The notes below the pieces were generated by a model. That model did not search any database and had not been told where the DNA came from. It saw only the letters and a program-made list of their open reading frames with translations. Positions 1 through 64,000 of a stretch of DNA of 64,000 nucleotides are shown in pieces. The translations under genes and the position numbers were made by a program. This stretch comes from Sphingorhabdus sp. M41. Its GTDB lineage: Bacteria; Pseudomonadota; Alphaproteobacteria; Sphingomonadales; Sphingomonadaceae. Every line of letters starts with the position of its first letter. Positions within the stretch are counted from its first letter, which is position 1. The stretch lies in contig NZ_CP014545.1 in the NCBI RefSeq assembly GCF_001586275.1, positions 1,638,501 through 1,702,500 of the forward strand. Direction: 5' to 3'.

Positions 1-43
1 CGCATGGCATTTTCAGGCAGAGCCGGTGACAAGGCGCTTTCGT

Positions 44-66
44 AAAGCTTCTTTAAAAAAGCTTTT
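44..66 (+). terminator. Weak inverted repeat, possible terminator of a gene left of the window
   Basis: Seven-base arms AAAGCTT (44-50) and AAGCTTT (59-65) face each other across eight bases and end in a short T run. A frame open from the left edge stops at TAA 43-45, so this could close an upstream gene whose body is outside the window. The stem is AT-rich and the T run is only four bases, so this is a weak call. Confidence 0.25.
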
Positions 67-144
67 ATTGACTCGGGATTTGTTGTTTGATGCACTGCAC
101 AATAAGGGCCCGATTGTTTCGCCGGGGTCAAGAAGATTTTCGGA

Positions 145-1917
145 GTGATATACCAAATCATGAAAGATCGCGCCACAATCACCCATCTTCTGCAACGCCT
201 GTCAGCGCATTTGGAGGCTGTTTACCCTGATCAGGATTGCGATGCGCTTGCAGAGCGTATCGTCAATCTGTTCTGGCCCGAAAAAGGCAAGATGATCAAG
301 CGCAGGAAAATTGCCAACAAGCATTTATGGGATGAGAGCGACATCGCGCTTATCACTTATGGTGGAACCATCCGGTCGGATGGAGAACGCCCGCTGCAGA
401 CTTTGCACCGTTTTTTAAACCAACATATCGGTCAGACAATCGGTGCTGTACATATCCTGCCCTTTTTCCCTTATAGTTCGGATGACGGTTTCGGGGTGAT
501 CGACTATTTGCAGGTTGATGATGCGCTTGGCGAATGGTCCGATATCGAGGCGATCGCCGACGACTATAGGCTCATGGCTGATCTCGTTATCAATCACGGG
601 TCGAGCAAATCCGTTTGGTTCCAGCAATTTCTATCCGACGAAGCGCCGGGCAAGGACTATTATTATACCGCTGATCCCACGGCCGATCTGGGTGAGGTGG
701 TGCGTCCCCGGTCGCACCCCTTGCTCACGCCGTTCCGGACGGCTGCGGGGGACCGCCACGTCTGGAGCACATTCAGTACGGATCAGGTCGATTTTGATTT
801 CACCAATCCGGAAGTGTTGCTTGAGTTTATCAAGATTATAGCGGCCTATATCGACCATGGGGTGCGGATATTCCGGCTGGATGCCGTTGCTTTTCTATGG
901 AAGAAAATAGGCACGCCTTCGATCAACCTGGATGAAACCCACGAGATCATCCGGCTGTTGCGTACACTGATGGACCATCACGCAGAAACGCTGATCATCA
1001 TAACCGAAACCAATATCCCCAATCATGAGAACCTGACCTATTTCGGTAATCAGAATGAAGCGCATGTGATCTATAATTTCTCGTTGCCGCCGCTGCTCAC
1101 TCACGCACTGCTGACCGGCAACGCCCTTTATTTGAAACGATTGACCCGAAGCAATCCGCCCGCCCTGACCGGCTGCACCTATCTCAATTTCACTGCCAGC
1201 CACGACGGGATCGGGCTGCGTCCAACGGAAGGTGCCTTGCCGCAAGGCGAAGTCGACCAGATGCTGGCCACCATTCAGAGCTTTGGTGGGCGGGTTTCAA
1301 TGCGGCGAGGGCCGGGCGGCACGGAAAAACCCTATGAGATGAATATCTCCTATTTCGAAGCAATGCAGGGGACCCTGGACGGACCGGACGAACATCAAAT
1401 CGATCGTTTCATGGCGGCCATGGCGATCATGTTGGCGCTAGAGGGCATACCCGCCATTTACATTCACAGCCTCTTGGCAACGCCGAACGGCTATGAGGAG
1501 GTCAATCTGACTGGCCACAACCGGTCGATTAACCGATGCCTGGTCGACTATGATGAAATCTGCCAGAAACTGGCGGACCCGAAAACCGTCGAGGCGGAAG
1601 TTTTTACGCGTCTGCTTTCGCTTGTTGATTTGCGCAAGAAACAGCAGGCTTTCCATCCTAATGCGGTGCAATTCACGCTGGCTCTGCCGGAAGGGCTGTT
1701 CGGGATCTGGCGGCAAAGCCAGGAACGCAAGCAGAGCATTTTCGCCATCACCAACGTGACCAAGGACGAAAAGACGATATCATTGGCAGACATAAATCTG
1801 ATAGCCGGTGATAAATGGTGGGACCTGATTTCCGGCGATATTATCAGCGATATCGAAGGGGATTATTGCCTGGCCCCCTATCAAACCATCTGGATAAGCA
1901 ATGTAGCACCAAGATAG
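145..1917 (+). CDS. ggaP: Glucosylglycerate phosphorylase (GH13 subfamily 18, sucrose-phosphorylase-like)
   Basis: Predicted to cleave glucosylglycerate with phosphate into glucose-1-phosphate and glycerate in the cytoplasm. The whole length aligns by eye with the sucrose phosphorylase / E. coli YcjM type of GH13 protein: the FPYSSDDGFGVIDY motif near residue 110, nucleophile D246 in RLDAVAFLWK, acid/base E288 in ITETNIP and the HDGIG stabiliser D354. The RLDAV-F-WK form and the neighbours (a GpgS-type synthase and an MPGP-type phosphatase) favour glucosylglycerate over sucrose as substrate; this is inference. The frame opens with GTG at 145, but ATG 160 is an equally possible start and neither has a strong ribosome site. 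It converges on the synthase gene with a two-base gap. Confidence 0.8.
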   Translation: MIYQIMKDRATITHLLQRLSAHLEAVYPDQDCDALAERIVNLFWPEKGKMIKRRKIANKHLWDESDIALITYGGTIRSDGERPLQTLHRFLNQHIGQTIGAVHILPFFPYSSDDGFGVIDYLQVDDALGEWSDIEAIADDYRLMADLVINHGSSKSVWFQQFLSDEAPGKDYYYTADPTADLGEVVRPRSHPLLTPFRTAAGDRHVWSTFSTDQVDFDFTNPEVLLEFIKIIAAYIDHGVRIFRLDAVAFLWKKIGTPSINLDETHEIIRLLRTLMDHHAETLIIITETNIPNHENLTYFGNQNEAHVIYNFSLPPLLTHALLTGNALYLKRLTRSNPPALTGCTYLNFTASHDGIGLRPTEGALPQGEVDQMLATIQSFGGRVSMRRGPGGTEKPYEMNISYFEAMQGTLDGPDEHQIDRFMAAMAIMLALEGIPAIYIHSLLATPNGYEEVNLTGHNRSINRCLVDYDEICQKLADPKTVEAEVFTRLLSLVDLRKKQQAFHPNAVQFTLALPEGLFGIWRQSQERKQSIFAITNVTKDEKTISLADINLIAGDKWWDLISGDIISDIEGDYCLAPYQTIWISNVAPR

Positions 1918-1919
1918 CG

Positions 1920-3134
1920 CTAATCTTCATTGTCCAGCCGCACTGCTTCCTTGAAGCGGTCGGTAAAATCCGGAATCGCGCTGTTGATCCGGTTCCAGTT
2001 GGCCATGAAGGGTGTCTCATGAGGAGATTCCAGAAACACTTCGCCAGCGGTCATGATATTCTGGGCAAATAGCTCTACCGTGGTTTCCTCCTCATGGCGG
2101 TCCAGGGTCAGGCCGTTCATCACGGCATCATTGTAGAAGGTTTCTATTCGGTCCAGTGCGATCCGGAAATAGGTCGCCTTGAGCGTACGAAACGTTCCCT
2201 GAGAAAATATCTGACCGTCGGTAGCGAGCTTCCGGAAAATCGATTTTGTGATGTCGATGCTCATCTTGGACAGGCCTGCTTCCGGGTTGTCGTGAGAAAC
2301 CGATTGATGCTTGTGATCATAATTGTCGGCAATCTCGACCTGACAGATGGCCTGGGTTGAATGATTGCGCCAGACTTCGGAAAGCACGCCTATTTCCAGC
2401 CCCCAATCGGACGGGATACGGATATTTTTCACCACTTGCCGTCCCATCGCGAACTCCCCGGCAAGCGCATAGCGAAAGCTGTTCAGATAGGTGATATAGT
2501 CATTTGGCTCGCACACCTTTTTCAGTGCAGCCAGCAGGGGCCCGATGAGCAGACGCACCACCCGGCCATTGAACTTCTCTTCTGTCGTCCGCGCATAATA
2601 GCCCTTGGAAAAAACATAAGGGAAAGTCGGGTTTGCGACTGGGTACATCAGCCGCGCGAGCAGATCGCGATCATAGGTCAATATATCACAATCGTGCAGT
2701 CCAACTACCTGAGCGTCGGTTGCGGAGAGAAAATAGCCAAAACAGAACCACACGTTGCGACCCTTGCCGGGTTCGGCCGGTGACAGGCCATGTTCCTTCA
2801 ATTCTTCGTCGAGAGCAGTCAGTCGAGGACCACTATTCCACAGGATATGATGACGTTGCGGCAGGCGGGAAAAATAATCCTTCGCAAATTTGAACTGATC
2901 TTTGTCCGCACGATCAAGGCCGATGATGATATCATCCAGATATGGCACTTCGCAAAGCTGATCAACAATATGTTCGAGCGCAGGTCCCTCGAGTTCTGAG
3001 AACAGGCTGGGCAGGACCAGGGCCATCGGATTGGCGGAACGGAAGCCCATCAGATCGGCTTCCAGTGAGACCGTGGTCCGATCGGTCAAATTGTGAAGAG
3101 TGGAAATAATGCCATTTTGATGAAAATCAGCCAT
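1920..3134 (-). CDS. gpgS: Glucosyl-3-phosphoglycerate synthase (GT81 family)
   Basis: Predicted to join an NDP-glucose donor and 3-phosphoglycerate to give glucosyl-3-phosphoglycerate, the first step to the compatible solute glucosylglycerate. The N-terminal LPSLFSELEGPA stretch (about 41-52), the PGKGRN loop near 122-127 and the metal-binding D148-C-D150 are typical of GpgS-type retaining glycosyltransferases. At 404 residues the length is normal for the family. The phosphatase gene lies 34 bases upstream on the same strand, so the two are probably cotranscribed. A mannosyl or other hexosyl donor cannot be excluded from sequence alone. Confidence 0.85.
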   Translation of the reverse strand: MADFHQNGIISTLHNLTDRTTVSLEADLMGFRSANPMALVLPSLFSELEGPALEHIVDQLCEVPYLDDIIIGLDRADKDQFKFAKDYFSRLPQRHHILWNSGPRLTALDEELKEHGLSPAEPGKGRNVWFCFGYFLSATDAQVVGLHDCDILTYDRDLLARLMYPVANPTFPYVFSKGYYARTTEEKFNGRVVRLLIGPLLAALKKVCEPNDYITYLNSFRYALAGEFAMGRQVVKNIRIPSDWGLEIGVLSEVWRNHSTQAICQVEIADNYDHKHQSVSHDNPEAGLSKMSIDITKSIFRKLATDGQIFSQGTFRTLKATYFRIALDRIETFYNDAVMNGLTLDRHEEETTVELFAQNIMTAGEVFLESPHETPFMANWNRINSAIPDFTDRFKEAVRLDNED

Positions 3135-3168
3135 AGGTTTTCCTGCAATTTCTGAAAAGCCAGCCTAA

Positions 3169-4008
3169 TCAGCTTTCGGGCAGGATTAAACCCAATTCCG
3201 AAAATATTTCCCGGACTGCCAAGACCCATCCCTGTGGACCGACAGCTGCAGCCATGCGAACATTGGGTTGGATGCTTTCAATCGTGACCCCATCGGGATT
3301 GGGCATGATCACGCCAAAGTCGGCAGCCTCGATCATCGCGAGATCATTCGGACCGTCGCCCAGCGCAATTGTGATATACTCAATATCTGGGTTTCGATCG
3401 GAAAACGCGCCTTTTGTCCAGGCCATCGCTTGCTCTTTGGTGGCGTGACCAGTGAAATGATAAAATCGGCCACCCCGTTGGATCTGGATGCCGTAATCGG
3501 ACATGATCGCTTTGAGTTCTTCCATCTCTTGATCTGTTCCGGACCACAGAAACGGTTCCGTCGCCTCTCGCTGTTTCGCTAACCGGGCGTTATCGATTGG
3601 CAAGCGGGTGAACTCCGAGACCTGATCCGCGGACATGTCGACAAAGCCGTTAATATGCACACGAAGGGCCGGAGGAAGACCTCTGATCCGGTCAAGAATT
3701 TCGCCGTATTCTATCCCCATCATTTGTCTGCTTTGCTCGGCATCCCGTCTAATGGGAGACTCATCAGACATATGAATCACCGAACCATTTTCGGTCACGC
3801 CGATCGATTCATCGATCGGGATCACCTGGTTGAGCAAGCGCAACTCTGCGTGAGTTTTGCTGGTGATTGGAATGACATGGCCGAGGGACTGATCACATAT
3901 CTGCTTGATCAATCGATCAGCTGGTGCTGCCGAATAGCTGTTATGATCCAGCAAGGTGCCATCAAGGTCTGTAAATATCAGAGGAGAGAAAGGGCGTTTT
4001 GACATCAT
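3169..4008 (-). CDS. gpgP: Glucosyl-/mannosyl-3-phosphoglycerate phosphatase (HAD-IIB)
   Basis: Predicted to remove the phosphate from glucosyl-3-phosphoglycerate, releasing glucosylglycerate. HAD motif I is FTDLDGT with D14 (nucleophile) and D16. The late motif GDGPNDLAM supplies the metal-binding acids, and the cap between them fits the mannosyl-3-phosphoglycerate phosphatase subfamily. At 279 residues it is full length. It is the first gene of the pair with gpgS. The pairing with a GT81 synthase, not a mannosyl-3-phosphoglycerate synthase, is why I call glucosyl. The 211 bases upstream, up to cobA, show no further gene. Confidence 0.8.
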   Translation of the reverse strand: MMSKRPFSPLIFTDLDGTLLDHNSYSAAPADRLIKQICDQSLGHVIPITSKTHAELRLLNQVIPIDESIGVTENGSVIHMSDESPIRRDAEQSRQMMGIEYGEILDRIRGLPPALRVHINGFVDMSADQVSEFTRLPIDNARLAKQREATEPFLWSGTDQEMEELKAIMSDYGIQIQRGGRFYHFTGHATKEQAMAWTKGAFSDRNPDIEYITIALGDGPNDLAMIEAADFGVIMPNPDGVTIESIQPNVRMAAAVGPQGWVLAVREIFSELGLILPES

Positions 4009-4219
4009 TTGTGTGAAAGCTAGCAGAAGGATTGCGACGCGAACATGTCAATTTTGCAGATGCCCATTTTCCCGAACATGACCTGTTTCCGACAATGAGG
4101 GGGAAGGATTGAAAGTGTGTTCATGCTGGTTGTAGAAAAGAAATCGGACTGCTCGCTATAGCCACTTCCGACACCATCTATTTGACATCCGCTATAGGCC
4201 AACGCCCTGAAGCGGGAAA

Positions 4220-5011
4220 TTAGCCCTCAATATTATAGTGTGGATTATAAGCTGACGCAGTGCAGACAGACTTTTGCGGTTTCCTGACCGCTTCTCCGAT
4301 CAACATCACCGCAGGGCCATCGCCCAAGGCGGCTCGAGCGGAGATAGAGAGTAAATCCAGTCGGGTGCTGAATTGCCGCTCTTCCTTCAGGCTTGCATTT
4401 TCGATCAGCAAGACCGGCGTGTCGCTGGCCAAGCCAGCGCGGATCAGCTTGCCCGATATTGTCGCGGCGGCCGCTTTGCCCATATATATGGCCAACGTCG
4501 CCTTTGGATCGGCTAGCGCATTCCAATCAAGATCGAGTTCTTCACCGGCCTGCGCATGGGCGGTCACAAACACCAGTTTGCGGGCCAGGCCTCTGACCGT
4601 GAGTGATACGCCCGCACTGGCCGCGGCGGCCGATGCAGCAGTTATTCCCGGACAAATATGATATTGGATGCCATGGGCGGTCAGCGCTTCGGCTTCTTCC
4701 GTGGCACGACCGAAAATTCCGGCATCGCCCCCTTTCAACCGGACGACACGTTCGCCGGCCAGAGCAGCTTCGACCAGCAACTCGTTGATGCTGCGTTGAT
4801 CCTTGGAATGACGGCCAGATCGTTTCCCGACGGCTACAAGTCTGGTTTGACCTGGAACCAGCGCCAGAACTTCCTTGCCAACCAGCGCGTCATAGAAAAT
4901 GACGCTCGCGGCATGAATGAGCTTCTCGGCCTTGCGGGTGAGCAGATCGGGATCGCCTGGACCGGCGCCTACCAGCCAGACGGTTCCGCGTTCAATCTTG
5001 ATGTCGCTCAT
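4220..5011 (-). CDS. cobA: Uroporphyrinogen-III C-methyltransferase (SUMT)
   Basis: Methylates uroporphyrinogen III twice with S-adenosylmethionine to make precorrin-2, the siroheme precursor. The N-terminal VGAGPGDPDLLT motif and RLKGGDAGIFGR near residue 95 are standard SUMT signatures. At 263 residues it is the single-domain type, without the CysG dehydrogenase/chelatase half. Its start overlaps the end of nasA by four bases (ATGA). Siroheme is the cofactor of the NirB encoded upstream, so cobA being the last gene of the nitrate operon makes direct sense. Siroheme dehydrogenase and ferrochelatase must be elsewhere. Confidence 0.92.
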   Translation of the reverse strand: MSDIKIERGTVWLVGAGPGDPDLLTRKAEKLIHAASVIFYDALVGKEVLALVPGQTRLVAVGKRSGRHSKDQRSINELLVEAALAGERVVRLKGGDAGIFGRATEEAEALTAHGIQYHICPGITAASAAAASAGVSLTVRGLARKLVFVTAHAQAGEELDLDWNALADPKATLAIYMGKAAAATISGKLIRAGLASDTPVLLIENASLKEERQFSTRLDLLSISARAALGDGPAVMLIGEAVRKPQKSVCTASAYNPHYNIEG

Positions 5012-7602
5012 TCAGCAGCCTCCAAATCCGGTACCCGCATTTGTGCGAGCAATTTTGATATTGCGGGGCGGCAACTGCCGCAATTGGTCCCGGCATTGAG
5101 CGCCGTGCCGATCTCTTCCAGACTGGTGAGACATTGCCGGCTGATAGCGCTGGTAATTTCCTTGGCACCCACATTGAAGCAGACGCAGACGGTCGGACCT
5201 TTGTCCGGCCCGGCGATCTTCGGTCGGGCAGCCAGCAGCGAGGCTGCATCTGCCGGAACATCATCAACAAGCTGCACTGCGATCCAGTCGCGCGAAGGCA
5301 GGTCTCCCTGACGCGTCAGATATAGCGCCGCTGCCAGCCTCCCTTTTGCATCGCGAACCGCAATACGGCGCATACCGCGCTGGAGATCGACCGCTTCCAT
5401 ACGGTCGCCCGCCGGGAGCAGATTATCGAGATCAATATTGTCCGCGCCTGCCAGTTCTACCAGCCAGCCACCCGCGATTCTGGCGCTGGTCCAATAGAGA
5501 AGCGGGGGCAGGGCCGGACGCTTGGCACAGACAAGAAATGCGCGCCACTCGGGCTCCAGCGCGGCAATATTGCAGGAACTGTTTTTAAATGCGGGCTGGC
5601 CGGATATGGGGTCGACGGTCTGATCCGGAAGCCGGTTCGCTCGGCCACTATTGCTCATCTGATCGGTCCAGTGCATCGGCGCGAAAATCTCGCCCGGTCG
5701 CTGGGCATCAGAGATCTGGACCCGAAATATGCTTTCTCCCTGTCGCGTAATGATCCTCGCGAGGCTGCCGTCTTCCAGTCCGTGAGCAGTGGCGTCCTGC
5801 GGGTGTATTTCGACCAGTGGCTCACGGCGATGTTGGGACAGGCGCGGGCTCAGGCCAGTGCGGGTCATGCTATGCCACTGGTCACGGTAACGCCCGGTGT
5901 TGAGCATCAAGGGAAATGCGGGATCAGCAACCCTGGCCGCTGGCGAGGAAACGGCTACCAGACAAGCCTTGCCATCAGGCGTAGTGAATTTGCTATTCGC
6001 GAACGGTGAAGTGCCACCCCAGATCTTTGGCGTCAGGACATCATATTCCAGGTCGCTGGTCTGGGCCCATTCCGACAGGTCCAGTTTTCGTCTGCCATCA
6101 TTGCGATATCCGGTCTGCGCTGCATATTCCCGAAAGATCGCAGCGGCGCTTTCGAACGAAAATGCCTCGCCATGGCCCATCCGTCGAGCGACTTGCTGGA
6201 TAATCCACCAGTCTGCCTTGGCCTCACCGGGCTCGGGAAACAATGCCCGCTGGCGGCTGACAACCCGTTCGCTGTTGGTGACGGTTCCGTCTTTCTCCCC
6301 CCAGGCGAGCGCTGGCAGTTTTACGTCCGCGAAGGCAGTTGTGTCGGTTTGGGCGATGACGTCCGACACCACTACAAAATCGCAACGCTTCAGAGCGTCT
6401 CTAACGAAATCTGCATCCGGCATCGATACGGCAGGATTGGTTGCCATGATCCAGATCGCCTTGATCCGTCCTTCATGCACATCGCGAAACATGTCGACTG
6501 CCTTGCGGCCTGGGTTCCGCGCAATCGTCGGACTGTTCCAATATGTCTGGGCAGCCTCACATTCGGCATCCGAAAAACCCATATGGACAGCCAGCATCGA
6601 AGACAGCCCGCCAACTTCGCGCCCGCCCATCGCATTGGGTTGGCCGGTGATCGAAAATGGCCCCATGCCCGGCTTGCCTATCCTGCCGGTTGCAAGGTGC
6701 AGATTGATGATGGCATTGCCCTTGTCGGTGCCGCCAACGGATTGATTGGCACCCTGGCTGAACAGCGTCACCATCTTGGGGTGAGCAGCGACAAGATCGG
6801 CCAGTTGTTCAAGCAATATTGCATCGACACCTGCCATTTCCGCATCGCCGGAGATATTGTCCCAGAATTGGTCCGGTGCGTTGACATGGTCTCGCAGAAA
6901 ATCCGCGTCGAGCGCGTCCCGATGCTTCATTTGCTGCAAAAGAGCATTGAACAAGGCGACATCGCCATCCGGCCGTATCGGCAAATGAAGATCTGCGCAT
7001 TCGGCTGTTTCGGTACGACGCGGGTCTATGACGACCAGTTTCGTGCCGCGTTCCGCGCGCGCTTTTTCGATCCTTTGCCATATCACCGGATGACACCAGG
7101 CGGTATTCGACCCGACCAGCAGGATAAGATCGGCCGCATCGAGATCACCATAGCTGCACGGCACGACATCTTCGCCGAAAGCACGAACATGAGCGGCGAC
7201 TGCGCTTGCCATGCACAGACGGCTGTTGGTGTCGATATTGGCGCTGCCGATAAAGCCTTTCATCAGCTTGTTGGCGATATAATAATCCTCCGTCAGCAAC
7301 TGGCCGGAGACGTAGAAAGCGACACTGTCCGGGCCGTGCTCGCGGACGGTATCGGAAAAGCGCTTTGCCACGAGATCGAGAGCCACATCCCAGCCTACCC
7401 GTTGTTCCCCGATTTCGGGATGGAGCAGACGGCCCTCAAGACTGACGGTCTCCCCGAGATGGGTCCCCTTGGAACATAGTCGTCCGAAATTCGCCGGATG
7501 GTCGTCGTCACCCTTGATGATGACCTCGCGGTCACCGGTGATTTCGGCTTTGATACCGCAACCGACGCCGCAATAAGGGCAAGTGGTGCAAATCTTTTTC
7601 AC
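5008..7602 (-). CDS. nasA: Assimilatory nitrate reductase, molybdopterin catalytic subunit with C-terminal BFD-like domain
   Basis: Reduces nitrate to nitrite in the cytoplasm. The N-terminal 4Fe-4S site is C8-x2-C11-x3-C15-x27-C43, and C130 in NTNSRLC-type context (DTNSRLCMAS) is the expected Mo ligand of Nas/Nap enzymes. The molybdopterin oxidoreductase core and dinucleotide-binding domain follow. The last about 60 residues carry a BFD-like 2Fe-2S motif (CVCF ... GTNCGSC), as in Klebsiella-type NasA. No separate NasB-type reductase gene is nearby, so the electron donor may be a ferredoxin, a distant reductase, or NirB-linked. It overlaps nirD by four bases and cobA by four bases. Confidence 0.92.
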   Translation of the reverse strand: MKKICTTCPYCGVGCGIKAEITGDREVIIKGDDDHPANFGRLCSKGTHLGETVSLEGRLLHPEIGEQRVGWDVALDLVAKRFSDTVREHGPDSVAFYVSGQLLTEDYYIANKLMKGFIGSANIDTNSRLCMASAVAAHVRAFGEDVVPCSYGDLDAADLILLVGSNTAWCHPVIWQRIEKARAERGTKLVVIDPRRTETAECADLHLPIRPDGDVALFNALLQQMKHRDALDADFLRDHVNAPDQFWDNISGDAEMAGVDAILLEQLADLVAAHPKMVTLFSQGANQSVGGTDKGNAIINLHLATGRIGKPGMGPFSITGQPNAMGGREVGGLSSMLAVHMGFSDAECEAAQTYWNSPTIARNPGRKAVDMFRDVHEGRIKAIWIMATNPAVSMPDADFVRDALKRCDFVVVSDVIAQTDTTAFADVKLPALAWGEKDGTVTNSERVVSRQRALFPEPGEAKADWWIIQQVARRMGHGEAFSFESAAAIFREYAAQTGYRNDGRRKLDLSEWAQTSDLEYDVLTPKIWGGTSPFANSKFTTPDGKACLVAVSSPAARVADPAFPLMLNTGRYRDQWHSMTRTGLSPRLSQHRREPLVEIHPQDATAHGLEDGSLARIITRQGESIFRVQISDAQRPGEIFAPMHWTDQMSNSGRANRLPDQTVDPISGQPAFKNSSCNIAALEPEWRAFLVCAKRPALPPLLYWTSARIAGGWLVELAGADNIDLDNLLPAGDRMEAVDLQRGMRRIAVRDAKGRLAAALYLTRQGDLPSRDWIAVQLVDDVPADAASLLAARPKIAGPDKGPTVCVCFNVGAKEITSAISRQCLTSLEEIGTALNAGTNCGSCRPAISKLLAQMRVPDLEAAE

Positions 7603-7943
7603 ACAACGCCGGCCAGAGCAGCAGCGCGTTCAATATAAATGCGGCCGGCGTCAATTTTGACCGGGATGACCGGTACGCAACCCTTGTCTTCTCCCAATGC
7701 CTCGCCCGTCAGCAGGGAAATGCGCCAGTTATGTAGAGGACAGGTCACGTTGGTGTCATGCACAATGCCCTGGCTAAGTGGTCCGGCCTTGTGCGGGCAT
7801 TTGTTCGCCAGAGCATGGATGCTGCCCGTTGCAGTGCGGAATATGGCGATCTCCTGGCCACCCTGTACCGGCAGGGTCCGCGCTCCCATGGCCGGCAGCT
7901 GTTCGACCGGGCCGATATCGATCCATTTTGCATCAGTCATCAT
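7599..7943 (-). CDS. nirD: Nitrite reductase (NAD(P)H) small subunit, Rieske type
   Basis: Small partner of NirB in assimilatory nitrite reduction. It is a single Rieske-like domain that retains the full 2Fe-2S ligand set, C49-x-H51 and C68-x2-H71. Some NirD proteins, including that of E. coli, lack these ligands. Two adjacent ATG codons (7943 and 7940) could start it, and both overlap the nirB stop codon. It overlaps nasA at the other end. Length (about 114 residues) is normal. Confidence 0.92.
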   Translation of the reverse strand: MMTDAKWIDIGPVEQLPAMGARTLPVQGGQEIAIFRTATGSIHALANKCPHKAGPLSQGIVHDTNVTCPLHNWRISLLTGEALGEDKGCVPVIPVKIDAGRIYIERAAALAGVV

Positions 7944-10447
7944 GCAGGCTCCAGTACAGCAAAGGGCCGGATTTCGGCGATATGCTTGTGCAGGTGACCT
8001 TCCGCACCGGCGACACGTTCCGCCCAGGGATCTTTCTGATGCACCGACTGGGCGAACAGAAAACGTTTCTGCAATTTTTTGCGGCCGGCCTCGTCTTCGA
8101 CAATGCGGCCCTTGATATAATCCATGCCAACCCTTTCAACCCACGGTGCCGTGCGATCTAGATAGCGCGCCTCTTCCCGGTAAAGCTGGATGAACGCGGC
8201 AATATACTCGAGCGCCTGCTCTTCGGTTTCAACCTTGCAGAGGAAATCAGTGCCGCGCAGATGGATCCCGCCATTGCCGCCAACGCTCAGTTCATAGCCG
8301 CTGTCGACACAGATGATCCCGAGATCCTTGATTGATGCCTCTGCACAATTTCGCGGACAGCCGGAGACGGCAATCTTGAATTTATGCGGCATCCAGCTGC
8401 CCCAGGTCATTTGCTCGGCTTTTATACCCAGTCCGGTCGAATCCTGCGTGCCGAAGCGGCACCATTCGCTGCCGACGCAGGTTTTGACCGTACGCAGCGC
8501 CTTGCCATATGCATGGCCCGACACCATTCCGGCGGCATTGAGATCGGCCCAGATCAAAGGCAGATCCTCTTTCTTGATTCCGAAAATATCCAGCCTTTGA
8601 CCGCCGGTGACCTTCACCAGACGCGCTTCATATTTGTCGGCTGCATCGGCAATCGCGCGCAACTCATTCGGTGTGGTGATTCCACCCCACATTCTGGGGA
8701 CGACCGAATAGGTACCGTCTTTCTGGATATTGGCATGCATCCGTTCATTGACGAACCGGCTTTGCGGGTCTTCCTCATGCTCGGTGGGCCAGGCGCACAG
8801 CAGATAATAGTTGAGCGCCGGACGGCAGGAGGCACAGCCGTCTGCCGTGGTCCAGTGCAGTTCCTGCATCACCTGCGGAATGGATTTCAGCTCTTTTTCG
8901 AGGATATTGCGCCGGACATCCTCATGCGTGAAACTGGTGCATTTGCACATCGGCGTTACCGTGCGTGCGCCACCATAATCATCTCCCAGCGAGAGGCTGA
9001 GCAGACTTTCGACCAGGCCGGTGCAGGAACCGCAACTGGCGGATGCCTTGCAACCGGCGCGAACGCTGTCGAGATCGCCGGCACCGCCATCGATGCAGGA
9101 AACCACCTGTCCCTTGGTAACGCCGTTGCAGCCGCAGATTTCTGCGTCGGGGGACAATGCTGCAACGGCGCTATCAGGGTCCAGCGTGGCCCCTCCTGAA
9201 GCAAAAGCCTGACCGAAGATAAGCGCTTCACGGATATCGGATATATCTTCCTGACGTTTCAGAAGATCGAAATACCAGCTGCCATCTGCTGTATCGCCGT
9301 ACAGCACGGCGCCAATCAGCTGGTTACCCTTCACCACCACCCGCTTGTAAACCCCGCGGGAAGCGTCGCGCATGACAATATCCTCGGTATCGTCGCCGCC
9401 TGAAAAATCACCGGCGGAGAACAGGTTGATCCCGGACACTTTCAGCTTGGTCGCGGTAACCGAACCGACATATCCGGAGGGATTGCTGGTCATGAAATCG
9501 GCCAGAGCACGGCACATTTCCCACAGTGGTGCGACCAGCCCGTAACAGGCACCGCGATGCTGCACGCATTCGCCGACCGCCAGGATCGCCGGATCGCTGG
9601 TTACCATATCGTCATCGACGACTATGCCGCGCTCGACTTCCAGTTCCGCCAATTTGGCGAGATTGATCGATGGCTTTATCCCGACCGCCATGACGACAAG
9701 GTCGGCGTCGATTTCGGTTCCGTCCTTAAGTTTCACGCCGGTGACATGGCTATCCCCCAATATTTCCGCAGTATCGGCCTGGGTGATGATGGTTTGCCCG
9801 CGCCGTTCCAGTTCGCTTCGCAACAGGAAACCTGCCGCTTCATCCAGCTGCCGCTCCATCAGGGTCGGCATGAGGTGCAGGACGGTAACCTGCATCCCGC
9901 GCAGCGACAGTCCATGAGCCGCTTCCAGACCCAGAAGTCCGCCACCGATGACAACGACATTTCCGCCTGCTTCTGCTGCGGTCAGCATCTTGTCGACATC
10001 ATCGAGATCGCGAAAGGTGATAACGCCCGGCAACTTGTGCCCCGGCACCGGAATGATGAACGGATCGGACCCCGTGGCAATCAGCAGCCGATCATAAGGC
10101 GTCACCCGACCCGAGGCACTGACCACCTCCTTGGCTTCGCGTTTGATTGCAATAATCGCATCGCCGCTGACCAATTCTATGCCATTGTCATCATACCAGC
10201 TTTGATCATTGATGATGATCTCTTCAAAGCTCTTGTCGCCCGCCAGGACCGGTGACAGCATGATCCGGTCGTAATTGACCCGGGGTTCGGCACCGAAGAT
10301 GGTGATGGCGTATCGGTCAGCATCGCGGCCGAGGATTTCCTCCACAGCACGACAGCCCGCCATGCCATTGCCGATGACAACAAGCCGTTCGCGGCCATGT
10401 CGGGAAGCATTTTCCTGCTGATCATCTATTATAACCGGTGCGTTCAT
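7940..10447 (-). CDS. nirB: Nitrite reductase (NAD(P)H) large subunit
   Basis: Six-electron reduction of nitrite to ammonium in the cytoplasm. Domain order is FAD/NAD-binding pyridine nucleotide oxidoreductase (starts VVIGNGMAGCR, about residues 20-330), BFD-like 2Fe-2S region (CGCNG ... CKASASCGSC, about 437-475), then the sulfite/nitrite reductase half with the siroheme-4Fe4S ligands C-x5-C (CVGSEWC) and C-x3-C (CPRNC). At 835 residues it is full length. It lies 16 bases after the porin gene and is coupled to nirD. Its siroheme requirement links it to cobA. Confidence 0.95.
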   Translation of the reverse strand: MNAPVIIDDQQENASRHGRERLVVIGNGMAGCRAVEEILGRDADRYAITIFGAEPRVNYDRIMLSPVLAGDKSFEEIIINDQSWYDDNGIELVSGDAIIAIKREAKEVVSASGRVTPYDRLLIATGSDPFIIPVPGHKLPGVITFRDLDDVDKMLTAAEAGGNVVVIGGGLLGLEAAHGLSLRGMQVTVLHLMPTLMERQLDEAAGFLLRSELERRGQTIITQADTAEILGDSHVTGVKLKDGTEIDADLVVMAVGIKPSINLAKLAELEVERGIVVDDDMVTSDPAILAVGECVQHRGACYGLVAPLWEMCRALADFMTSNPSGYVGSVTATKLKVSGINLFSAGDFSGGDDTEDIVMRDASRGVYKRVVVKGNQLIGAVLYGDTADGSWYFDLLKRQEDISDIREALIFGQAFASGGATLDPDSAVAALSPDAEICGCNGVTKGQVVSCIDGGAGDLDSVRAGCKASASCGSCTGLVESLLSLSLGDDYGGARTVTPMCKCTSFTHEDVRRNILEKELKSIPQVMQELHWTTADGCASCRPALNYYLLCAWPTEHEEDPQSRFVNERMHANIQKDGTYSVVPRMWGGITTPNELRAIADAADKYEARLVKVTGGQRLDIFGIKKEDLPLIWADLNAAGMVSGHAYGKALRTVKTCVGSEWCRFGTQDSTGLGIKAEQMTWGSWMPHKFKIAVSGCPRNCAEASIKDLGIICVDSGYELSVGGNGGIHLRGTDFLCKVETEEQALEYIAAFIQLYREEARYLDRTAPWVERVGMDYIKGRIVEDEAGRKKLQKRFLFAQSVHQKDPWAERVAGAEGHLHKHIAEIRPFAVLEPA

Positions 10448-10463
10448 TTACATATTCCAGTTG

Positions 10464-11696
10464 TTAAAAACCATATCCCAGCCGCAGCCAGAATTTCTCG
10501 GTATCGACGGCAAAACTGTCGGCATTGTAATTGGCGTATTTGAGGCCGACGCTGAAGATGCTGACTTTGAAATTGAGCGCCGCATCAAATTCCGTGCCGT
10601 ATTTTACGCTGCCGACATCGCTGCGAAAATCGTGATAGGCTGCGCTTGCGGTGATGCCGCCGAGCAGATTGACCTTCTTGCTGATGCTGACATATTTGTC
10701 TTCCAGACCCGCCGGTGGCGTGCTGAGAAACACATCCGCCCAGCCGTTGAACTTGTGCAATGTGGCAAGCGGGGTCTGGAATCGATTGCCTGCACCATCG
10801 CTGCCCAGGCTCTCGTAACCCAGCGTCAGGCCAAAGCCGGAAAAGGATGTGCCAATCGAACCGGCGATATAGTCGACCGAATAATTTCCGGGGTTGTCCT
10901 TATAGTCTTTTTGCACAGCATAGCTGCCGGCCAGATCCAGCGAGAGGCCCTCGGTCATCGGAAGTTTTGCCGTCGCACGCAGGCCATAGGTTGCGGAGGA
11001 ACTCAGCGAAACCGGTTGGCCTGCGTCGAAATCGAGCAGATAGGCAAAGCCCTTCAGATCGACCGGACCAGCTTTTATCCCGGCGCCCAAAAATATCAGA
11101 TCTCCGTCAAAAGCTTCGCGCGTGCCAGCATCGGCACCAAATATCGTGCGCTGGGATATTGCATATGTTGCTTCCAGCGTCAGCGGTTTCAGCGCCGTGA
11201 CCGATGCACTGACGGCGTCAAAAGTCTGTTCATTCTGCCGCCAGCCGACGCTGCCCACGAAACGCTGGTCGTCAATGTTAATCCGCTGGCGACCGACGGT
11301 AAGACTGCCCTTGTCCTTTTTGGCGAACTGGAGCTGAATGCGATTCAGTTCGATATTTTCCGGGTCGGCAACGACGGAAAAGGGTTCGATACCGTTGCCT
11401 GCATTTGTGTCATTATAGTCATTTATAATGCCCAGCGTCGCTTCACTCTCGACCAGAAATGAAAGCCCGATATCACTGGCCAGTTCGAGCCCGGCCCGTG
11501 TCCGCAATGTCAGGGAATCTGCGTTTATTACCGGCTGGTCAACATGCTCATAAGCAAGCCGTGCGTCGAAAATCGGGTCCAGTGTCAAACCTTCGGCAAC
11601 CACAACCGGATCGCCCGTCTTGGCCAGGGCAAAGGAAGGTGTCGCCAGCGCGGCTCCTGACAATGCTGCAATCAAAATGATATTTCTTTTTTTCAT
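10464..11696 (-). CDS. Outer-membrane beta-barrel porin (alginate-export-like), probably for nitrate uptake
   Basis: A clear signal peptide of about 25 residues ends in PSFALA, and the mature protein has repeated amphipathic strands and a C-terminal aromatic residue (LRLGYGF end), as in outer-membrane barrels. It resembles the alginate_exp family of porin-like proteins often found beside nitrate transporters in sphingomonads. It sits between the nitrate ABC transporter and nirB, with gaps of 47 and 16 bases. The inferred role is passage of nitrate or nitrite across the outer membrane; the specificity is not visible from sequence. Confidence 0.75.
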   Translation of the reverse strand: MKKRNIILIAALSGAALATPSFALAKTGDPVVVAEGLTLDPIFDARLAYEHVDQPVINADSLTLRTRAGLELASDIGLSFLVESEATLGIINDYNDTNAGNGIEPFSVVADPENIELNRIQLQFAKKDKGSLTVGRQRINIDDQRFVGSVGWRQNEQTFDAVSASVTALKPLTLEATYAISQRTIFGADAGTREAFDGDLIFLGAGIKAGPVDLKGFAYLLDFDAGQPVSLSSSATYGLRATAKLPMTEGLSLDLAGSYAVQKDYKDNPGNYSVDYIAGSIGTSFSGFGLTLGYESLGSDGAGNRFQTPLATLHKFNGWADVFLSTPPAGLEDKYVSISKKVNLLGGITASAAYHDFRSDVGSVKYGTEFDAALNFKVSIFSVGLKYANYNADSFAVDTEKFWLRLGYGF

Positions 11697-11743
11697 TTTT
11701 TTCCCCGTTAAAGATCTTCTCTCTTGCCGGGCATCCTCTCTGT

Positions 11744-13471
11744 TCAGGCCGCTTCTTGCTGCGTGCTCTTGTTCGGATTTCCATGTTCATATTCGGCGAG
11801 GAAGTGCAGGACTTCCTGCCGGTAGGCATAAAATTTCGGATGTTCGAGCAGCGCCTTGCGGTCGCGTGGTCGGGGCAGATCGACGTCGAGTATCTTGCCG
11901 ATTGTGGCCTGTGGACCGTTGGTCATCATCACCACCCGGTCGGCGAGCAATATCGCCTCATCAACATCATGGGTGACCATGATGGCAGTGACTTTCGTGC
12001 GGTTCCAAACCTCGATCAAGACATCCTGGAGATCCCAGCGGGTCAGACTGTCGAGCATCCCGAAGGGTTCATCGAGGAGCAGCAATTTGGGAGACAAGGC
12101 AAAGGCGCGCGCAATGCCAACTCTCTGGCGCATGCCGTTCGACATGTCGGCGGCCATCTTGTCCATCGCATCGCCAAGGCCGACACGATCGAGATAATAT
12201 TCGATGATGTCCTTGCGCTCCGAACGTGTGGTGTGCGGATAAACCCGCTCTACGCCGAGGGCGACATTCTGTCTGGCGGTGAGCCACGGCATTAATGAAG
12301 GTGCCTGGAAAACGACTGCCTTGTCGGGTCCGGCAACATCAATTTCCCGTCCGTCCAGAACAATCCCGCCGTCGCTAATCTCGTTCAGTCCGGCGGCCAT
12401 GGTCAGCACGGTGGATTTCCCGCAACCGGAATGGCCGATCAAAGAAATAAACTCGCCCTTGTCCATCAGGATATTGACGTCCTCGACCACCGTCAGCGGA
12501 CCTTTGGGTGTTGGGTAAATTTTCTTGAGCTTGAAAAATTCGAGATAGCGCGTCGTGATCGGGCTTTGGGCTGCATCCAGATAGGCCTGCGGCAAGGTCG
12601 CCTCCTTGCCTTCCTGCGTACCTGATAGATCCAGAGGCGTGATGTCCGGCAGGTTCGCGGTCTCGGACGCAACCGCTTTCTGATCGCTGCTCAATATGTC
12701 GAGATAGCCGACGATCGTATTGCGCAGAGTTTTATAGGCGGCATCTTCGTTCATTGCTTCGCGTTCACGGGGGCGTACGATATTGACATCGAATATCTTG
12801 CCGATGGTTGCCGAAGGCGCCGGCGTCAAAATGGCGACCCGATCGGCAAGCAACAAAGCTTCATCGACGTCATTGGTCACCAGAACTATCGTGCGCTTTT
12901 CATGTTTGCGGATGCGCTCGATCTCATCCTGCAATTTGGCCCGGGTCAAGGCATCGAGCGCCGACAGAGGCTCGTCCATCAGCAAAATTTCGGGCTCCAT
13001 CGCCAGAGCACGAGCGACTGCAACACGCTGCCGCATGCCTCCGGACAGCTGAGCAGGTTTGCGGTCCATGGCATGGTCCAGTCCAACCAGTTCGATCTTC
13101 TGCCGCACCAGCGCCGCACGCTCTTCCCTGGATTTGTTCTGATGAACCGCATCGACCGCCAGAGCGACATTGGCTTCAACGCTCAGCCAGGGAAATAGCG
13201 AATAGCTTTGAAAGACGAGGCCACGATCCTTGCCCGGACCTTTGCACGGCTTGCCCTTGACCAGCACTTCACCTGCATCGGCTTCGATCAGGCCGGCGAT
13301 ACAATTTATCAACGTGGTCTTGCCGGCGCCCGAAAAACCGAGAATGGCGATAAATTCGCCATCGGCGACATCAAGGTTGATATTGTCGAGTACATCGCTT
13401 CGGGTACCCGATCCGTCGACAAAGGACTTGCTGACATTTTTCAGGGACAGGATGGGAAGGGGGCTGGTCAT
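11744..13471 (-). CDS. Nitrate ABC transporter, two ATP-binding domains fused in one chain
   Basis: This 575-residue chain holds two complete ABC ATPase domains. Domain 1 has Walker A GFSGAGKTT, signature LSGGMRQRV and Walker B LLMDEP. Domain 2 has Walker A GHSGCGKST, signature MSNGMRQRV and Walker B LLLDEP. The altered second signature (SNG) matches the NrtD type. In cyanobacteria the two ATPases are separate proteins (NrtC and NrtD), and NrtC carries a substrate-binding-like tail. Here both nucleotide-binding domains are joined and that tail is absent. The gene lies 10 bases after the permease gene. Confidence 0.9.
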   Translation of the reverse strand: MTSPLPILSLKNVSKSFVDGSGTRSDVLDNINLDVADGEFIAILGFSGAGKTTLINCIAGLIEADAGEVLVKGKPCKGPGKDRGLVFQSYSLFPWLSVEANVALAVDAVHQNKSREERAALVRQKIELVGLDHAMDRKPAQLSGGMRQRVAVARALAMEPEILLMDEPLSALDALTRAKLQDEIERIRKHEKRTIVLVTNDVDEALLLADRVAILTPAPSATIGKIFDVNIVRPREREAMNEDAAYKTLRNTIVGYLDILSSDQKAVASETANLPDITPLDLSGTQEGKEATLPQAYLDAAQSPITTRYLEFFKLKKIYPTPKGPLTVVEDVNILMDKGEFISLIGHSGCGKSTVLTMAAGLNEISDGGIVLDGREIDVAGPDKAVVFQAPSLMPWLTARQNVALGVERVYPHTTRSERKDIIEYYLDRVGLGDAMDKMAADMSNGMRQRVGIARAFALSPKLLLLDEPFGMLDSLTRWDLQDVLIEVWNRTKVTAIMVTHDVDEAILLADRVVMMTNGPQATIGKILDVDLPRPRDRKALLEHPKFYAYRQEVLHFLAEYEHGNPNKSTQQEAA

Positions 13472-13481
13472 ATATTCTTCC

Positions 13482-14540
13482 TCAAACGGTACGATTGCGG
13501 CTGGCGAAATTTTGCAGCAGCATCATGATCCGGTCGAGCAAGAAGCCGATCAGGCCGATAACGATGACTGCGAACATGATCCTTGCGAGCGACTGGCTGG
13601 ATCCATTCTGGAATTCATCCCAGACAAATTTTCCCAGACCCGGGTTTTGGGCGAGCATTTCAGCAGCGATGAGAACCATCCAGCCGACCCCCAGTGACAG
13701 TCGCATTCCGGTAAAAATATAGGGGAGGGCGGATGGCAGGACCAAGCGAGTAAGTTTGGCGAACCAGCCAAGGCGGAGGACTTTGCCGACGTTGAGCAGA
13801 TCCTTGTCGATCGATGCCGCCCCGATCGCGGTGTTGATGAGCGTTGACCAGAGCGAGCAAAGCATCACAACGATAGCGGAGATTACGAAGCTTTTTGGCA
13901 GGCTGGGGTCGGGGTCGGTCATGGTGGCCGAAATCACCATGGTGACTATTGGCAACCATGCCAGCGGGCTGACCGGTTTCATGATCTGCACGATTGGATT
14001 GATCGCGGCATTGAATGTTTTCGAAAGGCCGCAGATCAGGCCGAGCGGCACAGCGATAATTGTGGCGAGGAAAAACCCCAAAGCCACGGTCGCCAGAGAG
14101 GTCCAGATCTGGTCCAGAAACGTCGGAGGACCGCTATATTGAAAATCCCGCGTCGCTTCGCCATTGGCTGCGGCAGCAGCGTTGCTGGCGTCCTGCGCTG
14201 CATAAAATTCCGCTTCCCGGTCTTGTGCGGCGGACCATTCATCAAAAAGAGCAAGGCCCTGGGCGGAGACTTCAACCGGTCCCGGCAGACTGCCGAGTGA
14301 CGTGTCCACTTGTGGAGCAAGCACTGCCCATAAAGCTAGAAAAGCCAATATCCCAATAATCGGCGCCGCCAGGCTCTTTAGCCAATTGGCGATTTTTTTG
14401 GGATCAATTGGCCAGCTTTTGGCAGTCAGAGGGTTGGCCTTTACCGGCTTGACCGAAAGATCAGCGCCGTCACCTGGCTTTTCTGCTGTGGACTCACTGC
14501 CGCTCTGGCTGTGGATTTTGTCTACAATGACGGTCGCCAT
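13482..14540 (-). CDS. nrtB: Nitrate ABC transporter permease
   Basis: Membrane subunit of the nitrate importer. It has an N-terminal cytoplasmic stretch of about 60 residues, a first membrane segment near IIGILAFLALWAVL, a periplasmic insert rich in Ala, Glu and Asp, and a C-terminal five-helix permease core with the ABC coupling loop. I place the start at ATG 14540, which has AAAGGA eight bases ahead. An in-frame ATG at 14561 lacks such a site. Together with the binding protein and the double ATPase it makes a complete transporter. Confidence 0.9.
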   Translation of the reverse strand: MATVIVDKIHSQSGSESTAEKPGDGADLSVKPVKANPLTAKSWPIDPKKIANWLKSLAAPIIGILAFLALWAVLAPQVDTSLGSLPGPVEVSAQGLALFDEWSAAQDREAEFYAAQDASNAAAAANGEATRDFQYSGPPTFLDQIWTSLATVALGFFLATIIAVPLGLICGLSKTFNAAINPIVQIMKPVSPLAWLPIVTMVISATMTDPDPSLPKSFVISAIVVMLCSLWSTLINTAIGAASIDKDLLNVGKVLRLGWFAKLTRLVLPSALPYIFTGMRLSLGVGWMVLIAAEMLAQNPGLGKFVWDEFQNGSSQSLARIMFAVIVIGLIGFLLDRIMMLLQNFASRNRTV

Positions 14541-14568
14541 GTCTTTGTTTCCTTTATTCATCAGAAGC

Positions 14569-15981
14569 TTAATTGACGCCCGAAGCGGTCACTCGCTGAC
14601 CCTTTTTCAAACCGATCGGGAATTTCGCGAGATAGGCATTGGGCGTTTTTCCGTCGTAGGTGAGGCCATCGATAAAGCCGGATTGTTCGCTTTTGAAACC
14701 GTCGGTTTCCGGTATACTGTCGGCAGGGATAGCTCCCCCATCTGCCAGTTTTTTCGCAGCGGCGAGATATAGGTCCGGCCGATAAACCGCTTTCGCTGTA
14801 TCGAAATACCATTGATCGGTCTGGTCTTCGGCAATCTGTCCCCAGCGCCGCATCTGGGTGAGGTACCAGATTGCGTCGGAGTAAAAGGGGTAGCCGGCAT
14901 AATCGTTGAAGAAGATGTTGAAATCGGGAGCCGCTCGCGTGTCGCCAGATTCAAAGGTGAACTGACCGGTCATCGAAGCCCCGATCACCGCCTCGTCCGC
15001 GCCGACATAATTGGATCGTGCCAGAATTTTAACGGCTTCCGCACGGTTCTTGCCGCCATCAATGTCCAGCCATTGCTGTGCCTTGATAATGGCCCGAAGC
15101 ATGGCGGCGGTGGTCGCGGGATATTTCTCGGCGAAATCCTTGCGCAGCCCGAGGACTTTTTCCGGGTTCTTTTTCCAGATTTCATCGTCGGTAATTACCG
15201 GAACGCCGATCTTCTTCTGCACGGCTGCCTGGTTCCAGGGCTCGCCCACACAATAGCCGTCAATCGTGCCAGCTTCCATCGTCGCCGGCATTTGCGGCGG
15301 GGGCGTGACAGACAAGGCGGCCTCTGCACCAACCGTTCCGGCAACATCGCCCGGCGTGTAGTAGCCGGGCTCAACTCCGCCCGCTGCCAGCCAGTAGCGC
15401 AATTCGTAATTATGCGTGGAAACCGGGAAAACCATGCCCATTTTAAACTGTTTTCCTTGCGCCTTATAGCCTGCAATGACCGGCTTCAGGACCGAAGCGC
15501 TGATCGGATGCTGCGGCTTGCCGTCGGCGTTTTTCTTGAGGCCCGGCTCGATCTGCGCCCATACCTTGTTCGACAGGGTGATCGCATTGCCATTGAGGTC
15601 GAGAGAGAGAGGAGCGATCAGGTCAGCCTTGGTGCCATAGCCAATGGTCGCGGCCAGCGGTTGACCCGCCAGCATGTGCGCGCCGTCGAGCTGCCCCCCG
15701 ATGACGCCGTCGAGCAGCACTTTCCAGTTTGCCTGAGGTTCGAGGGTAACATTCAGACCTTCTTCCGCGAAAAAGCCTTTTTCCTTGGCGATTGCCAGCG
15801 GTGCCATGTCCGTCAGTTTGATGAAGCCGAGCTTCAGGGATGGTTTTTCAATGGCGCCGTCGACGGTGGCGGGCTTTACCGTCTCGCCGCTGTTGGACGA
15901 GCTGTCACCGCCGCTTCCGCAAGCCGACAAAGACACTGCACATACAGCCATGAGAAGAAAGTTGCGGCGGTTCGATTTCAT
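14569..15981 (-). CDS. nrtA: Nitrate ABC transporter substrate-binding lipoprotein
   Basis: Periplasmic nitrate-binding protein of the NrtA/CmpA family. The signal sequence has NRRNFL, a twin-arginine-like start, and a lipobox LSAC with C21 as the likely lipid-anchored residue, followed by a Gly/Ser/Asn linker. The mature domain shares its fold with the downstream-encoded cytoplasmic NasS. A GGGA ribosome site stands eight bases before ATG 15981. It is the first gene of the nrt-porin-nirBD-nasA-cobA run, directly behind the predicted NasT-controlled terminator. Confidence 0.92.
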
Positions 15982-16033
15982 TGCTCATTCCCTTTTTTTT
16001 AACACGGCGACAGGAAAGAACGACACAAGACGC

Positions 16034-16078
16034 AAAAAAACCGCCTCAAGCGGCAGTCGGTTAGACTGGCTCGGGCGG
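16034..16078 (-). terminator. Leader terminator ahead of nrtA
   Basis: Read on the minus strand, CCGCC (16078-16074) pairs with GGCGG (16045-16041). Inside it CAGTC and GACTG form a second stem with loop TAACC. The hairpin is followed by seven T (16040-16034), ending about 50 bases before the nrtA start. A shorter alternative hairpin (CCGC-TTGAG-GCGG) ends at the same T run. Its position between nasS and nrtA, after an ANTAR-type hairpin, suggests it is the terminator that NasT overrides. Confidence 0.8.
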
Positions 16079-16116
16079 CGACATTGCCTATTCGATTATA
16101 TATCGTTCTACCTTGT

Positions 16117-16171
16117 GCTTGCCCCCCATTGGACAAACCGGTAATTTGGATACGGGGTTAACTTTTCCCGT
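16117..16171 (-). promoter_or_regulatory. Candidate NasT (ANTAR) target RNA, two tandem hairpins
   Basis: Minus strand. The second hairpin (16138-16117) has stem GTTTGTCC / GGGCAAGC (eight pairs, two of them G-U) and a six-base loop AATGGG with A at loop position 1 and G at 4, the hallmark of ANTAR-protein targets. Upstream, 16171-16152 can pair as ACGGG / CCCGT around a 10-base loop that contains AAAGTT (also A1, G4), but the stem does not close to a hexaloop. A 13-base linker separates them. The terminator hairpin starts about 38 bases downstream, as expected for NasT antitermination. Confidence 0.7.
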
Positions 16172-16234
16172 TGCGAATCAAATAACATTGGGACCGTGAA
16201 AAAAGCAAGTGGAAATATTGCGCTGCAGCAATTT

Positions 16235-17452
16235 TCAAGCTTTTGGTAAGGCCTCCAGATATTTTTGAACTTCCGTCGGATCAAAAACACGGCCATCAAA
16301 AAAGGGGTTCGCCCCAAGCGTGAGGCGGCCCTGCGTCGAACCCACCGGCATATTTCGAGTGACGCTGCCCTCAAGTTTTGCGTTGGCGCCCGGCATCGGG
16401 GTGTCCAGTCCTTTTAGTGCCGTCCGGTAGACATTGGGACGAAAAACCTGTTCCGCGCGCAACTGATCCTCCGCACTATATTGCAAATGATCCCAGCGTA
16501 CCATTTGCGAATAAAGCCAGGCTGCCTGACTGATCCACGGGAAGTTGGCCGCTTCGCGATACTGGAACATGAAGTCCGGAACATCGACTGGCTGGGCACC
16601 GGCAGTGAACATGATCCGGTCTGATATCGCGCGGTTGATCAGCTTTGCCGAGCCGTCGAGATATTCAGCGCGCGCCAGTATATTGGCATTGGCGTCCCAA
16701 TTTTCCGGATCGATGAAATGTTTCGCGGCAAAATGAAGCGCGCGCACCAGCCGTTCGATTTTTTCCCGATCATCATCCAATCTTGCGGTCGGCATTGCGA
16801 GTACTTTTTCGACTCCCCTGCGCCAAATCTGTGCGGTGACCAGAACAATGCGACCTACTCCACGCTCCACGGCGACGCTGTTCCATGGCTCGCCGACACA
16901 AATTCCGTCCACCTCTTCACTGGCCAGGGCATCTGCCGCAAAAGGTGGCGCGATCGTGACGATGTCGATATCTCTGTCAGGAGCAATTCCACATTGGGCG
17001 AGCCAATAGCGCAACTTGTAATTATGTCCGGAATAGCGATGAACAACCCCGAACCGGACCCGGCTTCCCGCCTTCGCGCGCTCGGAAATTTCGGCCTTTA
17101 ACTTGTTGCCAACCGCAATGGGATCCCCCAGCATGCCAACTGGCGCGACGATATCGGCCAATTTGTGGGACATTGTGATTGCGTTGCCGTTGAGCCCCAG
17201 AATGAACGGCACCGACAGCGCCTTTGCTGGCCGGCCCCGGCCCAAAGTAGTCGCGATGGCGAGCGGAGCCAGCAAATGCGCGGCATCGGTGTGGCCATAG
17301 AGCAATCTGTCCAGAACCGAAGCCCAGCTGACATCCTTGATGAAATTCAGATTCAGGCCTTGTTCTTCGGCAAAGCCATGCTCCTGTGCCAAAATTGGCA
17401 AGGCAGCGTCGACCAGTGGCAGAAAACCGATATTCATTTGATCCAAAGTCAC
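16235..17452 (-). CDS. nasS: Nitrate sensor NasS (cytoplasmic NrtA-like protein)
   Basis: A nitrate/nitrite-binding protein of the NrtA/CmpA fold with no signal peptide, so it should stay in the cytoplasm. In known NasS/NasT systems NasS holds NasT inactive until nitrate binds. The body (LLAPLAIATTLG, GLNGNAITMSHKL, CVGEPWN) parallels the secreted NrtA encoded downstream. The likely start is GTG 17452, overlapping the nasT stop as GTGA; ATG 17437 is an alternative. At 405 residues the length is typical. Confidence 0.9.
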   Translation of the reverse strand: MTLDQMNIGFLPLVDAALPILAQEHGFAEEQGLNLNFIKDVSWASVLDRLLYGHTDAAHLLAPLAIATTLGRGRPAKALSVPFILGLNGNAITMSHKLADIVAPVGMLGDPIAVGNKLKAEISERAKAGSRVRFGVVHRYSGHNYKLRYWLAQCGIAPDRDIDIVTIAPPFAADALASEEVDGICVGEPWNSVAVERGVGRIVLVTAQIWRRGVEKVLAMPTARLDDDREKIERLVRALHFAAKHFIDPENWDANANILARAEYLDGSAKLINRAISDRIMFTAGAQPVDVPDFMFQYREAANFPWISQAAWLYSQMVRWDHLQYSAEDQLRAEQVFRPNVYRTALKGLDTPMPGANAKLEGSVTRNMPVGSTQGRLTLGANPFFDGRVFDPTEVQKYLEALPKA

Positions 17453-18030
17453 AGATCGCCTCCCAGTAATAGCTCTGCCGTAACAATCGACTCCGCCACT
17501 TCGGCCATGCGCTTGTTGCTGTTCATGGCGTGATCGCGCAACAGCTTGTGCGCATCCGGTTCACTCAATCCGCGCTTGCGAATGAGAATTTTCTTCGCTC
17601 GATCGACGACTTCTCGCTCGGACAGCGCGTCTCGCGCTTCCTTGAGTTCGGTCTGCAACCGGGAAAAGGCCTGAAACCGGCGCACCGCCAGATCCAGTAT
17701 CGGTTTCAATCGGCGCTGTGAAAGACCATCGACGATATAGGCAGAAACCCCTGCATCAATAGCTGCTGCGATTGCATCATCATCGGATTGTTCGACAAAC
17801 ATCGCAATCGGTCGAGAAATCGCGCGGCTGACGGAGAAATATTCCTCCAGCATATCACGAGACGGATTGCCGAGATCGATGAGTATGACATCGGGGTCGA
17901 TCGTTTCAATGGCCCGGGCCATGCCATTGCGTTCGGAAATGACAAAAACGTCGCGCTCACCCACTTCAGCAAGCCCGTCTTCCATTATAGCCGCGCGAAC
18001 GGGGTTTTCATCGATGACAGCAATGCGCAA
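17449..18030 (-). CDS. nasT: ANTAR-domain antiterminator NasT
   Basis: RNA-binding response-regulator-like protein. Residues 1-120 form a receiver-like domain (MRIAVIDENPVRAA; DVILIDLGNPSRD with a possible acceptor Asp). Residues about 125-185 form the three-helix ANTAR domain (VDRAKKILIRKRGLSEPDAHKLL). It lies first in the pair with nasS. By analogy with Azotobacter and Pseudomonas NasT it should bind the tandem hairpins in the nrtA leader and prevent termination when nitrate is present. Confidence 0.92.
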   Translation of the reverse strand: MRIAVIDENPVRAAIMEDGLAEVGERDVFVISERNGMARAIETIDPDVILIDLGNPSRDMLEEYFSVSRAISRPIAMFVEQSDDDAIAAAIDAGVSAYIVDGLSQRRLKPILDLAVRRFQAFSRLQTELKEARDALSEREVVDRAKKILIRKRGLSEPDAHKLLRDHAMNSNKRMAEVAESIVTAELLLGGDL

Positions 18031-18211
18031 GGGCGACTCCGGTACAGGGAGAAACTTCTGATCCTGTGTAACGCTTTTTTCTTCGCAGGTGCAACATGAA
18101 CCGTAATCTTGCCGGCTAATATCTTGCGCTCGCTTTGATAGCCTGGATCAATTTTGCGCAAAGCCCAGAAACTTGCATATCATAAAGCTTTTCATGCGGC
18201 TGCGTCACACA

Positions 18212-18460
18212 TTAAGTCCGAAGTGCGGGAAGCAGATAATCCACGGCAGTTTTGACCGTCAGCAGTTCCGATGCATCCTTGTCGGGAATGTCGACATCCA
18301 GTCTTTGGTGAAGCGCCGCCAGAAGATTATAGATATCCATCGAATCCAGATCGAAATATTCCTGAATATTGGTGCTATCAGTCACGGTCGACAGATCGAC
18401 TTCGGGAGCAATGGATTCCAGTTCTTCGGCAAATACCCTTTTTACTTCCTCGCGGGTCAT
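18212..18460 (-). CDS. Acyl carrier protein linked to a 2-oxoacid dehydrogenase operon
   Basis: An 82-residue phosphopantetheine carrier protein. The attachment serine is S40 in the motif FDLDSMD. The sequence is acidic and fits a four-helix ACP. It is not in a fatty acid or polyketide setting: its ATG overlaps the stop of the lipoyl E2 gene (ATGA), making it the last gene of a five-gene operon with E1 alpha, E1 beta, E2 and an acyl-CoA synthetase. It may receive the acyl group made by that complex; this is inference. Confidence 0.88.
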   Translation of the reverse strand: MTREEVKRVFAEELESIAPEVDLSTVTDSTNIQEYFDLDSMDIYNLLAALHQRLDVDIPDKDASELLTVKTAVDYLLPALRT

Positions 18461-19620
18461 AGGCTCTCCGGTGTATCAAGTTTCTCGGCTATGGCGTTCA
18501 GGAACAATCCGCCGCGATGACCGTCGCTCACCCGGTGGTCTGCTGCCAATGTCATCTGAACTATCGGCCGCGCAACAATTTCACCCTCGACCACCCATGG
18601 CAGTTCCATGATCTTGCCAAATCCGATTATCGCTACCTGCGGCGGATAGATGATCGGCAGAACGCCTTCCACGCCGCGATCACCGAGACTGTTCACGGTC
18701 ATGGTCGAACTCGTCAGTTCGGACGCACGAAAGCTGCCGCGCCTGACCCTCCCGATCAAATCGCGCATCTGAACCATCAATTCTGCCAATGAAAGCTGAT
18801 CGGCATTCTGAATCGCCGGAGCGGCAAGGCCGCCGCCACGGATTGCAATCGCGACGCCGGCATGAACCGCTTGACTGGTGTTGAACCTGTCTTGTTCATA
18901 AAGCCCATTAAACTCCGGAAAATCGCGGATTGCGAGCGCCGCGGCCTTGACTAGTAGCGCGCCAAATAAAATGCGTTCCGGGGCAGGGCGCTGCAGATTA
19001 TAGTTTTCGAGCCAGTTTTGAGCGCTGTTCACGTCTATCCTGTGCGTCAGATAATAATGCGGAATTTCCCGTTTCGAACGGGACATTGCCGCTGCAATGG
19101 CGTGGCGCATTGCATCCAGATCTATACCCCGTTTTGCGGGCGCAGGTTTCGCGGCTTCGACATCGCGCAGTTGAATGGCACCACTCGGTCCGCTGCCAGT
19201 GATCCCGTTCAAGTCGATTCCATGTTCCCTGGCAAATAGCCGCGCCGCGGGCGAAGCGCGGACTTCCGAGATATCCTCGATAGCCGGGCGAATTGTGGCA
19301 ATCTCCAGGGCCGCTTCTGGTGCCTCCGGTGCTTCCACTGCAACTGGCAAGGCTGGTTCGACAGCTTCGGAAACCGCTGCTTCGCCTGCTCCCGATATTG
19401 TCGCCAGAGGGGAGCCGACCGGCACCTTGCGGCCCTCCGGCACCAGAATTTCCTCGATCTTTCCGTCTTCGAATATCTCTATTTCAATTGCGCCTTTTTC
19501 CGTTTCGACAACCGCAATGATATCGCCGCGGGTCACTGTGTCGCCTTGCGCCTTCAGCCATTCTACAAGCGTACCGTCTTCCATATCGGCACCGAGCGAT
19601 GGCATGGTGAATATGCCCAT
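18457..19620 (-). CDS. Dihydrolipoamide acyltransferase (E2) of a 2-oxoacid dehydrogenase-type complex
   Basis: Core acyltransferase. The N-terminal lipoyl domain carries the lipoylation lysine K42 in ETEKGAIE. An Ala/Pro/Glu-rich linker follows, then a peripheral-subunit-binding domain (RASPAARLFAREHGID to SGPSGAI, about 122-152) and the catalytic domain ending in the DHRVSDG active-site motif. There is one lipoyl domain and 387 residues. It resembles acetoin/pyruvate dehydrogenase E2 proteins; the acyl substrate cannot be told from sequence. Coupled to the ACP gene downstream, and three bases after the E1 beta gene. Confidence 0.88.
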   Translation of the reverse strand: MGIFTMPSLGADMEDGTLVEWLKAQGDTVTRGDIIAVVETEKGAIEIEIFEDGKIEEILVPEGRKVPVGSPLATISGAGEAAVSEAVEPALPVAVEAPEAPEAALEIATIRPAIEDISEVRASPAARLFAREHGIDLNGITGSGPSGAIQLRDVEAAKPAPAKRGIDLDAMRHAIAAAMSRSKREIPHYYLTHRIDVNSAQNWLENYNLQRPAPERILFGALLVKAAALAIRDFPEFNGLYEQDRFNTSQAVHAGVAIAIRGGGLAAPAIQNADQLSLAELMVQMRDLIGRVRRGSFRASELTSSTMTVNSLGDRGVEGVLPIIYPPQVAIIGFGKIMELPWVVEGEIVARPIVQMTLAADHRVSDGHRGGLFLNAIAEKLDTPESL

Positions 19621-19623
19621 CGT

Positions 19624-20604
19624 TCAGGCACCCACCAGTTTGCGGGTCGTCTCGACGATGGTAGCGACCTGCGGCAGCGCTGCCTCTTCCATATGCTTTG
19701 CATAGGGGATTGGCACTTCGGCGCTGCAAAGCCGCATTGGCGGTGCATCCAGAGTCCAGAAACCCTGTTCCATGATGCGGGTCATGATCTCCGCCGACAG
19801 GCTGCCCGAGCGCCAGCCTTCGTCGACAATCAGAACCCGCCGGGTTTTCGCCACCGACGCCATGATGGCTGCATCGTCGAGCGGTCTCAATGTGCGCAGG
19901 TCAAGCACCTCGGCAGAAACGCCCAAGCTCGATAGTTCTTCGGCAGCGTCCATGCATTTCCAGAGCGATCCGCCATAGGTTATCAGGCTGATATCGCTGC
20001 CTTCTCGCCGGATGCTGGCATGATCGATATCGATGGCCGCAAGGTTATCGGGGACTGCGCCCTCCCGGTTATACAGCAGGGCATTTTCAAAGATCAGTAC
20101 CGGATCGGGGTCTTCCAGCGCCCTGGCAAGCATGGCCCGCGCATCTGCCACGGTCGCAGGCGCCAAGATGCGAAGACCAGGAATATGGGCGAACCAGCCT
20201 TCCAGGCTGTGGGAATGTTGCGCCGCAAGTTGCCGCCCGGCTCCGGTCGCCATCCGGATGACGACAGGCACATGAAATTGCCCGCCGGACATGTGCCGCA
20301 TGGTGGCTGCCGTATTCATGATCTGGTCGAGCGCGAGCAAGGCGAAATTGCAGGTCATGATTTCCACAATCGGTCGCATGCCGCCGAGCGCCGCGCCAAT
20401 GCCTGCGCCGGTGAAACCGGACTCGGACAAGGGAGTGTCGCGGATGCGATCCGGACCGAATTCGTCCAGCAGTCCTTTGCTCACCGCATAGCAGCCGCCA
20501 TAATGGCCGACATCCTCGCCCATCAGGAAGACTTTTTCGTCGGCGATCATTGCCTCGCGGATCGCTTCGCGCATCGCCTCGCGATAGGTCATCTTCGTGC
20601 TCAT
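19624..20604 (-). CDS. 2-oxoacid dehydrogenase-type E1 component, beta subunit
   Basis: Thiamine-diphosphate E1 beta chain (AcoB/PdhB-like), with EDVGHYGG near the N-terminus and the C-terminal transketolase domain ([11 protein letters not shown]). The start is ATG 20604, which overlaps the E1 alpha stop as ATGA and gives [10 protein letters not shown], the normal family N-terminus; an upstream in-frame extension to 20655 lies inside the E1 alpha gene and is unlikely. It pairs with E1 alpha to decarboxylate a 2-oxoacid or cleave acetoin. Confidence 0.88.
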
Positions 20605-21587
20605 GTTCGTGCCTCCGCGCCGACATCCCTCAGCAGGTCGGCAACCGGCTCCCACGTTCCCGCCTCGGCAAAAGCGACCGCTTCGGAAACTTCCTGCGCG
20701 ACCTCTTCCTCAATGGCATCTACATCGGCCTGGCTCAGTTCCCCGGCTTCCAGCGCCCAGCTCTGAAAGCGCCGGATCGGTCCGATCTCCGTCCATTTTT
20801 TTACTTCCTGCTTTTCCCGATAAAGTTCGGGATCGAACATCGAATGCGCGCGAAACCGGTAGGTGCGGCATTCCAGAAACACCGGGCCATCGCCTTCCCG
20901 GATCGAGGCAACTGCCCGCCGCGCTGCCACTTCGACATCCACGACGTTCATGCCGTCGACAATCTCGGATAGCATCTTGTAGGACGCCGCCTTGGCGTGA
21001 ATATCGGTCTCCGATTCAGAAAGGTCCAGCGCGGTGCCCATCGCGTAGAGATTATTCTCGCAGACGAACAGGACCGGCAGATCCCAGAGCGCGGCGAGAT
21101 TGAGGCTTTCGTGAAACTCTCCCTCTGCCGCAGCGCCTTCGCCAAAAAAGCAGACCGTGACATTGCTCTTACCCTGCATCTTGTCAGCGAGCGCAAGGCC
21201 GACGGCCATCGGCAGTCCGCCGCCGACAATCGCATTGCCGCCATAAAAGCGGGTTGGCTCATGGAACAGGTGCATCGATCCGCCGCGCCCGCGGCTGCAC
21301 CCTTCCTGTTTGCCATACATTTCCGCCATGATTTCACCCGCCGGCACGCCGCGCAGTAATGCATGGCCATGTTCACGATAGGTTGCGACTACAGCGTCTT
21401 CTTCGTCAAGCGCCTGCATGATACCGGTCGCGACCGCTTCCTCACCGATATAGAGATGCAGGAAACCGCGAATTTTCTCCTTCGTGTAAAGTTCGGCGCA
21501 TCTTTCCTCAAACCGCCGGATCCGCAGCATCTGTTTCAGAAGAAGCCGGCAATGTTCGTGATCAAGGCGCAATTTTGTTCCGGTCAT
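20601..21587 (-). CDS. 2-oxoacid dehydrogenase-type E1 component, alpha subunit
   Basis: Thiamine-diphosphate-binding E1 alpha chain (AcoA/PdhA-like). The cofactor motif runs from [12 protein letters not shown] to the downstream [12 protein letters not shown] and [11 protein letters not shown] are family hallmarks. At 328 residues it is the normal short two-chain form. The start overlaps the stop of the synthetase gene (ATGA) and the end overlaps E1 beta (ATGA). No lipoamide dehydrogenase (E3) gene is present in this cluster, so E3 must be shared. Confidence 0.88.
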
Positions 21588-23350
21588 GACGATGCCTTTT
21601 CCAGAGTTGAAAGGTCACCCTCGGGTAGACCCAGTTCGCGCGCTTTCAAAAGCCGGCGCATGATTTTCCCGGATTTAGTTCGCGGCAGATCGTCCACGAT
21701 GACGATCTCGCGCGGCGCAATTGCCGATCCGAGCCGTTTGCGCGCGTGTCCGAGCAGCGATTTCCGCAAGGCATCATCCGTCTCGTGATCCGGGTTGAGC
21801 AGGACAAAGGCCTTTACAATCTCGCCGGCGCGCTCGTCGGGAATGCCAATCACCGCCGCCTCGGCAACGGCGGGATGTTCCATCAGCGCGCTTTCGACTT
21901 CAAATGGCCCGATCAGATGCCCCGATGACTTGATCACATCATCAGCGCGCCCGACAAACCAGAAATAACCGTCCCGGTCGCGCATTGCGAGATCCCCGGA
22001 CAGATACCATCCTTCCCTGAAACTGGCCTGATAGCGTGCGTCTTCGTTCAGATAACCCCGGAACATCGAAGGCCAGCCAGATTTCAGGGCAAGATGCCCG
22101 ACCGTCATCGGCGCGCCGAGGAACGTCAGTCCATTCTCGTCTCCTTGGTCCTGTACTTCCACAATTGCGGCTTCGATACCGGGCAATGGCTTGCCCATAG
22201 ATCCCGGCTTTACGTCCAGTGAGGCATAGTTGGAGATCATGATGCCGCCGGTTTCTGTCTGCCACCAGTTGTCGTGAAAGGGTTTGCCGAAAATACGGTT
22301 GCTCCAGATGACGGCTTCGGGATTGAGCGGCTCGCCGACGCTGGCGAGAAATCTGAGCGCCGAAAGGTCGCGCGCACGCGGCAGGTCATCTCCTGCCATC
22401 ATCAGCAACCGGATCGCGGTCGGGGCGGTATACCAGACATTCACGCGTTCGGATTCCAGCAGGTCATACCAAGCTTCGGGATTAAACTCGCCGGCATCAA
22501 TGAGCATTGTCACGCCATTGGTCAGCGGCGCAATTATGCCATAAGACATGCCGGTGACCCAGCCGGGATCGGCGGTGCACCAGTAAATGTCGCCGGGTTT
22601 CAGGTCGAGCGCGAGACGACCGGTCGTATGATGGGCGATCACGGCTTCATGCGCATGCAATGCGCCCTTGGGCTTGCCGGTGGTACCACTGGTAAAATGC
22701 AGCAAGGCTATGTCATCCGGGCGGGTTTCTGCAATTTCGAAATCTGCGGGCGTCTTGGCGAGCAAGGCGGAAAGATCAAGCGTATCCGAAGGCGCGCCAT
22801 CATCGGCATCGACGAGCAGAACGTGGCGCAAAGAGGGCAGGGTCGCCCGGGCCGGAGCAACTTTGCGGAGATAGTCCTTCTGGCGCGTAATCAGGACATT
22901 GACCTCGCCAATTTCCATCCGCGCCCGCACTGGCTCGGGCCCGAAGACCGAAAAAAGCGGACAAAATATCGCACCGGCTTTCAGGCTGCCAAGCGCGGCA
23001 AAATAAAGGTCAGGCACGCGACCCAACAGCGAAAAGACCTTGTCACCCGGTTTAACGTCGAGATCCTGCAACAGCCTCGCGAAACGGTCCGACTCCGTCT
23101 TCATTTCCGAATAGCTATATTCCCGCCGGATGCCATCCCGTGCGATCCAGCGAAGCGCTGTTACACTGCCTCGCCCTTCGGCTACGTGCCGATCGACAGC
23201 TTCATAGGCGATATTGAGTATGCCGGGAACAGGGCCGCCCATGGAATCGCGCGCCTTGGCCCATGAAAATTCTGCGGCAGCCTGATCATAATCAGGCATA
23301 TTGGCCATTTCGCGAATGGCTTGTGATTTGTGCAGCGGTTGATCTTTCAC
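21584..23350 (-). CDS. Acetate/short-chain acyl-CoA synthetase-like AMP-forming ligase
   Basis: ANL-superfamily adenylating enzyme of 588 residues. The P-loop is [15 protein letters not shown], the hinge region [20 protein letters not shown], and the C-terminal catalytic lysine lies in [11 protein letters not shown]. The overall shape is that of acetyl-CoA synthetase, somewhat shorter than the roughly 650-residue Acs. It opens the operon with E1, E2 and ACP genes. It may activate an acid as acyl-CoA, or load the ACP with an acyl group; sequence does not decide. The regulatory palindrome lies about 230 bases upstream. Confidence 0.82.
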
Positions 23351-23737
23351 TGGTGGGTCCCTTCCTGTCGGGCATCATGATGCATCGGACATGGAAAACT
23401 CTCTCGGTCGTTGAAGACGCATTCAACAAACGAACATTGAGATATTTTTCACGGGTCAGAAATACGCAGTTATACGGGTGCTTTTGCGCCAGCTGGCAGG
23501 TCCTGGATCGGTCTGCAAAGACAAATCCGAATGGGGCAGGCTTCCAGCGGCGAGCTCAGGGAATATTATTGGCCTAGGGAATATTACTGATCAGTAATAT
23601 TCCGAATGTCTTTTGATCGAGCTTTCGGCGATTAACCTTATGACTCGCCGGAGCAGCACTCCCTGACCCCCCGTTAATGATCTGTTCCGGCGAGATCCAT
23701 CCTGACAGAGTAATCAACGATAAGCCCTGTGCGTCAA
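23351..23737. other. Intergenic control region upstream of the synthetase/E1/E2/ACP operon
   Basis: 387 bases with no credible gene. It holds the palindrome cluster at 23559-23603 and a ten-base palindrome GCCAGCTGGC at 23488-23497. It separates the synthetase gene (start at 23350) from the ATP-grasp gene end (23738); both are on the minus strand, so the region is the promoter side of the former and the 3' side of the latter. I could not fix a sigma-70 or sigma-54 promoter with confidence. Confidence 0.6.
23559..23603. promoter_or_regulatory. Perfect 26-bp palindrome plus an extra direct half-site, candidate operator
   Basis: Positions 23578-23603 equal their own reverse complement, centred on TGATCA with arms GGAATATTAC / GTAATATTCC. 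The half-site GGGAATATTA occurs at 23577-23586 and again 18 bases earlier at 23559-23568. There is no T run on either side and the stem is AT-rich, so an operator fits better than a terminator. By position it would act on the synthetase/E1/E2/ACP operon. Confidence 0.65.
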
Positions 23738-25252
23738 TCAAGTGATGCCGCGGACCGCATGCGGCGTTACCGTCTGCAATATCGAAGCCCCGATATGCCG
23801 AGCGGCAGCCTGAGTAGGCGCGACCACGAAAAAGGTGACATTCTGCTGAAATTGATCCGTCGGCTCGAGGAATACGGCGCCTTCGCCTTTATCTCTGGAA
23901 TAGATCCAGGTGCTGACATCCTTCAATAGCGCGTCAAAACCGGCAATATTCCTGTCACGAAACACGCGCTGCACGACAAGCAATTCGGAGGAGTCATCAA
24001 TTCCGGGCAAATTGCGTGCAGCAGTCATTGGAATGGAAACACCGCCCCAACGGCCATTGCATTCAATCCAGTGCAGCGCCGCATTGCTCAAATCCGGTCC
24101 GGTCAGTAACGCATCAAGACTCATGCGCCCGAAAAAGCCCAGGCACTGGAAATAATAAGTGATTTCAAGTGCTTCCTGATAGAAACGAGCTTCCAGCGGT
24201 TGCGGTAAATCAATTGCAGTAGCACCGATAAATGACTGGTTCTCGCCAGCCAGAATTTGTCCGAAAATACCTTCGACTATGGGAGGTCCATCCTCGGCTC
24301 GGGGTATCCAGACTTGTGCCGACGGGCTGGCCAATGCAGCGACTTCCCAAACACCGATCAGAATGGGAAAGCGATCACGCCAGCCGATCGCGTGCAATCG
24401 CTCCAGCAATTCATCCCTTAATTCCCTGGATGTGAGCGAGCGGACATAATCGCTCTCCATCACCAGATTGCCCATTGAACCGGCACTGGCCGGCAATTTG
24501 ATCACGAGCCGGTCATGGGTGCGGGCAAGCTTGCCCAATATTGCTGCCGCTGCAATCGGACCATAGACGGAATAGGTCGGTGGAACGGCATCTTTTCCAA
24601 GGATCATTTTTATATGGTTTGAAAACCATAGCTTGTCGTTAACAAGCCGGGAAAGCTGCGGGAGCGGCGCGCATATCTGAACCGGGCACCCGGATCGCCG
24701 GGCGATTTCAGCGCCCAGCAGCCAGTCATGGCCCGTCGACAAATAGGGACAGATATTGAATGTTCCGGCTCTGGCAGCCGCGGCCGCGAGTTTTGACAAA
24801 GCCGCTTCATTGTTCAGGCAAGCAGCTGCAAGCGGAACTCGCAAGCGGCTGTCACCTCGATCAACCTCGATTATGTGGGGACCGTCATGACCGAAGACAT
24901 TTCTTGAATATGTTTCGAAGGACTTGATCCTGGGCCGCGATATCAGCAGAAAATCGTCGTCCCGCGCCAGTCCCAACATGCGATATTCGTGGCTTGCCAC
25001 GCGATCTTCCGGCATCAGTTCTATGTCCCGATGGTCCTCCAGCAGCAATAGCGGACCTTCCTGATATCCGGCACTGACATGATCGCCGAATATCGAGGCA
25101 TCGTTCAGCCTGGGAAAATTTCTGAACTGCTTGTTCGCGAGAATTTCGATCCGATGTCTGGTTTCTTGCGAAAGCTCGAGATCAATCGCAGTCTTTACCG
25201 GCCAGGGCGCAAGATGGATTTCCTGGTTTGCAGTCGGCGCCAGGATATCCAT
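23738..25252 (-). CDS. ATP-grasp family ligase, substrate unknown
   Basis: A 504-residue protein with ATP-grasp character: N-lobe NDKLWFSNHIKMILG (about 206-219), a lysine strand LVIKLPASAGSMGN (249-262), and a C-terminal metal-binding strand WIECNGRWGG with E397 and N399. The first about 190 residues look like a pre-ATP-grasp domain, as in PGM1-like peptide ligases; this is inference. I choose ATG 25252, where the stop of the hemerythrin gene and this start share bases (TAATG). The frame can be extended to 25306, but only inside the hemerythrin gene. The substrate and nucleophile are unknown. Confidence 0.68.
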   Translation of the reverse strand: MDILAPTANQEIHLAPWPVKTAIDLELSQETRHRIEILANKQFRNFPRLNDASIFGDHVSAGYQEGPLLLLEDHRDIELMPEDRVASHEYRMLGLARDDDFLLISRPRIKSFETYSRNVFGHDGPHIIEVDRGDSRLRVPLAAACLNNEAALSKLAAAAARAGTFNICPYLSTGHDWLLGAEIARRSGCPVQICAPLPQLSRLVNDKLWFSNHIKMILGKDAVPPTYSVYGPIAAAAILGKLARTHDRLVIKLPASAGSMGNLVMESDYVRSLTSRELRDELLERLHAIGWRDRFPILIGVWEVAALASPSAQVWIPRAEDGPPIVEGIFGQILAGENQSFIGATAIDLPQPLEARFYQEALEITYYFQCLGFFGRMSLDALLTGPDLSNAALHWIECNGRWGGVSIPMTAARNLPGIDDSSELLVVQRVFRDRNIAGFDALLKDVSTWIYSRDKGEGAVFLEPTDQFQQNVTFFVVAPTQAAARHIGASILQTVTPHAVRGIT

Positions 25253-25740
25253 TATTCTGGTTGCTTTGTCGCAAAATCGGTCCATGCCGGCGCAAGCTTC
25301 CGCCAATATTGCAGGCGCTTCATCAGATCATCCTTGGCTGCTTCATCCAGCCCTCCCATGGCGCCAAAAAGCTCTCCGCATTCCGATACATGCTGCTCCA
25401 TCTCGTCGATGCGATCGAGCAGTTGCTGCTTCTGTACTAAATGCAGTGGGATATCGGGATCAAGTTCGGCAATAGTGCTGAGTGTCTCGGCACCATGAGC
25501 ATGTTCTGCATACATTTCCTCCACTTCATCGGCCGAGAGGAAGGTTTTGAGGGCAGGGTAAAAATCCTCTTCCTCAAAAGCGATGTGACCGCCGGCCGCC
25601 TTGTCCAGATTTTGTGCTGCGGATTTCAAGCCGCCAACATCGCCTGCCGTGACCAGCGAACGCAGCTCATGAAGCCCGCGCCCCAAAATTGCGTGATCCT
25701 CCCGAAAGGCGTTAAATAGTCCGTGATTGATCTTGGTCAT
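25252..25740 (-). CDS. Hemerythrin-like HHE-domain protein
   Basis: A single four-helix hemerythrin-like domain of 162 residues with the expected diiron ligands: REDHAIL, HIAFEEEDFYP and YAEHAHGAE. Such proteins bind O2, NO or iron. ATG 25740 has AGG eight bases ahead and is preferred over the in-frame GTG 25749. Its stop overlaps the start of the ATP-grasp gene, so the two are translated together. A degenerate FNR-type palindrome (25791-25804) is centred 57 bases before the start, suiting an activator site at about -41. Confidence 0.8.
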   Translation of the reverse strand: MTKINHGLFNAFREDHAILGRGLHELRSLVTAGDVGGLKSAAQNLDKAAGGHIAFEEEDFYPALKTFLSADEVEEMYAEHAHGAETLSTIAELDPDIPLHLVQKQQLLDRIDEMEQHVSECGELFGAMGGLDEAAKDDLMKRLQYWRKLAPAWTDFATKQPE

Positions 25741-25790
25741 GATAGCCACCTGTCTAAGCTGCTATCATAGCTTAATATATTCTCTGGAAA

Positions 25791-25804
25791 TTGACGCTGA
25801 TCAT
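25791..25804. promoter_or_regulatory. Degenerate FNR-type box between hemerythrin and amidotransferase genes
   Basis: TTGAC-GCTG-ATCAT matches the FNR consensus TTGAT-N4-ATCAA at eight of ten fixed bases. The distance suits activation of the minus-strand hemerythrin/ATP-grasp pair. It ends three bases before the amidotransferase ATG, where it could only block expression of that gene. Confidence 0.35.
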
Positions 25805-25807
25805 CTA

Positions 25808-26638
25808 ATGTGCAGACTCTATGGATTTTACGCTACCGAGCCGACCAAGGTTGAATGCACACTTGTGCATGCGCAAAATGCTCTTATCGCCCAGAGCCTC
25901 TCCGATCTTTCCGGCTATGACCATGCGCATGGCTGGGGGGTTGCCACATTTGATGAGGATGGGCCGGACATAGAGCGTCAGGCCTGGGCGGCCTATCATG
26001 GCGAGCATTTTGCGCGAGCCGCAGCGAAGGCTTATTCCCGCCTTGTCATTGCTCATGTTCGTCGGGCAACCGTGGGCGGTGCGGCGATTGAAAACACGCA
26101 TCCGTTCAGTGACGGGAAATGGGTATTTGCACATAATGGCACTGTTCCCGGTTTTGCCGATATACGTCCGGTTCTGCTAGATCACATGGGTGCCAGGCAT
26201 CGCAATGCTGTGAAGGGCGAAACAGATAGCGAGCATGTTTTCCGCTATTTCCTCAGCCTCATTGACGCCGGAACCGTCGATCCCGAACAAAACTTGCTGG
26301 GCGCGATGGAAAGGCTGGTCGCCGATGTCGTTGCGCTCGCCCAAACCCATGCACCGGGCAAGAAGCTCGGTCTCAACATCATCCTGTCGGATGGCGAGCG
26401 GCTTGTCGGCACCCGTTTCAACCGCAGCCTCTATTTTGTCGACCGCAAAGGCGTTTATGATTGCGAGATTTGCGGATTTCCTCATATCCATCATGATCCC
26501 GATACCGAATATCGTGCGATTGTGGTCGCTTCAGAGCCGGTTACTCACGAAGACTGGATAGAAATCCCCAACCATTCGATTTGGCAACTCGATACGGACA
26601 ACGGAATCAATATTCACAATTTGACGGAATATGCCTGA
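25808..26638 (+). CDS. Class II glutamine amidotransferase (YafJ/EgtC-like)
   Basis: N-terminal-nucleophile amidotransferase. The start must be ATG 25808, because the next codon is Cys (MCRLYGF) and that cysteine becomes the catalytic N-terminal residue; the frame opens earlier, at 25727, but an extension would bury it. Motifs HGWGVATF, AHVRRAT, NTHPF and FAHNGTV (substrate pocket, oxyanion Asn-Gly) are intact. At 276 residues it is a stand-alone domain with no synthase partner, like YafJ or the gamma-glutamyl hydrolase EgtC. Divergent from the hemerythrin/ATP-grasp pair. Confidence 0.85.
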   Translation: MCRLYGFYATEPTKVECTLVHAQNALIAQSLSDLSGYDHAHGWGVATFDEDGPDIERQAWAAYHGEHFARAAAKAYSRLVIAHVRRATVGGAAIENTHPFSDGKWVFAHNGTVPGFADIRPVLLDHMGARHRNAVKGETDSEHVFRYFLSLIDAGTVDPEQNLLGAMERLVADVVALAQTHAPGKKLGLNIILSDGERLVGTRFNRSLYFVDRKGVYDCEICGFPHIHHDPDTEYRAIVVASEPVTHEDWIEIPNHSIWQLDTDNGINIHNLTEYA

Positions 26639-27276
26639 TCATTGCGCGAACGGTGTTTTGAGAAATGCACAAACACCACTGCGCTCATCAGTGCGGCGAA
26701 AAAGCACCAGACCGAAGCGAACCAGTGCATATAGGCTATCCGGGTCACGATCAGGGCTATGGCGATGACAAAACCGAATAGCCGGATGGTTCGATAGCTC
26801 GACAGCAATGGCGTGAGGCACGTGCCGATAATATATAACGTCAGAATGAAGGCATCGTGACGATGCGGCAGATGATAGACGATATGTTTTCCGTCGATCA
26901 GGGCCGAGACCGGCTCTGTAACAAGCGCGAACAGGAAATAAATGCTGGCCACGGCGCCCGCTGCCATTGGCAGCAGGAGCAGCTTTCGGCGCGCTTTCAG
27001 CGGCTCGATCATCCACACTGCCAACGGCACGAATATTGGCCAAAGCACATGCGAAAAAAGCAAATAGATTGTCGTAACGATATCGGTGGTTTGGGATTGT
27101 ATCGGCAAGACCTTCCACAAATATCCCTCAACCAGTTGCTGCATCCCAAAAATGAGCGGTATTGCGGCATATGGAATTTGTGCCAATCGATCCGCACGTC
27201 GAACCGTGAGAGTGCCAATTCCAAGCAGAGCGACGCCAGCCAAAATACTGGCATTTGCAGAAAAGCAGATGATCAT
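26614..27276 (-). CDS. Integral membrane protein of the DUF6629 type
   Basis: About 220 residues with six or seven hydrophobic segments. The N-terminus ICFSANASI matches the CFSA-x-AS start seen in DUF6629 proteins. I chose ATG 27276 so that this motif is at the N-terminus; in-frame ATGs at 27312 and 27339 would add a non-conserved tail. The 3' end overlaps the convergent amidotransferase gene by 25 bases. Function is unknown. The 340 bases upstream, to the next gene, show no further gene. Confidence 0.6.
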   Translation of the reverse strand: MIICFSANASILAGVALLGIGTLTVRRADRLAQIPYAAIPLIFGMQQLVEGYLWKVLPIQSQTTDIVTTIYLLFSHVLWPIFVPLAVWMIEPLKARRKLLLLPMAAGAVASIYFLFALVTEPVSALIDGKHIVYHLPHRHDAFILTLYIIGTCLTPLLSSYRTIRLFGFVIAIALIVTRIAYMHWFASVWCFFAALMSAVVFVHFSKHRSRNDQAYSVKL

Positions 27277-27619
27277 CACTCCCGGTGATTTGGCTTGAAG
27301 CCAAATTTGCATGGTTCTGATATTAGATTTTCTATCCATGGGCTTAAATGCGCAAGGCTTAGATACGCAATGCTCCTTATGCGCAGCTTTTCGCCGAGCA
27401 TCGCGGATACGATCGGAGTAGGAATCTCAACCGGGAGCCGACATTTCGGAGCCTGAAGCCGGAAAAACTTTCTTCAGAAGACATTGTCGCCCGCCGAGCA
27501 ATTTGCCGTCGTATCGGTTGGTTTACGTATTTTTCTTATGCTCCCCCCGTCCTATTCTTCGCATTACAGCAGGGCATCGCAAAGCACCTTTGCAGATGTT
27601 CCAGCCGCAGGAGGATATT

Positions 27620-28072
27620 ATGGACGCAAAGCTTCGAGACCAGATTGTCTCAATCATTGGATCAGTCGATGACATGACGATAGCGACTATCCGCGAGGAT
27701 GGTTTTCCGCAGGCAACGACGGTCAGCTATATCAGCGATGGCCCCGTCATCTATTTCATCACCGGTGCTGATGCGCAGAAGGCGCATAACATAGCGCGAA
27801 ACAACAAGGTCTCCCTGACCATAAATCGTGCTTATGACAGCTGGAACGAAATTGAAGGACTGTCGATGGGCGGCCTGGCGATTGCTGTCACCGATCCGGA
27901 GGAAATAGAAAAAATCGGACGCTTGCTGTTGCAGAAATTCCCTCTGGCCGTGCAATTTGAACCGGATGAAGGTGGCAAGGTACTACTATCCTATTTTCGC
28001 ATCGAGCCTAAAGTCATTTCGATACTCGATTATAAAAAGGGCTTTGGTCACACCGAATTGGTCGAAGTGTAA
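27620..28072 (+). CDS. Pyridoxamine-5'-phosphate oxidase-fold (FMN-binding split barrel) protein
   Basis: A 150-residue single domain starting with a stretch like other general-stress PNPOx-like proteins (DDMTIATIREDGFPQATTVSY). It probably binds FMN or a related cofactor; no substrate can be assigned. The start ATG 27620 has GGAGGA seven bases ahead, whereas the frame upstream to 27503 lacks a ribosome site. It stands alone between convergently and divergently oriented genes of the stress island. Confidence 0.75.
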   Translation: MDAKLRDQIVSIIGSVDDMTIATIREDGFPQATTVSYISDGPVIYFITGADAQKAHNIARNNKVSLTINRAYDSWNEIEGLSMGGLAIAVTDPEEIEKIGRLLLQKFPLAVQFEPDEGGKVLLSYFRIEPKVISILDYKKGFGHTELVEV

Positions 28073-28161
28073 CGGACTACTGGTGCCTTGAAATTCTCAA
28101 CCGAACTGAATGAAATTATGGCGTGAAATAATTGGGATTTTGTTACCGCCGGGAATCCCGA

Positions 28162-28836
28162 TCAATCTCGTATCCGAGACATCAATGAGATGACTTCGCT
28201 GTCATCGGTCTGGTTAAAATCGCGATAGAAGGCTCCAACGGCTCCAAACGGAGAGGGCGTGTGGAGGCAAATTATTTCGTCACATTGATCTCTCAATTCT
28301 TCCAAGCTGGATGGCGGGGCAACCGGTACCGCCAGGATGATTTTACGCGGTTCATTTTTGCGCACACCCTTCAGCGCGGCCTTGACCGTTCCGCCGGTTG
28401 CAATGCCGTCGTCGACAATTATCACCGTCCTGTCCTTTAGGTCGATCGGTTGTCGCTCTCCGAGATAGGTCAACCGGCGCCGGGCGATTTCATCCAGCTG
28501 CCTTTGCATCTCGGCCTCGATATATTCCGGGCTGGGTTTAAGCTGACGAACGATTTCTTCGGTGAGTACTATCTGCGGATTGGCACCATCGACAACGGCA
28601 CCCATGCCATATTCGGGCCAGCCGGGCGCACCGATTTTCTTGACGAACAGAAGGTCCATCTGCGCCCCGAGAGCATTGGCGACCTCGTAAGCGACCGGCA
28701 CACCGCCTCGGGGGAGGGCCAATACCAACGGGTTTTCAAAATCTCTCTCGCTCAGCTTCTTTGCCAGCTGCCGGCCCGCATCACGCCTGTTTTCGAAAGG
28801 AAATGTCATCTGATCCACATTCTTTCTCCGCTTCAT
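28162..28836 (-). CDS. Phosphoribosyltransferase-family protein
   Basis: Type I PRTase fold with the PRPP-binding motif VIIVDDGIATGGT. LALPRGGVPVAYEVA at the N-terminal side is typical of the stress-associated PRTases found beside erythromycin-esterase-like genes and in the mycobacterial DosR regulon. The first ATG (28836) follows the hydrolase stop as TAAGATG; ATG 28809 (MTFPF) is also possible. Last gene of the DUF2267 / esterase / hydrolase / PRTase run. The natural base or substrate is unknown. Confidence 0.82.
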   Translation of the reverse strand: MKRRKNVDQMTFPFENRRDAGRQLAKKLSERDFENPLVLALPRGGVPVAYEVANALGAQMDLLFVKKIGAPGWPEYGMGAVVDGANPQIVLTEEIVRQLKPSPEYIEAEMQRQLDEIARRRLTYLGERQPIDLKDRTVIIVDDGIATGGTVKAALKGVRKNEPRKIILAVPVAPPSSLEELRDQCDEIICLHTPSPFGAVGAFYRDFNQTDDSEVISLMSRIRD

Positions 28837-28837
28837 C

Positions 28838-29488
28838 TTATTCTAGATGCGAACTGAACCATGCGCTGGCGTGCACGATCACTTCTTCCAGAGTCCCTGG
28901 CTCCTCGAACAAATGTCTGGCACCGTTGATGATGGCCATTCGCTTCGGGCATTGCAGCGCATCATAAGCCTGTTTGTTGAGATCAATGACCGGTCCGTCG
29001 AGACTTCCGACAATCAGCAAGGTTGGCGCCTGCACCTTTTCCAGCCAGCGTCCGGCCAGATCGGGCCGTCCGCCACGGGAGACGATCGCGGCGACGTTCG
29101 GCTTATCACGCGCGGCCGCCACCAGCGCTGCACCGGCCCCCGTGCTGGCACCAAAATAGGAAATGGGAATGTCTGAAAAAGCCGGCTGCGCGCGAATCCA
29201 GCGCGCTGCCATTGAAAGGCGCTCTGCCAACAATTCGATGTCAAACACATTGGCCCGGTCGCGCTCTTCCTCGGGAGTGAGCAGGTCTAGCAGCAGCGTC
29301 GCAAATCCGTCTTCGCGCAGCGCCGCCGCGACATAATTGTTGCGCGGACTCAGTCGGCCACTCCCGCTGCCATGCGCGAAGATGATCATCGCGGATGCGT
29401 TCGCCGGCACGGTCAATATCGCCTTCAGCCCGGCTGGTGCTATCTCGACTTCCCTGGCGGGAATTTCATTGGAAATATCATCGACCAC
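28838..29488 (-). CDS. Dienelactone-hydrolase-like alpha/beta hydrolase
   Basis: Small alpha/beta hydrolase with nucleophile elbow FGASTGAGA (Ser), a downstream acid in VGSLDGPV and His in GARHLFEEPG. The best start is GTG 29488, preceded by GAGGAAAG; the open frame reaches back to 29545 only inside the esterase gene. A family of such hydrolases is commonly fused to, or next to, stress PRTases, as here. Substrate unknown. Confidence 0.78.
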   Translation of the reverse strand: MVDDISNEIPAREVEIAPAGLKAILTVPANASAMIIFAHGSGSGRLSPRNNYVAAALREDGFATLLLDLLTPEEERDRANVFDIELLAERLSMAARWIRAQPAFSDIPISYFGASTGAGAALVAAARDKPNVAAIVSRGGRPDLAGRWLEKVQAPTLLIVGSLDGPVIDLNKQAYDALQCPKRMAIINGARHLFEEPGTLEEVIVHASAWFSSHLE

Positions 29489-29498
29489 TGCTCTTTCC

Positions 29499-30842
29499 TC
29501 ACAGACCAAAGGGGTAGGTTTCTGGCGCACCACGCGGTTTCTCATGGCCTAGCGGCGTGATTGCCTTGGTGGTTTCGAACCAGACATAGGCATCAAACTG
29601 GTCAGCTAATATTGCTTCGAAATAATGGCTGAGCAGTTCGGTTTCGGGCCGGTAGACCACACCAATGGCGCGTTCCAGCAAAGGCTCTCGCAAAATATGG
29701 GCAAGCTTCTGGCGATCGCGACCGCGCCAATCGGTAAGCGACCGGGCATAGCCGGTCAGGCGGAAAGCGGACTCATAGCTGTCGGGGCGGGCAGGGCGAA
29801 CGGTCTTGATTTGCATGTCCGCTCCCCAGTCGCTCGCCGCTGCCACCGTGCCATTGTCGGTGCCAAAGCCTATGCAGACCGCGTCATCACCGTAAGCGAT
29901 GCGGCACAGCTGACCGATATTGAATTCGCCGCGCCAGCCCATTGCCGTCGCGGATGCGTCGCCGATGTGCGAATTATGAGCCCAGACAACCACCTTGGTG
30001 CCGAACCCGCGATTAGCGATCACGGCTTGCAGCGTATCGAACATATGGCGATCACGCAGATTCCAGGAGGCTGGGCCGCCTTCGTAAATGGAGCGATAAT
30101 AGCGTTCTGCTGCCGCAACGATCTTTGCATTCTGGGTCGCATCAAACCATTTTTCACCATCTGAATTCAGATAGTCGAGCCGGTTTTCGAACAGGCGGCG
30201 AAGCTGATCCAGCGCCGCTTCCTCACAGTCGCCAAGCCCTTCATGTACCACTGCCCTGCCATAGTCGGTCGGATGATCCTGCCATGGCGTCAGACAGCCA
30301 TAGCGCCAGCGTGCCTTGGCGGCTTCATCGGTATCAACCGAATCAAGATATTCCAGAACCGAGGCAATGGACTCGCTTAGACTGTAGACATCAAGCCCAT
30401 GAAAACTGACCTGACGCTCCTCCGATTTATGCTCGTTATAATCCCTTAACCAGTCGGCAAAGGCCAGCACTTCATGATTACGCCACATCCATGTCGGGAA
30501 GCGGACAAAACTGTCACCACGTCTCGGTCGCGGATCATGATGGCGGACATAGCCGTCTATGCGGGCGGCATCGGGCCAGTCAGCCTCGACCGCGACGACA
30601 GTGAAGCCATGTTCTTCGATGAGCCGCCGTGTGATTGCTGCTCGGGCACTGTAAAATTCGGATGTCCCATGCGTTGCCTCGCCGAGCAGCACAACCTGAG
30701 CGTCACCGAAGCGGTCGAAAAACTTCCCGAAATCCGACTGGTTTTCCGGTCGGGGAAGCAGCTCGGCATGATCCCGCAAGGCCTTGACCAACCCCTCGGA
30801 AGGGGATCGCGGCGGCTTGTTCCAGTTGATCGGTTTGTTCAT
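29499..30842 (-). CDS. Erythromycin-esterase-family protein
   Basis: A 447-residue protein with the family motifs LLGEATHGTSEFY (metal or acid/base residues) and VAVEADWPDA near the N-terminus, and VWAHNSHIGDA in the middle. Most members are not macrolide-resistance enzymes. This one lies in a stress operon with a PRTase, the same partner to which mycobacterial DosR-regulon members are fused, so a housekeeping or dormancy role is likelier than antibiotic resistance. Six bases after the DUF2267 gene. Confidence 0.85.
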   Translation of the reverse strand: MNKPINWNKPPRSPSEGLVKALRDHAELLPRPENQSDFGKFFDRFGDAQVVLLGEATHGTSEFYSARAAITRRLIEEHGFTVVAVEADWPDAARIDGYVRHHDPRPRRGDSFVRFPTWMWRNHEVLAFADWLRDYNEHKSEERQVSFHGLDVYSLSESIASVLEYLDSVDTDEAAKARWRYGCLTPWQDHPTDYGRAVVHEGLGDCEEAALDQLRRLFENRLDYLNSDGEKWFDATQNAKIVAAAERYYRSIYEGGPASWNLRDRHMFDTLQAVIANRGFGTKVVVWAHNSHIGDASATAMGWRGEFNIGQLCRIAYGDDAVCIGFGTDNGTVAAASDWGADMQIKTVRPARPDSYESAFRLTGYARSLTDWRGRDRQKLAHILREPLLERAIGVVYRPETELLSHYFEAILADQFDAYVWFETTKAITPLGHEKPRGAPETYPFGL

Positions 30843-30848
30843 AGCCGT

Positions 30849-31274
30849 TTAATACCACAAGTCCCGAATTTCCTTGGGCAAGCTGGCCTTTACGTCATCC
30901 ATCTCACCTTCCGAAATATGGTCGGCGATGACGTCGAGCGCGGCGCCGACGATCGTGGCAGGATTGTCTTTTGGAGCGTCATTGAAAGCTGCCATGACAG
31001 CATCGACAAATTCGTCCTTGTGCCGGATAAGGGGCGCTGATCTGGAAGGCTGGTATCCTTCATAAAATACGCCGCGCATCAGAGTTGGCAACTGTGCTGC
31101 AAAATGGGCACTCTCATTGACCTGCAAACGATCGCGGAGGACATGAAGCGTGGAACGAAGCAGGGTGAAGGCACGATGCTTGTCCTCCCAGTCCAGTTCA
31201 TCCATGACGTCGTTCACCCAGCGATTGGCATCCTGAATGGCTTTGTCGAATATTGGTAATCCCAAACCGGTCAT
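30849..31274 (-). CDS. DUF2267 protein
   Basis: About 141 residues, mostly helical and acidic, with the pattern of DUF2267 proteins (AFTLLRSTLHVLRDRL, LPTLMRGVFYEGY). ATG 31274 has AAGGA eight bases ahead; the frame reaches back to 31349 without another such site. First gene of the operon with the esterase, hydrolase and PRTase. DUF2267 proteins are often found in low-oxygen and stress islands; the biochemical role is unknown. Confidence 0.75.
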   Translation of the reverse strand: MTGLGLPIFDKAIQDANRWVNDVMDELDWEDKHRAFTLLRSTLHVLRDRLQVNESAHFAAQLPTLMRGVFYEGYQPSRSAPLIRHKDEFVDAVMAAFNDAPKDNPATIVGAALDVIADHISEGEMDDVKASLPKEIRDLWY

Positions 31275-31833
31275 CTTCTTCATCCTTTGTATTGCAGGCG
31301 TTGAGACGCACGCCAAACTAAGGCAGACTAGACACAAATGATTCCGCATATGGCGGTCATATTCGCTTTGTGCCTTTTACATATCGTACATCGAACGCTG
31401 CCGCAGTCGTGGATTCTACGTAGCTCTCCGAAGTCCGTGGATATGTCGCTCTTACCAAAAGAAACATTTTCATTTGCAGCAATATGGCAATGGGCTTTTC
31501 AGAAGCCTGTGACGCTGGATATGCCCGAATATCAGGGAGTTTACGTATGCCGGGTTTTCCCGGAAGATCGTAACCGGAAAACATAGGGGTTGATCGGGAG
31601 CAAATCCGCGTCTTCTGCGCGACCGGCCCCGAATGCGTGAAAGTCCATGGTGAAGTTTAGGTGGTAAAGGTTGCCCGGATTAAACCGCAAAAATTTGAAT
31701 GAAAGGACAGGGTAATGGCGGGTCTCCGCTCCATCCGTTCAATCAAGCGCATTGGGATATGCTTCAGGATCTTGCTGTGCTCCTTGGGAACAGGATTTGT
31801 GAATGGGAGTCCAGTCTTGCCGGGGAATTCCAG
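31275..31833. other. Divergent promoter region between the DUF2267 operon and the P-type ATPase
   Basis: About 560 bases without a convincing gene. Short open frames exist at both ends: one on the plus strand (31338-31586) shows no recognisable domain, and the 5' extension of the ATPase frame (31699-31833) does not look conserved. The one clear signal is the FNR-like box at 31590-31603, placed to serve either direction. Confidence 0.55.
31590..31603. promoter_or_regulatory. FNR-type box with one mismatch
   Basis: TTGAT-CGGG-AGCAA differs from the consensus TTGAT-N4-ATCAA at one base. It stands in the only long intergenic region between the DUF2267/esterase operon (minus) and the cation ATPase/exchanger pair (plus). 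Distances to both start codons are over 200 bases, so a leader or another promoter element would be needed. Confidence 0.45.
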
Positions 31834-34371
31834 ATGCACATAGCTGCTGAACCGGCCGATGACATGCAAATGGGGCTCTCCAGCGAGCAGGTCCGCGAGC
31901 GCTATGCGCGTTATGGACCCAATGAATTGCCCCATCATGACGAACGTTCAATCCTCCGGATAGTCGGCGAGGTTCTGCGCGAACCCATGCTGGCATTGTT
32001 GCTGGCGGCAGGCTTTGCCTATTTGCTGCTCGGAGACCGGATCGAAGCCATACTCCTGCTCTGCTTTGCTACATTTTCAGTTGCGATTTCCGTCATCCAG
32101 GAAACTCGCAGTGAGCGGGTTCTGGCAGCGTTGCGGGACTTGTCGAGCCCACGCGCGCTTGTCATTCGCGATGGCAAAAGACTACGCATTCCCGGGCGCG
32201 AGGTGGTGGTGGGCGATATCATCATATTGGAACAGGGAGACCGGGTCGCCGCTGACGCGCTGCTGTTATCTGCCACAGAGCTGGAAATCGACGAATCGCT
32301 TCTGACAGGAGAATCTCTAGCGGTACACAAAGATGTTGAGGCAGAGGCTTTTTCGGGGACTTTGGTCGTTCGGGGAACAGGCATTGGGGAGGTAGTCGCG
32401 ATTGGCGGGCAAACGCAGATCGGTCAGATCGGCGGGCATCTTGCCGACATCAAGCCCGACGCGCCCCGATTGCGCCGGGAGACCGGCTTCATCGTGAAAC
32501 TGGCAGGCATTGGCGGTATCCTGATCGCAGCTTCGGTCACCTTGATATATGGTTTCTCCCACGGCGGATGGCTCGATGCCGTGCTGGCTGGCATTGCCAT
32601 CGGAATGGCGATGTTACCCGAAGAATTTCCGGTCGTCCTCGTGACGTTCATGGCCATGGGGGCGTGGCGCATTTCCAAAGCCAATGTGCTGACCCGACGG
32701 TCAGCCGCGATAGAGACCCTGGGGTCCGTCACGATATTATGCACAGACAAGACAGGAACCCTGACCGAGAACAAGATGGCAGTAGCCACTATGTGGTTGC
32801 CGGAGGGACTCCATCTGACGGTCGATAGAAGCCAGAACATACCTGGCTCCTTTCAGCCTTTGCTGAAGGCAAGCCTGTGGGCCAGCGAGGTAGAACCTTC
32901 GGATCCGATGGATATCGCGATCCACTCGGCTGCTTCGGCTTTATTGCCGGGGAAGGACAATGCGAATGATCAGCATTGGCATCTGGAACGGCATTTCGGT
33001 ATTCGACCGGATTTGCTGGCCACGACGAACATGTGGCTTGATGGACCGGCACACGAAGACAGGCTTCTTGCAGCCAAGGGCGCACCGGAAGCGATTGCGC
33101 AATTATGCCGCCTGTCGGATTCTGAGCAGAAGGAGATGATGCGAGCTGTAGAAGATATGGCGGCGAAGGGCATCCGCGTTCTGGGTGTGGCGACTGTCAG
33201 GGCAAAAGAGGTGGATGACTATGCCGATCTGCTTGACTACCGCTTTGCGCTTGCCGGACTAATTGGCCTTGCCGATCCTCTGCGCGCCAGCGTTCCCGAG
33301 GCGATCGGGCACTGTCGCGATGCCGGCATCCGCGTCCTGATGATCACTGGCGATCATGCAGCAACGGCCCGCTCCATAGCTTCCGATGCCGGGATCGAAA
33401 GCGATAATCTGATAACCGGTAGTGAACTTGCCGGACTGGACGATGATGAACTAGGCAGAAGGCTCCGGACGACAAATATTTTTGCCCGCATCATGCCCGA
33501 ACAGAAGCTGCGCCTGGTACGGGCATTGAAAAGCGACGGCGAGGTTGTTGCGATGACTGGCGACGGCGTGAACGACGCCCCTTCTTTGAAGGCAGCCCAT
33601 GTCGGTATTGCCATGGGCGGACGCGGAACGGATGTGGCAAGGGAAGCGTCCTCACTCGTACTCCTGGATGACGAATTCACCGCCATTGTCAGCGCGATCA
33701 GGCTTGGGCGCCGTATTTATGACAATATCCGCAAGGCGATGGAGTTTATTTTTGCTGCCCATGTACCAATTGCCGGTCTGGCGCTCCTGCCGTTGATGTT
33801 CGGATTGCCGATGCTACTTGGCCCGATCCATATCGCGTTGCTCGAGATGGTGATTGATCCGGCTTGTGCTCTCGTCTTCGAAGCTGAAGAGGAAGATGAT
33901 GAGATCATGCGTCGATCGCCGCGCCATCCCGAAGCACGGCTATTTTCCCTGCCGATGGTCATCTGGAGTATATTCCAGGGCGCGCTCGCGCTAGGCGCGT
34001 TGACGCTGGGGATTGTCATTGCAGTTCAGCAAGACATGCCGGTAACCGAACTCCGGGCGCTGGCTTTCCTGACCCTTATCGCCAGTCTTCTGGCCCTGAT
34101 TCTGGCCAACCGGAGCAGCAGTGCGTCGCTGCGATCCTTATTCGACTATCGCAACAAGGCGTTGCTGGCGATATTTGGTGCAGTGATAGTCGTGATGATG
34201 GTGATTTATCTTTTTGAACCAGCCCGTTCCATTCTGGGTTTTGCGAAGCTTTCCATCTTCGAAATTGTCGCCGTCATCGGCTATGGTTTCATATTGCTAT
34301 CCGTGCTGCAAATTCTGAAGCCGCTGGTCAATCGCATTTTACAGGAGGCCAGTTCATCGGACAGGAATTGA
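31834..34371 (+). CDS. P-type cation-transporting ATPase (P2-like, PEEFP motif)
   Basis: Ion pump with all P-type motifs: phosphorylated D305 in CTDKTGTLTEN, TGES-type LLTGESLAV, GDGVND in the hinge, and a membrane site AMLPEEFPVV in M4 where Ca pumps have PEGLP. The N-terminal cation-ATPase region (GLSSEQVRERYARYGPNELP) places the start at or near ATG 31834, which has GGGGA ahead; the frame opens at 31699. Ends 22 bases before a CaCA exchanger, suggesting divalent-cation export, probably Ca. CtpF of the DosR regulon is a comparable pump. Ion specificity is unproven. Confidence 0.85.
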   Translation: MHIAAEPADDMQMGLSSEQVRERYARYGPNELPHHDERSILRIVGEVLREPMLALLLAAGFAYLLLGDRIEAILLLCFATFSVAISVIQETRSERVLAALRDLSSPRALVIRDGKRLRIPGREVVVGDIIILEQGDRVAADALLLSATELEIDESLLTGESLAVHKDVEAEAFSGTLVVRGTGIGEVVAIGGQTQIGQIGGHLADIKPDAPRLRRETGFIVKLAGIGGILIAASVTLIYGFSHGGWLDAVLAGIAIGMAMLPEEFPVVLVTFMAMGAWRISKANVLTRRSAAIETLGSVTILCTDKTGTLTENKMAVATMWLPEGLHLTVDRSQNIPGSFQPLLKASLWASEVEPSDPMDIAIHSAASALLPGKDNANDQHWHLERHFGIRPDLLATTNMWLDGPAHEDRLLAAKGAPEAIAQLCRLSDSEQKEMMRAVEDMAAKGIRVLGVATVRAKEVDDYADLLDYRFALAGLIGLADPLRASVPEAIGHCRDAGIRVLMITGDHAATARSIASDAGIESDNLITGSELAGLDDDELGRRLRTTNIFARIMPEQKLRLVRALKSDGEVVAMTGDGVNDAPSLKAAHVGIAMGGRGTDVAREASSLVLLDDEFTAIVSAIRLGRRIYDNIRKAMEFIFAAHVPIAGLALLPLMFGLPMLLGPIHIALLEMVIDPACALVFEAEEEDDEIMRRSPRHPEARLFSLPMVIWSIFQGALALGALTLGIVIAVQQDMPVTELRALAFLTLIASLLALILANRSSSASLRSLFDYRNKALLAIFGAVIVVMMVIYLFEPARSILGFAKLSIFEIVAVIGYGFILLSVLQILKPLVNRILQEASSSDRN

Positions 34372-34393
34372 TCATTTTCCCGGGCAGGGGAGC

Positions 34394-35410
34394 ATGATGG
34401 CCCTGATCATCCAATGGGTGTTATTTGGTGCCTGCGCACTGCTGATCTTGGCCGCCGGTCCAAAGCTTACCAAAAATGCAGAAATTATCGCTGCCAAAAG
34501 GGGACTGTCGGACGACTGGATCGGCCTCATCCTGCTGGCTTCGATCACCTCCTTGCCGGAACTTGCTGCCGGCATATCCTCGGTAAGCATTGCCAATGCG
34601 CCCGAAATAGCCGTCGGCGCGGTATTCGGCAGCTGCGTATTCAATCTGGTCATGCTGGTGGTTCTGGATTTTGCGATCCGTGGAGAATCGGTTTACCGCC
34701 GGGCGCGACAGGCCCATATTTTGTCGGCCGGCTTTGGGATCATGCTGATCGGTTTTGCCGGCCTTACGATCATGAGTGGCGGCCTTGGTATCAGTCCGAC
34801 AATAGGTCATTTCAGCGCAGCCTCTCTGGTGATCGTTCTGCTCTACATTATCGCGACCCGTGCCATTTATAATTATGAAGCGAAGATACGGGAAAGTGCC
34901 GCAGAGGAGGCCGTAAAGGCCCCGACTGCGGTTTCACTATCCGAGGCACAAATGTGGGTGTTAGGAGCGGCTGTCGCGATCCTGATCGGAGGATTGCTGC
35001 TCCCGGTTTTCGGGGCCAATATCGCGGACAAAATGGGAATTGGCCGCGGTTTTGTCGGTACCGTGCTGGTTGCGGCCGCAACGTCCTTGCCGGAACTGGC
35101 GGTGTCAATGGCGGCGCTTAGGCAGGGATCGGTGAACATGGCGATTGCCAACCTCCTCGGCAGCAACCTGTTCAACATATTGATACTCGCCATCGAAGAC
35201 GGGTTATATTTTGACGGTCCGCTGCTCGATTCCGCTTCGCCGATACACGGTGCCACCGCGATGGCGGCAATGGTGATGAGCGGTGTTGTCATCATTGGAT
35301 TGCTATACCGCCCGCAAACGAGACTGTTTCGGACGGTTGGATGGATCAGTATCGCCTTGTTTACCGTCTATCTGGTGAACGTCTATATCATGTACATCAG
35401 TTCGACCTAG
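34394..35410 (+). CDS. Calcium/sodium:proton-type antiporter (CaCA family, YrbG-like)
   Basis: A 338-residue membrane protein with the two inverted alpha repeats of the CaCA family. Repeat 1 has ITSLPELAAG and GSCVFN, and repeat 2 has ATSLPELAVS and GSNLFN, the residues that form the ion sites. A strong AGGGGAG ribosome site precedes two adjacent ATGs (34394, 34397). It follows the P-type ATPase by 22 bases, so pump and exchanger are likely made together to lower cytoplasmic Ca. Its 3' end overlaps the convergent alcohol dehydrogenase by 14 bases. Confidence 0.88.
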   Translation: MMALIIQWVLFGACALLILAAGPKLTKNAEIIAAKRGLSDDWIGLILLASITSLPELAAGISSVSIANAPEIAVGAVFGSCVFNLVMLVVLDFAIRGESVYRRARQAHILSAGFGIMLIGFAGLTIMSGGLGISPTIGHFSAASLVIVLLYIIATRAIYNYEAKIRESAAEEAVKAPTAVSLSEAQMWVLGAAVAILIGGLLLPVFGANIADKMGIGRGFVGTVLVAAATSLPELAVSMAALRQGSVNMAIANLLGSNLFNILILAIEDGLYFDGPLLDSASPIHGATAMAAMVMSGVVIIGLLYRPQTRLFRTVGWISIALFTVYLVNVYIMYISST

Positions 35411-36431
35411 ATCTGACGATCCTGTAATCAGGCACCAGTACCGCAGCTCCTTTCAAATGACCGTCGCGAAGTTTTTCAAGCACTTCATTAGCGTCGGTCA
35501 GGGGAAATCTTTCGACAACGGGTGTGATCCCAGAACTGTCAGCCGCAGCAAGAAACTCTGTGCCGTCCTCCCGGGTCAGATTGGCGACGGACATGATCGC
35601 TCTTTCACCCCAGAGGTCGGCATAGGGAAAACTCGGGATGTCACTCATGTGGATACCTGCGCAGATCACCCGGCCACCCTTGTGAACCGCGCGCAGTGCC
35701 GCCGGAACCAGCGGGCCGATCGGCGCGAAGATGATGGCGGCGTCGAGCTCGACTGGCGGAAGTTCATCAGATCCGCCCGCCCAAGTGCAGCCGAGTTTGC
35801 GTGCAAATTTCTGGCCGGACAAATCACCGGGCTTTGTAAAGGCGTAAATTTGCCGTCCTTGCCAGACGGCGATCTGCGCGAGAATATGGGCGGCGGCACC
35901 AAAGCCGTAAAAACCTATGACCTTCGCCTGATCCGCCATTCTCAACGAGCGCCAGCCGATCAGTCCTGCGCAAAGCAGTGGCGCCGCTTCAACATGCGAA
36001 AAACGATCCGGAATCGCAAAGCAATATTGGGCGCTTGCCACAACATGGCTGGCATATCCACCATCACGCGTGCAACCGGTAAACTCCGGCTCATCGCAGA
36101 GGTTTTCGTGATCGGTCAGGCAATATCTGCAATGGCCACAGCTTGAACCCAGCCAGGGGACGCCGACTCGGTCACCGACAGCGAAGCCCTGCACATTTTC
36201 GCCAATCTGTATGATCCGGCCGACGATTTCGTGGCCAGGAACGACGGGATAAACAGCCTCCGGAATCTCACCGTCCACGATATGCAGATCGGTGCGGCAA
36301 ACCCCGCAGGCGAGAATCTTGATCAGCATTTCATCACTATCCGGCACGGGCATATCGCGCTCGACGAGTTGAAGCGACCGACCGGGACCATCCAGCTGCA
36401 TCGCATGATATTTGCCGAGCTTCGTCGTCAT
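35397..36431 (-). CDS. Zinc-dependent alcohol dehydrogenase (MDR family)
   Basis: Medium-chain NAD(P)-dependent dehydrogenase. Catalytic zinc ligands appear in ACGVCRTDLH and GHEIVG. The structural zinc lobe is CGHCRYCLTDHENLC. The nucleotide fold has a somewhat unusual GFGAAAH turn. At 344 residues it is normal length; ATG 36431 or 36401 could start it and neither has a strong ribosome site. Divergent from the PEP synthase gene, sharing a 234-base region with a perfect FNR box. Likely an ethanol/acetaldehyde-type enzyme used at low oxygen; substrate not provable. Confidence 0.85.
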   Translation of the reverse strand: MTTKLGKYHAMQLDGPGRSLQLVERDMPVPDSDEMLIKILACGVCRTDLHIVDGEIPEAVYPVVPGHEIVGRIIQIGENVQGFAVGDRVGVPWLGSSCGHCRYCLTDHENLCDEPEFTGCTRDGGYASHVVASAQYCFAIPDRFSHVEAAPLLCAGLIGWRSLRMADQAKVIGFYGFGAAAHILAQIAVWQGRQIYAFTKPGDLSGQKFARKLGCTWAGGSDELPPVELDAAIIFAPIGPLVPAALRAVHKGGRVICAGIHMSDIPSFPYADLWGERAIMSVANLTREDGTEFLAAADSSGITPVVERFPLTDANEVLEKLRDGHLKGAAVLVPDYRIVRSRSN

Positions 36432-36592
36432 GGTCTTTGTCCGATCAATCTGTCTGCCTTGATGCGGTCATGCTGCTTTTATTCCTTCTGGCGGGAAACC
36501 CGTAATGGTCCGTATTCCGGTCCCGCTCTTCCCAGCGCTCCGAAACATTACGTAAAGACAGCGGTTCATGATTGGTGCCAGACGGCAAAAGG

Positions 36593-36606
36593 TTGATCAT
36601 GATCAA
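36593..36606. promoter_or_regulatory. Perfect FNR/FixK box upstream of PEP synthase
   Basis: TTGAT-CATG-ATCAA is an exact match to the FNR consensus and a perfect palindrome. Its centre is about 66 bases ahead of the PEP synthase ATG, allowing a site at -41.5 and a leader of about 25 bases. The divergent alcohol dehydrogenase starts 160 bases away on the other side and could also respond. The regulator gene two positions downstream encodes a protein with FNR-type recognition residues. Confidence 0.8.
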
Positions 36607-36665
36607 CTTGCAAAATCAATTCCGTGACGTTCGGGGGTGCCGGGGGGATTGTTCTGGAGATGCAT

Positions 36666-39116
36666 ATGTCCGAGAATAACTATGTTCGCTGGCTTGGCAC
36701 CGTAACGCTTGACGACCTGCCGCTTGTTGGTGGCAAAAATGCTTCGTTGGGGGAACTGGCTGGCGTTCTGCCCGCCGTGATCAAGGTACCCGAGGGCTTC
36801 GCCATCACTGCTGTGGCCTATCGGGATCTTCTGGAGAGCAATCAGCTATGGCCCAGGATGGACGAGATACTCGAAAATACGGACTGGTCAGACCTGAACG
36901 CCGGAGCGCGAATGTCTGCGCAGCTGCGGGAAATGGTCGCGACGGCAAAACTGCCGCCGGGCCTTGATGCGGAAATCCGGCAGGCATATCAAAAGCTCTG
37001 TCAGGATCACGGCCGCAATGTTGCGGTAGCGGTGCGCAGCAGCGCCACCGCCGAGGATCTGCCCGGCGCATCCTTTGCCGGCCAGCACGAGACATATCTT
37101 AATATTCACGGCGCCCAGAATTTGATCGATTCCGTCCGTCAGTGCTTCGCTTCGCTGTTCACCCAGCGCGCCATCTCCTACCGGATTAACAAGGGATTTG
37201 ATCACAAGGATGTGGCTTTGTCGGTTGGCATTCAGCGGATGATCCGGGCTGACAAAGCTTCTTCCGGAGTGATCTTCACGCTGGATACCGAAAGCGGAAA
37301 CCGTGACGTCGTGATGATAACCGGCCTTTGGGGCCTGGGGGAGGCGATTGTTCAGGGGATCGCCGACCCGGACGAGTTTCTTGTCCACAAACCGACCCTG
37401 AAACTCGGCCACGAATATGTTCTAAGGCGCCGGATCGGCAGCAAGAAAGCCAAGCTCATCTATGCTGCGGCCAAGGCTGACGAGCCAACGGTCTGGCGCA
37501 ATGTGCGGCGTTCGGATCAGCTGAAACCTTGCCTGACCGACCCCGAAATCATCGAACTCGCCAGACAGTCCGTGGTGATTGAAACCCATTATAGCGAGAG
37601 ACACAGGCGCCCGACGCCGATGGATATCGAATGGGCCAAGGACGGACCCGATGGCGCACTTTATATCCTGCAGGCCCGTCCTGAAACCATTCATGCGTCC
37701 GCCGATGTCGGTCTTTTGACGCAATATAAAATGACCGGTGATGGCAAAGTGATTGTCGAGGGTCAGGCTGTCGGCGATCGGATCGGCAGCGGGCCGGTGC
37801 GGCTGGTGATGGACAGCGATGAACTGGAAACGGTCCGGTCGGGCGATATATTGGTGGCCACAGCCACCACGCCCGATTGGGAACCGGCGATGAAAAGGGC
37901 ATCGGCGATCATAACTGAACATGGAGGACGAACCTGCCATGCCGCTATCGTGGCCCGGGAACTGGGCATTCCGGTAATCGTCGGGGCCGCGAACGCGCGG
38001 CAGCTGTTGATCCCGGGGCAGGAAGTCACGGTCGACTGTTCGCAAGGGATGACGGGAAGGGTGCTGGACGGGATCATTCCCTTTTCCGTCGATACGGTTG
38101 ATATCGGCAAGCTGGAGCGGCCCGAAACCGATCTGATGGTCAATATTGCCGATCCGGGCGCAGCCTTCCGCGTCGCCGCTTTGCCGGTGGCGGGTGTCGG
38201 TCTTGCGCGCTGCGAATTTATCATTGCCAACGAAATCAAGGCCCATCCGATCGCCTTGCTTTCTCCCGAACGCATCCGAAGCCAGCGCATTCGGAAACAG
38301 ATTGATATTCTGACCTCCGGTTATGCAAGCGGTGCAGACTATTTTGTATCGCGCCTCGCCGAGGGGATCGCGACCATCGCGGCAGCCTTCTATCCCCGTC
38401 CGGTCATCGTCCGGACATCGGATTTCAAATCGAATGAATATGCCTCCCTGCTCGGTGGACATGATTTTGAAGAACCGGAAAACAACCCGATGATCGGGTT
38501 TCGCGGCGCGTCCCGCTATATCCATCCCGCCTATCAAGCCGCCTTTGCACTGGAATGTGAGGCCTTGAAGCGTGTTCGGGATGATATGGGCCTTGCCAAT
38601 GTCGTCGTCATGATACCATTTTGCCGGAGGATCGACGAGGCCAAGCAGGTTCTGGCAGTGATGGCGGAAAACGGTCTCGAACGTGGCAGGAATGGCCTTG
38701 AAATATACATCATGTGTGAAATTCCCAGTAATGTCATTTCGATCAACGCGTTTGCAGCTCTATTTGACGGCTTTTCGATTGGCTCCAATGACCTGACTCA
38801 ACTCGTGCTTGGAGTGGACCGGGATTCAGAAATTCTGGCGGGCGATTTTGACGAGGAAGACCCTGCGGTTCTGGCCATGATTGAGCAGGCCATTGCAGGC
38901 GCGCATCGCAATGGTGTGAAATGCGGCATTTGCGGGCAGGCGCCTTCTGATCGCCCGGGTTTTGCCGATTGGCTGGTCGCCCGAAAAATCGACAGCATAA
39001 GCCTCAGCCCTGACAGCGTGCTTGGTGTGATGCAGCGGCTTGCCGCGAAGCAGAAACCAGACAAGAAGGCAAAGCCGCCAACCGGGATCAAACGCCCTTC
39101 GAAAACGAGCGCATGA
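36666..39116 (+). CDS. ppsA: Phosphoenolpyruvate synthase
   Basis: Converts pyruvate and ATP to PEP, AMP and phosphate (or works in reverse to yield ATP). Order of domains: N-terminal ATP-grasp part (LVGGKNASLGEL, VAVRSSATAEDLPGASFAGQ), swivelling phosphohistidine domain with H425 in GGRTCHAAIVA, and C-terminal PEP/pyruvate barrel (GFRGASRY, CEIPSN, IGSNDLTQ, GICGQAPSDRP). The start ATG 36666 has GGAG six bases ahead; ATG 36660 is the alternative. It sits in the stress island behind a perfect FNR box and its stop directly abuts the regulator ATG. Confidence 0.92.
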   Translation: MSENNYVRWLGTVTLDDLPLVGGKNASLGELAGVLPAVIKVPEGFAITAVAYRDLLESNQLWPRMDEILENTDWSDLNAGARMSAQLREMVATAKLPPGLDAEIRQAYQKLCQDHGRNVAVAVRSSATAEDLPGASFAGQHETYLNIHGAQNLIDSVRQCFASLFTQRAISYRINKGFDHKDVALSVGIQRMIRADKASSGVIFTLDTESGNRDVVMITGLWGLGEAIVQGIADPDEFLVHKPTLKLGHEYVLRRRIGSKKAKLIYAAAKADEPTVWRNVRRSDQLKPCLTDPEIIELARQSVVIETHYSERHRRPTPMDIEWAKDGPDGALYILQARPETIHASADVGLLTQYKMTGDGKVIVEGQAVGDRIGSGPVRLVMDSDELETVRSGDILVATATTPDWEPAMKRASAIITEHGGRTCHAAIVARELGIPVIVGAANARQLLIPGQEVTVDCSQGMTGRVLDGIIPFSVDTVDIGKLERPETDLMVNIADPGAAFRVAALPVAGVGLARCEFIIANEIKAHPIALLSPERIRSQRIRKQIDILTSGYASGADYFVSRLAEGIATIAAAFYPRPVIVRTSDFKSNEYASLLGGHDFEEPENNPMIGFRGASRYIHPAYQAAFALECEALKRVRDDMGLANVVVMIPFCRRIDEAKQVLAVMAENGLERGRNGLEIYIMCEIPSNVISINAFAALFDGFSIGSNDLTQLVLGVDRDSEILAGDFDEEDPAVLAMIEQAIAGAHRNGVKCGICGQAPSDRPGFADWLVARKIDSISLSPDSVLGVMQRLAAKQKPDKKAKPPTGIKRPSKTSA

Positions 39117-39857
39117 ATGAGCGATATGGCGAAGAAACCAAGAGCCGATCCGGTTTTCCTCCAGCAAATAATGCTCTTTGATGAGTTGACCGAAAGCTCA
39201 ACAAATATTTGTCATTGGTCAAATGATGCTCATGATCGGACGGTGTATAATGTCGCAGCCGGCCAAACAGTCATCCGGCAAGGCGGTAAACCGGAGTGCC
39301 TGTTCGAGATCATAAGCGGAACACTGAAACTGTCTCAGGTTACCGAAGACGGTCGGCAAATCATTGTCGGTTTTCCGTCCTCGGGAGAAACTGTCGGTCT
39401 GACCGGAGGTGAGGAAAATCACTATGCCGCAGAAACTTTAACTATGACTCGATTGCGTCCGGTTCGCTGGAAGACATTTTACGAACAATTGTTGCAGAGC
39501 CGTCCGGCGCGCGAAAAGCTTCTGCGATGGTTTGATGCCCAGAATAAAATGTTGCAGGATCATATCGCAGTTCTCTCGCTGCAAAGTCCGATGTCGAAGC
39601 TGGCGGCCTTTTTGCTGAAGCAGATTTCACAGCGTTCCAAAAATACCGGCGATGATGAAGTCATAATCGATCTTTCGATGACCCAAAGGGATATTGCCAC
39701 GTATCTGGCAATAGCGCCTGAAACCTGTAGCCGGACCATGAAAAAATTTCGCGACGATGGAATCATAGAAGCCATGGGCCGTAGCGGGGAGGGTAAATTG
39801 GTCAAGATACGCAATCAGGAACGACTGAATGAAGCGGCCAACGGGCCGTTTCTGTGA
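39117..39857 (+). CDS. Crp/Fnr-family transcription regulator (FixK-like)
   Basis: A 246-residue regulator with a cyclic-nucleotide-like sensor barrel (about 40-130), dimer helix and C-terminal winged helix. The recognition helix reads PETCSRTMKKF, so E202, S205 and R206 sit where FNR has its Glu, Ser and Arg contacts to TTGAT. It has only two cysteines (C32, C61) and lacks the N-terminal Fe-S cluster set, so it is FixK/Dnr-like and does not sense O2 as FNR does. It starts at the base after the PEP synthase stop, so the FNR box upstream of ppsA would make it autoregulated. Confidence 0.85.
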   Translation: MSDMAKKPRADPVFLQQIMLFDELTESSTNICHWSNDAHDRTVYNVAAGQTVIRQGGKPECLFEIISGTLKLSQVTEDGRQIIVGFPSSGETVGLTGGEENHYAAETLTMTRLRPVRWKTFYEQLLQSRPAREKLLRWFDAQNKMLQDHIAVLSLQSPMSKLAAFLLKQISQRSKNTGDDEVIIDLSMTQRDIATYLAIAPETCSRTMKKFRDDGIIEAMGRSGEGKLVKIRNQERLNEAANGPFL

Positions 39858-39911
39858 TGCGTGCGATTAGCTTTCAAACGGCAGATTTCTTATGGAAAAA
39901 TTCGCGTTAAA

Positions 39912-39925
39912 TTGATCAGGGTCAA
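39912..39925. promoter_or_regulatory. FNR-type box with one mismatch upstream of the stress protein gene
   Basis: TTGAT-CAGG-GTCAA matches nine of ten fixed bases. Its centre lies about 41 bases before a plausible start site near 39960, with a -10-like CTATGT at 39947-39952. The universal stress protein starts at 39994. This is the best-spaced FNR/-10 arrangement in the window. Confidence 0.65.
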
Positions 39926-39993
39926 TATGTGAAAGGCACCGAATCGCTATGTAGGAATGGGGGGATCGCTATTAAGTTAGAAGGATCCAGAAA

Positions 39994-41094
39994 ATGCAGT
40001 CGAAGTCCTCGACGGTTGAACCGCCTGTCGCCAGAAACCAACCGAAGTTTCGCCGGGAAAAGGCCTCTTTGGATATTATCGAGCATAAGAGGATACCCAG
40101 TTTAGCGACGTTCCGGAGCGCGGTTGCGTGTATGGACAATTCGCCCGATGCCTCATTTGTATTCCGTCATACCAAGGCTGTTGCCTCCGGTCTGGATATC
40201 CCGGTGAGACTTGCCCATGTTTTACAAGGCGGTGAATCAGGAGTCAGTCCCAGCGATCCGATTGAATGGCAGATCAAGGTACGGGAAGCGCGGGATTATC
40301 TGTCGCGGATTCTGAAATCGGACAACAGTCCTTTTATTGAGAAGGACCGGCTCCTGCTCAATGGCATAGCCAGCGAGGAAATCTCGCGCTGGGCGAGCGA
40401 AAATGCCGACAATCTGATTGCCTTGGCAACCCGCTGCGGGTTGGAGCATAGCGCATCGAAAAATTCGGGTCATGACCTTGCATTGGGCAGGACAGCGCAG
40501 ATGGTATTGGACAACAGTGCAGCATCTCTCCTTTTGGTTCCGCCTGGTGGCCAGGAGAAGGATGAGATTTGCTACCGGCGCCTTGCCGTTCCTCTGGACG
40601 GATCATGCCGTGCGGAGAGTGTTCTACCATTTGCGGTCCGCATCGCGCGCAAACATGGAGCAGAACTGCTTCTGACCCATGTGATACCAAGGCCCGAAAT
40701 CATGGTGACGGGCCTGCACGATGCCGAAGCCAGTGAATTTACGACGAAACTCGAGCAATTTAATGAGCAGAACGCGCGAGCCTATCTCGACCGTCTGCAA
40801 CGCCGATTGGCCAGCGGTGGGATAGCAGTGCGCGCCATTATAGAGAACGAAGGCGACGTCCGCGAGCGTTTGCTCCTCATTGCGGAATATCAACGAGCCG
40901 ATCTGATCGTAATGTCGGCGAGAGGGAAGGGTTCAATTCATGATATGCCATGCGGCAATGTCGCGAGACATATCGCTGCTCATACGAGGCTGCCTCTGCT
41001 TCTTATCCGCCAGAAAATGTCACAGCCGGTCGATCATCTGAAAATGACCGAACATCATTACGGGCCGAGAATGTTCTGGGAGTCGGCACATTAA
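39994..41094 (+). CDS. Tandem universal stress protein
   Basis: A 366-residue protein with two Usp domains in a row. The second (about 200-345) begins RLAVPLDGS and ends with the region SARGKGSIHDMPCGNVARHI, close to but not fully matching the ATP-binding G-x2-G-x9-G(S/T) motif. The first half is more diverged. SD AAGGA precedes ATG 39994. Tandem Usps are frequent members of hypoxia islands and of the DosR regulon. Only three bases separate it from the glucan synthase start, implying cotranscription from the FNR-box promoter. Confidence 0.82.
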   Translation: MQSKSSTVEPPVARNQPKFRREKASLDIIEHKRIPSLATFRSAVACMDNSPDASFVFRHTKAVASGLDIPVRLAHVLQGGESGVSPSDPIEWQIKVREARDYLSRILKSDNSPFIEKDRLLLNGIASEEISRWASENADNLIALATRCGLEHSASKNSGHDLALGRTAQMVLDNSAASLLLVPPGGQEKDEICYRRLAVPLDGSCRAESVLPFAVRIARKHGAELLLTHVIPRPEIMVTGLHDAEASEFTTKLEQFNEQNARAYLDRLQRRLASGGIAVRAIIENEGDVRERLLLIAEYQRADLIVMSARGKGSIHDMPCGNVARHIAAHTRLPLLLIRQKMSQPVDHLKMTEHHYGPRMFWESAH

Positions 41095-41097
41095 GCC

Positions 41098-44000
41098 GTG
41101 AAGGACGGTTCCGCCCACAGTCTCAATTCCGGTAGCGGCGCGAAAGACCCGAAAGCTGTCGCTATTGATCGCGCGGCTTCGGAAAACAGCGATACAGGTG
41201 AACCGAATATTCTCCAAAAGGCTGCTGCTGACCTGTGCAACCAAGAGAAATTATCGGATATCCCGGCAGATCCTATTCCAGCCTGGCTTCATATTGATGA
41301 TAGTGGCGACTGGTTAACACGGGCGCGCAAATCATGCGCAAATGCTCCGACAGAAGCGGGCAAGGCCGCCGAGTGGCTGCTGGATAATGACTATCAGGTC
41401 TATCGGGCAATTCGCCAGATCAAGGAAGATCTTCCGCAAAGCTTCTACGCAAAATTGCCGGCGGTGGACTGTGAAACCAATTCAAGATATCCGCGCGTTT
41501 TTGTGCTGGCACACGCACTGCTAAAGGCCACGCATTTACAGATTACCTTGCCTGCCACTGTCCAGTTTGTGCGCGCGTATCAGCGAAGCAGCCCTCTAAC
41601 CATAGCCGAGCTGTGGGCTTTCCCGACGATGTTGAGAATAGCCTGTCTGGAAATTCTGGTTTCGTCCCTCACCACTATTCTGCAAGGTCCAATAAAACAG
41701 CCATTCGCTCCCACCGATCTTGCCGTTGCGCGCCGCTCGCTTGATGACACCGAACGAGTGGCCCGATCGATAGCCAATCTGTCCCTTGTCGCTTCAATAT
41801 CCTGGGAGGATTTTTTTGATCAGACCAGCCGTGTCGAGAGCATATTAAGCAAAGACCCGGCCAAATATTATGCGCGGATGGATTTCGAAACGCGGGATCG
41901 GTATCGTCGCGCCATTGAAACTCTCTCCTCCTATTCGGAGATGAGCGAAGCCGATATCGCTGCCCGGGTCGTGAAACAGGCTGCCGCGGCCACCTCCGAC
42001 CAGCAGCAGGATCATGTCGGCTATTGGCTGATCGGGAAAGGTCGACGGCAATTTGAACAGCTCCAGGGACTGAAACTACCCCTTGGCCGGAGGCTCAGGC
42101 GCGCCGTCTTTGATCACGCCGGACTTTTCTATTTCTTTGCGCTGCTTTCGTTCTGGATCGGAGCATTCATTATTCCCGCCCTCTATTTATGGTTTGTCAC
42201 AGCTACCACCATAGAATGGGCCGGCTCGTTGCTGGTCATGCTTCTTCCCGCCTCAATTCTTTCAATTTCTCTCGTACAGCGGCTCGTGACGCTGGTCGTT
42301 CCGCCCAAGATATTGCCAAAGCTGGATTTTTCGGACGGTCTGCCCGCAGACTGCAAAACGATCGCGGTGATGCCGGTCCTGATCGGAAAGCCGGACGAGA
42401 TAGCGGATCTCATCCAGCAGATCGAAGCGCATTGGCTGTCCAACAGCGACAGATATCTTCAATTAGCCCTGCTTGCTGATCTGGCAGATGCGCCAACCGA
42501 GCATATGACCGTTGACGATGAAATTACCCGGCAGCTCATCGAACAAATCCAGGCGCTCAACAAGCGGCATGGAAAGAAGGGGGTCGGTCCGTTTCACCTG
42601 CTGCTCCGTTCGCGGCGGTATAATCAGGCCGAACATTGCTGGATGGCATGGGAGAGAAAGAGGGGAAAGCTGGAGCAGTTTAACCGGCTGCTGGTGGACG
42701 ATGATGACAGCGGTTTTTCCATCCACGAAGGAAACCGCCCGGCGCTGTCCGACATTCGATTTGTGGTAACGGTAGATGCCGACACAATATTGCCGACCGG
42801 CTCGGTAAGGAAGCTTGCGGGTGCTCTTGCCCACCCCCAGAATATTGCCCGGTTTGATCCCGATACCGGTGAGATTGTTACCGGCTATTCGATCCTTCAG
42901 CCGCGGGTTGAAATGGCACCGCAAGGCGTTAGCAGGACTTTCTTTACCCGGTTTTTTGCTGGCGACACGGCGATCGATATCTACAGTCGGGCAGTGTCCA
43001 ATGTATATCAGGACCTGTTCGGCACCGGGATTTTTGTCGGCAAGGGCATTTATGATGTTGCTGCCTTCCATCGCTGCATTGATGGACGGGTTGCCGAGAA
43101 TTCCATTTTGAGTCATGACTTGCTTGAAGGAGCGCTCGGTGGCGTCGCTCTCGCTTCCGACATTGTGCTTTATGAGGGCTTTCCCGGTACCTATCTTGAA
43201 TATGTCAAGCGCTGGCATCGTTGGATTCGTGGCGATTGGCAATTATTGCCCTGGCTTCGCCGACGCATTCGCGATGCCGATGGACGGCGTCGTCGAAATG
43301 GACTCTCGGTCCTCAGTAAATGGATGGTCATAGACAATCTGCGCCGAAGCCTAGTAGCCCCGGCCTTGTTGCTGATGCTGATCATCGGTTGGCTGTTGCT
43401 CCCCGGGAATCCATGGTTCTGGACGCTGCTGGCCATATTCGCGCATGGCGGGCAGATATTCACCGATCTGGTAACCGGATTGGCGCAAGGACGTCGACGG
43501 GGCGCTGTGCGCGGCCTGTTCGCCCAGCTTGCCGACCAGGCAGGACGCTGGTTTCTGGCGATTGCCTATCTCCCGTTCGAAGCGACCATAGCTACGCATG
43601 CGATTGTAGTTACACTTTGGCGTAGCCTCATATCCCGACGGAATATGTTGCAATGGATCACCGCCGCACATGAATCGGAGAGACACAGAAATGGTCGTTC
43701 CCGAATCGGAATCTGGCGGCAAATGTGGGCCGGGCCCGTCGCGGCTTTGGCGCTTGGGGTCGGCACATTCATTTTGAAGCCCGCATCACTACCAGCGGCC
43801 TTGCCACTCCTGATGCTCTGGTTTGTCGCTCCGGAGATCACGCTGCTGCTCAACCGTCCCCGCCACAGACCTGTCAGGCCATTGGACGCAGGGGACCGGC
43901 TTTTCCTGCGAAGTCTGGCACGCCGGACATGGCTCTATTTTGAAAGTTTCGCCGGTCCACAGGATAACTGGCTCCCACCGGACAATTATCAGGGGGATCC

Positions 44001-47000
44001 CTATCCGGAAACCGCTCATCGTACATCTCCGACCAATATTGGGATGATGATGCTTTCGACAGCCAGCGCATGGGACTTTGGCTATCTGGGGGGTGAAGAG
44101 CTTGCCGCTCGGACGAGCAATTTATTCGCCAGTCTGGACAGGTTGGAAACGCATCGGGGCCATTTCCTCAACTGGTACGACACACTCAGTCTTCACCCGC
44201 TGGAACCGCGCTATGTGTCGGTGGTCGATAGCGGCAACCTTGCCGGCTGTCTGATTGCCTATAAATCCCTGCTTGAGGAAATTACAGAAGCGCCTGCGAT
44301 CGAAGCGCAACGCTGGCACGGATTGGAAGACGTGGTGCGCCTGCTTTGCGAAGCGTTGGAAGGCATTCCGAAAAAGCATGACGATCTGCGATCAGAAGTT
44401 GCTTTGCTGCAAAGCAGCTTTGATGACATCGCTACCGACCCGTTGCAATGGCATGGTAAGTTGAATTTCATTCTGGAAAACCAATTGCAGGTGATTCAGG
44501 ATATGATCGCAAATGTGGCTGCGCAGCCGGACATTATTAGCACCAGAAATCTTCGCGAACTTCACACTTGGCTGGACCGACTTCGTCATCAACTGCTGAC
44601 CATGATCCACGATATTGAACGGTTGGCACCTTGGTTGGTACTGGAGAAAGCGCCGCAAGAATTTCGGCAATTGCACAGTCATGTCGCCGAGTTACTCAGC
44701 CAAGCGGGCAGTGATCTCTATTTCAACGAGGTATCGCTTACGATTGAAAAATCCAGAGCGGATTGCCAAAATCAGGAGCCATGGCTCCAGTCTCTAGCCG
44801 ATGCCGTGGAAGTCGGCCGAAAGAATCGCGCCAAATTGGTCCAGATTCTTGCGAAACTCGCCAGGAAAACGGAAAAATATGCAGAAAGGATGGAGTTCGC
44901 GCCTTATTATGATCGAGATCGCCGCCTGTTCCATATCGGCTATAATGTCAGCGCGGACCGGCTGGACCCCCATTATTATGACCTGCTCGCCAGCGAAGCC
45001 AGGCTCGCCAGTTACCTCGCCATTGCCCACCAGGAAGTAGCTTTGGAACACTGGTTCCATCTGGGCCGGCCGGTCATGCGCAGCGACAGCGGACTGGCGC
45101 TGGTCTCCTGGAACGGCTCCATGTTCGAATATCTTATGCCGCGACTGTTGATGCAGAGCGGGCCGCAAACATTGCTCAGCGAGAGCGAGAAAGTTGCGGT
45201 GCAGATGCACCGGAAACATGGTCGGGATGAAGGACTGCCGTGGGGCGTATCGGAATCTGCCTATTCAGCCCGAGACCCGGAACATCGTTATCAATATCAG
45301 GCTTTTGGCGTTCCCGGGCTTGGACTGCGTCGAGGCCTGGCGAAAGACATGGTGATCGCGCCTTATGCATCGGCTCTCGCCCTTCAGGTCCTGCCATCCG
45401 AGGCTGCGGACAATTTAAGATTATTGGACAAGCTCGGCTTCTCAGGCCTTTACGGGATGCTGGAAGCCGTCGATTATACGCCGGAACGGCTGGAGTCCGG
45501 TAGTAAGGTCACGCCGGTTAATGCCTATATGGCTCATCACCAGGGCATGATCATGTGCGCTATCGGCAATAGCCTGTGTGATGACATATTGGTGAGGCGC
45601 TTTTCAGAGGATGCGCGGGTCAATGCGGTTTCGTTGCTTCTGAATGAAAGGGTTCCCCAGGAACTGCCCTCCGAAGTGGAGCGGATCGAAAGCATCGATT
45701 TGTCGAGCCGCCGGGCAGGCACCGCTCCTAAAGCGCAAAAATGGGACCCACCGCTTCATAGCAGCAGTCCGCAAGCGCAATTGCTTGGCAACGGCAGCCT
45801 TTCATCGTCGATCTCGACCGCAGGTGGGGGAGGCCTGCAATGGCGACACAAGGCGTTGACCCGCTTTGTGCCGGACCCCGTACGGGACGCAAATGGAGTA
45901 TGGATATATATCCGCGACGAAGAGGATGATCTTCTCTGGTCTGCCACCCGGCAGCCAACCGGTAAAAATCCGGATCAATATGAAGTCACGTTCCATAGCC
46001 ATATGGCTGAATTTCATCGCCGCGATCATGATATCAGCGTGCGTATGGAAGCTGTCGTCGCAGCGGGCGATGATATCGAGATTCGCCGACTGGCAATCGG
46101 CAATCTGAGCGACCGATCGCGCAGTCTGTCCTTCACCAGCTACGGCGAAGTCGTGCTCGCACCTCCGCTCGATGATGAGCGACACCCCGCCTTCAGCAAG
46201 CTGTTTGTCGGGTGTGAATTTATCCCGGCGATCGGCGGTCAGCTGTTTACCCGGCGACCACGAAATCCGAATGACGCGCCTCCGGTATTGCTGCATTTCA
46301 TCGTCTGTGGAGACGAGCAACTGACGCTGGCGAGTCATGAGGCGGATCGGCGAAAATTCCTGGGCCGCAATGGGACATTGCAGCAACCAGCGGGTGTCCA
46401 AAATGGTCTGACGAATACAACAGGCTGGACACTGGATCCGATAATGGCGTTGCAGGCCAAATGCCAGCTCGAGCCATATGAACATAAGGAACTCTGCTTC
46501 GTCACGGTCGCAGCCATTTCGCGTGAAGCTGCGCTTGAAATTGCCGAACGATATGCAACTTTGCCTTCGATCGACTGGGCCATCAATGACGCTGCATCGG
46601 CAGCGGCGCGGGAAACCGACAAGCTGGGTGTCAAGCCACAGCAGGAGCAGGAATTTCAGGCACTGGGATCTCTGCTGGTATATCCGCACGGTAATTTGCG
46701 CGCAGAACCGGTGAAAATTCAGAACAACCGTTTGGGGCAGCCCAATCTTTGGGGAATGGCCCTGTCTGGCGATTATCCAATTCTCATGCTTCGAACACGT
46801 GAATTGCCCGACTCGATATTGCCGGATTTGGTTCGAGCCCATCAACTATGGCGCAGACAGGGACTGGAAGTTGACCTGGTCATTCTTCAGTCGGTTGCAT
46901 CAGGATATGTCGAACCAGTTCGCGACGATCTGATGGATCTTCTGCAGGACGTGAATGCGCAATGGATGCTCGGCCGGAATGGGGGTATTCACCTGCTCTT

Positions 47001-49590
47001 TGCCGATCAGATTGGGCCGGATCAGGTGCGGCTGGTCGAAGCGGTCTCGAGAGTGATTATCGAGGATGGTCAAGGCAGTCTGAGCGAACAGCTGTCAAAG
47101 GCGTTTAGACTTCCGCCGGAGCTGCCACATTTCGAACCTGCCAGCACGCCGATCGAAGATGCCGGGGTCCCGGTGCTGGTTCGACCCGACAAGCTGCTAT
47201 TTGACAATGGCATTGGCGGTTTTGAACCGGACGGTCGTGAATATGTAATCCACCTCGGACCCAAACAGACAACCCCGGCCCCATGGGTGAATATACTTGC
47301 CAATGACGGATTCGGTTGCGTTGTTACGGAAGCGGGTGGCGGCTTTACTTGGGCGCGCAATAGCGGGGAAAACCGGATATCACCCTGGACCAATGATGCC
47401 GTCATGGACGAGCCCTCCGAGATTCTCTATCTCCGCGATGAAGAGACAGCGGAGATTTGGACGCCTACGCCGGGCCCCGCCGGGCGCGAGGCTGATTGCC
47501 GGATCCGCCATGGTGCCGGTTACACCGACTGGCGAAAGATATCGCACGGGATCGAGCAGGACCTGCGTGTCTTTGTACCCGTGGACGACCCGGTCAAGAT
47601 CATCCGCATCCGCCTGACCAACCACACAAAGCGGCATCGCCGGATCACGGCCACATATTATGTAGACTGGTTGCTGGGGTCTCTGCGCAGCGTGTCGCGG
47701 CCAACGGTGGTCTGTTCTTATGAACCCGAATATGAAGCGATTATCGCGCATAACAGGTGGAACCCGGATTTTGCCGAGCGCACGACATTTCTGACAGCGA
47801 ATCAGCCGCTGCACGGCTTCACCACCAGTCGTCAGGAGTTTCTGGGCCGGGAGGAAGGTTTCGAAAACCCGGCGGGTCTCCGTCGATGGGGACTGGAGGG
47901 ACTGGCAAAGGCGGGCAGTGATCCATGCGGAGTCTATCAGGTACATCTTGATCTGGAACCGGGCGGAACTGCGGAAGTATGTTTTCTGCTGGGGCAGGGC
48001 ACAGACGATGCCCATGCCAGGTCATTGATCACCAAATGGAAAACTTCTGGGGCTATCGGTCCGGCGTTTGAGAAATTGACACAATATTGGGATGAATTGC
48101 TCGGAGCGGTCGAGGTGCATACGCCCGATCCGGCATTTGATGTCATGGTCAATCGCTGGCTGCTTTATCAGTCCATGGCATCGCGGATCATGGCGCGGGC
48201 CGGATTTTATCAGGCGAGCGGAGCGATCGGATATCGCGACCAGCTACAGGATGTGATGGCCTTCCTGCACAATGATCCGGCTCGTGTCCGTGCGCATATT
48301 CTCGACTGTTCCGCGCACCAGTTTGAGGAGGGGGATGTGCTCCACTGGTGGCACCCGCCGTCTGACAAGGGCGTCCGCACCCGCTGCTCCGACGATCTGC
48401 TGTGGCTGCCTTACGCTGTGTGCCATTATGTCGAGGTTACGGGTGATGAAACGATCTTGCAGGAAGAAATTCCGTTTCTTCACGCGCCGCCTCTCTCGCC
48501 CGACGAGGAAGACCGTTATGCCGGTTTCGAAACCACCGTGATTGGTCAGACGTTGCTCGATCATTGTCAGCGGGCGCTGGAAAAAGGACTGACCAACGGA
48601 CGTCACAATCTGCCGCTGATCGGCGCGGGAGACTGGAACGATGGCATGGACCGGGTAGGACGGAAAGGGCAGGGCGAGAGTATCTGGCTGGCGTGGTTTG
48701 CTATCGTTACTGCCAGCGCTTTTTCAAGGCTGGCTTATCGAACGGGCCATTCCCGGATTGCCGACATCTGGGCCCAGCGTGCACATGATCAGCTTGGCCA
48801 TGTGGAAGAATCGGGCTGGGATGGCGAGTGGTATCGCCGTGCTTTCGATGATGAAGGCCATCCCTGGGGATCGTCTGACAATAGGGAATGCCGGATCGAT
48901 TCCATTTCCCAGTCATGGGCCCTGTTTGCCGGAGCTGATGCCGTGCGGACAGAGCGCGCGCTGGAGGCGGCATGGCGAGAACTGGTAAATGACAAGGACA
49001 AGATCGCCCGCTTGCTATGGCCTCCCTTTGAAAAAACAGCGCGGGATCCCGGATATATCAGGGCCTATCCGCCTGGGATCCGGGAAAACGGCGGACAATA
49101 TTCTCATGCAGCAACATGGCTCGGCATGGCTTTCGCGCGATCAGGCCAGGCCGATCGCGCGATGCAGATATTCAATATGCTCAGTCCGCTCAAGCGGGCC
49201 AAAAATCCCGAGCAAGCCGAAAAATACCGGGTGGAACCTTATGCAGTCGCCGCAGACATTGCCGGTGGAGAGACCCATGGCGGAAGGGGTGGGTGGACCT
49301 GGTACACAGGTGCAGCAGCATGGACATGGCGATTGGGGGTAGAAGAAATACTCGGGATGAAATTGCGCAATGGAAAGCTTGTCATCAATCCTTCCTTACC
49401 CGACCAGTGGAGCGGCTATTCTTCGGTTTATCGCCAGCCAAGAGGCACCATCAACCTAACTGTAGAGCGCCGAAAAGATGGTCAGGATATTGCAATGGAA
49501 ATTGTCGTTGACGGAATGGTGCAAAACAGTCTGGAGGTCTCATTTCCGCGAGACCGTAGACAGAAGGAAGTTATAGTGAGGATCCTTTGA
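41098..49590 (+). CDS. cgs: Cyclic beta-1,2-glucan synthase
   Basis: A 2830-residue inner-membrane enzyme close in length to Brucella Cgs (about 2870). It builds cyclic beta-1,2-glucans from UDP-glucose. Membrane segments start near residue 342. The GT84 glycosyltransferase has D-x-D in VTVDADTILP (about 556), a downstream HDLLEGA (about 672) and RWHRWIRGDWQLLP (about 705). A central glycoamylase-like region has AHHQGM (about 1479). The C-terminal GH94-type phosphorylase domain has GDWNDGMDRVG (D2512 and D2515). Start is GTG 41098, just after the Usp stop. No glucan exporter (NdvA) or OPG-modifying gene is nearby. Confidence 0.92.
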   Translation: MKDGSAHSLNSGSGAKDPKAVAIDRAASENSDTGEPNILQKAAADLCNQEKLSDIPADPIPAWLHIDDSGDWLTRARKSCANAPTEAGKAAEWLLDNDYQVYRAIRQIKEDLPQSFYAKLPAVDCETNSRYPRVFVLAHALLKATHLQITLPATVQFVRAYQRSSPLTIAELWAFPTMLRIACLEILVSSLTTILQGPIKQPFAPTDLAVARRSLDDTERVARSIANLSLVASISWEDFFDQTSRVESILSKDPAKYYARMDFETRDRYRRAIETLSSYSEMSEADIAARVVKQAAAATSDQQQDHVGYWLIGKGRRQFEQLQGLKLPLGRRLRRAVFDHAGLFYFFALLSFWIGAFIIPALYLWFVTATTIEWAGSLLVMLLPASILSISLVQRLVTLVVPPKILPKLDFSDGLPADCKTIAVMPVLIGKPDEIADLIQQIEAHWLSNSDRYLQLALLADLADAPTEHMTVDDEITRQLIEQIQALNKRHGKKGVGPFHLLLRSRRYNQAEHCWMAWERKRGKLEQFNRLLVDDDDSGFSIHEGNRPALSDIRFVVTVDADTILPTGSVRKLAGALAHPQNIARFDPDTGEIVTGYSILQPRVEMAPQGVSRTFFTRFFAGDTAIDIYSRAVSNVYQDLFGTGIFVGKGIYDVAAFHRCIDGRVAENSILSHDLLEGALGGVALASDIVLYEGFPGTYLEYVKRWHRWIRGDWQLLPWLRRRIRDADGRRRRNGLSVLSKWMVIDNLRRSLVAPALLLMLIIGWLLLPGNPWFWTLLAIFAHGGQIFTDLVTGLAQGRRRGAVRGLFAQLADQAGRWFLAIAYLPFEATIATHAIVVTLWRSLISRRNMLQWITAAHESERHRNGRSRIGIWRQMWAGPVAALALGVGTFILKPASLPAALPLLMLWFVAPEITLLLNRPRHRPVRPLDAGDRLFLRSLARRTWLYFESFAGPQDNWLPPDNYQGDPYPETAHRTSPTNIGMMMLSTASAWDFGYLGGEELAARTSNLFASLDRLETHRGHFLNWYDTLSLHPLEPRYVSVVDSGNLAGCLIAYKSLLEEITEAPAIEAQRWHGLEDVVRLLCEALEGIPKKHDDLRSEVALLQSSFDDIATDPLQWHGKLNFILENQLQVIQDMIANVAAQPDIISTRNLRELHTWLDRLRHQLLTMIHDIERLAPWLVLEKAPQEFRQLHSHVAELLSQAGSDLYFNEVSLTIEKSRADCQNQEPWLQSLADAVEVGRKNRAKLVQILAKLARKTEKYAERMEFAPYYDRDRRLFHIGYNVSADRLDPHYYDLLASEARLASYLAIAHQEVALEHWFHLGRPVMRSDSGLALVSWNGSMFEYLMPRLLMQSGPQTLLSESEKVAVQMHRKHGRDEGLPWGVSESAYSARDPEHRYQYQAFGVPGLGLRRGLAKDMVIAPYASALALQVLPSEAADNLRLLDKLGFSGLYGMLEAVDYTPERLESGSKVTPVNAYMAHHQGMIMCAIGNSLCDDILVRRFSEDARVNAVSLLLNERVPQELPSEVERIESIDLSSRRAGTAPKAQKWDPPLHSSSPQAQLLGNGSLSSSISTAGGGGLQWRHKALTRFVPDPVRDANGVWIYIRDEEDDLLWSATRQPTGKNPDQYEVTFHSHMAEFHRRDHDISVRMEAVVAAGDDIEIRRLAIGNLSDRSRSLSFTSYGEVVLAPPLDDERHPAFSKLFVGCEFIPAIGGQLFTRRPRNPNDAPPVLLHFIVCGDEQLTLASHEADRRKFLGRNGTLQQPAGVQNGLTNTTGWTLDPIMALQAKCQLEPYEHKELCFVTVAAISREAALEIAERYATLPSIDWAINDAASAAARETDKLGVKPQQEQEFQALGSLLVYPHGNLRAEPVKIQNNRLGQPNLWGMALSGDYPILMLRTRELPDSILPDLVRAHQLWRRQGLEVDLVILQSVASGYVEPVRDDLMDLLQDVNAQWMLGRNGGIHLLFADQIGPDQVRLVEAVSRVIIEDGQGSLSEQLSKAFRLPPELPHFEPASTPIEDAGVPVLVRPDKLLFDNGIGGFEPDGREYVIHLGPKQTTPAPWVNILANDGFGCVVTEAGGGFTWARNSGENRISPWTNDAVMDEPSEILYLRDEETAEIWTPTPGPAGREADCRIRHGAGYTDWRKISHGIEQDLRVFVPVDDPVKIIRIRLTNHTKRHRRITATYYVDWLLGSLRSVSRPTVVCSYEPEYEAIIAHNRWNPDFAERTTFLTANQPLHGFTTSRQEFLGREEGFENPAGLRRWGLEGLAKAGSDPCGVYQVHLDLEPGGTAEVCFLLGQGTDDAHARSLITKWKTSGAIGPAFEKLTQYWDELLGAVEVHTPDPAFDVMVNRWLLYQSMASRIMARAGFYQASGAIGYRDQLQDVMAFLHNDPARVRAHILDCSAHQFEEGDVLHWWHPPSDKGVRTRCSDDLLWLPYAVCHYVEVTGDETILQEEIPFLHAPPLSPDEEDRYAGFETTVIGQTLLDHCQRALEKGLTNGRHNLPLIGAGDWNDGMDRVGRKGQGESIWLAWFAIVTASAFSRLAYRTGHSRIADIWAQRAHDQLGHVEESGWDGEWYRRAFDDEGHPWGSSDNRECRIDSISQSWALFAGADAVRTERALEAAWRELVNDKDKIARLLWPPFEKTARDPGYIRAYPPGIRENGGQYSHAATWLGMAFARSGQADRAMQIFNMLSPLKRAKNPEQAEKYRVEPYAVAADIAGGETHGGRGGWTWYTGAAAWTWRLGVEEILGMKLRNGKLVINPSLPDQWSGYSSVYRQPRGTINLTVERRKDGQDIAMEIVVDGMVQNSLEVSFPRDRRQKEVIVRIL

Positions 49591-49706
49591 CGCTGTTGGA
49601 CCATTTCCGACCGGCTGGAGTATCCGTTCCTCAGGAGACCGATGCGGTGCAATTGGTTTTCAGCTTCTGAACAGAAACGTTCAAGCCGGAGCAACAGCAT
49701 TGCGGA

Positions 49707-50474
49707 TCATAATATCATCTGCAGAATGGCGAATGCGCTAATGCTGGTCAGGACAATGCCCACCAGGAAAAACATTAGTCTGGGTTGAAAATATTTTGCC
49801 GCGATTGCACCGAGCGGTGCGGCGATGATCCCGCCAATCAGCAGGCTGACGACCGGTCCAACAAAATTTTCGAAACCAAAATGGGCGATAAATATTGTCG
49901 AAATCATTACCGTGATGAAAAACTCTACGCTGTTGACTGTTCCCACGACTTTGCGCGGCTCCGCCCCCTGAACCAGCAGGTTTGAGGTGACCACTGGCCC
50001 CCAGCCGCCTCCGCCAATCGCATCGAGAAACCCGCCAAGGCCGCCAACAATCGACACGAACCTTGGCCGCCGGATTTCGGGCGAGGACCAGAGGCTTTTT
50101 ATCAGCAGCCAGAGGCCGGTCAGCAATAGATATCCAAGGACGAATGAATGGACGATCCTGCCTTGGACATAGCTGAGCAGAAACGCGCCCAATATACCGC
50201 CGAGGAGGCCCGGAAAGAGAAGCCGGCGGAACAGCTGGAAGTCGATATTGCCAACCAGGTGGTGACTGATGCCTGATGCGGCGGAAGTGAAGCATTTGAC
50301 GACATGGACATGCGTCGAGGCCAATGCCGGCGACATGCCCATGAACCCGACGAGAATGCTATTGACAATGACCCCGAAAGCCATGCCGAGAGCGCCATCC
50401 ACCGCTTGCGCAAGAAAGCCGATCAAAAGATAGGGCAACAACGCTATAATGTCTGCCAAGCTGATTTCCGGCAT
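49707..50474 (-). CDS. TauE/SafE-family sulfite/organosulfur exporter-like permease
   Basis: A 255-residue membrane protein with about eight hydrophobic segments and the repeated family pattern (FLAQAVDGALGMAFG; LGGFLDAIGGGGWGPV). Members move sulfite, sulfonates or related anions, but most are uncharacterised. Convergent with the glucan synthase gene across 116 bases that hold no recognisable feature. Role in the island unknown. Confidence 0.82.
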   Translation of the reverse strand: MPEISLADIIALLPYLLIGFLAQAVDGALGMAFGVIVNSILVGFMGMSPALASTHVHVVKCFTSAASGISHHLVGNIDFQLFRRLLFPGLLGGILGAFLLSYVQGRIVHSFVLGYLLLTGLWLLIKSLWSSPEIRRPRFVSIVGGLGGFLDAIGGGGWGPVVTSNLLVQGAEPRKVVGTVNSVEFFITVMISTIFIAHFGFENFVGPVVSLLIGGIIAAPLGAIAAKYFQPRLMFFLVGIVLTSISAFAILQMIL

Positions 50475-50818
50475 TGCGAATTCCAGTACAAAGAACCTGC
50501 CTGCGACAAGATCAATTTCTGCAGAATGCCATGCAGTCGCCAGTTGTGGATACAGCGGTTTTACGCCTCCTCAGCCTGCAGCAACAAGACTTTCGACAAG
50601 CATTTGTCAACAACATGGAAATTGGCAGCGGGTTATCCCTCTCAATTTCGACAATTTGCGACAAGCAACCGAGAGTAGCTGATCCAGATCCCAAAAGGAT
50701 ATTACGCAATATTACATAAGGAACACACCGGGTTTCGGCCACGCCAGTCATTTTGTAATTTAAAATGTCTCTGAAAATCCGATTTGAGACATGCTTCGAG
50801 AAATAGAGGAATTTCAAT
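50475..50818. other. Divergent promoter region between the TauE/SafE-like gene and hsp20
   Basis: 344 bases without a convincing gene. It contains a small inverted repeat GACAA-GCAT-TTGTC (50595-50608), and two copies of ATATTAC three bases apart near 50698-50716 that share the core AATATTAC with the palindrome upstream of the acyl-CoA synthetase. No good FNR box is present. The ribosome site AGAGGAA stands directly ahead of the Hsp20 ATG. Confidence 0.45.
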
Positions 50819-51328
50819 ATGGTAGAGAAAAACACAACGTCGAGTAAGACAGTCTCCCGCTCCACCAGCGTGCCTGTGCGGACGAATAACATTTGGGAGC
50901 CCCTCTCGCGGATACGGGATGAATTTGACCGTATGTTCGACGAGACACCGGGCAATAGTTTCGGTTCGCGGCTGATGCAGAAAATGTATGAAACTGCCGA
51001 TCCTGTGGTCGAACTGCGTGACAAAAAGGATGAATATCAGTTGGTGGCAGAAGTGCCTGGTATGAGCAGCGAAGATATCGAGATCAAGCTGTCAGACGGA
51101 ATGCTGCGGATATCCGGCGAGAAATCGGAAAGCCATGAAGAAGAAGGCGAAAGCTTCATGTTTTCCGAGCGGCACTATGGCAGCTTCGAACGAGCGATCA
51201 AATTGCCCAATGGCATTGATCACGAAAAAATCAGTGCCGATACCAAAGATGGGCTTCTCACCGTTCATATTCCGAAAAGCGCCGAAGCGCGCCAAAAGGA
51301 AAGAAAGATTCCAATCCAGACAAGCTAA
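50819..51328 (+). CDS. Small heat-shock protein, Hsp20/alpha-crystallin
   Basis: A 169-residue holdase chaperone. The alpha-crystallin domain covers about residues 60-160 (ADPVVELRDKKDEYQLVAEVPGM; ISGEK; GSFERAIKLP) and the C-terminal I-x-I motif is IPI. The N-terminal arm is Ser/Thr-rich. It closes the stress island, as HspX is part of the comparable DosR set. The 250 bases to the next, convergent gene hold nothing I can identify. Confidence 0.92.
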   Translation: MVEKNTTSSKTVSRSTSVPVRTNNIWEPLSRIRDEFDRMFDETPGNSFGSRLMQKMYETADPVVELRDKKDEYQLVAEVPGMSSEDIEIKLSDGMLRISGEKSESHEEEGESFMFSERHYGSFERAIKLPNGIDHEKISADTKDGLLTVHIPKSAEARQKERKIPIQTS

Positions 51329-51579
51329 ACAGTTCGAGCCGACAGCAGGCCGCTTTGTCCACTTCCGACTGCTGCAATCCCCCCGGATGCACGAAGAGAG
51401 GACAGGTGGCCTGCAATTTGCCGGAACAGACTTGCCTAACGCTGCCCAAAGGTGGCCAATGCTGGAGCGCTTGCGCAAATTGGTTTAATTCAGGGCAGTT
51501 CTGAGAACAGTTTCTATACCGATTATGTTTCGCATGGCACTCGCCGACAAAGGTTCTGAGCTTTGACGGCCGTGTTTGC

Positions 51580-52395
51580 TCAGTCTTCTACCGACTTTAC
51601 TAATTCGCCTATTGCCGAAGCGGGAACCGCAAATCCGATTCCGACATTTGCCTGCACTGGCGTCAAGATCGCGACGTTGATGCCGATTATCTCGCCGCGC
51701 ATGTTGATCAATGGCCCTCCCGAGTTTCCCGGATTAATCGGCGCATCGGTCTGGATCAGTCCGACGCCGCGTTCGGGGGTCAGGCCGCGACCGAGCGCGC
51801 TGACAATCCCGGCGGTTACCGTCTGGCCGAGACCAAAGGGATTTCCGATTGCCAGAACATAGTCTCCGACTTTTGCCGAATCCGAAACAGCGAGCGGAAC
51901 AGCTCTCAGTTTTTCAGCAGGAATTTGCAATATCGCGATGTCTGCTTCGGGGTTGGAGGCAACCAGACTGGCCTCGAATTGGCGCCGGTCTTCCAGAATG
52001 ACGACGACCAACAGTCCTTCGTCAACAACATGGAAATTAGTGACAACCAGCCCTTTCGCAGCATTTATGATCACGCCTGACCCCGCAGACAGCCGGGGTT
52101 CAAGCGCTCCTTTGGAAACACCAAAAAAGCGACGGAAATAGGGATCGCGCAGTAACGGATTTTGCAGATAGGGAGACGGATGGACCACCGCAATATTGAC
52201 CACCGCAGGGGATACCCGTGCCACCAGAGGGGCGAAGCTTAGGCTCTGGTGTGAAACGGATTCTGTCGCTGTCGAACTTGATAATGCATTGGTCTGAGCC
52301 GAAGGTGGGGTCTGATCCGGGAACAGCGCCGCCAGCCCGAGCAATCCGGCTGAGACAGAAATAAGCGCAACCACCGAATATTGTGCCGGCGTCAT
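51580..52395 (-). CDS. Membrane-anchored trypsin-like serine protease without a PDZ domain
   Basis: S1C/DegP-like protease of 271 residues. An N-terminal hydrophobic segment (about 6-25) should anchor it in the membrane, facing the periplasm. The triad is H122 (TNFHVV), D152 (ADIAIL) and S225 (GNSGGP). The chain ends shortly after the protease fold, so it has no PDZ domain, unlike DegP, DegQ and DegS. Its ATG overlaps the stop of the helix-hairpin-helix gene upstream (ATGA). Targets unknown. Confidence 0.85.
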   Translation of the reverse strand: MTPAQYSVVALISVSAGLLGLAALFPDQTPPSAQTNALSSSTATESVSHQSLSFAPLVARVSPAVVNIAVVHPSPYLQNPLLRDPYFRRFFGVSKGALEPRLSAGSGVIINAAKGLVVTNFHVVDEGLLVVVILEDRRQFEASLVASNPEADIAILQIPAEKLRAVPLAVSDSAKVGDYVLAIGNPFGLGQTVTAGIVSALGRGLTPERGVGLIQTDAPINPGNSGGPLINMRGEIIGINVAILTPVQANVGIGFAVPASAIGELVKSVED

Positions 52396-53255
52396 TGCTC
52401 ATTCTCTCGGCCACGCACTGCCCGCTTTCCTTTGTTGCGTCCTGAAGTTTCCGTAACAACCGTGCATTGGCCTTCGGGCTGGTGGTCGCTACTGAAGAAT
52501 ATGATTACCCAATCATTGGTCCGACCGAGATCGTGAGCGCGGGCGGTGTTGGAGTAGAGGGCGGTAAAATGCCAGAGTCCCCGCTCTGTATGCAGGATGG
52601 GCAGCCAGGACGCGCCAGTTGGATTGAAGCGACGCGGGGCAATCTGGCGCAATTTTCCTGCTTCTGCCTTGGCGCGATATTCCTGGTCGACGTCGAGCAA
52701 CATATCGACCGGCGGCATTGACTGGTCCTGGTGATAGCGCCTGCCAGCGCGACGCCGCGAAAGAATCTCGGTGAGGGCATTGCGAATGATCGACAGTCTT
52801 CGAGCGCCGATGCCCGGTACTTTTTCCAACCGGCCATCGTAGGCTGCACTTTCCAGTGCTTCTAGCGTATCGACGTTAAGATGCTCGTGAATCAGATGGG
52901 CAAGCTTTGGCCCGATGCCGGGGATAGTCCGGAATGTGGCTTCCGGCTCCAACCCTCCGCGAAGTCGGTCTAGTTGTGACCACCGTCCGGTCGATACAAG
53001 TTCAAGGATAGCTGCGCCGATGCCTGTGCCAATATTCGGTATTGCATCAAGCGCTTCCATTCCGCCGGTGGCAATTGCGGCAATATCCTCGTCCAGATTT
53101 TCGATAGTGGCGGCTGCTCTCGAATAGGCAAGGCTGCGAAACGGACTGGCATCTTGCGCCTTCAGCAAGGCGGCAGCTTCTCGCAGAGCCAAGCCAACCA
53201 TAGCATTGGCTGCATGCGATTGTTCTCTTGAATGAGACGGCTGAATTGCGGTCAT
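52392..53255 (-). CDS. Helix-hairpin-helix protein resembling the N-terminal part of family X DNA polymerases
   Basis: A 287-residue protein. Residues about 15-170 match the 8-kDa and HhH region of bacterial PolX (SPFRSLAYSRAAATIENL; IPNIGTGIGAAI; IPGIGPKLAHLI; VPGIGARRLSII), with three GxG hairpins. The nucleotidyltransferase palm and PHP exonuclease are absent. They are replaced by about 110 residues of unknown fold rich in Trp, Arg and His. Probably DNA-binding, not a polymerase. Coupled to the protease gene downstream. Confidence 0.7.
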   Translation of the reverse strand: MTAIQPSHSREQSHAANAMVGLALREAAALLKAQDASPFRSLAYSRAAATIENLDEDIAAIATGGMEALDAIPNIGTGIGAAILELVSTGRWSQLDRLRGGLEPEATFRTIPGIGPKLAHLIHEHLNVDTLEALESAAYDGRLEKVPGIGARRLSIIRNALTEILSRRRAGRRYHQDQSMPPVDMLLDVDQEYRAKAEAGKLRQIAPRRFNPTGASWLPILHTERGLWHFTALYSNTARAHDLGRTNDWVIIFFSSDHQPEGQCTVVTETSGRNKGKRAVRGRENEQ

Positions 53256-53564
53256 ATTTGCCGAACCCCAATTGTGATTTTCATGGAAGCGTGAAATAAA
53301 ATTAAGCCAATGGGATGAAGCGCGCCATACGAGAATTTACCTACCTTCCAGCGCAAAGTCCGCGATCATGTCGAGAATTTCGAAATCGCTAGGTCCTAGC
53401 TATTCAAGACACGTCAGTTGTAGGATCGAAATGAGATGGGCAGATCGGAAGCAGGCTTACCTGCTTGTCCAAATGCAAGCGTGCGTCATTGGCGGCATTC
53501 GCCAAAAGCTCGGCAGCAAAAAAACTAGCATGGCGAGCATCAAGCTAATGTGGGGGAGGCGACC
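53256..53564. other. Intergenic region between tRNA-Ser and the helix-hairpin-helix gene
   Basis: 309 bases without a gene. It has a 7-bp hairpin AAGCAGG-CTTA-CCTGCTT (53449-53466) with no T run, and on the minus strand a weak stem TAGC/GCTA followed by seven T (ending at 53518), which may terminate the tRNA transcript. The rest shows no identifiable signal. Confidence 0.45.
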
Positions 53565-53654
53565 TGGCGGACAGGGTGGGATTCGAACCCACGGAGAGCT
53601 TGCACCCTCGGCGGTTTTCAAGACCGCTGCATTCGACCACTCTGCCACCTGTCC
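53565..53654 (-). tRNA. tRNA-Ser (anticodon UGA)
   Basis: Minus-strand sequence folds as a class II tRNA. The acceptor stem pairs GGACAGG with CCTGTCC, followed by discriminator G and an encoded CCA (53567-53565). The anticodon stem GCGGT/ACCGC holds loop CTTGAAA, giving anticodon TGA, and the T arm is GTGGGTTCGAATCCCAC. The long variable arm is expected for serine. It reads UCN codons, mainly UCA. Confidence 0.95.
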
Positions 53655-53852
53655 GCATAGCCAATAAGGCCGGGTCGCACGCGTCCTAGCGTTCTCGATT
53701 TGAAAGCGCAAAACATTTTGTTGATGGTTCGAACCTCGAATGAAAATTTCGGCAGATCACCGCTTTCGGGGCAAGCAGTTGCTTCTTTGGGTTATTTAGG
53801 GATTCCCCTTCGACTCGCTTTGTGCGACAACGAAGTACGAAGGGAAGTAATC

Positions 53853-54893
53853 ATGCGTATCATGACCGCTATCGCCTGCAGCGCTCTTGCACTTTTCAGC
53901 ATCAGCACTGCAACGCCGATGCAAGACGCCAAAGCACAAGCAGGCTCCAGCTTTGAATCCTATCTTCAGCAAGTGCGCCAGAAAGCTCTGCAAGACGGGG
54001 TGAGGGCCGAGACGCTGGATCAGGTTCTTCCGGGTTTAACCTATAACCCCCGAGTGATAGAGCTGGATCAGTCTCAGCCGGGCGGCAGCATGGACAGTGC
54101 AATACCGCCTTTTGCTCCCTATCAGCGGCGACATATAACGGCGGTGCGGATTGATAATGGTAAGGCCGCTTATCGACGCCTGATTGCCAAGCTGATCGAC
54201 GTAGAGCGCGAAACCGGCGTGCCTGGTCCGATTATCATGGCGATCTACGGCAAAGAAACAAATTATGGTTCATATATGGGGGATTTCGACATTCCCCGAT
54301 CGCTGGCGACCCTCGCTTATGAAGGGCGGCGTCGCTCGCTTTTTGAGCCTGAGTTGCTCGCCGTGCTGAAGCTTATCGACAAGGGTGTGCCCCAGTCCGC
54401 CCTCAAGGGCAGCTGGGCAGGGGCGATGGGTATGCCGCAGTTTCTGCCTTCCGTTTATCTGCGACTGGCAAAGGACGGCAGCGGTGACGGATATGCCGAT
54501 ATCTGGAACAGCGAATATGACGCGGTCGCTTCGATTGCCAATTATTTTGTCAACTCCGGTTGGCGCCGAGACGAGCCCTGGGGCATTGCCGTCAATGTGC
54601 CATCTTCGCTCGACCGCACGGCGATCGCAAGCAAGATAGTACCGACACGCTGTCCGCGTGTGTTCGGTCGCCATAGCCAGTGGAAAAGCATGGCGGAATG
54701 GCGCGCAATCGGCGTGGTTCCGGCGACCGGGAAAAGTCTGGATAGTGATATGATGGCAACTCTGCTCGAGCCAGACGGGCCCGGGAACAGAGCCTATTTG
54801 CTGACTGGTAATTACCGGGTCATATTGGATTATAATTGTTCGAATTTTTACGGGCTAGCAGTGGGGTTATTGGCGGATGAAATACGCAGTTAA
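53853..54893 (+). CDS. Lytic murein transglycosylase, MltB/SltB type
   Basis: Periplasmic enzyme that cleaves the glycan strands of peptidoglycan. Signal peptide of about 30 residues ends AKAQA. Catalytic E135 is in YGKETNYG, followed by SLATLAYEGRR and GSWAGAMGMPQFLPS, classic MltB motifs. I set the start at ATG 53853, which has GGGAAG ahead and begins the signal peptide; the frame extends back to 53700. The stop overlaps the rlpA start by 17 bases. It opens the long cell-wall/replication gene run. Confidence 0.9.
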   Translation: MRIMTAIACSALALFSISTATPMQDAKAQAGSSFESYLQQVRQKALQDGVRAETLDQVLPGLTYNPRVIELDQSQPGGSMDSAIPPFAPYQRRHITAVRIDNGKAAYRRLIAKLIDVERETGVPGPIIMAIYGKETNYGSYMGDFDIPRSLATLAYEGRRRSLFEPELLAVLKLIDKGVPQSALKGSWAGAMGMPQFLPSVYLRLAKDGSGDGYADIWNSEYDAVASIANYFVNSGWRRDEPWGIAVNVPSSLDRTAIASKIVPTRCPRVFGRHSQWKSMAEWRAIGVVPATGKSLDSDMMATLLEPDGPGNRAYLLTGNYRVILDYNCSNFYGLAVGLLADEIRS

Positions 54894-55896
54894 ACTTGGA
54901 ATTTTGTCGACGGCTACTCTTGCCTTGGCCGGGTGCAGTGGAACGCGTGACTTCGGCCAATTTCCGGATGGGGTGCCACCGGCTGGCGGCGCAGGCCAGT
55001 CAGCAGGGACAGCCGCCGTCTCCGACTATCCACAAAAAATTGGCGATCCTTATAAAGTGGGGGGAACTACCTATACTCCTGAAGATGTCCAAAGCTATGA
55101 CGAAGTGGGCTATGCAAGCTGGTACGGGGAAGAACTGTCCGGCAATCCCACGGCCAATGGGGAAGCTTTCTATCCGCAGGGCATTTCAGCCGCACACAAG
55201 ACGCTGCCGCTTCCTACTTATGTTGAAGTTACCGCTCTGGATACGGGGCGGACGATATTGGTTCGGGTCAATGATCGTGGTCCTTTTGCCAACGATCGGC
55301 TGATAGACCTGTCGCACGGAGCGGCAAAGCAGCTTGGGATTGATCGCGACGGCGTCTCCGGCGTTCGGGTCCGCAAAGTCAATCCTAATGAGCAGGAGCG
55401 TGCCGTGCTCCGCATGGGCGCGCCGGCGACTGAACGCATAGAGACGCCGGATTCGCTGCTATCGATTTTGCGGAAGAACCTGGCGAAGTTGCCGCGACCG
55501 GCGGCCCCGGTCAGGCGAGATGCGGCAGTAACCAATATTCCTTCCGCTAGCGGTACTTCCAATCCCTCCAAGCCTTTAGCTGCCAGTGGGACGCGCGATG
55601 GCCGCTTCATCGTGGAAGGTGCGCGACGGCCCGTTTCGGCAGAAAATAGTGTCGGAGATAATTATGTTGGTGCTGTGGCCGGATCATATGCCGTGCAGGT
55701 CGCGGCGTTCAGCGAAAAATCGCGGGCGGATATTCTGGCCAAGAAAATCGGCGCCAAGGTCATGCCGGACGGTACGCGCTCGATTTGGCGCGTGCGATAC
55801 GGACCCTTTTCCAACGAGAAAGACGCGCAAGCAGGGCTGGCACAGGCGCAGCAGCGCGGCTATAGCGGAGCTCGCATTCTGCGGGCGGACAAATAG
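54877..55896 (+). CDS. rlpA: RlpA-family septal ring lytic transglycosylase with SPOR domain
   Basis: Outer-membrane lipoprotein with lipobox LAGC (C20). The double-psi beta-barrel (about 72-170: GYASWYGEELSG, TANGE, NDRGPF, IDLSHGAAK) carries the catalytic region. A Pro/Ala/Ser linker follows, then a C-terminal SPOR domain from about 266 (YAVQVAAFSEKSRAD) that targets septal denuded glycan. Overlaps the transglycosylase gene before it, suggesting the two wall enzymes are made together. Confidence 0.93.
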   Translation: MKYAVKLGILSTATLALAGCSGTRDFGQFPDGVPPAGGAGQSAGTAAVSDYPQKIGDPYKVGGTTYTPEDVQSYDEVGYASWYGEELSGNPTANGEAFYPQGISAAHKTLPLPTYVEVTALDTGRTILVRVNDRGPFANDRLIDLSHGAAKQLGIDRDGVSGVRVRKVNPNEQERAVLRMGAPATERIETPDSLLSILRKNLAKLPRPAAPVRRDAAVTNIPSASGTSNPSKPLAASGTRDGRFIVEGARRPVSAENSVGDNYVGAVAGSYAVQVAAFSEKSRADILAKKIGAKVMPDGTRSIWRVRYGPFSNEKDAQAGLAQAQQRGYSGARILRADK

Positions 55897-55935
55897 TTTT
55901 GAGTCGCTAAATATTGATCGGGAATCTTGGCCTAA

Positions 55936-57078
55936 ATGAAAAAATATCTTCTGGCATCGCTGCCGTCTGTCGCCTTATCATCAATGGTGGTTGCTGCCCC
56001 CAATTTTGATACCGATGCTCCCATCGCCTATATGACCGACTTGTCATCGGGAGCGGTGCTGTTCCAGAAAAATGCAGACAAGCAAATTCCACCGGCTTCA
56101 ATGGCAAAAATGATGACCGTCTATGTCGCGTTTGACCTGATCAACAAGGGCAAGCTCAAGCTGGATGACAAGTTTCGCGTCAATGAGGAGACATGGAAAA
56201 AGTGGAATAATCAAGGCTCCACCATGTTCCTCGGAGTAGGTGATCTGGTCAGTGTAAGCGATTTGCTCCACGGCATCGTGACCCTGTCGGGCAATGACGC
56301 CTGTGTTGTGCTGGCCGAAGGGATTGCCGGAACCGAAGAGGCTTTTGTCGATCTGATGAATAAGCGGGCCAAAGAACTGGGCATGTCGAAAAGTCGCTTT
56401 GGCAATAGCAATGGCTGGCCGGATGAAGGCCGGACCATGGTGACCGCGCGTGATTTGGCCAGTTTGGGCGCCGCTACCGTGAACAACTTCCCCAAATTAT
56501 ATGACAGTTTCTATGGCCAGGATGAATTCGCCTGGAATGGAATCAAGCAATCGAACCGTAATCCCTTGATGGGCAAAGTGGCTGGATCGGATGGTCTGAA
56601 AACCGGCCACACCGAAGAAGCAGGCTATGGTTTTACCGGCTCGGCTGAACAGAAGGGTCGGCGCCTGGTATCGGTGCTCGCAGGGCTTGATAGTTACGGC
56701 GGTCGTGTCGAGCAATCGGTCAAATTCATGAACTGGGGATTCAACGCCTGGGAGGCCAAGAAACTTTTCGACAAGGGAACCCTAATCCAGAATGCAGAAG
56801 TGCAACTGGGGGACAGTTCGACTGTATCGCTCGTCGCAGCGAAGGACCTTTTTGCAACAATTCCAAAAGCTTCGGATGGTAAAATTTCGATGAAAGTGAC
56901 CTATGATGGTCCGATCAAAGCTCCTATTTCCAAAGGCCAGCCAATCGCTACATTGATCGTCAGCACAGCGGATGCCGGGCAGCAGTCAGTCGCTCTGGTG
57001 GCTGGAGAGGATGTTGGCGAAGCCGGCTTCTTTGGTCGTGTCTGGGCCGGATTGAAATCTTTGCTCGGACTGGCGTGA
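55936..57078 (+). CDS. D-alanyl-D-alanine carboxypeptidase (DacA/DacC, PBP5-like)
   Basis: Trims the terminal D-Ala from peptidoglycan stem peptides in the periplasm. Signal peptide of about 20 residues; S55-x-x-K58 (SMAK), S118-G-N and K222-T-G are the three active-site motifs. The C-terminal beta domain and amphipathic tail (FFGRVWAGLKSLLGLA) suit membrane anchoring. The stop overlaps the tmk GTG start (GTGA). Full length at 380 residues. Confidence 0.94.
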   Translation: MKKYLLASLPSVALSSMVVAAPNFDTDAPIAYMTDLSSGAVLFQKNADKQIPPASMAKMMTVYVAFDLINKGKLKLDDKFRVNEETWKKWNNQGSTMFLGVGDLVSVSDLLHGIVTLSGNDACVVLAEGIAGTEEAFVDLMNKRAKELGMSKSRFGNSNGWPDEGRTMVTARDLASLGAATVNNFPKLYDSFYGQDEFAWNGIKQSNRNPLMGKVAGSDGLKTGHTEEAGYGFTGSAEQKGRRLVSVLAGLDSYGGRVEQSVKFMNWGFNAWEAKKLFDKGTLIQNAEVQLGDSSTVSLVAAKDLFATIPKASDGKISMKVTYDGPIKAPISKGQPIATLIVSTADAGQQSVALVAGEDVGEAGFFGRVWAGLKSLLGLA

Positions 57079-57704
57079 CGCAGGGACGATTAATCAGTCT
57101 GGAAGGCGGGGAGGGGACGGGGAAGTCCACTCAAGCCAAAGCGCTGGCAAATGCTCTGGAAATAAACGGGCATAAAGTTTGGCTGACGCGGGAGCCCGGG
57201 GGCACTCCAGGCGCGGAGACCATCCGCGAGCTGTTGTTGACCGGATCAGAGGAAAAGTGGAATATTCGCACCGAGGCCCTTCTGTTCGCCGCGGCTCGCG
57301 CGGAGCATTGTGCCAAGTTGATCCGCCCTGCGCTGTCGCGGGGGGAATGGGTGATAACCGATCGTTTTATCGACAGCAGCCGCGCCTACCAAAGCGTTAA
57401 CGGCCAACTGGATGACGCCGAAATCAAGGATCTGCACCGTGTCGGAAGCAATAATCTGATGCCGGACCGGACTTTTATTCTGGACTTGCCCGAAGCGGTC
57501 GCGTCGCGAAGAGCGGCGGCGAGAGATCGCGGCGACAGCGACCGGATTGGGGGACGGGATAGCGCCTATCATCAGGCGGTCATGGCCAAGTTCAGGCAAT
57601 TTGCCGTTGATGAGCCAGACCGTGTGCGGCTGGTTGATGCTTCGCAAACCGCTGAAGCCATCACCGAAATGCTGTTGCAAAATCTCAGTGACTTGATGTC
57701 ATGA
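57075..57704 (+). CDS. tmk: Thymidylate kinase
   Basis: Phosphorylates dTMP to dTDP. P-loop EGGEGTGKST, DRFIDSSRAYQ for substrate binding, and a LID region RRAAARDRGDSDRI. Starts with GTG 57075 overlapping the carboxypeptidase stop; ends with ATGA overlap into holB. At 209 residues it is normal. The tmk-holB pairing is common in bacteria. Confidence 0.95.
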   Translation: MTQGRLISLEGGEGTGKSTQAKALANALEINGHKVWLTREPGGTPGAETIRELLLTGSEEKWNIRTEALLFAAARAEHCAKLIRPALSRGEWVITDRFIDSSRAYQSVNGQLDDAEIKDLHRVGSNNLMPDRTFILDLPEAVASRRAAARDRGDSDRIGGRDSAYHQAVMAKFRQFAVDEPDRVRLVDASQTAEAITEMLLQNLSDLMS

Positions 57705-58717
57705 CGTCATTTTTCGGCCACGAAAAGCCTCGACAGATATTTTCCCAGTCCTTTGCCAAGGACAAGCTTCATCATGCCTGGATTTTGGCAGGAGACAAGG
57801 GATTGGGCAAAGCATCGTTTGCCCAACAGGCCGCTCATTTTCTGCTCAATTCCCGTAATCGACCGACCATGTTTTCCGAGATGCAGGACGACGAAGCCGG
57901 TCATCTTCTTGCCGCTGGCTCGCATCCGGATTTCCGCTTGCTCCGCCGCGGACCAAAAGGCGACAAAGAGGAAAAGAAGGCCCGCGACAATGGTCTGGAC
58001 TCGCTGGATGAGCATGAGCTGGCCCGCAATATAAAAGTCGATCAGATACGTACCCTGCAACCGCTGTTTCAAAACCAGGCTTCTATTTCCGAATATCGCG
58101 TAGTCGTCATCGATGCTGCCGATGATCTGGAGCGCGCAGGTGCCAATGCCATATTGAAAAACCTTGAGGAACCGCCCAAAAATACGATTTTCTTCTTGAT
58201 CAGCCATATGCCGGACAGGCTGTTACCGACGATCCGTTCGCGATGCCAAATGCTGCGTTTCGACCCGCTTTGCGATGATGACATGCGTAATGTGCTGAAG
58301 AAGGCTGCACCCAAATTGGATGAAGCCGATCTGGAGGCCTTGGTTCTGGCGGGCGAAGGCTCGCCTGGACGAGCGCTGCAATATGTCGAAGTGGGTCTTG
58401 CGGAACTGGAGAGGATCGCACGCGAAATCATTAAATCCGGTGACAGGGATAATCGATTGAAGAGCGAATTGGCTCGAAAACTGGCCTTGAAGGCCGCGAC
58501 GCCACGCTACCGTGCCTTTCTGGAACGGGCGCCCAGTCTGATTGCGGAGCAGATCAAGGACTCCGAGACAATGTGCTCACTGCACGCTATTGAAAAATGG
58601 CGTAAAGCCAGTGACTTGGCCTCGGCCGCACTTCCAAAGGCGCTGGATAATCAAGCCGTAATCTTCCAACTTGGAAGTCTCATGGGGGAGCTCTCACCGG
58701 CAAAGCTGAGAAAATAG
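57701..58717 (+). CDS. holB: DNA polymerase III subunit delta'
   Basis: Clamp-loader subunit (AAA+ fold). The ATP-binding-like loop is AGDKGLGKAS and the sensor region has NAILKNLEEPPKNTIFFLIS and RSRCQMLRF. The zinc-cysteine module seen in many DnaX-group proteins is not evident. Coupled by ATGA to tmk. Length 338 residues. Confidence 0.93.
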   Translation: MTSFFGHEKPRQIFSQSFAKDKLHHAWILAGDKGLGKASFAQQAAHFLLNSRNRPTMFSEMQDDEAGHLLAAGSHPDFRLLRRGPKGDKEEKKARDNGLDSLDEHELARNIKVDQIRTLQPLFQNQASISEYRVVVIDAADDLERAGANAILKNLEEPPKNTIFFLISHMPDRLLPTIRSRCQMLRFDPLCDDDMRNVLKKAAPKLDEADLEALVLAGEGSPGRALQYVEVGLAELERIAREIIKSGDRDNRLKSELARKLALKAATPRYRAFLERAPSLIAEQIKDSETMCSLHAIEKWRKASDLASAALPKALDNQAVIFQLGSLMGELSPAKLRK

Positions 58718-58765
58718 AGATTTTGCCTGTTTACAAGCGCCGCCAATCCATCAAGAGAGTTGGCC

Positions 58766-60319
58766 ATGTCTGAACCCTTTTATATTACCACCGCGATAAG
58801 CTATCCAAACGGTCGACCCCATATCGGCCATGCTTATGAGGCAATTGCCGCCGATGCCATTGCAAGATTTTACCGGCTAAGCGGACGAGATGTCCGGCTG
58901 ATCACAGGAACCGACGAACATGGACTGAAAATGGTCCAGACCGCGCGTGATGCAGGCAAGACGACAATCGAACTTGCCGACGAAATGTCTTCATATTTCA
59001 TGGAGATGTGCAACAAGCTTAATATAGGCCATGACGGTTTTCGACGAACCAGCGAAGCCGCGCATCATGAGGCCAGCAAGGCACTGTGGAAGGCAATGGA
59101 AGCCAACGGCGATCTTTATCTGGATCGCTATGAGGGCTGGTATTCGGTGCGCGACGAAGCTTTTTATGCAGAAGACGAGCTCGAAACAGGCGAGGGCGGC
59201 GTGAAGCTCTCGCCTCAGGGCACCCCGGTCGAGTGGACGGCAGAAGAGACATGGTTCTTCAAACTGTCCAAATATCAGGATTTATTACTGAAACTATATC
59301 AGGAACATCCTGAATTCATACAGCCCGAAAGCCGCCGCAACGAAGTCATGCGCTTTGTCGAAGGTGGACTGAGGGATCTCAGCGTGTCACGGACGAGCTT
59401 CGACTGGGGCGTTCCGGTGCCGGGATCGCCGGGTCATGTCATGTATGTCTGGGTAGATGCCTTGACGACCTATATGACCGGCGTGGGCTATCCGGACACC
59501 AAGGGAATGTTCGCCAAATATTGGCCAGCGGACTTGCACCTGATTGGCAAGGACATCGTCCGCTTCCATGCCGTTTACTGGCCGGCTTTTCTGATGAGTG
59601 CTAAACTGCCGTTGCCGAAACAGGTTTTTGGGCACGGTTTTCTGTTAAACCGCGGCGAGAAAATGTCGAAGTCTGTCGGGAATGTCGTAGATCCGATGGC
59701 ATTGGCGGAGCGTTTTGGCGTTGATCAATTGCGCTATTTCCTGCTCGCCGATGTGGTTTTTGGAAAGGATGGCACCTATTCAGCCGACGCCATTGTTACC
59801 AAGACAAACGCGGATCTTGCCAATAATTTCGGCAATCTGGCACAGCGCAGCCTGTCGATGATTGCCAAGAATTGTGATGGCAAGATTCCATCAGCCGGAG
59901 AACCGACCGAAGCCGAAGAGCAATTACTGAGCCAACTGGATCAGTGTTTCGAAGATGTAAAAGCAGCAATGACCGGCGGCTCGTTCAAGATCGACAGCGC
60001 GCTTGATAGCATTCGCGAACGGCTCAGCGCGACCAATATATATTTTGCCGACCAGGCGCCCTGGGCGTTGCGCAAGACCGATCCCGCAAGGGCTGATACG
60101 GTGCTTTTTTATACTGCAGAAGCAATCCGCCGTCTGGCGATCATGCTGCGGTGGGCGATACCGGAAAGCTGTGATCGGATGCTCGATTTGCTGGCGCAGC
60201 CATCGGATGTCCGGGATTTTGAACATCTCGCCACGACCATCGAGCCGGGATTAGCCTTGCCGGCACCCCACGGGATTTTCCCGCGTCTTGAATTGGTGCC
60301 AGAGGATCCGGAGGCTTGA
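58766..60319 (+). CDS. metG: Methionyl-tRNA synthetase
   Basis: Class I synthetase: HIGH form is HIGH in YPNGRPHIGHAYEA, KMSKS is intact in EKMSKSVGN. It is the shorter, about 517-residue form, with no C-terminal dimer/tRNA-binding extension and no obvious zinc-knuckle cysteines in the connective region (about 125-155). Start is ATG 58766; an in-frame TTG at 58760 is less likely. The next gene starts one base after the stop. Confidence 0.95.
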   Translation: MSEPFYITTAISYPNGRPHIGHAYEAIAADAIARFYRLSGRDVRLITGTDEHGLKMVQTARDAGKTTIELADEMSSYFMEMCNKLNIGHDGFRRTSEAAHHEASKALWKAMEANGDLYLDRYEGWYSVRDEAFYAEDELETGEGGVKLSPQGTPVEWTAEETWFFKLSKYQDLLLKLYQEHPEFIQPESRRNEVMRFVEGGLRDLSVSRTSFDWGVPVPGSPGHVMYVWVDALTTYMTGVGYPDTKGMFAKYWPADLHLIGKDIVRFHAVYWPAFLMSAKLPLPKQVFGHGFLLNRGEKMSKSVGNVVDPMALAERFGVDQLRYFLLADVVFGKDGTYSADAIVTKTNADLANNFGNLAQRSLSMIAKNCDGKIPSAGEPTEAEEQLLSQLDQCFEDVKAAMTGGSFKIDSALDSIRERLSATNIYFADQAPWALRKTDPARADTVLFYTAEAIRRLAIMLRWAIPESCDRMLDLLAQPSDVRDFEHLATTIEPGLALPAPHGIFPRLELVPEDPEA

Positions 60320-60320
60320 T

Positions 60321-61097
60321 ATGCTAGTCGATAGCCACTGTCATCTGAACTACAAGGGCCTGGTAGAAGAGCAGGGCGGGGTGCTTGATCGTGCACGTCA
60401 AAGCGGCGTCACCGCGATGCTAAACATTTCGACGCGCGAGAGCGAATGGCGAGATATCGTAGCGACGGCTGAACGGGAAAAAGACGTCTGGGCGAGTATC
60501 GGTATTCATCCGCACGAAGCCGACGCTCATCCCGATGTCGACCTCGTTAAACTTGTCGAGGAGGCTGCGCATCCCCGGGTTGTCGCAATTGGGGAAACCG
60601 GGCTGGACTATTATTATGATCACAGCGATCGGGAACGCCAGAAACAGAGTTTTCGCACCCATATCCATGCCGCGCGCGAAACGGGTTTGCCGATCATCGT
60701 TCATACCCGCGACGCCGAAGCCGATACGGCCGAGATCATGGCCGAAGAAATGGAGCAGGGCGCCTATACCGGTGTAATCCACTGTTTTACCGCCAGCGAG
60801 GATTTTGCCCAAAAAGCCCTGGCACTGGGTCTTTATATTTCGATCTCTGGCATTGTGACTTTCAAAAATGCTAAGGATCTGCAGGAAACGGCAGCGAAAT
60901 TGCCTTCTGACCGCCTTCTCGTGGAAACCGATGCGCCGTTTTTGGCTCCGGTTCCGCATCGCGGAAAAACAGGTGAGCCGGCGTTCGTTGCTGATACCGC
61001 CCGTTATCTGGCCGAACTGCGGGGAGAACAATTTGAGAAGCTTTGCGAGGCGACCAGTCAGAATTTCTATCGGCTTTTCTCCAAGGCGCGCCCCTGA
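60321..61097 (+). CDS. tatD: TatD-family metal-dependent hydrolase (3'-5' DNase)
   Basis: Amidohydrolase-fold nuclease of 258 residues. Metal ligands: H-x-H in DSHCHLN, Glu in GETGLDYYYD, His in VHTRDA and HCFTA, and Asp in ETDAPFLAP. ATG 60321 directly follows the metG stop; the frame reaches back to 60288 inside metG. Often paired with metG, as here (YcfH-type). Likely acts in DNA repair or nucleic acid turnover. Confidence 0.92.
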   Translation: MLVDSHCHLNYKGLVEEQGGVLDRARQSGVTAMLNISTRESEWRDIVATAEREKDVWASIGIHPHEADAHPDVDLVKLVEEAAHPRVVAIGETGLDYYYDHSDRERQKQSFRTHIHAARETGLPIIVHTRDAEADTAEIMAEEMEQGAYTGVIHCFTASEDFAQKALALGLYISISGIVTFKNAKDLQETAAKLPSDRLLVETDAPFLAPVPHRGKTGEPAFVADTARYLAELRGEQFEKLCEATSQNFYRLFSKARP

Positions 61098-61099
61098 AT

Positions 61100-61870
61100 G
61101 TGGCTTTGAAACTCACGATATTGGGATGCGGAACTTCAGCGGGCGTACCCCGTATCGGCAATGACTGGGGTGATTGTGACCCGAGCGAGCCAAAAAACCG
61201 GAGAAGCCGGGTATCCATCCTGGTGGAAAGCGCGACCACCCGTATATTGGTTGATACGTCGCCGGATTTGCGGCACCAGTTTCTCGACAACGGCATAGAT
61301 CATATTGATGCGGTGATCTGGACGCATGATCATGCCGATCATTGCCACGGCATTGATGACCTTCGCGCGGTATTTCAGCAGACGCGCAATCCGATACCCG
61401 GCTATGCTCGGCCATTTGCGCTTCGCAGCCTGCAGCAGCGCTTTGCTTATGCATTTGAGGGCCACAAATATTATCCATCAATTTGTGAACCAATTGCCCT
61501 GGATAGCGATGTCCTAATTGGCGATATTTCCGTTCGCCACGTTGATCAGCCGCATGGTGGCATAACATCGGCAGGCTTGCGTTTCCAGCATCAAGGCAAA
61601 TCTATCGTTTATGCTACCGACTTTGGTAAAGTTACGGACGACATGAGAGCCCTATATCGTAATTGTGATTTGCTAGTCGTGGATGCGTTGCGCGATAAAC
61701 CGCATCCCACCCACGCGCATCTTGAGATGACACTGCAACTTGTCAGCGATGTGCAACCGAAGTTGAGCCTGTTAACACATATGGACAATTCGATGGACTA
61801 TAACCATCTTGTCACCATATTGCCGGAACATATCCGGCCCGCCTATGATGGCTATGTGAAAGAAATCTGA
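61100..61870 (+). CDS. Metallo-beta-lactamase-fold hydrolase (PhnP/RNase Z-like)
   Basis: About 256 residues. GCGTSAGVPRIG near the N-terminus and the zinc motif THDHADHCHGIDDLR are typical of the group that follows metG-tatD in many alphaproteobacteria. The start is taken as GTG 61100 (VALKLTILGCGTS), two bases after the tatD stop; the frame opens at 61043 but the extra residues lie inside tatD. Probably a phosphodiesterase; substrate unknown. Confidence 0.88.
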   Translation: MALKLTILGCGTSAGVPRIGNDWGDCDPSEPKNRRSRVSILVESATTRILVDTSPDLRHQFLDNGIDHIDAVIWTHDHADHCHGIDDLRAVFQQTRNPIPGYARPFALRSLQQRFAYAFEGHKYYPSICEPIALDSDVLIGDISVRHVDQPHGGITSAGLRFQHQGKSIVYATDFGKVTDDMRALYRNCDLLVVDALRDKPHPTHAHLEMTLQLVSDVQPKLSLLTHMDNSMDYNHLVTILPEHIRPAYDGYVKEI

Positions 61871-61873
61871 CCG

Positions 61874-62479
61874 GTGACCGAGGATCAAAATATCAATCTA
61901 CTATTTGCAGTCGGCGCGCTGGTGCTGGTGGCGAGCGCATTATTTTCCCGGAAGATAGGGTTCGGCGAAATCATGCGAAACATATTGGCATGGGTCGCTA
62001 TATTCGCGCTCTTCATCGTCGGATTTTCCTATCAACAGGAAATATTGGCTGTTTGGAACCGGGTATCTGGCGAAGTTACCGGGACTAATGAACAACTTGT
62101 GGTTGGCGATACGGTCAGAATCCGACAATCCGCAGACGGTCATTTCTGGGTCGATGCAAAGGTTAACGCGCTACCGGTGCGGTTCCTGATCGACAGCGGC
62201 GCAACGACAACGGCGATGACGCTGGAAACCGCAAAGCGCGCTGGCATCGACATCAGTGACAGCCCGTTTCCAGTCGTATTGACTACGGCCAATGGATCGG
62301 TTTCGGCACAGCGTGGAACAATTCAGTCACTGCGAATAGGCCCGGTTTCAACGCGGGATCTGGCGGTTGTGGTTGCAGAGGAATTTGGTGAGTCCAATGT
62401 GATTGGCATGAATTTTCTGTCAAATTTGCACAGCTGGCGTGTCGAGGGTGGTGTGATGGTGCTGGAACCCGCCCTGTAG
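61874..62479 (+). CDS. Retropepsin-like aspartic protease of the TIGR02281 type
   Basis: A 201-residue protein with two N-terminal membrane helices (about 8-25 and 36-52) and a single pepsin-half domain whose active Asp is D107 in LIDSGATTT. As in retroviral proteases, a dimer would be needed for activity. Starts GTG 61874, three bases after the MBL gene stop. Target unknown. Confidence 0.85.
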   Translation: MTEDQNINLLFAVGALVLVASALFSRKIGFGEIMRNILAWVAIFALFIVGFSYQQEILAVWNRVSGEVTGTNEQLVVGDTVRIRQSADGHFWVDAKVNALPVRFLIDSGATTTAMTLETAKRAGIDISDSPFPVVLTTANGSVSAQRGTIQSLRIGPVSTRDLAVVVAEEFGESNVIGMNFLSNLHSWRVEGGVMVLEPAL

Positions 62480-62532
62480 AATGATATCTAGTTTAACATA
62501 ATATATATTATCAACCTTATTGATGGATCAGA

Positions 62533-63288
62533 ATGGATGCGCAATTGATCGACCCCCTGCTAGAAATCATGCGGCGCTTGCGCGATCCGAATAATGGTTG
62601 CGAGTGGGACAAGGTGCAGACGTTCCAGACGATCGCACCTTATACGATCGAGGAAGCCTATGAAGTTTCCGACGCTATCGAACGTAATGACATGGTGGCG
62701 CTGAAAGACGAACTTGGCGATCTCCTGCTCCAGGTTGTCTTCCACAGCCAGATTGCTGCTGATGCCAGGCAGTTTGAATTCAAGGATGTGGTTCAGTCGA
62801 TCTGCGACAAGATGACCCGCCGGCATCCGCATATCTTTGGCGAGGCCGCCGAAAGTCCGGGATGGGAGCAGATCAAGGCGGACGAGCGCGAGCAATCCGG
62901 ACAGCCGAGCGCACTCGACGGTGTCGCGCTTGCCCTGCCCGCTTTATTGCGGGCTCAGAAAATTCAGAAACGCGCTGCCCGCGTTGGATTTGACTGGCCC
63001 GACAAGGAACCGGTGAAGGACAAGTTACTCGAGGAACTGGATGAGGTCGCGGCCGCGACTAGCGACGAACAGGTGCACGAGGAAATCGGCGATCTGCTCT
63101 TTTCTGCGGTCAATCTGGCCCGTCACTACAGGGTCGATGCAGAACGCGCCCTGACCGATGCCACAACGAAATTCACCAAAAGGTTCAACCAGATAGAATC
63201 CAATCTTGGCAAAGATATGCAGGACATGACGATCGAAGAACTGGAAGTGGAATGGCAAAAAGCCAAGGCAATCCTCGCAGCTGGCTGA
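62533..63288 (+). CDS. mazG: Nucleoside triphosphate pyrophosphohydrolase MazG
   Basis: House-cleaning enzyme that hydrolyses NTPs to NMP and PPi. Two MazG domains with the metal-binding EExxD pattern: DELGDLLLQVVFHSQ in the first, EEIGDLLFSAVNLAR in the second. At 251 residues it is full length. An AT-rich 50-base gap precedes it. Convergent with hflX, four bases apart. Confidence 0.94.
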   Translation: MDAQLIDPLLEIMRRLRDPNNGCEWDKVQTFQTIAPYTIEEAYEVSDAIERNDMVALKDELGDLLLQVVFHSQIAADARQFEFKDVVQSICDKMTRRHPHIFGEAAESPGWEQIKADEREQSGQPSALDGVALALPALLRAQKIQKRAARVGFDWPDKEPVKDKLLEELDEVAAATSDEQVHEEIGDLLFSAVNLARHYRVDAERALTDATTKFTKRFNQIESNLGKDMQDMTIEELEVEWQKAKAILAAG

Positions 63289-63292
63289 TCAT

Positions 63293-64000
63293 TCAGTCAA
63301 GAGCGTGATACCTGCCCCAGTTTCGCGGTGACATTTCTACCTCCAGCAGCAGATCATCCCCTTGTTGTTCGCTGTTCAATACCCGACCGTTTTCGTGCAG
63401 CCATGCCATCCGTTTGCCATCAGACGCCGCAATCACTATCCGTTCGGACTTATAGCCTTCCGAAAGGGTCTTTGCGATAAGCTTGACCAGCGTATCGACG
63501 CCAGCTCCGGTTTCGGCGGAGATCGTGCAGACATTTTCCGGTAAAGGGGGTGAAATACGGGAATATTCCGGATCATCGACTGAAATCTTGTCGATCTTGT
63601 TCCAGGCTTCGATCACGGGAGGCCCCTCTCCTGCTTCTTCGGACACCCCTAGTTCTGCCAATATTTGCCTGACATCCCGGGCCTGTGCATCGCTTGCTTC
63701 ATGCGATATATCACGGACATGAACCACGATGTCCGCAGCGCTCACCTCTTCCAGCGTGGCCCGGAAAGCGGCGACCAATTGGGTTGGCAGGTCCGATACA
63801 AATCCTACTGTATCCGACAAAATGGCCTTGTCGTAGCCGGGTAACGGGAATTCCCGCATGGTCGGATCGAGGGTGGCGAACAGCAGATCCTCGGCAAAAA
63901 CATCAGCGCCGGTCAGCCGATTGAACAAGGTCGATTTTCCGGCATTGGTGTAACCGACCAGGGCAATAACCGGCCAGGGCGCGCGCTGACGCCGTTCGCG
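63293..64000 (-). CDS. hflX: GTPase HflX, 3' part (runs off the right edge)
   Basis: Ribosome-splitting/rescue GTPase. The visible 235 residues start in the G domain: P-loop VGYTNAGKST (near 63960), then LFATLDPTMR (switch I), DTVGFVSDLP (G3), and NKID (G4), followed by the C-terminal helical tail. The frame is open to base 64000, so the N-terminal domain lies outside the window. hflX next to mazG is a common alphaproteobacterial arrangement. Confidence 0.95.
   Translation of the reverse strand, partial: RERRQRAPWPVIALVGYTNAGKSTLFNRLTGADVFAEDLLFATLDPTMREFPLPGYDKAILSDTVGFVSDLPTQLVAAFRATLEEVSAADIVVHVRDISHEASDAQARDVRQILAELGVSEEAGEGPPVIEAWNKIDKISVDDPEYSRISPPLPENVCTISAETGAGVDTLVKLIAKTLSEGYKSERIVIAASDGKRMAWLHENGRVLNSEQQGDDLLLEVEMSPRNWGRYHALD

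Follow-up and report, generated by a model that had tools for sequence, protein, structure and literature searches.

Free CoA as the acyl acceptor is a textbook constant of the 2-oxoacid dehydrogenases, and an E3 gene alongside the complex is not required of all of them. The pyruvate dehydrogenase (PDH) complex, built from a heterotetrameric E1, a lipoyl E2 and the Lpd E3, shares with the operon described here the E1 alpha/beta and E2 domain layout, the catalytic motifs and the E2 core fold. The operon differs from it in adding an acyl carrier protein (ACP) and an AMP-forming ligase, in having no E3 gene, in an E2 whose catalytic domain branches as a separate clade and has a substitution adjacent to the acyl site, and in the stress and FNR context of part of its relatives. 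Acetoin dehydrogenase (acoABC) has the same E1-E1-E2 operon layout and a TPP-dependent E1; it differs in the E1 alpha motifs (HRGHG/GANG, as against YREHG/FYGG in the operon) and in the ACP, which is present in none of the four acetoin-type reference loci. With AcpP of fatty-acid synthesis the operon ACP shares the PP-binding fold and an invariant Asp-Ser, but it scores below the cut-off of the NCBIfam acyl_carrier equivalog TIGR00517 (46.2 versus 70.45 bits) and has a clade motif of its own, I-A-P-E...D-S-M-D. Finally, the ligase reaction type is that of AcsA and of Acs1 of Syntrophus aciditrophicus, set beside the operon synthetase by description and not by sequence, while the gene of the operon ligase stands among those of a PDH-like complex and of an ACP. 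Acs1 was shown to convert acetyl-CoA, AMP and PPi to ATP and acetate (PMC4992975). No description of such an operon was found in titles and abstract openings among the matches listed from the open PMC literature.

The operon and its products

Within the window, that is, the whole analysed stretch of 64,000 nucleotides of Sphingorhabdus sp. M41 DNA, five minus-strand genes occupy positions 18212-23350. Read 5' to 3', they are an acsA-type AMP-forming acetate--CoA (acyl) ligase with a GTG start (ACS; 21584-23350, 588 aa), a PDH-type E1 alpha (20601-21587, 328 aa), E1 beta (19624-20604, 326 aa from its ATG), a lipoyl E2 (18457-19620, 387 aa) and the ACP (18212-18460, 82 aa). Three joints are ATGA stop/start overlaps (21584-21587, 20601-20604 and 18457-18460), and the E1 beta/E2 joint is a 3-nt gap (19621-19623). 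The layout proposed in the sequence-only reading of this DNA is thus exact by gene coordinates, and its remark that no E3 is encoded agrees with the lack of an lpd gene within the window's operon. For E1 beta, a longer frame opens at 20655.

The synthetase carries the Pfam domains AMP-binding and AMP-binding_C, passes the acetate--CoA ligase model NF003313 (869 versus 729 bits) and has an acetyl-CoA synthetase, 9g79, as its closest solved chain (E 6.7e-170). Similarly, E1 alpha (Pfam E1_dh) passes NCBIfam TIGR03182 with 448 versus 394 bits, and E1 beta (Transket_pyr and Transketolase_C) passes NF006667 with 406 versus 321 bits. E2 has the Pfam domains 2-oxoacid_dh, Biotin_lipoyl and E3_binding, mapped as the lipoyl lysine Lys42, an E3/E1-binding domain at 120-155 and a catalytic domain at 164-387 with DHRVSDG at 361-367, and it passes no NCBIfam cut-off. 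The ACP scores 31.5 bits against a cut-off of 20.8 for Pfam PP-binding (PF00550) and likewise passes no NCBIfam cut-off; a separate PP-binding ORF at C1:1506292 of the same genome scores higher. E1 and ACS thus score as ordinary family members and E2 and ACP do not, which places the change on the acceptor side of the system. The ACP has a net charge of -11, and its predicted phosphopantetheine serine, Ser40 in DLDSMD, is invariant in the aligned sequences (88/88).

The comparison with acetoin dehydrogenase made in the sequence-only reading can be dropped. YREHG is present in the E1 alpha of the window and in 28 of 29 sampled operon E1s (the remaining one has YREHA), whereas the four acetoin references have HRGHG, and in the E1 alpha tree the operon sequences group together and separately from the acetoin type, with a support of 88/89 that falls short of the starred level. 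On this motif and tree the acetoin dehydrogenase reading was rejected. Besides the operon E2, the genome has three further E2s, and the operon therefore encodes an extra complex rather than the housekeeping one.

Pairing of the ACP with a separate E2 clade

The E2-ACP partnership is near-obligate. The sequence-only reading had named a lack of conservation of the ACP gene as the finding that would speak against it; instead, the ACP lies behind E2 in all 80 loci picked by E2 similarity alone (L038-L117, the best 80 of 570). Seven further loci were picked by ACP similarity and all have the E2-ACP pair, hence they are not independent; as two contigs were taken twice (L033/L053 and L034/L040), these 87 loci amount to 85 distinct ones. 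An even draw at class level found the operon E2 in 17 of 385 genomes (18 loci) and the ACP in 17 of the 18, the remaining contig ending inside E2, and a draw at phylum level found E2 in 14 of 398 genomes, with the ACP in 14/14 (four genomes are shared with the class draw). On plasmids, for which 14 of 32 E2-matching records were examined, the ACP was present in 12 of 13 operon-type regions, the exception being L161. Judged by record titles, the relatives span about nine phyla. The synthetase gene is present in 80/87 loci and five of the seven loci that lack it are truncated where the contig ends; in the other two, L095 and L108, neither ACS nor E1 alpha was detected beside E2. The gene-order check suggested earlier thus came out in favour of a conserved set. 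Moreover, E2 and ACP overlap by exactly 4 nt in 77/87 loci (85 distinct), so that the arrangement is far beyond chance.

The ACP profile (E <= 0.01) matched none of 25 canonical-E2, PDH or acetoin control loci, which include the overlapping pair L143/L187. An lpd homologue was found in the DNA around two of the 85 operon loci and not around the other 83.

In the tree of E2 catalytic domains, 33 ACP-linked E2s and one orphan fall on one side of a branch with 100/100 support and a length of 2.07, far from nine canonical E2s (trees were built from every third operon row, 30 or 33 in all, a few plasmid rows and references). Against the nine canonical E2s the clade carries the signature R181 (85/89), Y189, R216 and M282 (89/89 each) and Y325 (86/89). 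Lys42 and DHR are kept in 89/89 and Asp366 in 88/89. Position 360 is Ala or Gly in 89/89 and Cys, Phe, Tyr or Thr in the nine canonical E2s; it lies two residues ahead of the catalytic His, like Tyr314 of OdhA, which is described as contacting the acyl group in a passage of PMC10415282. Taken together, the pairing across about nine phyla, the invariant serine and the separate E2 clade bear out the earlier view of the ACP as part of the system, and that the ACP belongs to the dehydrogenase is strongly supported by these comparisons. As this E2 clade, with an intact lipoyl lysine, was found only beside a private ACP (or a contig end), the constancy of CoA as the acceptor comes into doubt.

The orphan E2, from plasmid region L161 of S. 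sojae, has lost its lipoyl lysine and has no E1, ACS or ACP adjoining. The operon E2 of its sister S. fredii, where the ACP is present, is the exception at Asp366 and has His in place of the Asp of DHRxxDG. The change of this Asp is common to both, and the loss of the lipoyl lysine is private to the orphan. Not every operon copy need therefore be active, given the S. fredii replacement. Mirror-tree comparisons gave a mixed picture: on raw distances the ACP tracks ACS (0.30) and E2 (0.23) and not E1, on tree distances its strongest partner is E1 beta (0.35), and only the pairs ACS-E2 and E1 alpha-E1 beta are stable under both.

Proposed acyl transfer and competing explanations

Our main reading, to which we give a probability of roughly 0.45, is that the operon encodes an extra 2-oxoacid dehydrogenase module for low oxygen or dormancy, with the private ACP as the acyl carrier of the complex; its oxoacid is most likely pyruvate. 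Judging from its family and from the motifs present, E1 alpha/beta would decarboxylate the oxoacid and acylate the lipoyl arm of E2. The acyl group might then leave dihydrolipoamide on the divergent E2 and be taken over by the phosphopantetheine thiol of the ACP, in place of CoA or in addition to it. In the third and weakest step, the AMP-forming synthetase may act on this acyl-S-ACP: in stress it would most likely set acetate free and form ATP from AMP and PPi, or with ample energy it would load acetate. E3 would presumably come from other complexes of the cell, recruited by way of the E3-binding domain of E2. An E2-ACP-synthetase relay seems reasonable, since the synthetase is part of the conserved set too, and the operon as a whole hints at an as yet undescribed mode of acyl transfer. 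The bolder form of the idea, namely a first ACP-dependent 2-oxoacid dehydrogenase, with transfer from lipoamide to ACP and a CoA-independent route from pyruvate through acyl-ACP to acetate and ATP, serving as a portable reserve for oxygen starvation that about nine phyla carry, often within stress islands, is in our opinion doubtful. Against the main reading stand the resemblance of the synthetase to an ordinary CoA-using acetate ligase, the E2 core fold and DHR motif, which are those of CoA-using E2s, and a stress context that is uneven, with no FNR box at the window's own operon. Furthermore, CoA reaches the E. coli E2 core by way of the inner cavity, as described in part of PMC8421416, so that the ACP would need to enter that cavity or approach through a different opening.

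Alternatively, the complex might be an ordinary PDH making acetyl-CoA, with the synthetase loading the ACP with acetate or another short acid for fatty-acid, lipid or polyhydroxyalkanoate synthesis, the genes being co-expressed since both activities supply acetyl units. E1 and ACS score as ordinary members of their families, E2 keeps the E2 fold and the DHR motif, and the loading of carrier proteins by AMP-forming ligases is established in general. We nevertheless consider this explanation unlikely, as it leaves the tie of the ACP to a separate E2 clade and the E2-specific signature unexplained, the ACP overlaps E2 and not ACS at the joint that recurs, and neither a synthase nor a reductase gene turns up repeatedly next to the operon (for ORFs of at least 90 aa beyond the five operon genes and frames overlapping them, the commonest neighbour clusters reach 8-9 of 86 loci).

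The ACP might alternatively be an octanoyl donor for on-the-spot lipoylation of E2 by the LipB/LipA route, CoA staying the acyl acceptor. LipB takes octanoyl from an ACP, as stated in part of PMC9307952, and PMC6895606 discusses mitochondrial ACP in connection with lipoylation and defects of PDH-E2. The signature of the E2 catalytic domain would be left unexplained, however, and an ACP of the operon family is absent at the control loci around the three other E2s of the genome (L136-L138); besides, no LipA homologue was found in the DNA around the 85 operon loci, and such an ACP is missing from all six acetoin, PDH or TPP-dehydrogenase reference clusters, of which two do contain lipA. We therefore take this explanation to be improbable. 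About as improbable is a structural or sensory ACP, which would stabilise E2 or report the acyl/CoA state and carry no flux, like the ACP of mitochondrial complex I: one such protein, 6gcs, is one of the solved ACPs nearest in sequence, and obligate pairing would fit, but an invariant Ser40 is not demanded by a purely structural role. Least probable of all is an oxoacid other than pyruvate whose acyl-ACP would be a special starter for a lipid or secondary product, an idea that is in line with the small residue at position 360 near the acyl pocket, with the Ala at the equivalent position of human branched-chain E2 and with an E2 passing no family cut-off, but runs against an E1 alpha that passes the PDH equivalog cut-off and is nearer human PDH than BCKDH (235 versus 127 bits, yet the Bacillus-type PDH E1 1w85 scores only 112), and against eight annotated regions examined, in which no polyketide-type cluster was found.

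Genomic surroundings and upstream sites

Support for the low-oxygen part of the main reading comes from the neighbourhood of the relatives. Stress markers, chosen after the islands had been seen, lie near the operon in 9 of 13 genomes (three of the nine being Nitrospira) versus 1 of 13 loci of canonical E2s in these genomes, a count in which one control stretch was 11.6 kb long instead of 20 and several operon loci were shorter than 21 kb. In the same genomes, lpd lies near none of the operon loci versus nine canonical E2 loci. None of the stress markers was found at 50 of the 85 operon loci. Pfam tallies of the neighbours are small (4, 3 and 3 of 132 mechanically called ORFs, with one 1962-aa ORF of L109 left out of the alignment).

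Several other contexts were considered and rejected. Plasmids of Streptomyces, Rhodococcus and Leisingera show stress islands and no polyketide context, which speaks against a biosynthetic cluster. A link to the adjacent nitrate-assimilation genes found no support, as neither the ANTAR gene nor the NMT1-like gene (16235-17452) has a homologue on the operon strand within 6 kb of E2 at 87 loci. Nor was a phage or virus origin retained: phage E2 matches in 18 records are weak, the five listed being 26.6-29.8% identical, and the ACP has no match in viral_contigs. No Rfam RNA element was found in 17-25 kb of the window.

An exact FNR/FixK box, TTGAYNNNNRTCAA, is present in 23 of 71 upstream regions of relatives, with 1.3 expected (kinship uncorrected), and each of 11 composition-matched control palindromes is present in 0/71. 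Low-oxygen control of the operon in relatives is thereby indicated, as far as such sites can tell. The findings point to a low-oxygen or stress role for genes labelled pdhA, acsA and "acyl carrier protein" in databases, and to a way in which cells that are dormant or short of oxygen might gain energy. Upstream of the window's own operon TTGAYNNNNRTCAA is absent, even at one mismatch. Elsewhere in the window, outside the operon, an exact FNR/FixK-type box, TTGATCATGATCAA, lies at 36593-36606, 17 nt before the longest frame of a PpsA/PPDK-like gene (36624-39116), and a Crp/Fnr-family protein, by context a candidate regulator, is encoded on the plus strand at 39117-39857 in the neighbouring stress island.

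Upstream of the operon, a perfect 26-bp palindrome, GGAATATTACTGATCAGTAATATTCC, at 23578-23603 is a candidate operator. As a regulon site it was rejected, the genome holding no second copy of its 22-bp core pattern at up to two mismatches, and perfect palindromes of at least 14 nt are not enriched upstream of relatives (5 of 71 found, 4.4 expected). The palindrome at 23578-23603 is also listed as terminator-like on the plus strand.

Conservation of the five-gene operon

Re-reading of the window bore out the five genes at 18212-23350 (minus strand), with the overlaps that the sequence-only reading had described. The synthetase (ACS) is an AMP-binding ligase that passes the acetate--CoA ligase cut-off (Pfam/NCBIfam), E1 alpha and E1 beta both exceed the PDH cut-offs of NCBIfam, and the E2, for which no NCBIfam cut-off was passed, has lipoyl, E3-binding and catalytic domains (Pfam). 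The ACP carries a PP-binding domain and scores under the FAS AcpP cut-offs. Each part belongs to a known family, and RefSeq gives names to all five genes; a full-text literature search found, judging by titles and abstract openings, no paper treating the operon. The host genome, a single contig of 3.34 Mb rated 100% complete, holds three further PP-binding ORFs and three further 2-oxoacid E2s, the latter read from sequence and neighbours as PDH, 2-oxoglutarate and branched-chain type, and therefore the operon represents an additional complex.

The sequence-only reading had treated the ACP as an integral part of the operon, and the ACP was indeed kept: in the best 80 of 570 loci from an E2 scan of genome_contigs, an ACP of the operon family lies after E2 in 80 of 80, as it does in all seven loci picked by ACP similarity. 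The order ACS-E1 alpha-E1 beta-E2-ACP, whose conservation it had proposed to check, was found in 79 of these 87 loci, and the E2/ACP overlap is exactly 4 nt in 77 of them. ACS went undetected in seven; in five (L049, L075, L085, L096, L115) the contig runs out, and in the upstream sequence present in L095 and L108 neither E1 alpha nor ACS was detected. Gene order is rearranged in L074, with the E1 genes more distant, and ACS lies about 1.6 kb farther upstream in L064 and L082.

An ACP search of 147 genomes of the order gave seven relatives at E <= 5.5e-11, each beside a similar E2 and E1 beta; the weaker matches examined had no such E2 alongside. Two draws in which selection did not involve the ACP, overlapping by four genomes, gave the operon in 17 of 385 genomes at class level (18 loci, ACP in 17, the 18th ending within E2) and in 14 of 398 at phylum level (ACP in all 14). 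In 25 control loci, centred on canonical E2s or PDH/acetoin-type E1s, the ACP profile found nothing at E <= 0.01. We thus consider the operon confirmed as a conserved system. By record labels, many of them of metagenome bins, it occurs in Alpha-, Beta- and Gammaproteobacteria, Nitrospira, Acidobacteria, Rokubacteria, Myxococcus, Planctomycetes, Binataceae, 'Deltaproteobacteria', one Actinomycetota bin and one Chitinophaga-labelled bin, and isolate plasmids add Streptomyces, Embleya and Rhodococcus. Such a sparse yet wide distribution is what one would expect if the operon is a portable accessory unit.

In a subset of operons E1 alpha and E1 beta appear to be fused. A scan of the loci showed one reading frame of about 667 aa in their place in 15 cases; examples, at about 665-667 aa, include L036 and a Leisingera plasmid (L157), where RefSeq annotates a frame of this kind.

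A separate clade of E2

In a tree of E2 catalytic domains, 33 ACP-linked E2s and one orphan are split by a 100/100 branch of length 2.07 from nine canonical E2s (PDH, 2-oxoglutarate, branched-chain, acetoin type and others). The lipoyl lysine and catalytic DHR are invariant over 89 E2 sequences. Clade-marking residues are Y189, R216, M282 and Ala/Gly at 360 (each 89/89), followed by R261 (87), Y325 (86), R181 (85) and E185 (84); R184 is likewise invariant in the clade, yet two of the nine canonical E2s have it as well. Position 360 lies two residues ahead of the catalytic histidine, and in the actinobacterial 2-oxoglutarate enzyme the matching tyrosine touches the acyl group and has been proposed as a specificity feature (PMC10415282).

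The AlphaFold2 model of the E2 (mean pLDDT 84.7) matched E2 cores of known complexes in Foldseek, e.g. 7q5r (rmsd 1.9, TM 0.90 by target), and has a helix at 168-181. R181-E185 would on this basis sit at the end of helix H1, the described entry of the lipoyl arm (PMC9681731), but in a weakly predicted stretch (pLDDT only 64-66 at residues 161-190, >80 for most of the remaining catalytic domain). The ACP is acidic (net -11 in the window, median -9 over 78 loci). Divergence from known families is limited to E2 and ACP, the other operon parts being unchanged.

The orphan E2 of Sinorhizobium sojae (L161 6827-8158) is sister to the S. fredii operon E2. It has lost the lipoyl lysine, and none of E1, ACS and ACP lies beside it; thus the sole clade E2 found without ACP, the contig-end case aside, looks like a remnant. 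Its DHRxxDG Asp is replaced by His. The same replacement occurs in the S. fredii E2 (L158 11992-13149), where operon and ACP are present. Near the orphan, on the opposite strand, lies a 960-aa gene (L161 9326-12208) in which an ACP-like start (LGIDSLG) is combined with an AMP-ligase-like portion.

Expected substrate and candidate acyl acceptor

A simple first-match pattern found YREHG in the E1 alpha of 65 out of 78 relatives, YRDHG in 3 and another string or none in 10, and E1 alpha groups apart from the acetoin-type E1 (support 88/89). The expected substrate is therefore an oxoacid, pyruvate being the simplest choice. E3 must be supplied from elsewhere; the E2 retains its E3-binding domain, and in 13 genomes lpd lies near none of the operon loci versus nine canonical E2 loci.

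The operon ACP is a candidate for the acyl acceptor. Its pairing with E2 is near-obligate, the two genes share a stop-start overlap, the Ppant serine is invariant and only these two proteins diverge. On the other hand, the ligase looks like an ordinary CoA type, the E2 fold seems ordinary, and in the E. coli core CoA enters via the inner cavity (PMC8421416), whose opening of about 30-40 A might or might not let an ACP in. A mirror-tree test gave answers for the ACP that differ by method and was given no weight as support. The presence of a synthetase suggests that a free acid is the end or the start of the acyl group. Reverse operation with ATP gain is documented for Acs1 of Syntrophus (PMC4992975); a synthetase run in this way would suit oxygen limitation, although here we infer both direction and carrier. 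The proposed mechanism is directly testable.

Upstream sites and neighbouring genes

Exact TTGAYNNNNRTCAA, the FNR/FixK/DNR-type box, occurs in 23 of the 71 loci with sufficient upstream sequence versus 1.3 expected from same-locus windows, coding DNA included (counts ignore kinship of loci); 11 composition-matched palindromes each gave 0/71. Of 25 sites, 18 lie 61-108 nt ahead of the ligase start. Upstream of the window's own operon there is no TTGAYNNNNRTCAA box; a perfect 26-bp palindrome is present, which occurs only once in the genome. Exact FNR-type boxes lie in the window's stress island, at 36593-36606 (17 nt before the PpsA-like frame) and at 39912-39925 (just past the Crp/Fnr gene).

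RefSeq-annotated operon regions hold genes for universal stress proteins, Hsp20, PPDK/PpsA, nicotinate phosphoribosyltransferase, P-type ATPases, DUF2267 and Crp/Fnr, with a universal stress protein or Hsp20 in seven of eight (L155-L159, L164, L166; not L165). By tblastn in the same 13 genomes, stress-island markers, selected after the islands had been inspected, were near nine operon loci (three of them Nitrospira) versus one canonical E2 locus. At least one marker occurs at 35 of 85 loci; the link is therefore genuine without being universal. The Pfam tally of neighbours is modest (Pribosyltran 4, Usp 3 and HSP20 3 of 132 ORFs), with none of these among the 25 control families listed.

Just upstream of the operon, a 522-aa gene with a pre-ATP-grasp domain (23738-25306, minus strand) has homologues (37% and 33%) close to the operon in L128, a relative's locus, and the Leisingera plasmid, which makes it a possible recurring partner. 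Directly downstream (11744-18030, minus strand) are nitrate/aliphatic-sulfonate-type ABC genes, two NMT1-like proteins and an ANTAR regulator, a NasS/NasT-like arrangement; this set was not seen beside relatives. A 2830-aa open frame (41098-49590, plus strand) adjoins the window's stress island, and in a Cupriavidus plasmid copy of the operon (L165 372-4950) acsA is immediately preceded by two AMP-binding genes.
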